The notes under the pieces: model-generated
The model's input: the letters and a program-made list of their open reading frames with translations, nothing else
The model's database searches: none
Told to the model about the DNA's origin: nothing
Source of the DNA: Sphingomonas bacterium
GTDB lineage: Bacteria > Pseudomonadota > Alphaproteobacteria > Sphingomonadales > Sphingomonadaceae
Assembly (NCBI RefSeq): GCF_903643065.1
Contig: NZ_CAHJWX010000010.1
Coordinates: 1-19,230, forward strand
Direction of reading: 5' to 3'
Length of the DNA stretch: 19,230 bases
Program-made: the position numbers and the translations under genes
Shown here: positions 1-19,230 of the stretch, one piece after another
Layout of the letters: each line of letters opens with the position of its first letter
How positions within the stretch are numbered: position 1 is the first letter of the stretch

Positions 1-1
1 G

Positions 2-649
2 GTGCTGCGCCGGGCGTTCGGCACCGATCCGGCGATCACGGCCGCGGCGGCGGCGGCGATGGCGTCGCTGGCCGCGGCGGGCGCGATCATCGTCGATCCG
101 GTCGAGCTTCCGGACGGCATCCTGCCGCTCGATGGCGGGAACATCGTCGATGCCGAGTTCGCGACCGCGTTCGACGCCTATCTGCGCGATGGCTTCATGC
201 CCGGCACCGCGCCGGCGTCGCTGCGGGCGATCCTCGCGTCCGGCGGCTTCCTGCCCGACCATCGTGCTGTGTTGGAAGCGCGCGTCGCGTTCCGGGACTC
301 CGGCGCGCGCGCGGCCATCCTCGCCCGGCATGCCGCGTTGCGCGACAGGCTCGACGCCTGCGCGAGCCGCGCCGCGATCGACCTGTTCCTCCACCCGACC
401 TCCGTCGTCACGCCCGGGTCGCTCGATAACCCGAAGGGCGGCTGGGCACCGGAACTGGCGGCGCGCAGCGGCTGGCCCGCCCTGAGCGTGCCGGCGGGCC
501 GCAGCGATGATGGGGTGCCGATCGGCGTGGAGCTGCTGGCCCGGGCCGGCGGCGAGGCGCTGCTGTTCAGGGCCGGGTTGGCGATCGAACATGGCCGGGG
601 ACCACGCGCCCTGCCCGACCTCTCACTGCCCGGTCTTCACAACGGCTAA
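2..649 (+). CDS. Amidase, C-terminal part (5' end outside window)
   Basis: The frame is open from the left edge, so this is the last 215 residues of a longer protein; the GTG at position 2 is simply the first codon in frame and need not be the start. The C-terminal 80 residues match the end of amidase-signature enzymes (AmiE/GatA type): a hydrophobic strand leading to HPTSVVTPGSLDN, then GWPALSVPAGRSDDGVPIGV and an ELLARAGGEALLFRAGLAIE-type ending. The family hydrolyses carboxamides to acid plus ammonia or amine with a Ser-cisSer-Lys triad. That triad sits in the N-terminal half and is not visible here. The gene ends directly on a strong hairpin (649-676) and converges with the TonB receptor. 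It may supply an amine or acid to the catabolic genes further right, but no operator copy links it to them inside the window. Family call is fairly sure; substrate unknown. Confidence 0.85.
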   Translation: MLRRAFGTDPAITAAAAAAMASLAAAGAIIVDPVELPDGILPLDGGNIVDAEFATAFDAYLRDGFMPGTAPASLRAILASGGFLPDHRAVLEARVAFRDSGARAAILARHAALRDRLDACASRAAIDLFLHPTSVVTPGSLDNPKGGWAPELAARSGWPALSVPAGRSDDGVPIGVELLARAGGEALLFRAGLAIEHGRGPRALPDLSLPGLHNG

Positions 650-676
650 GGGCGGCGGGACTGATCCCGCCGCCCT
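649..676. terminator. Perfect 12-bp hairpin terminator between convergent genes
   Basis: Arms AGGGCGGCGGGA (649-660) and TCCCGCCGCCCT (665-676) are perfectly complementary around a CTGA loop. On the + strand they are followed by CTTGTT, a short T-rich tail. The first arm begins in the last base of the amidase stop codon. This looks like a rho-independent terminator for the amidase. The stem is symmetric, but the minus-strand exit is T-poor (TTAGCC), so termination of the receptor transcript is less certain. Confidence 0.8.
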
Positions 677-703
677 CTTGTTACCGCCGGCGATCCCGAA
701 GGA

Positions 704-3052
704 TCAGAACTTCACGCCGGCCCGGACGCCGTAGACACGCGGCGGTCCGTAGGAGACCTGGATCCGCTCGCGGCGACCGATCACGGCGCTGAACAGCACC
801 GGGGTGTTGCCCAGATTCTCGCCATAGCCTTCGACGAAATACTTGCTCGAATGATCGGTCCAGCGGAGCGAGGCGTCCACCTTGTCATAGCTGTGCTGGT
901 AATCGAGCGGGGTATTGAAGTCAGTCGTGAAATAGCTGCTCGAATGGAGGTAGGTCACCAACGGCGTCACCGTGCCGTTGTCGCCGAGATCGGCGTCGTA
1001 ATAGACCGACAACGTCGTCTTCAGCCGGGGCGATTGCGGAATGCGCTTGCCGGCCAGGTTGACGGAGACGGGATCGGCCGGGGCGTTGGCAGGCCCCGAC
1101 AGGCCGTAGAAGTTGTTGCTGCTGATATAGGTCGTGTATTTGGCATTCAGATAGGCTGCCGTCGCGTCGACATGGAACCCCTTGTAGAATTGCGACCGCA
1201 GCGCGAACTCCGCGCCGTAGCTGCGCGCCTTGCCCGCCGATCCGAAATAGCTCAGCTGCGGCGTGTAGACGCTGATCTGAAGGTTCGAGTACCGGTTGTA
1301 GAATAAGCTCACGTCGGTGGTGATGCGGCCACCCATGAACTGGTTCTTGAGCCCCGCTTCATAGGCCCGCACCTTCTGGGGAGCGTAGCTGGGAAGCGCG
1401 GCATTGTCGTTCACGCCGCCCGATTCGAACCCCGTCGACGCGGTGGCGTACACCATGGTGGTGCGGCTGGGCGTGAACTCCGCCCCGGCGCGCCACGTCA
1501 CGCTGTTGAACTTGGGGCTGCCGGCGGTGGTGGAATCCGGCTTGGTGAAGTTGAACGTCCCCGCCGTCCCCGCTGCGGCTGAATAATAGTCGCTGAACAG
1601 GAACGCCTTCTTCTCGTGGCTGTAGCGGATGCCGCCGATCAGGCGCAGCTTGTCCGGCACGACGAAATACGATGCCTGGGCGTAGCCCGCATAAGCGTTG
1701 GTGTGCAGCGCGATGTCGCCACGGAAGCCGGGGACGTTGAACGACGCCGGCAGGATCTCCTGCTGATACGTCTCGAAGATGTTGTCGTGCAGGTAATAGC
1801 CGCCGATGATCCACTGGAACGGCGTGGTCGACTTGGACGCGAGCTGAAGCTCCTGCGTGAAGGTGCGGCTATGCGTCAGCGGCTCCTGCACGCCCGAGCC
1901 GTAGCCATAGGCCGAGAAGGTCTTGCTGCTCTGGTCGTTGTCGGCGCTGCGGTTGGCAACGAAATCATTATAGCCGGTGATCGACCGTACCGTCGCGAAA
2001 TCCAGATCGTAGGAGATCGAGCCCGAGCCGTAATTCTCGCGGATGTGCTCGAACGGCTGGTAGTTCCAGTCGTTGGTATAGGCGCCGCCGGTCACCGGCA
2101 CACCCGCATCCTGCGTGCCGACGTTGACCGATCCGTTCGGGACGGACGGGTTCACCGCATAGGGCAGGCCGTTGATCGACTGATAGCCCGTGACCGGGTT
2201 GAGGAGCGTGCCCGCGACCTTGTAGCCATAGGAGCCGGCGCCCGCATCGCCGCGCAGCCAGTGACTGGCATGGACCTCCACCACGAGGCGGGAGTCGGGC
2301 GTCCATTTCAGGTTGATGCGCTCGGCATTCTCCTTGAGATCGTTGAGGTAGATGCCCGGCGTGGTCGAATGCACATAGCCGTCGTGATGCTGATACACGC
2401 CGGCGACGCGGACCTGGAGCGTGTCGGACAGGGGCAGATTGACGTAGCCGTCGATGCGCTGCTCGGAGAAATTGCCGAAATCGCCGTTGAGACCGGCGCC
2501 GAACTCCTTCTCCGGCGCGGCGGTCACGACGGAGATATTGCCGCCGAAGGTGTTGCGTCCGTACAGCGTGCCCTGCGGCCCGCGCTGCACTTCCACGCGG
2601 CTGACGTCGAACAGCGGAATGCTCTGCTGCTGCGTGCGGCTCTGGTAGATGCCGTCGATGTAGAAGCCGATGACCGGATCGTTCTGCGCCGACACGAGAC
2701 TGGTGCGCACGCCGCGGATGGCGGGGAAGCTGTCCGATCCCTGGCTGCCCCAAGTGAAGCCGGGCGTGATGAATTCGAGCCGCGCGGCATTGTCGACGTG
2801 AAGCCGGCTCAGATCGGCGGCGGATACGGCGGTGATGGCGATCGGCACGTCCTGCAGCCGCTCCGAGCGACGCTGGGCCGTCACCACGACGTCGCCGGGC
2901 AGTTGCGCATCGGTCGTCGACTCGATCGCGGTCTGGCCGGGCGACACGTTGGTCGTGGTCGAGTCCGCCGTCGTGGGCACGTTCTGCGCGGCGGCCGGCG
3001 CGGCGATGGCGACCAAGGCCGAGGTGCTCAACAGCATCATGCGGTTCACCAT
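704..3052 (-). CDS. TonB-dependent outer-membrane receptor
   Basis: A 782-residue outer-membrane beta-barrel receptor for TonB/ExbBD-driven uptake of a scarce or large ligand. Residues 1-23 are a signal peptide (MVNRMMLLSTSALVAIAAP followed by AAAQ), then a Thr-rich linker. A TonB-box-like DVVVTAQRR lies at about 54-62. The plug domain follows (LQDVPIAITAVS, then IRGVR, and RGPQGTLYGRNTFGG). The remainder is barrel, ending in the expected C-terminal phenylalanine (RAGVKF). An in-frame codon 39 bases upstream gives a charged, non-signal N-terminus, so I start at 3052, where GAAGGGAA precedes the ATG. The length is usual for the family. A LacI-type operator (3131-3144) lies about 80 bases upstream of the start, which ties the receptor to the adjacent lacI gene. 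Ligand unknown: it lacks features that would single out siderophores, and its neighbours are catabolic. Confidence 0.95.
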   Translation of the reverse strand: MVNRMMLLSTSALVAIAAPAAAQNVPTTADSTTTNVSPGQTAIESTTDAQLPGDVVVTAQRRSERLQDVPIAITAVSAADLSRLHVDNAARLEFITPGFTWGSQGSDSFPAIRGVRTSLVSAQNDPVIGFYIDGIYQSRTQQQSIPLFDVSRVEVQRGPQGTLYGRNTFGGNISVVTAAPEKEFGAGLNGDFGNFSEQRIDGYVNLPLSDTLQVRVAGVYQHHDGYVHSTTPGIYLNDLKENAERINLKWTPDSRLVVEVHASHWLRGDAGAGSYGYKVAGTLLNPVTGYQSINGLPYAVNPSVPNGSVNVGTQDAGVPVTGGAYTNDWNYQPFEHIRENYGSGSISYDLDFATVRSITGYNDFVANRSADNDQSSKTFSAYGYGSGVQEPLTHSRTFTQELQLASKSTTPFQWIIGGYYLHDNIFETYQQEILPASFNVPGFRGDIALHTNAYAGYAQASYFVVPDKLRLIGGIRYSHEKKAFLFSDYYSAAAGTAGTFNFTKPDSTTAGSPKFNSVTWRAGAEFTPSRTTMVYATASTGFESGGVNDNAALPSYAPQKVRAYEAGLKNQFMGGRITTDVSLFYNRYSNLQISVYTPQLSYFGSAGKARSYGAEFALRSQFYKGFHVDATAAYLNAKYTTYISSNNFYGLSGPANAPADPVSVNLAGKRIPQSPRLKTTLSVYYDADLGDNGTVTPLVTYLHSSSYFTTDFNTPLDYQHSYDKVDASLRWTDHSSKYFVEGYGENLGNTPVLFSAVIGRRERIQVSYGPPRVYGVRAGVKF

Positions 3053-3130
3053 AACATTCCCTTCATCCGGCGCTCCCTGGCGCCTACCCAAGTAAATCTA
3101 TCAGGCTTCGAAGGGCTGTCTATCGGTGAA

Positions 3131-3144
3131 TGCATTCGGATGCA
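3131..3144. promoter_or_regulatory. LacI-type operator upstream of the TonB receptor (one mismatch)
   Basis: TGCATTCGGATGCA differs by one base from the exact palindrome TGCATTCGAATGCA found at 5505-5518 and 14388-14401. It lies in the leader of the receptor gene, starting 79 bases upstream of the ATG at 3052. The centre retains the CG step typical of LacI-family operators. I infer repression of the receptor by the neighbouring regulator. Confidence 0.75.
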
Positions 3145-3156
3145 GTCGCCATAAAA

Positions 3157-3184
3157 CTTTTATGTTGCTGTAGTGTTTGTGCAA
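3157..3184 (-). promoter_or_regulatory. Possible promoter of the TonB receptor
   Basis: Reading the minus strand, TTGCAC (3184-3179) is followed after 16 bases by TAAAAG (3162-3157). The operator at 3131-3144 would then lie just downstream, around the transcription start. The -35 is fair and the -10 is poor, so this is a guess at the only reasonable hexamer pair in the region. Confidence 0.3.
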
Positions 3185-3293
3185 CACTGGCGTCAGGACA
3201 TTGGATTGTCTGGCAAAATCGTCGGCTGGTCCACCGGCCGGTGACGCAGGCGCGCCGCCGCCGCCTCCCGGCCAACCGTTCCGCAACCTTTTA

Positions 3294-3307
3294 TGATTTC
3301 GAATGCG
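3294..3307. promoter_or_regulatory. Degenerate operator-like site next to the lacI stop codon
   Basis: TGATTTCGAATGCG matches 11 of 14 positions of TGCATTCGAATGCA. The right half (TTCGAATGC) is intact and the left half is decayed. It sits one base beyond the lacI stop codon and about 150 bases from the better site at 3131. It could be an auxiliary site for DNA looping or a chance or decayed copy. Confidence 0.35.
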
Positions 3308-3308
3308 T

Positions 3309-4346
3309 TCAGGTGAGTCGCGCCGAGCTGCCGCGCAGCAATTCTCCTTCGAACAGCCGATGTTCGGCCGGCGTGCCTTCGTTCTCGATGCGCTCCGCCA
3401 GCATGGCGACCGCGGCCTGCGTCATCCGGCGGACGGGCTGGCGGATCGTGGTGAGCTCGTAGCTTGCCCAGCCCGCCGGATCGGACCCGTCGAAGCCGAC
3501 GATCGAAATATCGTCGGGGATCGACAGGCCGAGATCGACCCGCGCGGCATCAATGACGCCGATGCCCATCAGATCGTTCACGCAGATCACCGCCTCCGGC
3601 ATGCCGCCCCGGCTCTGCGCCAGCGCGTGCATCGCCATCTGGCCGCTGGCGTAGCTGAAGTCGCCGCGCACGGTCGCCACGTCCGCGATGCCGTGTTCCG
3701 CCAGCCACCCCAGCGCCGCGCGACGCCGCTCCTCGCCCACATAGCTGTCGCTCGGGCCCGCGACGACTGCGAAGCGCCGGTGCCCGGCGGCCAGCAGGTG
3801 ATCGACCAGCTGGCGTTCGCCCGCCGCCGAATCGCAGGACACGGACGCGGCCAGCCCGCCGCGCGCCGGTCGGTTGTAGAGCACCAGCGGGATGTGCCGC
3901 CCGGCGAACGCCTTGACCTGATCGTCGGACAGCCTGGCGGCGGAGATGACCCCGTCGACGGAATGGCGCCAGACCTGATCGAGGATCGCATCCACATCGC
4001 TCTCGGCGTTGAGCGAGAACAACAGCACGCGCATGTCCCGTTCGGTCAGCTGCCGGCTGAGTTCGGCCAGCACCTCCGGATAGAAGAGGTTGGTCAGCGT
4101 GGAGATCAGCACCGCGACCATGTTGGTCCGTCCCGAGATCAGTCCCTGCGCCAGCGCGTTGGGCCGATAGCCCATCTCGGTGGCGACCTTCAGGATCCGC
4201 TCGCGGGTGGCCGGGGCGATGCTCGCGCCGCTGGCGAAGCACCGTGACACCGCCGATTGCGACACGCCCGCCGCGCGCGCGACATCGTACGAGGTCGCGC
4301 GGCGAACCCGCGCCGTTGAGGCGGATGCCGTCTTCGTCGTTGCCAC
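3309..4346 (-). CDS. LacI/GalR-family transcriptional repressor
   Basis: A 345-residue ligand-responsive repressor of normal family length. An N-terminal helix-turn-helix spans about residues 19-38 (SYDVARAAGVSQSAVSRCF). It is followed by the hinge RPNALAQGL, whose last leucine corresponds to the residue LacI inserts into the central CG of its operators. The periplasmic-binding-protein-like sensor domain fills the rest, with characteristic blocks NLFYPEVLAEL, DGVISAA, VICVNDLMGIGVIDA and DISIVGFDGSDPA. The start is a GTG preceded by GGGGAAG at 6 bases. The gene lies downstream of, and in the same direction as, the cupin gene (114-base gap), so co-transcription is possible. The CG-centred palindromes at 3131, 5502 and 14388 are its likely targets. 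LacI proteins usually sense sugars or sugar-like metabolites, but no glycoside hydrolase is present, so the inducer is open. Confidence 0.93.
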   Translation of the reverse strand: MATTKTASASTARVRRATSYDVARAAGVSQSAVSRCFASGASIAPATRERILKVATEMGYRPNALAQGLISGRTNMVAVLISTLTNLFYPEVLAELSRQLTERDMRVLLFSLNAESDVDAILDQVWRHSVDGVISAARLSDDQVKAFAGRHIPLVLYNRPARGGLAASVSCDSAAGERQLVDHLLAAGHRRFAVVAGPSDSYVGEERRRAALGWLAEHGIADVATVRGDFSYASGQMAMHALAQSRGGMPEAVICVNDLMGIGVIDAARVDLGLSIPDDISIVGFDGSDPAGWASYELTTIRQPVRRMTQAAVAMLAERIENEGTPAEHRLFEGELLRGSSARLT

Positions 4347-4460
4347 CGAACGCTTCCCCGAACCAGGCTCGCCGGCGAACCTATCATCCCGGATCGTGGA
4401 TGACGACCGCCTTAGGCGTCCTGACGGACAGGTCGCCCCGCGTCCCGGGGGGCGCGGCGC

Positions 4461-5480
4461 TCAGGCGAACGTCGGCAGCGCCGGACTCTCGGTCCCGCGC
4501 ACGACGAAGCTGATCGAGGGCACCGACGCCGTGTTGCGGAACGCGTGCGGCAGGCCGACGGGGACGCTCAGCGTGTCGCCCGCCCCCAGCACCAGCGCGC
4601 CGTCGCTCCAGCTCACCTCCAGCGTGCCCTCCTGCACGAACAGCACTTCCGCCTCGTGCCGGGCATGCATCGGGACATAGGCGCCGGTCTGCAAGGTGAG
4701 CCGGCGCATGTTGAAGCCGTGCGGCCACCATCCCTGGATCGGGCCCGGCTGGAAATGATCGGCGGTCGCCTGTGGCGCGATGATCCCCGCTTCCTCGACG
4801 CCGTCGCCCGCCAGCGGCGAGGCGGGGTTGGGGAGTTCCTCCCCGGCGGCGACCACGCACTGCGCCAGCTTTTCCCGGGGCGGCGTGCGAAGATTGTCGA
4901 GGGCCTGCTCGTCCAGGGCCCCCTCCAGTTCCACCTCCGCCAGCGTGTATTCGCCCTTGGACGTGTCGATCAGCCGCCCGCCCTTGGCGAGCTTGAGCCC
5001 ATGGTCGGCCGCCGCCTCGAACACGGCGGGCGCCCAGGTGACCTTGCCCGGATCGTCCTGCCCCAGCACGGTGAAGAGGAAGCCGGTGCCCTGGTCCAGC
5101 TTCTCGAAGCCGCGAAACATGTGGATGGGAACCGAGCAGACGTCACCCGGCCCGATGTCGATCGCGCCGTCCTCCTTGTTGGGCCCGAAGGGCAGGCGCC
5201 AGCGTCCCGAATGAACGACGAACACCTCGGCGGTGTCGTGGCTGTGCTGGGAGTTGACGCACCCGAACGGCTGCCTGGCGGCGCCGATGTTGAAGCCGTG
5301 CCGTTCCGTGATGTGCACGTGCTGATCGGCGCTTTCGGACACGCCGGCGCCGATGATCGTGAAATTCTCTTTTTCCGTCGATCCGGGCGTCTTCGTGTCC
5401 AGAAAGGCCGTGCGGCACGGGATCAGGTCCGCATAGCGCACGAGCCGCGCGGTCATGGCAGCTTGGGTCCAGTGGGTCAC
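4461..5480 (-). CDS. Two-domain cupin protein, possible metal-dependent dioxygenase
   Basis: A 339-residue bicupin of unknown substrate. Domain 1 carries a full cupin motif: G73, H79-S-H81, E85, G92 and a later His at 120. Domain 2 has G266, H272-A-R274, E278, G285 and a clean second motif PVGLPHAFRN (307-316, H312). The second metal ligand of the HxH pair is therefore replaced by Arg in domain 2, with another His one position later. Bicupins include gentisate dioxygenases, quercetinases and non-enzymatic proteins, and nothing here decides among them. I use the GTG at 5480, which has GAGG 5 bases upstream; an ATG at 5456 (residue 9) is an alternative but has no clear ribosome site. A 20-bp perfect palindrome lies 21 bases upstream (5502-5521), shared with the divergent hydrolase operon. 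The repressor gene follows downstream on the same strand. Confidence 0.85.
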   Translation of the reverse strand: MTHWTQAAMTARLVRYADLIPCRTAFLDTKTPGSTEKENFTIIGAGVSESADQHVHITERHGFNIGAARQPFGCVNSQHSHDTAEVFVVHSGRWRLPFGPNKEDGAIDIGPGDVCSVPIHMFRGFEKLDQGTGFLFTVLGQDDPGKVTWAPAVFEAAADHGLKLAKGGRLIDTSKGEYTLAEVELEGALDEQALDNLRTPPREKLAQCVVAAGEELPNPASPLAGDGVEEAGIIAPQATADHFQPGPIQGWWPHGFNMRRLTLQTGAYVPMHARHEAEVLFVQEGTLEVSWSDGALVLGAGDTLSVPVGLPHAFRNTASVPSISFVVRGTESPALPTFA

Positions 5481-5501
5481 GACAGCCTCGCTCGATGGTC
5501 A

Positions 5502-5521
5502 AGTTGCATTCGAATGCAACT
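5502..5521. promoter_or_regulatory. 20-bp perfect palindromic operator in the cupin/hydrolase divergent region
   Basis: AGTTGCATTCGAATGCAACT is perfectly self-complementary over 20 bases. Its core TGCATTCGAATGCA (5505-5518) recurs exactly at 14388-14401 and with one change at 3131-3144. It lies 21 bases from the cupin start and 54 bases before the hydrolase start, so one bound dimer could control both directions. The central CG and palindromic form fit the LacI family, and the lacI gene is the next gene beyond the cupin. Confidence 0.85.
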
Positions 5522-5531
5522 GCGCTAAGAC
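5504..5531 (+). promoter_or_regulatory. Possible promoter for the hydrolase operon, -35 inside operator
   Basis: TTGCAT (5504-5509), part of the palindrome itself, is followed after 16 bases by TAAGAC (5526-5531). Binding at the operator would cover the -35. The -10 is weak (3 of 6), so this is tentative. Confidence 0.3.
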
Positions 5532-5575
5532 ATGACGATGCGTGGCGCAAGCCTGCAGGGGACGGCAAGCGGAAC

Positions 5576-6343
5576 ATGGACGCGACGGCGGACGATCTCG
5601 ACACGCGGTGCCCGCTCGTCCTGCTGCCGGGTACGCTGTGCGACGCGCGCGTGTTCGCACCGCTGATGGAGCGCCTGCCCCCACGGCGTATCTCGATCGG
5701 CGACATGGCTGGTCTCGCCTCCACGCGGGCGCTGGCCGGGCGGCTGCTGGAGCGGGCCCCGCCCGTATTCGCGCTGATCGGCTTCTCGCTGGGCGCGATC
5801 GTGGCGCTGGAGGTCGCCGCGCAAGTCCCCGGACGGGTCGCCGGCCTGGCGCTGATCGGCGGCAACGCGCATGCCCCGACCGCGCCCGACGTCGCCCGTC
5901 GCCGCGCGGAGATCGCCGCGGTCACGTCCGTCGAGCGGTATGTCGGCGAAACGATGTGGCCGAGCTACGTCGCCGACCAGGGGGACGAGCGGCTGCGTCG
6001 AACGCTGATCGACATGGGCAGGGACGGCGGGCACGACGCGTTGCGGCTGCAGACCGAGGTCGCGCTGTCGCGCGCCGACAGCCGGCCCCGCCTGGGCGCG
6101 CTGACCATGCCGACGCTGGTCCTGGCGGGCGCGGCCGACGCGATCAACGATGCCACCGTGCAGCGTCGCCTGGCGGCGGCGATTCCCGCCGCGACCCTGG
6201 TGCTGGTTCCCGGCGCGGGGCATTTCGTGCTCCTGGAACGGCCGGCGGCGTGCGCGCGCGCGGTGATCGGCTGGCTGGGATCGGTGGACGACGGATCCGC
6301 CTTCGACGAAGCTCCACTCGCATTCACCAGGGAGAGGTCATGA
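5576..6343 (+). CDS. Alpha/beta-hydrolase fold enzyme
   Basis: A 255-residue hydrolase with no signal peptide, hence cytoplasmic. The fold is shown by the early strand VLLPGTLCD, the nucleophile elbow GFSLG (Ser71), a late acidic residue in LVLAGAADAIND (Asp188) and the histidine in VPGAGHFVLLERP (His216). Together these make a complete Ser-Asp-His triad. The frame is open further upstream to 5495, but that would put the operator inside the coding region, so I choose the ATG at 5576, preceded by a weak AGCGGA. It is the first gene of a run of four on the + strand and overlaps the next gene by 4 bases (ATGA). The family includes esterases, C-C bond hydrolases and lactonases. Sequence alone does not choose, but the place in the cluster suggests cleavage of an ester, lactone or ring-opened intermediate. 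Confidence 0.9.
   Translation: MDATADDLDTRCPLVLLPGTLCDARVFAPLMERLPPRRISIGDMAGLASTRALAGRLLERAPPVFALIGFSLGAIVALEVAAQVPGRVAGLALIGGNAHAPTAPDVARRRAEIAAVTSVERYVGETMWPSYVADQGDERLRRTLIDMGRDGGHDALRLQTEVALSRADSRPRLGALTMPTLVLAGAADAINDATVQRRLAAAIPAATLVLVPGAGHFVLLERPAACARAVIGWLGSVDDGSAFDEAPLAFTRERS
6331..6337 (+). promoter_or_regulatory. Strong ribosome binding site inside the end of the hydrolase gene
   Basis: GGAGAGG lies 2 bases before the ATG at 6340, with GGAG itself 5 bases away. It is within the last codons of the hydrolase, which ends in the overlapping ATGA. This fixes the start of the tandem-SnoaL gene and indicates translational coupling. Confidence 0.7.
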
Positions 6344-7479
6344 CCGACAACAAGGATCGTCCGATCGCCGGGCCGGACGGCGCCGTGCTCCAGGTGGAAC
6401 GGCGCGACTTCACGCAGCTCGTGCCGACGGACCGGCCGCGCGCGCAGGGCATGCGCGGGTTCGACGACTGCTATACCGACATCGTGGACTATATCATCCG
6501 GTGCACCCACCGGATCTGGGACGAGCGCGACGTCGGCCTGATCTACACGCACTATACGCATAATTGCGTGGCCTACACCACGCTCGGCACGATGTACGAT
6601 CGCGAGACGCACATCCGTGACACGATCCAGCGGCTGGTGGAGTTCCCGGACCGGCGCGGCATGGCGATCCAGGTCGTCTGGAACGGCGACGATCGCGCCG
6701 GCTTCTACACCAGCCACATGACGCACGGGCAGGGCCGTCATACCGAATATGGGGCGATGGGAAGGCCGACCGGGCGCACGTTTATCACCCGCACCGTCGC
6801 GGACTGCATGATCCTGGAGAACCGGATCTACAAGGAGTGGATCGTCCGCGACAATATGGGGCCGCTAATCCAGCTTGGCATCGATCCGCACGCCCATGCG
6901 CTCGATCTCGCGACCAGGAAGTTCGAGCGCGGCGAGCCCGTGCTGGACATATCGGAGAACCGGCGCCTGCTTGGCCAATACCCGCCGGAGGAGGAGGCCG
7001 ATGTCTCCATCGCCAACAACGAGGAGGAGGCGGAGCTGCTGCGCCGGCTCCACCGCATCTACAATCGCCGGCTGTTCGGGACGATCCAGGAGATCTACGC
7101 GCCGACCTGCCAGTGGCACGGGCCGCTGATGCGCGAGCTGTACGGCATCCCGGCCGTGTTGCAGCAGACGATGCGGCTCGTCGCGCTGATGCCCGACTGC
7201 GCGTTCGTGCCGCAGCATATCTGCTCGGTCGAGAGCGAGGAGGGCGGGCGCAAGCATGCCGTGCGCTGGGTGATGGACGGCTCCCATCTCGGCTACGGGC
7301 CGCTGGGTCCGCCGACCGGGCACAAGCTGTTCGTCATGGGCGCCACCCACTTCCACATCGTGGACGGCAAGATCGTCGACGAATGGGTCGTGTACGACGA
7401 ACTGTCGATGCTGGTGCAGATCAAGCTGGCGGACCTGCACCGGGCGGCGCCGTCCGACGGCTATGCCGCATCGCGGTAA
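6340..7479 (+). CDS. Tandem SnoaL-like (NTF2-fold) protein, paralogue 1
   Basis: A 379-residue protein built of two SnoaL-like domains at about 42-180 and 233-362. Each ends with the same signature: PTGR (143-146) then KEWIVRDN and a hydrophobic QLG end, and PTGH (325-328) then DEWVVYDE. SnoaL-like NTF2 folds form cone-shaped pockets that catalyse aldol, hydrolysis, dehydration or isomerisation steps, or act without catalysis; the reaction here cannot be named. The closest relative in sight is the second tandem protein at 11471-12814. In the segment starting MRGFDDCYTDIVDYIIR (residues 38-75) 24 of 38 residues are identical, and both share W-x-GDD-xx-GFYTSH. The gene overlaps the hydrolase by 4 bases and is followed after 95 bases by the transaminase. 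It is cytoplasmic, with no signal peptide. The start is secured by GGAGAGG. Fold confident, function unknown. Confidence 0.85.
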   Translation: MTDNKDRPIAGPDGAVLQVERRDFTQLVPTDRPRAQGMRGFDDCYTDIVDYIIRCTHRIWDERDVGLIYTHYTHNCVAYTTLGTMYDRETHIRDTIQRLVEFPDRRGMAIQVVWNGDDRAGFYTSHMTHGQGRHTEYGAMGRPTGRTFITRTVADCMILENRIYKEWIVRDNMGPLIQLGIDPHAHALDLATRKFERGEPVLDISENRRLLGQYPPEEEADVSIANNEEEAELLRRLHRIYNRRLFGTIQEIYAPTCQWHGPLMRELYGIPAVLQQTMRLVALMPDCAFVPQHICSVESEEGGRKHAVRWVMDGSHLGYGPLGPPTGHKLFVMGATHFHIVDGKIVDEWVVYDELSMLVQIKLADLHRAAPSDGYAASR

Positions 7480-7574
7480 TTGGTCCGGTCGCTTTGGGGC
7501 CAAGCGGCGCTTTCCGCGGGCCCGTGCGGCTGGAAGTACAGGTGGTGGTCAGCCAGCCGAAACGGAGCAGTCTC

Positions 7575-8516
7575 GTGGTCGAATCGACAGCCAATTTCAC
7601 CAAGGGCGCGGCGTATATCGACGGCGCCTACGTCCCTTTCTCCGAGGCCAAGATCTCGGTCGGCGACTGGGGCTTCACGCAATCGGACGTCACCTATGAC
7701 GTGGTGCACGTGTCGGACGGCGCGTTCTTCCGGCTTGAGGACCATCTCGACCGTTTCCATCGCTCGCTCGAAGGCTATCGGCTCGATCCCGGCAAGACCC
7801 GCGACGAGATGCGCGAGATCCTCGCGCGCTGCGTGGCGCTGAGCGGGCTGAAGGACTCCTACGTCGCCATGGTGTCGACGCGCGGGACCTCGCGCGTGTA
7901 CGGCTCGCGCAACCCCGCCGATTTCGCCAACACGTTCATCGCCTACGCGATCCCGTGGATCGACGTGATCAAGCCCGACGTGCAGGAGCGCGGCGCCCAT
8001 CTGCTGGTCGCCACCATTCCCCGCATCTCGCCGCGCTCGCTCGACCCGACCCTGAAGAACTATATGTGGCGCGACTTTACGCGCGGCGTGTTCGAGGCGC
8101 ATGACCAGGGCTATGACACCGCGATCCTGCTGGATCATGAGGGGTATCTGACGGAAGGCGCGGGCTTCAACGTCTTCATCGTCAAGGGCAACACCGTGCT
8201 GACGCCGGATCGGGGCGCGCTCCAGGGCATCACCCGCCTGTCGGTGCTCGACCTCTGCCCGGAACTGGGCCTGGAGCCCCGGATCGCGCCGATCACGTTC
8301 GACGAGCTGATGGATGCCGACGAGGTGTTCACCACGACGACCGCGGGCGGCGTGATGCCCTGCGCCCGCGTCAACGACCGGATCTTCGGCAACGACCGTC
8401 CCGGCCCGATCAGCGTCAAGCTGAAGGAGCTTTATTGGCAAAAGCACAAGGAAGGCTGGCACATGACGCCGGTCGACTATGACAATCCCGAGCAGCCACT
8501 CGCGAAGGCCGCGTAG
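7575..8516 (+). CDS. Fold-type IV PLP transaminase, resembles (R)-selective amine transaminases
   Basis: A 313-residue PLP enzyme of aminotransferase class IV. Visible residues are R60 in DHLDRF (phosphate), K161 in [11 protein letters not shown] (Schiff-base lysine), E194 in [10 protein letters not shown] (pyridine nitrogen), GITR at 218-221 and TTTTAGGV at 253-260. The blocks [23 protein letters not shown] and [16 protein letters not shown], and the tail PGPI...TPVDYDN, recall the (R)-amine:pyruvate transaminase group (ATA-117 type), more than branched-chain or D-alanine transaminases. That comparison is from memory, not a search. The start is GTG 7575 with GGAG at 7564-7567; the frame is open further upstream but would overlap the previous gene with no ribosome site. 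It is third in the + operon, between tandem-SnoaL 1 and DadA. The likely role is removal of an amino group from an R- or D-configured amine. Confidence 0.88.
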
Positions 8517-8563
8517 ACGAGCTGTGCATCGACCGCAGAACGGCCGCGGGAAGGAATGATGGC

Positions 8564-9853
8564 ATGCGGGTGACCGTGCTCGGCAGCGGCGTGATCGGGG
8601 TCACCTCGGCCTATTACCTCGCGAGAGCGGGCCACGAGGTTACGGTCGTCGACCGTCAGTCCGGGCCGGGCCTGGAGACCAGCTATGCCAATGCGGGCGA
8701 GATCAGCCCCGGCTATGCCTCGCCCTGGGCGGCGCCCGGGGTGCCACGCAAGGCGATCAAATGGTTGCTGATGGAGCATGCGCCGTTCGTGCTGCGGCCC
8801 CGCCTCGATCCGGCGATGGTCACCTGGCTCGGGCAGATGCTGCGCAACTGCACCACCGTCCGCTATGCGGTCAACAAGAGTCGGATGGTCCGGCTGGCGG
8901 AGTACAGCCGCGACGAGCTGATCGCGCTGCGCGCCGACACGGGCATCGTCTATGACGATCGCCAGGGCGGAACGCTGCAGCTCTTCCGCGAGCAGAAGCA
9001 GCTCGACGCGATCGGCAAGGACGTGGAGGTGCTGCGGCAGGACGGCGTCGCCTTCGAGGTGCTCGACCCGGCGGGCTGCATCCGCGCGGAGCCGGCGCTG
9101 GGCCAGGTGCGCGACCGGTTCGTCGGCGGCCTGCGGCTGCCCGGCGACGAGACGGGCGATTGCTTCAAGTTCACGGCCGCGCTCGCCGGACTGGCGGAGG
9201 GGCTCGGCGTCACGTTCCGCTATGGCGTGACGATCCGCTCGATCCGCTCGTTCGGCGGGCGGGTGGAGGGGATCGACACCGACGCGGGTCCGATCGAGGC
9301 CGACGCCTATGTGGTCGCGCTCGGCAGCCACGCGCCGCAGATGCTGCGTCCGCTGGGGCTGCGGCTCCCGGTCTACCCGGTGAAGGGCTATTCGCTGACC
9401 GTGCCGATCACGGACGCGAGCCGCGCGCCCGAGTCCACGGTGATGGACGAAAGCTACAAGATCGCCATCACCCGGCTGGGCGACCGCATCCGCGTGGGCG
9501 GCATGGCCGAGATTTCCGGCTTCAGCAGCGACCTTCCCGACAAGCGGCGGAGCACGCTGGAGATGTCGGTGACGGACCTGTTCCCCGGCGGCGACCTCAG
9601 CCAGGCGACGTTCTGGACCGGGTTGCGCCCGATGACCCCGGACGGCACGCCCGTGATCGGGCCGACCAGGCTCGCCAACCTGTTCCTCAACACCGGACAC
9701 GGAACGCTCGGCTGGACGATGGCCTGCGGCTCGGGCCGCGTGCTGGCCGACCTGATCAGCGGCGACGAGCCCGCGATCGTAGCGAGCGATCTGTCGCTCG
9801 ACCGCTATTCCGGCCGTTTCGGTCCGGACGCCGAAGACGCGGCGGGATCGTGA
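8564..9853 (+). CDS. dadA: D-amino-acid dehydrogenase, FAD-dependent (DadA-like)
   Basis: A 429-residue flavoprotein that oxidatively deaminates D-amino acids, passing electrons to the respiratory chain at the membrane face. The N-terminal FAD-binding GSGVIG (7-12) is followed by the acidic end of strand 2 (VVDR). Long stretches agree with E. coli DadA as I remember it: [68 protein letters not shown] and [17 protein letters not shown]. Length is as expected. The ATG at 8564 has AAGGA 8 bases upstream. It is the last gene of the + run, 47 bases after the transaminase, and no alanine racemase (the usual dadX partner) is present, which suggests a dedicated role in this cluster and not general alanine catabolism. 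Substrate may be wider or different from D-alanine. Confidence 0.92.
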
Positions 9854-9893
9854 CGCATGACGCGGCCATCGCCGTCGGCTCGCGGCGGCGTGG

Positions 9894-11393
9894 TCAGGAC
9901 AGGCCTCGACAGACCGCCTGCAACCGCGCGACGCCATCGGTGATCTGATCGGGCGAGAAGGCGCTGAAGCCGAGCGCGATCTGACGATCGGCATCGACCT
10001 CCCGGGCGAGGCTCGACAGCGGCATGATCTCCAATCCTTGCGCGGCGGCTGCGTCGGCGAGGCGATGCGCGCCGATGCCACCGCGCAGCGTTGCGACGAT
10101 CTCCATCCCCGTGTCGGTCTCCTGGGGCACCAGATAATCGGAGAGGTGGGTGCGGACCGCGTCGAGCAGACATGCCTGGCGCCGCAGGTAGAGCTTGCGC
10201 ATCTTGCGGACATGGCTCGCGAAATGACCCTCCTGCATGAAGCGGGCGACGAGCACCTGGTCCAGGATCGGCGAATAGCGGCCGACGACCGTCCGCGCCG
10301 AGACGAAGGCCTCGACCAGCGGTGGCGGCAGGATGGCGAACCCCAGCCGCAGCGCGGGGAAGAGCGTCTTGCTGAACGTGCCGAGATACAGGACGCGGCC
10401 GCTGCGATCCATCTCGAACAGCGTCGGCAGGGCGCGCCCGGTATAGCGGAACTCGCTGTCGTAATCGTCCTCGATGATCCAGCCGTCGACGCGGTCCGCC
10501 CAGTCCACGAGCGCGCGGCGCCGTTCCATGTCCAGCGTGACCCCGGTGGGGAACTGTTTGGAAGGCGTCGTGTACGCCATCCTGGCGTCGGGCGCGCGCC
10601 GCAGTGCCTCGTGGACGTCCATGCCGTGAGCGTCGACCGGCGCCGAGACGGGGACGCTTCCCGCCGCCGTCACGGAGGCGCAGATGCCGGGATAGCCGGG
10701 ATCCTCGCAGAGCACCTTGTCCCCCGCGATCAGCAGCAGCCGGCAGGCGAGGTCGACGGCCTGCTGGACGCCCGCGAAGATGATGATGTCGTCGGCCGAG
10801 CAGGCGATGCCGCGCCCGTCGGCCACATGCGCCGCGATCGCCTCGCGCAGCGGCAGATAGCCCTGCGGATCGCCCTCGCCCATCAGGTCGTTGGCGGTGG
10901 TTGCGTCGAGCCGGCGGTAAATGTCCGCCGCGAGCTTCGCCCAGAGCTGAATGGGAAAGGCGTCGATCGCCGGGAAATTGGAGCGGAACGCCACGGGGCG
11001 GCGCATGTGGCGCAGCGTCGCATGGACCTGCGTGAGCGCGCTGCTGCCCCGGATCGCGCGATCCAGGCTGCCGGCGGCGAGGATCGCGGGATTGATCCGG
11101 CCGTGCGGGTCCGTCCGAACGGCCGTCCGCGCCGGCGGCTGTGGCGCCACATAGGTGCCCGATCCGGACAGGCCCTCGACGAGCCCCTCCGCCGCGAGCT
11201 GTTCGAACGCGAGGACGACCGTGTTGCGCGACACGCCCCAGGCCTGCGCCAGGTCCCGCGTCGACGGTAGCCGCTCCCCCGGACGGATCGTGCCCCGCGC
11301 GATCCCATCCATCACCTCGTCACGGATCTGCCGCCAGAGCGGAACATCCTTGCGACGCCCGAGATCGAGCGAGAGAGCATCCAATAGGGGCAC
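9894..11393 (-). CDS. MocR/PdxR-type GntR regulator with aminotransferase-like domain
   Basis: A 499-residue transcription regulator joining a GntR winged helix (about residues 17-83: VPLWRQIRDEVMDGI, then ERLPSTRDLAQAWGVSRNTV and GSGTYV) to a fold-type I aminotransferase domain. The latter keeps the PLP site: IIEDDYDSEFRY (307-317), SKQFPTG (278-284) and the lysine in LGTFSKTLFPALRLGF (K342). Such proteins sense PLP or a PLP adduct and include PdxR, GabR, TauR and DdlR. The frame reaches a GTG at 11399, but the ribosome site GAGGGA is only 1 base from it and 7 bases from the GTG at 11393, so I choose 11393. It converges with dadA (40-base gap) and lies 77 bases after tandem-SnoaL 2 on the same strand. 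Its position between PLP/D-amino acid genes suggests it controls part of the cluster. Target sites were not identified. Confidence 0.92.
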   Translation of the reverse strand: MPLLDALSLDLGRRKDVPLWRQIRDEVMDGIARGTIRPGERLPSTRDLAQAWGVSRNTVVLAFEQLAAEGLVEGLSGSGTYVAPQPPARTAVRTDPHGRINPAILAAGSLDRAIRGSSALTQVHATLRHMRRPVAFRSNFPAIDAFPIQLWAKLAADIYRRLDATTANDLMGEGDPQGYLPLREAIAAHVADGRGIACSADDIIIFAGVQQAVDLACRLLLIAGDKVLCEDPGYPGICASVTAAGSVPVSAPVDAHGMDVHEALRRAPDARMAYTTPSKQFPTGVTLDMERRRALVDWADRVDGWIIEDDYDSEFRYTGRALPTLFEMDRSGRVLYLGTFSKTLFPALRLGFAILPPPLVEAFVSARTVVGRYSPILDQVLVARFMQEGHFASHVRKMRKLYLRRQACLLDAVRTHLSDYLVPQETDTGMEIVATLRGGIGAHRLADAAAAQGLEIMPLSSLAREVDADRQIALGFSAFSPDQITDGVARLQAVCRGLS

Positions 11394-11400
11394 GCGCACG

Positions 11401-11406
11401 TCCCTC
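11401..11406 (-). promoter_or_regulatory. Ribosome binding site deciding the MocR-type start
   Basis: GAGGGA on the minus strand is 7 bases from the GTG at 11393 but 1 base from the in-frame GTG at 11399. The spacing favours the shorter protein by two residues. Confidence 0.6.
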
Positions 11407-11436
11407 GTTCGAGCCAGCCCCGGACAAAGGTGGCAT

Positions 11437-11462
11437 CACCCCGCCCGAACGCAAGGCGGGTG
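11437..11462 (-). terminator. Weak hairpin between tandem-SnoaL 2 and the MocR-type gene
   Basis: On the minus strand CACCCGCC and GGCGGGGTG can pair with one bulged G around a 9-base loop. It is followed by sequence with only a TTT. This could be a partial terminator or attenuator, or a chance GC hairpin. Confidence 0.25.
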
Positions 11463-11470
11463 CCTCGTCC

Positions 11471-12814
11471 CTATCCCGCCAGCGCGCTGCTTGTCGCCGG
11501 AGCGTCGCGATAGAGCTGCTGGAGCACGAAGAACTCGTTGAACATCGTCCACTCCTCCTGGATCTTCTGGTTGATGATCGAGAAGTGGCTGACGCCCCAC
11601 ATCCGGACCTTGCGGCCCGTCGGCTTGCCATAGATGCCATGGCCGGTGTGCGTGCCGATGAGCGACCAGCGCGCGGCGACCATATAGCCTTCCACGTCGT
11701 TGCCCATCCAATAGACGTCGTCGATGCTGTAGGCGAGATCGGGAAACATCGCGAGCCGCGCGATGATCGATTGCATATAGTCGCCGATGCCGAACAAGGT
11801 CCGGCCGCTGGGTCCGAACGCCCGGATATTGGGCGCGCAATATTCGCGCACCGTCCCGATCAGCCGCCAGTTCCAGACGTAATGGAGCATCCGCCGCACG
11901 AAATCCTCGGGGTCGAATTCCTTGCTGGTGGACGGGGGGAGGTGGGACGGCTTGCTCTGGCCGCGCAGCCGATCGGGCTCGCCGTCGCCGATCAACGCGA
12001 ATGCGTCGACATCGACGGTGTTGGCCGTCTCGCGCGCGACCTGACGAACATCCAGGCCGAGCTGCTGGATCATGCTGGCGGAGTTCTCGATGACCCACTC
12101 GTCGAAGATCTCGTTGCCGATGGTGATGCAGTTGGCCACGACCCACCACGTACAGCGACGGCCGGTCGGCGGCCCGAACGCGCTCCAGCCGGTGTTCGTG
12201 CCGACGAAGAAGCTGCGGTGCGAGGTGTAGAAGCCGTTCTCGTCATCGCCCGCCCAGATCACCTCGGTCGGGATCCAGCGCAGGTCGGGGAAGGCGTTCA
12301 TCAAGCCCAGGCTGCCGGCGATCACGGCATCCCGGCCACAGCGCACGCTCTCCTCGTCGCGGATCAGGATATTGTGCTTGTAGAAGTCGTAGACATAGCC
12401 GATGTCCTTTTCCTCCCAGGCACGATGCGTGCCGCGGACGATGAAGTCGACGATGTCGGTATAATGGTCTTCGAAGCCGCGCATCGATTGCTTGCGCGCG
12501 CCCGGGTAGTGCAGCTGCTGATCGGTGCTCATCCGGTTGCGCAACGAGATGGAGAAGTCCGTCGGGTTCTTGCGCAGGTGCGGGTTGGGGCGGAAATCGT
12601 GGATCGCGGCGCGCGCCCGGTCGGCGGGCGGAAGATACGCCGCCATCGGCTGGTTGCCCCAGTTCGTGATGCGGTTCCGATCCCCGTCGGCTGCGGCATC
12701 GTTCCCGGTCGCCGCCGATGGGGCGGCGGCGCCGGGATCGCGCGCGCCGGGCTTGGGCGCGGCGCCCTGGTCCGTCGCGCTCGCGCCGGTCTTCGTCGTG
12801 TCGGTCGACATCAT
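11471..12814 (-). CDS. Tandem SnoaL-like (NTF2-fold) protein, paralogue 2
   Basis: A 447-residue protein with two SnoaL-like domains (about 115-253 and 303-435), each with the same signature as paralogue 1: GPPTGRR then DEWVIENS, and GKPTGRK then EEWTMFNE. It opens its first domain with MRGFEDHYTDIVDFIVR, nearly the same as paralogue 1, and shares WAGDDENGFYTSH. Residues 1 to about 50 are Ala, Gly, Pro, Asp and Thr rich, with no signal-peptide character, and look disordered. That tail accounts for most of the extra length. GGGAG lies 4 bases from the first ATG and 7 from the second (12811), so the start may be one codon later. It follows the MFS gene on the same strand after 102 bases and probably shares its operator-controlled promoter. 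The reaction is unknown; a hetero-oligomer with paralogue 1, or acting on successive intermediates, is an inference. Confidence 0.85.
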   Translation of the reverse strand: MMSTDTTKTGASATDQGAAPKPGARDPGAAAPSAATGNDAAADGDRNRITNWGNQPMAAYLPPADRARAAIHDFRPNPHLRKNPTDFSISLRNRMSTDQQLHYPGARKQSMRGFEDHYTDIVDFIVRGTHRAWEEKDIGYVYDFYKHNILIRDEESVRCGRDAVIAGSLGLMNAFPDLRWIPTEVIWAGDDENGFYTSHRSFFVGTNTGWSAFGPPTGRRCTWWVVANCITIGNEIFDEWVIENSASMIQQLGLDVRQVARETANTVDVDAFALIGDGEPDRLRGQSKPSHLPPSTSKEFDPEDFVRRMLHYVWNWRLIGTVREYCAPNIRAFGPSGRTLFGIGDYMQSIIARLAMFPDLAYSIDDVYWMGNDVEGYMVAARWSLIGTHTGHGIYGKPTGRKVRMWGVSHFSIINQKIQEEWTMFNEFFVLQQLYRDAPATSSALAG

Positions 12815-12916
12815 GGCTCTCCCATCAATACGGCATCAGGTGATGCGGCGCGGCCCGGTCGTCCCGGTCGCGGCGCATCGAATGGTTGGACGGCGCTGCT
12901 CGGCAAGGCCAGAGGC

Positions 12917-14179
12917 TTACCGCGCCATCGTCGGGGTTCGGCGCAGGCGCTGCAGGGTCTCGCGCTGCAGCAGCCAGATCACGCCCGCCAGACTGAAGCT
13001 GACGCTGGCGAGCAGCATCGACGCGCGCATGCCGAAGCGTTCGGCCACGGCGGCGGTGATCAGCGGCGCGAAGAAGCTGATGATCCGGCCCCAGTTGAAG
13101 ATCGAGGCCGCGGTGGAGCGCAGATGGACGGGGTACAGCTCCGCCATCCACGGACCCCAGATCACGCTGGAGCAGATCGTTCCGCCATAGACGAAGCCGA
13201 CCAGCCGCAGCCAGACGAGGTTGCTCGGCGAGAGCAGGAAGACGACGATCGCGGCGGCGGCGATCAGTAGCCCGAGCGCGTTGAAGCGCCGGCCGAGGCG
13301 ATCGGAGAGCCATCCCCACAGGAAGCTCCCCGCGATATTGCCCGCGAACTGCCAAGCCAGCAGATCGCCCGCGATTGCCGGCGAGAGACCACGCGGACCC
13401 GTGATATAGGTCGTGAACCAGCCGCTGAACGCCTGGTAACCGAAGAAATTCAACCCCGTCATCAGCGCCAGCAGCAGCGTCTGGCGGCGCAGCGCGGGAT
13501 GGAACAGCTCGCGGACCGGCAGGCGGCCGCGACCGCCTTCGGGCGCCGGATCGATCTGGTTGGGGACGATCAGGAACACCAGCACGGCCAGCGCCAGGGG
13601 CGGCACGCCGCCGATCCACAACAGGCTGTGCCAATCCCGCTGACCGAACCTTCCCAACGCCACGCCCAGCAGGATGATGGAGCAGCTGAACGACGCGCTC
13701 AGCATCCCCGCGAGCTTGCCCCTGGTCCGGTCGTGGAACAGCGCGACGTAGATGCCCACGGCGACCGGGAACTCCGCGCCCGCGAAGAAGCCGAGTAGCA
13801 CGCGCTGCGCCAGCAGCGCCGGATAGCTGCCCACCAGCACGCCTGCGATCAGCATCAGCGCATAGCCCGCGATCACGATCGTCAGCGCGTTGCGGCGCCC
13901 GAAGCGGTCGGCGAACTGACCCATCAGGATCGCACCGGTCAGCGCGCCCGCGCCCTGCGCCGAATAGGCGGACCCCGCCTGTACGAGCGAGAGATGAAGG
14001 TCCTGCCGGAAGAACGGCCGCAACACGTCGACCGTGTTCCAGGCCCAGCCATAGAAGAACTCGTTGAGGAGCAGCAGCCCGAAGATCAACAGCCGCCGGT
14101 TGAGCGACAGCTCGGAACGGTATGGACCGGCGTCCTCGACCATGGCACCGGTGACGTCGACCGCGAGCGTATCCGTCAT
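12917..14179 (-). CDS. Major facilitator superfamily transporter, metabolite:proton symporter type
   Basis: A 420-residue inner-membrane permease with about 12 hydrophobic segments in two halves. The loop between helices 2 and 3 has the MFS motif GQFADRFGRR (87-96), and the second half repeats it as GWLSDRLGRR. EFPVAVGIYVALFHDRTRGKLAG in the helix 4-5 region and WMAELYPVHLRSTAAS in the second half resemble the sugar/aromatic-acid symporter branch. The DGYD/DGFD acidic motif of aromatic acid permeases in helix 1 is not present (here NEFFYGWAWNTVDV). The ribosome site is weak (TAGGGCG). The upstream region has a promoter with the LacI-type operator between its -35 and -10, so this is the most clearly repressor-controlled gene in the window. 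It probably brings in the compound, or a breakdown product, that the TonB receptor passes into the periplasm. Confidence 0.92.
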   Translation of the reverse strand: MTDTLAVDVTGAMVEDAGPYRSELSLNRRLLIFGLLLLNEFFYGWAWNTVDVLRPFFRQDLHLSLVQAGSAYSAQGAGALTGAILMGQFADRFGRRNALTIVIAGYALMLIAGVLVGSYPALLAQRVLLGFFAGAEFPVAVGIYVALFHDRTRGKLAGMLSASFSCSIILLGVALGRFGQRDWHSLLWIGGVPPLALAVLVFLIVPNQIDPAPEGGRGRLPVRELFHPALRRQTLLLALMTGLNFFGYQAFSGWFTTYITGPRGLSPAIAGDLLAWQFAGNIAGSFLWGWLSDRLGRRFNALGLLIAAAAIVVFLLSPSNLVWLRLVGFVYGGTICSSVIWGPWMAELYPVHLRSTAASIFNWGRIISFFAPLITAAVAERFGMRASMLLASVSFSLAGVIWLLQRETLQRLRRTPTMAR

Positions 14180-14379
14180 GTCGCCCTACCGTTCCGCTTG
14201 ATGGAGCCGGAGCGGGTGAGCCGCCTGCGCGACATCGACGCCGATCGACTCGCACCGGACCCACCCTGGCGAGTCGCGGTCACCGGCTGGCGCGCCATGT
14301 CGCGCGGGCAGAACCGGCTACCGCCACCGACAGGTCCCGATTGGCACGACGTGCGCGTGAGGATGTTCCATGGGCGACG

Positions 14380-14409
14380 ATTGTATGTGCATTCGAATGC
14401 AATCGTCAA
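14380..14409 (-). promoter_or_regulatory. Promoter of the MFS operon with operator in the spacer
   Basis: On the minus strand TTGACG (14409-14404, 5 of 6 with consensus) is followed by 18 bases and then TACAAT (14385-14380, 5 of 6). The 14-bp operator fills the spacer with 2 bases to spare on each side. A bound repressor would directly exclude RNA polymerase. This is the best promoter I can see in the window. Confidence 0.75.
14388..14401. promoter_or_regulatory. Exact LacI-type operator in the MFS promoter
   Basis: TGCATTCGAATGCA is a perfect 14-bp palindrome identical to the core at 5505-5518, almost 9 kb away. It lies between the -35 and -10 elements of the MFS promoter. Confidence 0.85.
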
Positions 14410-14484
14410 GGCGGTCATCGCCGGCGCTGGTTACGCGACGTCGACACACGGACGGCCAACGCCGCGCCGTCGGTCGACCCCGGC

Positions 14485-16836
14485 TCAGTGACCCAGATAC
14501 AGCTCCGCCGTCGCTTCCACGATCGCGTCGGCGTCGAGGCGGTAGGCGCGGTATAGATCGGGCAGGTCCCCGGTCTGGCCGAACCGGTCGGTGCCCAGCG
14601 GGCTAGTGCGCATGCCCCGCACGCCGCCGAGCCAGGACAGCGTCGCCGGCGATCCGTCGATGATCGTCACCAGCCCCGCGCCGGGCGCGAGCGGCGCCAG
14701 CAGCGCCTCGACATGCGACGGCGCCGTGCCGCCGACGCTCCAGCGCCGGCCCCGCGCCGCCGACCAGCCGCGATGCAGCAGATCGGGCGAGGTGACGTTG
14801 AGCAGGCCGAGACCGGGCACGTCGTCCTTGAGCTGCTCGAACGCGTCGAGCACCTCGGGCACGATCGCGCCGGTAAAGGCGATCGCGGCCTCCGCGCCGG
14901 GCGCGGGCGCGCGCAGCCAATAGCCGCCCTTGAGCGCGTCCGCCTCCCAGCCCGCGTGCTCGCGCGCGACCTGCGGGATCGCGCGGGTGGTGAGGCGCAG
15001 ATAGACCGAGCCGCCATCGTCCGCCTGCAGATGCTCGAACGACCAGCGCATCATCAGCGCCAGTTCGTCGGCGAAGGCGGGCTCGAAATAGGTGAGGCCG
15101 GGCTGGCCGATGCCGATCAGCGGCGAGTTGATCGACTGGTGCGCGCCGCCCTCCGGCCCGAGCGTCAGCCCCGATGGCGTCGCGACCAGCAGGAAGCGCG
15201 CGTCCTGGTAGCAGGCATAGTTCATCGCATCGAGGCCGCGCGCGATGAATGGATCATAGACGGTGCCGATCGGTAGCAGCCGCGTGCCGAAGATCGGCCC
15301 GGCCAGCCCGAGTGCCGCGAGCATCAGGAACAGATTATGCTCGGCGATGCCCAGCTCCATGTGCTGGCCCGCGCCGTGGCCCGCCCATTTCTGCGGCGAC
15401 GGGATCTTGGCGGCGTGGAACACGTCGAGCAGCTGCTGGCGGCGGAACAGCCCGCGCTGGTTCACGAACGCGCCGAGATTGGTCGAGACGGTCACGTCGG
15501 GCGAGGTGGTGACGATCCGGTCGGCCAGCGCCCGCGCCTTTTCGTCCCCCGACTTGGCGAGATCGAGCAGGATGCGTCCGAACGCCGCCTGCGTCGACTG
15601 TTCCGCGCCGTCGGGCACGGGCAGCCGGTCGGGCACGGGCACCGCCTGCGGCTTCGCCTCGGGCGCGCGGCGCGCGATCGGGGAACGGTCGACGAACGCC
15701 TTCAGCGCGGCGGCGGCGTTGTCGCCCAGGCCGCCATAGGGCTCCCACTCCTCGCCCGCCGCGATGCCCAGCTCGCCGCGCAACTGCTCGATCTGGCGCG
15801 GGTTCATCAGCCCGGAATGATTATCCTTGTGCCCCGCGAAGGGCAGGCCGAAGCCCTTGATCGTGTAGGCGATGAACAGCGTCGGGCGATCGTCCTTCGC
15901 GGCCTCGAACGCCTCGCACAGCGTCTCGACGCAATGGCCGCCGAGATTGGTCATCAGCGCCGCCAGCGCCTCGTCGTCGTGGCGGTCGAGCAGCTTGGCG
16001 ACGTTCGCCTCGTCGCCGATGTCGCGCGTCAGCCGCGCGCGCCACGCGGCGCCGCCCTGATAGGTGAGCGCGGCGAAATCGACATTGGGGCAACTGTCGA
16101 TCCACTCCTTCAGCGCGAGGCCGCCCGGCTGCTTGAACGCCGCCAGCTGGCGCTTGCCGTATTTCAGCGTCAGCACCCGCCAGCCGCAGGTCTCGAAGAT
16201 ATCGTCGAAGCGGCGGAACATGCGGTCGGCGGTGGTATGGTCGAGGCTCTGGCGGTTGTAGTCGACGATCCACCAGCAATTGCGCACGTCGTGCTTGTAG
16301 CCTTCGATCAGCGCCTCGTAGATGTTGCCCTCGTCCAGCTCGGCGTCGCCCATCAGCGCGATCATCCGCCCGGCCTGGTCCTGCGCCAGCGCGCCGTGCG
16401 CGATGAGGTAATCTTGCACCAGGCTGGCAAACGCGGTGACCGCGACACCCAGCCCGACCGAGCCGGTCGAAAAGTCGACCGGGATCAGATCCTTGGTGCG
16501 CGACGGGTAGCTTTGCGCGCCGCCGAGCCCGCGGAAGCGCTGCAGCTGGTCGAGGCTCTGCTGGCCGAGCAGATAGTGGATCGCGTGCAGCACCGGCCCG
16601 GCGTGCGGCTTCACCGCCACCTTATCGTTGGGGCCGAGCGCGTGGAAATACAGCACCGCCATGATCGCGGTCATCGACGCGCACGACGCCTGATGGCCGC
16701 CCACCTTCAGCCCGTCGCGGCTGTCGCGCAGGTGGTTGGCGTTGTGGATCGTCCAGGACGACAGCCAGCGCAGCCGCGTGTCAAGCGCCTCCAGCGAGGC
16801 GACGGTGGTGTCGGTCTGGTCCAGGGTCTGGGTCAT
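14485..16836 (-). CDS. Thiamine-diphosphate enzyme, AceE/transketolase-like
   Basis: A 783-residue enzyme related to the homodimeric pyruvate dehydrogenase E1 (AceE) and transketolases. Visible are VGGHQASCAS (45-54), FSTGSVGLG (122-130) and the thiamine/metal motif GDAELDEGN (163-171) with NCWWIVDYNRQSLD (186-199). Also present are AYTIKGFGLPFAGHKDNHSG and, in the pyrimidine domain, the conserved glutamate in HMELGIAEHN; a transketolase-like C-terminal domain follows. It is about 100 residues shorter than AceE, and no E2 lipoyl acyltransferase or E3 gene is adjacent. It may be a 2-oxo acid dehydrogenase subunit sharing another complex, or a stand-alone decarboxylase/transketolase. The start at 16836 has GGGA about 9 bases upstream. 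No LacI-type operator is seen upstream; a divergent gene begins at 16992. Superfamily sure, substrate open. Confidence 0.85.
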   Translation of the reverse strand: MTQTLDQTDTTVASLEALDTRLRWLSSWTIHNANHLRDSRDGLKVGGHQASCASMTAIMAVLYFHALGPNDKVAVKPHAGPVLHAIHYLLGQQSLDQLQRFRGLGGAQSYPSRTKDLIPVDFSTGSVGLGVAVTAFASLVQDYLIAHGALAQDQAGRMIALMGDAELDEGNIYEALIEGYKHDVRNCWWIVDYNRQSLDHTTADRMFRRFDDIFETCGWRVLTLKYGKRQLAAFKQPGGLALKEWIDSCPNVDFAALTYQGGAAWRARLTRDIGDEANVAKLLDRHDDEALAALMTNLGGHCVETLCEAFEAAKDDRPTLFIAYTIKGFGLPFAGHKDNHSGLMNPRQIEQLRGELGIAAGEEWEPYGGLGDNAAAALKAFVDRSPIARRAPEAKPQAVPVPDRLPVPDGAEQSTQAAFGRILLDLAKSGDEKARALADRIVTTSPDVTVSTNLGAFVNQRGLFRRQQLLDVFHAAKIPSPQKWAGHGAGQHMELGIAEHNLFLMLAALGLAGPIFGTRLLPIGTVYDPFIARGLDAMNYACYQDARFLLVATPSGLTLGPEGGAHQSINSPLIGIGQPGLTYFEPAFADELALMMRWSFEHLQADDGGSVYLRLTTRAIPQVAREHAGWEADALKGGYWLRAPAPGAEAAIAFTGAIVPEVLDAFEQLKDDVPGLGLLNVTSPDLLHRGWSAARGRRWSVGGTAPSHVEALLAPLAPGAGLVTIIDGSPATLSWLGGVRGMRTSPLGTDRFGQTGDLPDLYRAYRLDADAIVEATAELYLGH

Positions 16837-16888
16837 CGATCGTTCCCGAGATGAAGCGGCTGCCGCCCGGTCTTAGCAGCCGGCGCGA

Positions 16889-16917
16889 TCGCTAGCGAGG
16901 GCCGGCACGGCCGTGCC
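16889..16917. repeat. Two short perfect palindromes in a divergent promoter region
   Basis: TCGCTAGCGA (16889-16898) and GGCACGGCCGTGCC (16904-16917) lie 5 bases apart in the 155-base gap between the thiamine enzyme and the small SnoaL-like gene. They could be operator sites for an unidentified regulator. In such GC-rich DNA the second could arise by chance. Neither resembles the TGCATTCGAATGCA element. Confidence 0.35.
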
Positions 16918-16991
16918 CCGCGCATTGCCGCTTGCGCGACGGGCGACCACGGGGCCAAGGGAGCGCGGCGCGAGGGCAGGGGAGAGCGACG

Positions 16992-17594
16992 GTGAGCACG
17001 ATCAACCAAGCCGATTTTTTCGCGATCCAGCGCGTGGTGGAGGATTGGGCGGTGTTTCGCGACGCCGGCATGTTCGACCAGCTCGCGGCGCTGTTCCACG
17101 ACGACGGACGTATGATGACCACCTGGTCGCAGGTGTCGGGGCAGGAGTTCGCGGCGCTGACCCGCCGGGGCTGGGGCAACGGCATCCTGGTCAACCACGC
17201 GATGAGCGGCTGCCACATCGACATCGCCGGCGACCGCGCGGTGGCGCAGACCAAGGTGACGATCGCCCAGCGCGCCGCGATCGACGGCATCTGGTGCGAT
17301 GCGTTCTGCGACGGCCGGTTCTACGACCTGTTCGAGCGGCGTGACGGGGCGTGGAAGATCGTGCTGCGCCACCCGATCTACGAACGCGACCGCATGACCA
17401 CCGCCAGCCCCGGCCCGGCGCCGGTGCTCGACGCCGAGCTGCTGGCGAGCTTCCCCGAGGGGTATCGCCACCTCGCCTATCTTCAGACCAAGCTCGGGCT
17501 GACGGTCAAGCGCGACATGCCGGGGCTGATGGGCCCCGAGGTGGAGGCGCTGTACGCGCAAGGGCGCGCGTGGCTGGAGGGCGGCGACGCCTGA
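16992..17594 (+). CDS. Small SnoaL-like / NTF2-fold protein
   Basis: A 200-residue single-domain protein. Residues about 8-135 form a SnoaL_4-like NTF2 fold: IQRVVEDWAVFRDAGMFDQL, LFHDDGRM, GCHIDIAGDRAVAQTKVTI, then FCDGRFYDLFERRDGAWKIVLR and HPIYERDRM. This subgroup resembles scytalone dehydratase and LinA-type lyases in general build, but also contains many proteins of unknown function, so no reaction is claimed. A C-terminal extension of about 60 residues (ELLASFPEGYRHLAYLQTKL onwards) follows. The GTG at 16992 has GGGGAG 7 bases upstream; the open frame continues upstream without a better site. It is divergent from the thiamine enzyme and converges with the aldo/keto reductase, whose stop is 7 bases away. 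It is not a close paralogue of the two tandem proteins. Confidence 0.85.
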   Translation: MSTINQADFFAIQRVVEDWAVFRDAGMFDQLAALFHDDGRMMTTWSQVSGQEFAALTRRGWGNGILVNHAMSGCHIDIAGDRAVAQTKVTIAQRAAIDGIWCDAFCDGRFYDLFERRDGAWKIVLRHPIYERDRMTTASPGPAPVLDAELLASFPEGYRHLAYLQTKLGLTVKRDMPGLMGPEVEALYAQGRAWLEGGDA

Positions 17595-17600
17595 CAAGGA

Positions 17601-18602
17601 TCAGCCCGCCTTCGCCTCGCTGTCCATCATCTTCAACGCCGCCTCCGGATAGCGCGCGCCCGCCGCCGCGTCGGCCGGCACCGCCTGTTCGATCGAGGCG
17701 AGATCGTCCGCCGACAGCGTGACGTCGAGGCTACCGAGCGCCTCGACCAGTTGATCGCGCTTGCGCGAGCCGACCACGGGGACGATGTCATCGCCCTGGT
17801 GGAGGACCCAGGCGATCGCGACCTGCGCGACGCTGACCCCGCGCGACTCAGCCAGCACGCGCAGCGCTTCGACCAGCTGAAGGTTGGCGTCGACATTGCC
17901 GGCGGCGAAACGCGGCGTCTTGGTCCGCATGTCGTTGCTGGCGGCGGCGTCCTTGCGCCAATGGCCGCTGATCAGACCGCGCGCCAGAACGCCATAGGCG
18001 GTGACGCCGATCCCCAGCTCGCGCGCGGCCGGCAGGATGTCGTCCTCGATCCCGCGCGAGATCAGCGAATATTCGATCTGCAGGTCGCTGATCGGATGCA
18101 CCGCCGCCGCCTTGCGCAGCGTCGCCGCGCCGACCTCCGACAGGCCGATGTGGCGGATGAAGCCTCCCTTCACGAGATCGGCCATCGCCCCGATCGTGTC
18201 CTCGATCGGCACCTCATGGTCGAGCCGCGAGGGGCGGTAGATGTCGATGTAATCGGTGCCGAGCCGCTGGAGCGAATAGGCAAGGAAGTTGCGCAGCGAC
18301 TTGGGCCGGCTGTCATTGCCGATGATCGCGCCGTCGGGGCCGCGCAGATTGCCGAACTTGACGCTGAGCTGGTAGCTGTCGCGCGGCACGCCGCGCAGCG
18401 CCTCAGCGATCAGCAGCTCGTTGTGCCCCGCGCCGTAGAAGTCGCCGGTGTCGAGCAGGACGACGCCGGCGTCGAGCGCCGCATGGATCGTGGCGATGCT
18501 CTCCGCGCGGTCGGCGGGGCCATACATGCCCGACATGCCCATGCAGCCCAGCCCAATCGCGGACGTGGCGATACCGTCCTTGCCCAATGCGCGCTTGTCC
18601 AT
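17601..18602 (-). CDS. Aldo/keto reductase with serine in place of the usual tetrad histidine
   Basis: A 333-residue NADPH-type oxidoreductase of normal length, with the TIM-barrel landmarks IGLGCMGMSGMYGP, DTGDFYGAGHNE (D51, Y56), SVKFG (K82), GGFIRHIGLSEVG, LQIEYSLISRGIE, YGVLARGLISG and VPVVGSRKRDQL. The fourth member of the usual D-Y-K-H tetrad is absent: the strand reads YIDIYRPSRLD, with Ser125 where the histidine is expected. This YRP-x-RLD form occurs, as I recall, in a subgroup of bacterial homologues, so it is more likely a subgroup trait than damage. The ATG at 18602 has AGGAG 8 bases upstream. It follows the short-chain dehydrogenase by 25 bases on the same strand, probably one operon. 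Substrate is unknown; likely a sugar or small carbonyl compound. Confidence 0.9.
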   Translation of the reverse strand: MDKRALGKDGIATSAIGLGCMGMSGMYGPADRAESIATIHAALDAGVVLLDTGDFYGAGHNELLIAEALRGVPRDSYQLSVKFGNLRGPDGAIIGNDSRPKSLRNFLAYSLQRLGTDYIDIYRPSRLDHEVPIEDTIGAMADLVKGGFIRHIGLSEVGAATLRKAAAVHPISDLQIEYSLISRGIEDDILPAARELGIGVTAYGVLARGLISGHWRKDAAASNDMRTKTPRFAAGNVDANLQLVEALRVLAESRGVSVAQVAIAWVLHQGDDIVPVVGSRKRDQLVEALGSLDVTLSADDLASIEQAVPADAAAGARYPEAALKMMDSEAKAG

Positions 18603-18627
18603 GATCGGCTCTCCTGGTGTCTGGTGG

Positions 18628-19230
18628 TCAGTCGGCGGTCCAGCCGCCGTCGACGACGAGGCTCGTGCCGGTGACCAGCGCGGCGGCGTCGGAAGCGAGG
18701 AACAGGGCGGCGCCCATCAGGTCCTCGACCTGCCCCAGCCGACCGAGCTTGATCTTGGCGAGCACGCTGGCCTTGAACGCCTCGTCCGCGAAGAACGGCC
18801 TGGTCATCGGCGTTTCGATGAAGGTGGGCGCGATCGTGTTGGAGCGGATGCCGTGCGCGGCGAGATCGAGCGCGAACGCCTTGCTCATCCCCTCCAGCGC
18901 CCATTTGGATGCGCAGTAGAGCGAGCGGTTGGGGCCGCCGACATGGCCCATTTGCGAGCCGATATGGATCAGGCTGCCGCCCCGGCCCGCCGCGATCATG
19001 CCGCGCGCACACCCTTGCGCGACGAAGAAGGCGCTCTTGACGTTGAGGTCGAGGACGGCGTTGTAATCGGCCTCGTCCACGTCCTGCATCGGCTTGGGGC
19101 GGTTGGTGCCGGCGTTGTTGACCAGCACGTCGAACGCCGGGTGCTCGGCGAAGAACGCCGCCACCGCGCCCAGGTCGGCGACGTCGAGCGTCGCCGCGTC
19201 GGCCGCTTCTCCGCGCGCGCGGATCGCGGC
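18628..19230 (-). CDS. Short-chain dehydrogenase/reductase (N-terminus outside window)
   Basis: The frame runs off the right edge; 200 C-terminal residues are visible, including coding sequence beyond the internal GTG at 19164 (reading AAIRARGEAADAATLDVADL). Classical SDR features are NNAG (in VLVNNAGTNRP), the catalytic serine in LIHIGSQMG, YxxxK as YCASK, IAPTFIETPM and the ending TGTSLVVDGGWTAD. The cofactor-binding Gly motif is outside. The enzyme most likely oxidises or reduces a polyol, sugar acid or hydroxy acid using NAD(P). Together with the aldo/keto reductase 25 bases downstream it forms a carbohydrate-style oxidoreductase pair at the right end of the window. Confidence 0.93.
   Translation of the reverse strand, partial: AAIRARGEAADAATLDVADLGAVAAFFAEHPAFDVLVNNAGTNRPKPMQDVDEADYNAVLDLNVKSAFFVAQGCARGMIAAGRGGSLIHIGSQMGHVGGPNRSLYCASKWALEGMSKAFALDLAAHGIRSNTIAPTFIETPMTRPFFADEAFKASVLAKIKLGRLGQVEDLMGAALFLASDAAALVTGTSLVVDGGWTAD

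Follow-up and report, generated by a model that had tools for sequence, protein, structure and literature searches.

A LacI-controlled region of a Sphingomonas bacterium is probably a hybrid of a conserved HisD-SnoaL cluster and an amine module

We analysed a DNA window of 19,230 bases from a Sphingomonas bacterium. The window is one whole contig, both ends of which cut through a gene system, and it belongs to an assembly of 486 contigs (2.63 Mb) that is 72% complete with 2.28% contamination. We propose, with a probability of roughly 0.57, that a single LacI repressor here controls a hybrid catabolic regulon, in which a HisD-SnoaL pathway has taken up an amine module. The window is probably a hybrid because its core recurs widely, the genes for R- or D-configured amines occur in none of 80 core neighbourhoods, and the transaminase and MocR genes have an operon of their own elsewhere. 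The amine stereochemistry is probably accessory to the system and not central to it.

The genes that define the core cluster, encoding SnoaL A, LacI, a bicupin and an alpha/beta-hydrolase, are all present in the window. The tandem SnoaL/NTF2 protein A (6340..7479, forward strand), the core of the conserved system, carries PF07366 in two stretches and has 1302 homologues at E ≤ 0.001. Its predicted model has a mean pLDDT of 70.2, with residues 1-75 below 50 and a confident SnoaL fold in the second half. The alpha/beta-hydrolase (PF00561, PF12697; forward strand, 5576..6343, with a start at 5576 or 5495) lies immediately upstream, and fusions of the hydrolase with SnoaL A occur in many relatives. 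On the reverse strand are the LacI-family regulator (3309..4346; PF00356, PF13377) and the bicupin (4461..5480, with a possible ATG start at 5456; PF07883/PF00190), whose only PDB matches were to quercetin dioxygenase (yxaG; E 1.6e-05).

Other members of the system flank these genes. A TonB-dependent receptor (704..3052, reverse strand; PF00593/PF07715) has counterparts in sphingomonad-type loci, mostly at 49-71% identity and a few at 26-36%. The C-terminal part of an amidase, cut by the contig end (2..649, forward strand; PF01425), shares 46-61% identity with its counterparts in sphingomonad-type loci and 32-38% with enterobacterial ones. The MFS permease (12917..14179, reverse strand; PF07690) also belongs here; in L008, L010, L014 and other sphingomonad loci, an MFS gene comes directly after SnoaL A. 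The gene set given by an earlier, sequence-only reading was recovered as described by gene calls and domain profiles. A further member, missing from that list, is an SDR dehydrogenase cut by the other contig end (18628..19230, reverse strand; PF13561), the partner of HisD1 in relatives. Its identity to cluster SDRs is 74-83% in seven sphingomonad loci and 50-62% in enterobacteria and rhizobia.

The second tandem protein, SnoaL B (11471..12814, reverse strand; two SnoaL stretches), is an accessory member of the core system. Relatives were found in clusters L028 (46%) and L101 (44%), and another (50%) lies between LacI and TonB-receptor genes in a member of the same family (L093). Counting the genome under study, SnoaL A occurred in 2/298 genomes of the family at E ≤ 1e-120 and SnoaL B in 5/298 at E ≤ 1e-60; at E ≤ 1e-100 SnoaL B was found in 1/385 genomes of the class, namely this one. 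A search of the genus of a Devosia genome, run without a positive control, gave 0/19 for SnoaL B. Alignment of the SnoaL halves revealed no usable catalytic residue, and no PKS domain was detected among 20 window frames scanned.

We then counted genes near SnoaL A in the 80 closest of 291 loci, 16 of which are shorter than 15 kb. HisD was present in 70 neighbourhoods, LacI in 66, a cupin in 61 and the hydrolase in 58; in 16 of the 80 the hydrolase forms a single frame with SnoaL A. HpcH or RraA was found in 48 loci, an amidase and an SDR in 44 each, and at least two HisD genes in 36. The core cluster occurs in sphingomonads, enterobacteria, rhizobia and Acidobacteria, and a related form exists in Deinococcus. 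No amidase was found in the Deinococcus form, where an unrelated C-N hydrolase follows HisD; its presence in place of the amidase argues for a real amide step. Among the papers listed in literature searches, none was by title on the core. Together with the conserved neighbourhood, this supports the earlier suggestion of an undescribed catabolic system.

A short palindrome recurs in three promoters of the window. Perfect copies of this LacI-type operator, TGCATTCGAATGCA, lie in the divergent cupin/hydrolase promoter (5505..5518) and upstream of the MFS-SnoaL B-MocR genes (14388..14401), while a copy with one mismatch, TGCATTCGGATGCA, lies in the TonB receptor promoter (3131..3144). A site with three mismatches (3294..3307) is a possible weak second operator. 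With at most one mismatch the palindrome occurs at four places in the 2.63 Mb assembly, three of them in the window, and its reversed control pattern occurs at none. At up to three mismatches the window holds four sites, against 0.35 expected per mononucleotide-shuffled window. Of 21 related loci, 20 have the cupin/hydrolase operator, a feature of the sphingomonad-type core, at the homologous place with no more than two mismatches. Sites with at most one mismatch numbered 57 in the 432 kb of 21 sphingomonad-type loci and 2 in the 589 kb of 30 other core loci, mostly enterobacterial. From this conservation and position we infer that LacI binds the palindrome. The operators, the 20/21 loci and the conserved neighbourhood support the earlier view of the region as one regulon.

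The fourth operator lies on another contig of the genome (C192), beside the start of a gene set whose third gene encodes a DhaK-type kinase. The absence of a sugar kinase had been remarked on earlier; this holds for the window, but the DhaK-type kinase lies elsewhere in the genome. The set is of the erythrulose type, and its DerI-like isomerase scored 213.6 bits, close to but below the NF051858 cut-off of 240. A triosephosphate isomerase (TPI) gene beside the enterobacterial clusters L054, L073 and L077 was considered as a shared erythrulose step. It was dropped after L054 and L077 were read, because TPI sits there among what we take to be the usual chromosomal neighbours of tpiA.

Further probable parts of the system were found outside the window. 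HisD1, an HpcH aldolase and a MetE-II-like protein of the same genome are encoded on contigs C268 and C192, and by our reading C192 ends in an amidase-like N-terminal part, which has no overlap with the window piece. In the PDB, the cluster HisD proteins matched DHPS/sulfopropanediol dehydrogenases best, and the GQAEHG and SEH motifs align. Of the 15 loci with the LacI-cupin gene order, 13 have HisD between the two genes; the other two (L007 and L080) have neither HisD there nor a transaminase. In the window, LacI and cupin are 114 bases apart and no HisD2 lies between them. HisD had a single match in the assembly, and a separate biosynthetic HisD was not found either. The absence of HisD2 is weak evidence, since the genome is 72% complete and not even the biosynthetic HisD was found in the assembly; HisD2 may lie on an unassembled part.

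Three guest genes lie between the two operators at 5505 and 14388, which are identical and perfect. The first encodes a class-IV, (R)-amine-transaminase-like enzyme (about 7575..8516, forward strand; PF01063), with a start chosen to fit the 313-aa length of close homologues. It scored best against solved amine transaminases, such as 6snl (258.7 bits) and the (R)-named 6xwb (247.0) and 3wwh (244.4), and reached only 76.5 and 75.6 bits with the classical D-amino-acid transaminases 4pbc and 1daa. These names leave its substrate unsettled, because the top group also contains 8isc (named branched-chain, 246.4) and 8xiy ('D-aminoacid aminotransferase-like', 255.1). The second gene encodes a DadA-type D-amino-acid dehydrogenase (8564..9853, forward strand; NF001933, 702.8 bits against a cut-off of 383), and the third a MocR/PdxR-type GntR-aminotransferase regulator (9894..11399, reverse strand; PF00392+PF00155).

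Elsewhere, the transaminase and MocR genes flank a polyamine-type ABC transporter in four of six loci from the order of Devosia, and a transaminase-ABC-MocR operon also occurs in Salipiger. The window MocR is 59-65% identical to MocR of these operons from the order of Devosia. A DadA gene lies near the transaminase in L140 (75% identity) and L117 (63-68%). At E ≤ 1e-60 the 148 other family genomes contained no transaminase relative (1/149, the genome itself). Homologues of SnoaL B (91%) and of the transaminase (96%) exist on other contigs, which does not imply linkage, and no contig shared by the two was seen among the 120 best matches of each.

These results bear on what the region as a whole does. 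The sequence-only reading proposed a candidate system for breaking down an amine or amide of R or D configuration, which in its full form would be one dedicated pathway with every listed gene essential. In its favour are the (R)-amine-transaminase-like enzyme, DadA, the amidase and the single LacI regulon. Against this, the transaminase, DadA and MocR genes were each absent from the SnoaL A neighbourhood in all 80 loci. Unlinked genes in relatives had been named beforehand as grounds for giving up that view, and we therefore reject a single R/D-amine pathway as the core; in its full form the proposal is unlikely. A transaminase relative at E ≤ 1e-40 was found in only 3 of the 38 genomes or records bearing core or SnoaL loci, and none of the four stretches surrounding these relatives, each of about 19.5 kb, yielded SnoaL A. 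The suggested search for co-occurrence of the tandem-SnoaL genes with the transaminase and DadA succeeded in part: both SnoaL kinds occur together in L028 and L101, but transaminase, DadA and MocR were not found at either locus. It is hardly credible that an assembly chimera joined two unrelated pieces in one contig. The metagenome-type assembly (486 contigs, 72% complete, 2.28% contamination) would allow it, but third-position GC is even over all window genes (0.87-0.93) and the same perfect operator stands on both sides of the guest genes. The even third-position GC likewise gave no compositional signal of a recent import of these genes.

A different account, possible but distinctly less probable than the hybrid, is that the core serves to break down a polyol or sugar acid without nitrogen, and that the three guest genes (transaminase, DadA and MocR) form a passenger amine module, controlled by its own MocR and playing no role in the pathway. 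Such a module exists elsewhere on its own with MocR and is absent from all 80 core neighbourhoods, and the fourth operator has an erythrulose-type isomerase/kinase set next to it. The core enzymes could act on a nitrogen-free compound, because amidase-family proteins vary in activity; however, an amidase or the unrelated C-N hydrolase accompanies the core. The arrangement of the guest genes also speaks against a passenger. Downstream of SnoaL A, the transaminase and DadA genes continue on its strand at distances below 100 bases, and in the MFS-SnoaL B-MocR series the genes are separated by 102 and 71 bases. Judged by strand and spacing, all three are likely operon members, and since their position puts them in the likely operons of the regulon, the R/D enzymes may still serve it here. 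The polyamine-type ABC transporter of the module is not in the window and had no match in the assembly, which counts weakly against a passenger because the genome is incomplete.

Under the hybrid reading, LacI and the sugar-type ABC transporters of relatives suggest that the core substrate is sugar-like, perhaps carrying an amide. This small compound would enter through the TonB receptor and MFS permease, and it or a derivative would lift LacI. HisD and SDR would oxidise hydroxymethyl and secondary alcohol groups, and the amidase and alpha/beta-hydrolase would cleave off the N- or O-linked part. The tandem SnoaL proteins and the bicupin would act on the intermediate by isomerising or opening it, and a 4-hydroxy-2-oxo acid would be split into central metabolites by the aldolase. 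More tentatively, the transaminase and DadA might remove an amine, replacing the HisD2 missing from its usual site, and MocR might sense this amine branch.

A more specific version, which we consider very unlikely, is that many bacteria use the core to break down a sugar-like, nitrogen-containing compound by an undescribed pathway, into which the (R)-amine transaminase was drafted in this strain. The substrate would carry an amide as well as a hydroxymethyl group next to an amine or a tertiary alcohol, as presumably in fungal or cyanobacterial mycosporines (e.g. mycosporine-glutaminol) and related aminocyclitols; we propose these by chemical reasoning from their structures. HisD would convert amino alcohols to amino acids, as in histidinol oxidation, the tandem SnoaL proteins would perform ring chemistry, and HpcH/RraA would split a tertiary hydroxy acid. 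Among the matches listed in the mycosporine literature, no title concerned bacterial breakdown genes.

A widely conserved cluster with no account among the papers listed points to a common compound with an undescribed breakdown route. The tandem SnoaL proteins, labelled 'ester cyclase' in databases, gain a catabolic setting to test, and the operator and gene list make the substrate approachable by induction screens in culturable relatives. To our knowledge, the native roles of (R)-amine-type transaminases are poorly known, and the matches listed in a literature search on their role held nothing to the point. The hybrid, if true, would show how such an enzyme can be drafted into another regulon; the mycosporine-type version, if true, would give the class a physiological setting.

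The closest known relatives of the guest genes are the transaminase-PotABCD-like-MocR operons of the order of Devosia and of Salipiger, with identities to the window genes of 75-78% for the transaminase and 53-65% for MocR. In the window, by contrast, there is no ABC transporter, and LacI operators, SnoaL and TonB receptor genes and an MFS permease are present. The rhizopine MocR regulator shares the GntR-aminotransferase architecture of the window MocR, but rhizopine catabolism (moc) was rejected, as the window protein scored 431.6 bits against the NF052281 cut-off of 650. HpsN of the hps pathway is, as cluster HisD, a HisD-family alcohol dehydrogenase; the neighbours in the core (SnoaL, amidase, bicupin, aldolase and LacI) are presumably unlike the hps genes. 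Finally, the polyketide cyclases IdmH, AclR and SnoaL share their fold with one half of the tandem protein. These cyclases are single-domain, whereas the window SnoaL proteins are tandem and stand in a catabolic gene setting.

ORF calling and profile searches identified 15 genes in the window, which makes up all of contig C10 (19,230 bases) in an assembly of 2.63 Mb and 486 contigs that is 72% complete. The gene list of the sequence-only reading was correct: a TonB receptor, LacI, a bicupin, an alpha/beta-hydrolase, tandem SnoaL A, a class-IV transaminase, DadA, MocR, tandem SnoaL B and an MFS permease are all present. An amidase fragment forms the left end of the window, while the right side carries a PDH-E1-like gene, a small SnoaL_4 gene, an aldo/keto reductase and an SDR truncated at the contig end. 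The PDH-E1/transketolase-like protein (homodimeric pyruvate-dehydrogenase E1 type; 14485-16836, minus strand, 783 aa) scored above the Pfam cut-offs and far below those of NCBIfam, and its gene had no match in the 80 core neighbourhoods described below. The SnoaL_4 gene (16932-17594, plus strand), encoding a third SnoaL-fold protein with one SnoaL_4 domain (PF13577), also had no relative in these 80 loci.

We determined which of these genes travel together by collecting SnoaL A relatives; 291 stretches in the genome collection contained such relatives. Only the best 80 of the 291 were kept, and the counts therefore apply to the nearest relatives; 16 of these loci were shorter than 15 kb, and partners were scored in the retrieved flanks (10 kb at most). 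Among these best 80, SnoaL A was accompanied by a HisD-like dehydrogenase in 70, LacI in 66, the cupin in 61, the hydrolase in 58, an HpcH or RraA aldolase in 48, and the amidase and the SDR in 44 each. Another tandem SnoaL gene was found in 37 of the 80 and two or more HisD genes in 36, and 58 loci had at least four core partners. The order of the core genes varies among sphingomonads, enterobacteria and rhizobia, and their linkage is therefore not explained by descent of a single frozen block. Similar sets occur in annotated records of Novosphingobium, Pantoea, Sinorhizobium, Martelella and Roseibium, and the hydrolase and SnoaL A are fused as a single protein in 7 of 17 aligned proteins. 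Within its own family, SnoaL A was detected in 2/298 genomes including its own (E-value ≤1e-120), which fits patchy inheritance. In a Roseomonas locus (OT10, L105), a tandem SnoaL gene is immediately preceded by another amine-oxidising enzyme, an N-methyl-tryptophan-oxidase-like amine oxidase (10823-11986; 482.8 bits, cut-off 257).

The window also contains a perfect palindrome, TGCATTCGAATGCA, at 5505 between the cupin and hydrolase genes and at 14388 upstream of MFS-SnoaL B-MocR, with a one-mismatch copy at 3131 by the TonB receptor. Searching the whole assembly with TGMATWCGAATGCA and at most one mismatch returned four sites, three in the window and one on contig C192, whereas the reversed pattern, used as a control, had no site. 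All 22 related loci examined had at least one site with up to one mismatch, and the cupin/hydrolase promoter site (up to two mismatches) was kept in 20 of 21 loci, the exception being L030. Sites with at most one mismatch numbered 57 in 432 kb (21 loci), compared to 2 in 589 kb from 30 other core loci, which are mostly enterobacterial and have more distant LacI proteins. The culturable relative Novosphingobium sp. EMRT-2 (L087) carries this operator too. We infer that the palindrome is the predicted binding site of LacI.

On contig C192, the fourth operator stands in front of a MetE-II-like gene, an HpcH aldolase and the first part of an amidase truncated by the contig end; an amidase end lies at the beginning of the window. 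At its other end the window stops within the SDR, which in relatives adjoins the dehydrogenase HisD1, and HisD1 lies at the end of contig C268. The contig order is thus likely C192-C10-C268, with no overlap between the contig ends. The MetE-II-like gene (stretch L111 of C192, 970-2088, minus strand, PF01717) is present in 6 of the 80 core loci, including two in which no HpcH or RraA was seen (L080 and L082); its product may be a demethylase or C-C lyase. On the opposite side of the operator (L111, 2300-5046, plus strand) are RpiB/DerI-like, TPI-like and DhaK-like genes, comprising an erythrulose-4-phosphate isomerase-like gene (213.6 bits, below the cut-off of 240) with triose-phosphate isomerase-like and dihydroxyacetone kinase-like genes, a possible erythrulose branch. 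Of 15 loci with this arrangement of LacI and cupin, 13 (all but L007 and L080) have a second HisD between the two genes; the window has none there, and 114 bases separate the pair. Its absence elsewhere in the assembly means little, since the single HisD found leaves not even a separate biosynthetic copy in this 72% complete genome.

The sequence-only reading had placed R- or D-specific amine genes at the heart of the system. The 80 neighbourhoods did not bear this out, as the core is a different gene set: transaminase, DadA and MocR had no relative (E-value ≤1e-5) in any of these best 80 of the 291 loci. They look like guests in the regulon. The transaminase was found in only 1/149 genomes of its own family, its own (E-value ≤1e-60). 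Among 38 core- or SnoaL-bearing genomes or records sampled from a set of 80 genomic and 10 plasmid-borne loci, three had transaminase relatives (E-value ≤1e-40, 41-47% identity), and the sequence surrounding these relatives, four stretches of about 19.5 kb, yielded no SnoaL A. Close transaminases (E-value ≤1e-130) occurred in 6 of 397 genomes of the order of Devosia. In four of these loci the next genes encode a polyamine-type ABC transporter (four genes) and a MocR sharing 59-65% identity with the window protein, an arrangement shared by Salipiger (MocR 53% identical); in the other two the ABC genes were more distant and MocR was not found. None of the six stretches had SnoaL or HisD genes. 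One of the six also has DadA (75% identical) close to the transaminase, as does an Ensifer locus (63-68%). The ABC transporter had no match in the source genome, which is weak evidence given its incompleteness. Unlike these three genes, SnoaL B does have relatives within core clusters (46% identical in L028, 44% in L101), and another genome of the family has a 50% identical relative flanked by LacI and TonB-receptor genes. A DeoR-like gene adjoins the L028 relative, and in L101 (Ensifer, 13552-18605) sugar-kinase-, FAD-dehydrogenase- and DeoR-like genes were read from sequence upstream of SnoaL B.

The proposed agreement of two enzymes on D/R stereochemistry remains plausible for the transaminase, whose top scores are to solved fold IV amine transaminases, several named (R)-selective, and for DadA, a clear D-amino-acid dehydrogenase, but it says nothing about the core. 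The names in the top match group vary and hence do not settle the transaminase substrate.

LacI, together with a sugar-type ABC transporter in rhizobial and other loci, points to a sugar-like substrate. It would enter through the TonB receptor and MFS permease, and the compound or one of its products would derepress LacI. The amidase would remove an amide; Deinococcus has a similar set with related tandem SnoaL genes, in which no amidase was found and a nitrilase-type C-N hydrolase is present, and this unrelated enzyme argues that the amide is real. The alpha/beta-hydrolase would perform a hydrolysis step, the tandem SnoaL proteins and bicupin an isomerisation or ring opening, and HpcH or RraA a retro-aldol split. 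The SnoaL A model agrees with the SnoaL/NTF2 fold and is too uncertain to inform mechanism. In the source strain, transaminase and DadA could take off an amino group, replacing a second-HisD step. No description of the core cluster was apparent from titles and abstract openings in the literature searched, which covered few subscription journals. Oxidations would fall to HisD and SDR, and among PDB entries the HisD proteins are nearest to DHPS/sulfopropanediol dehydrogenases.
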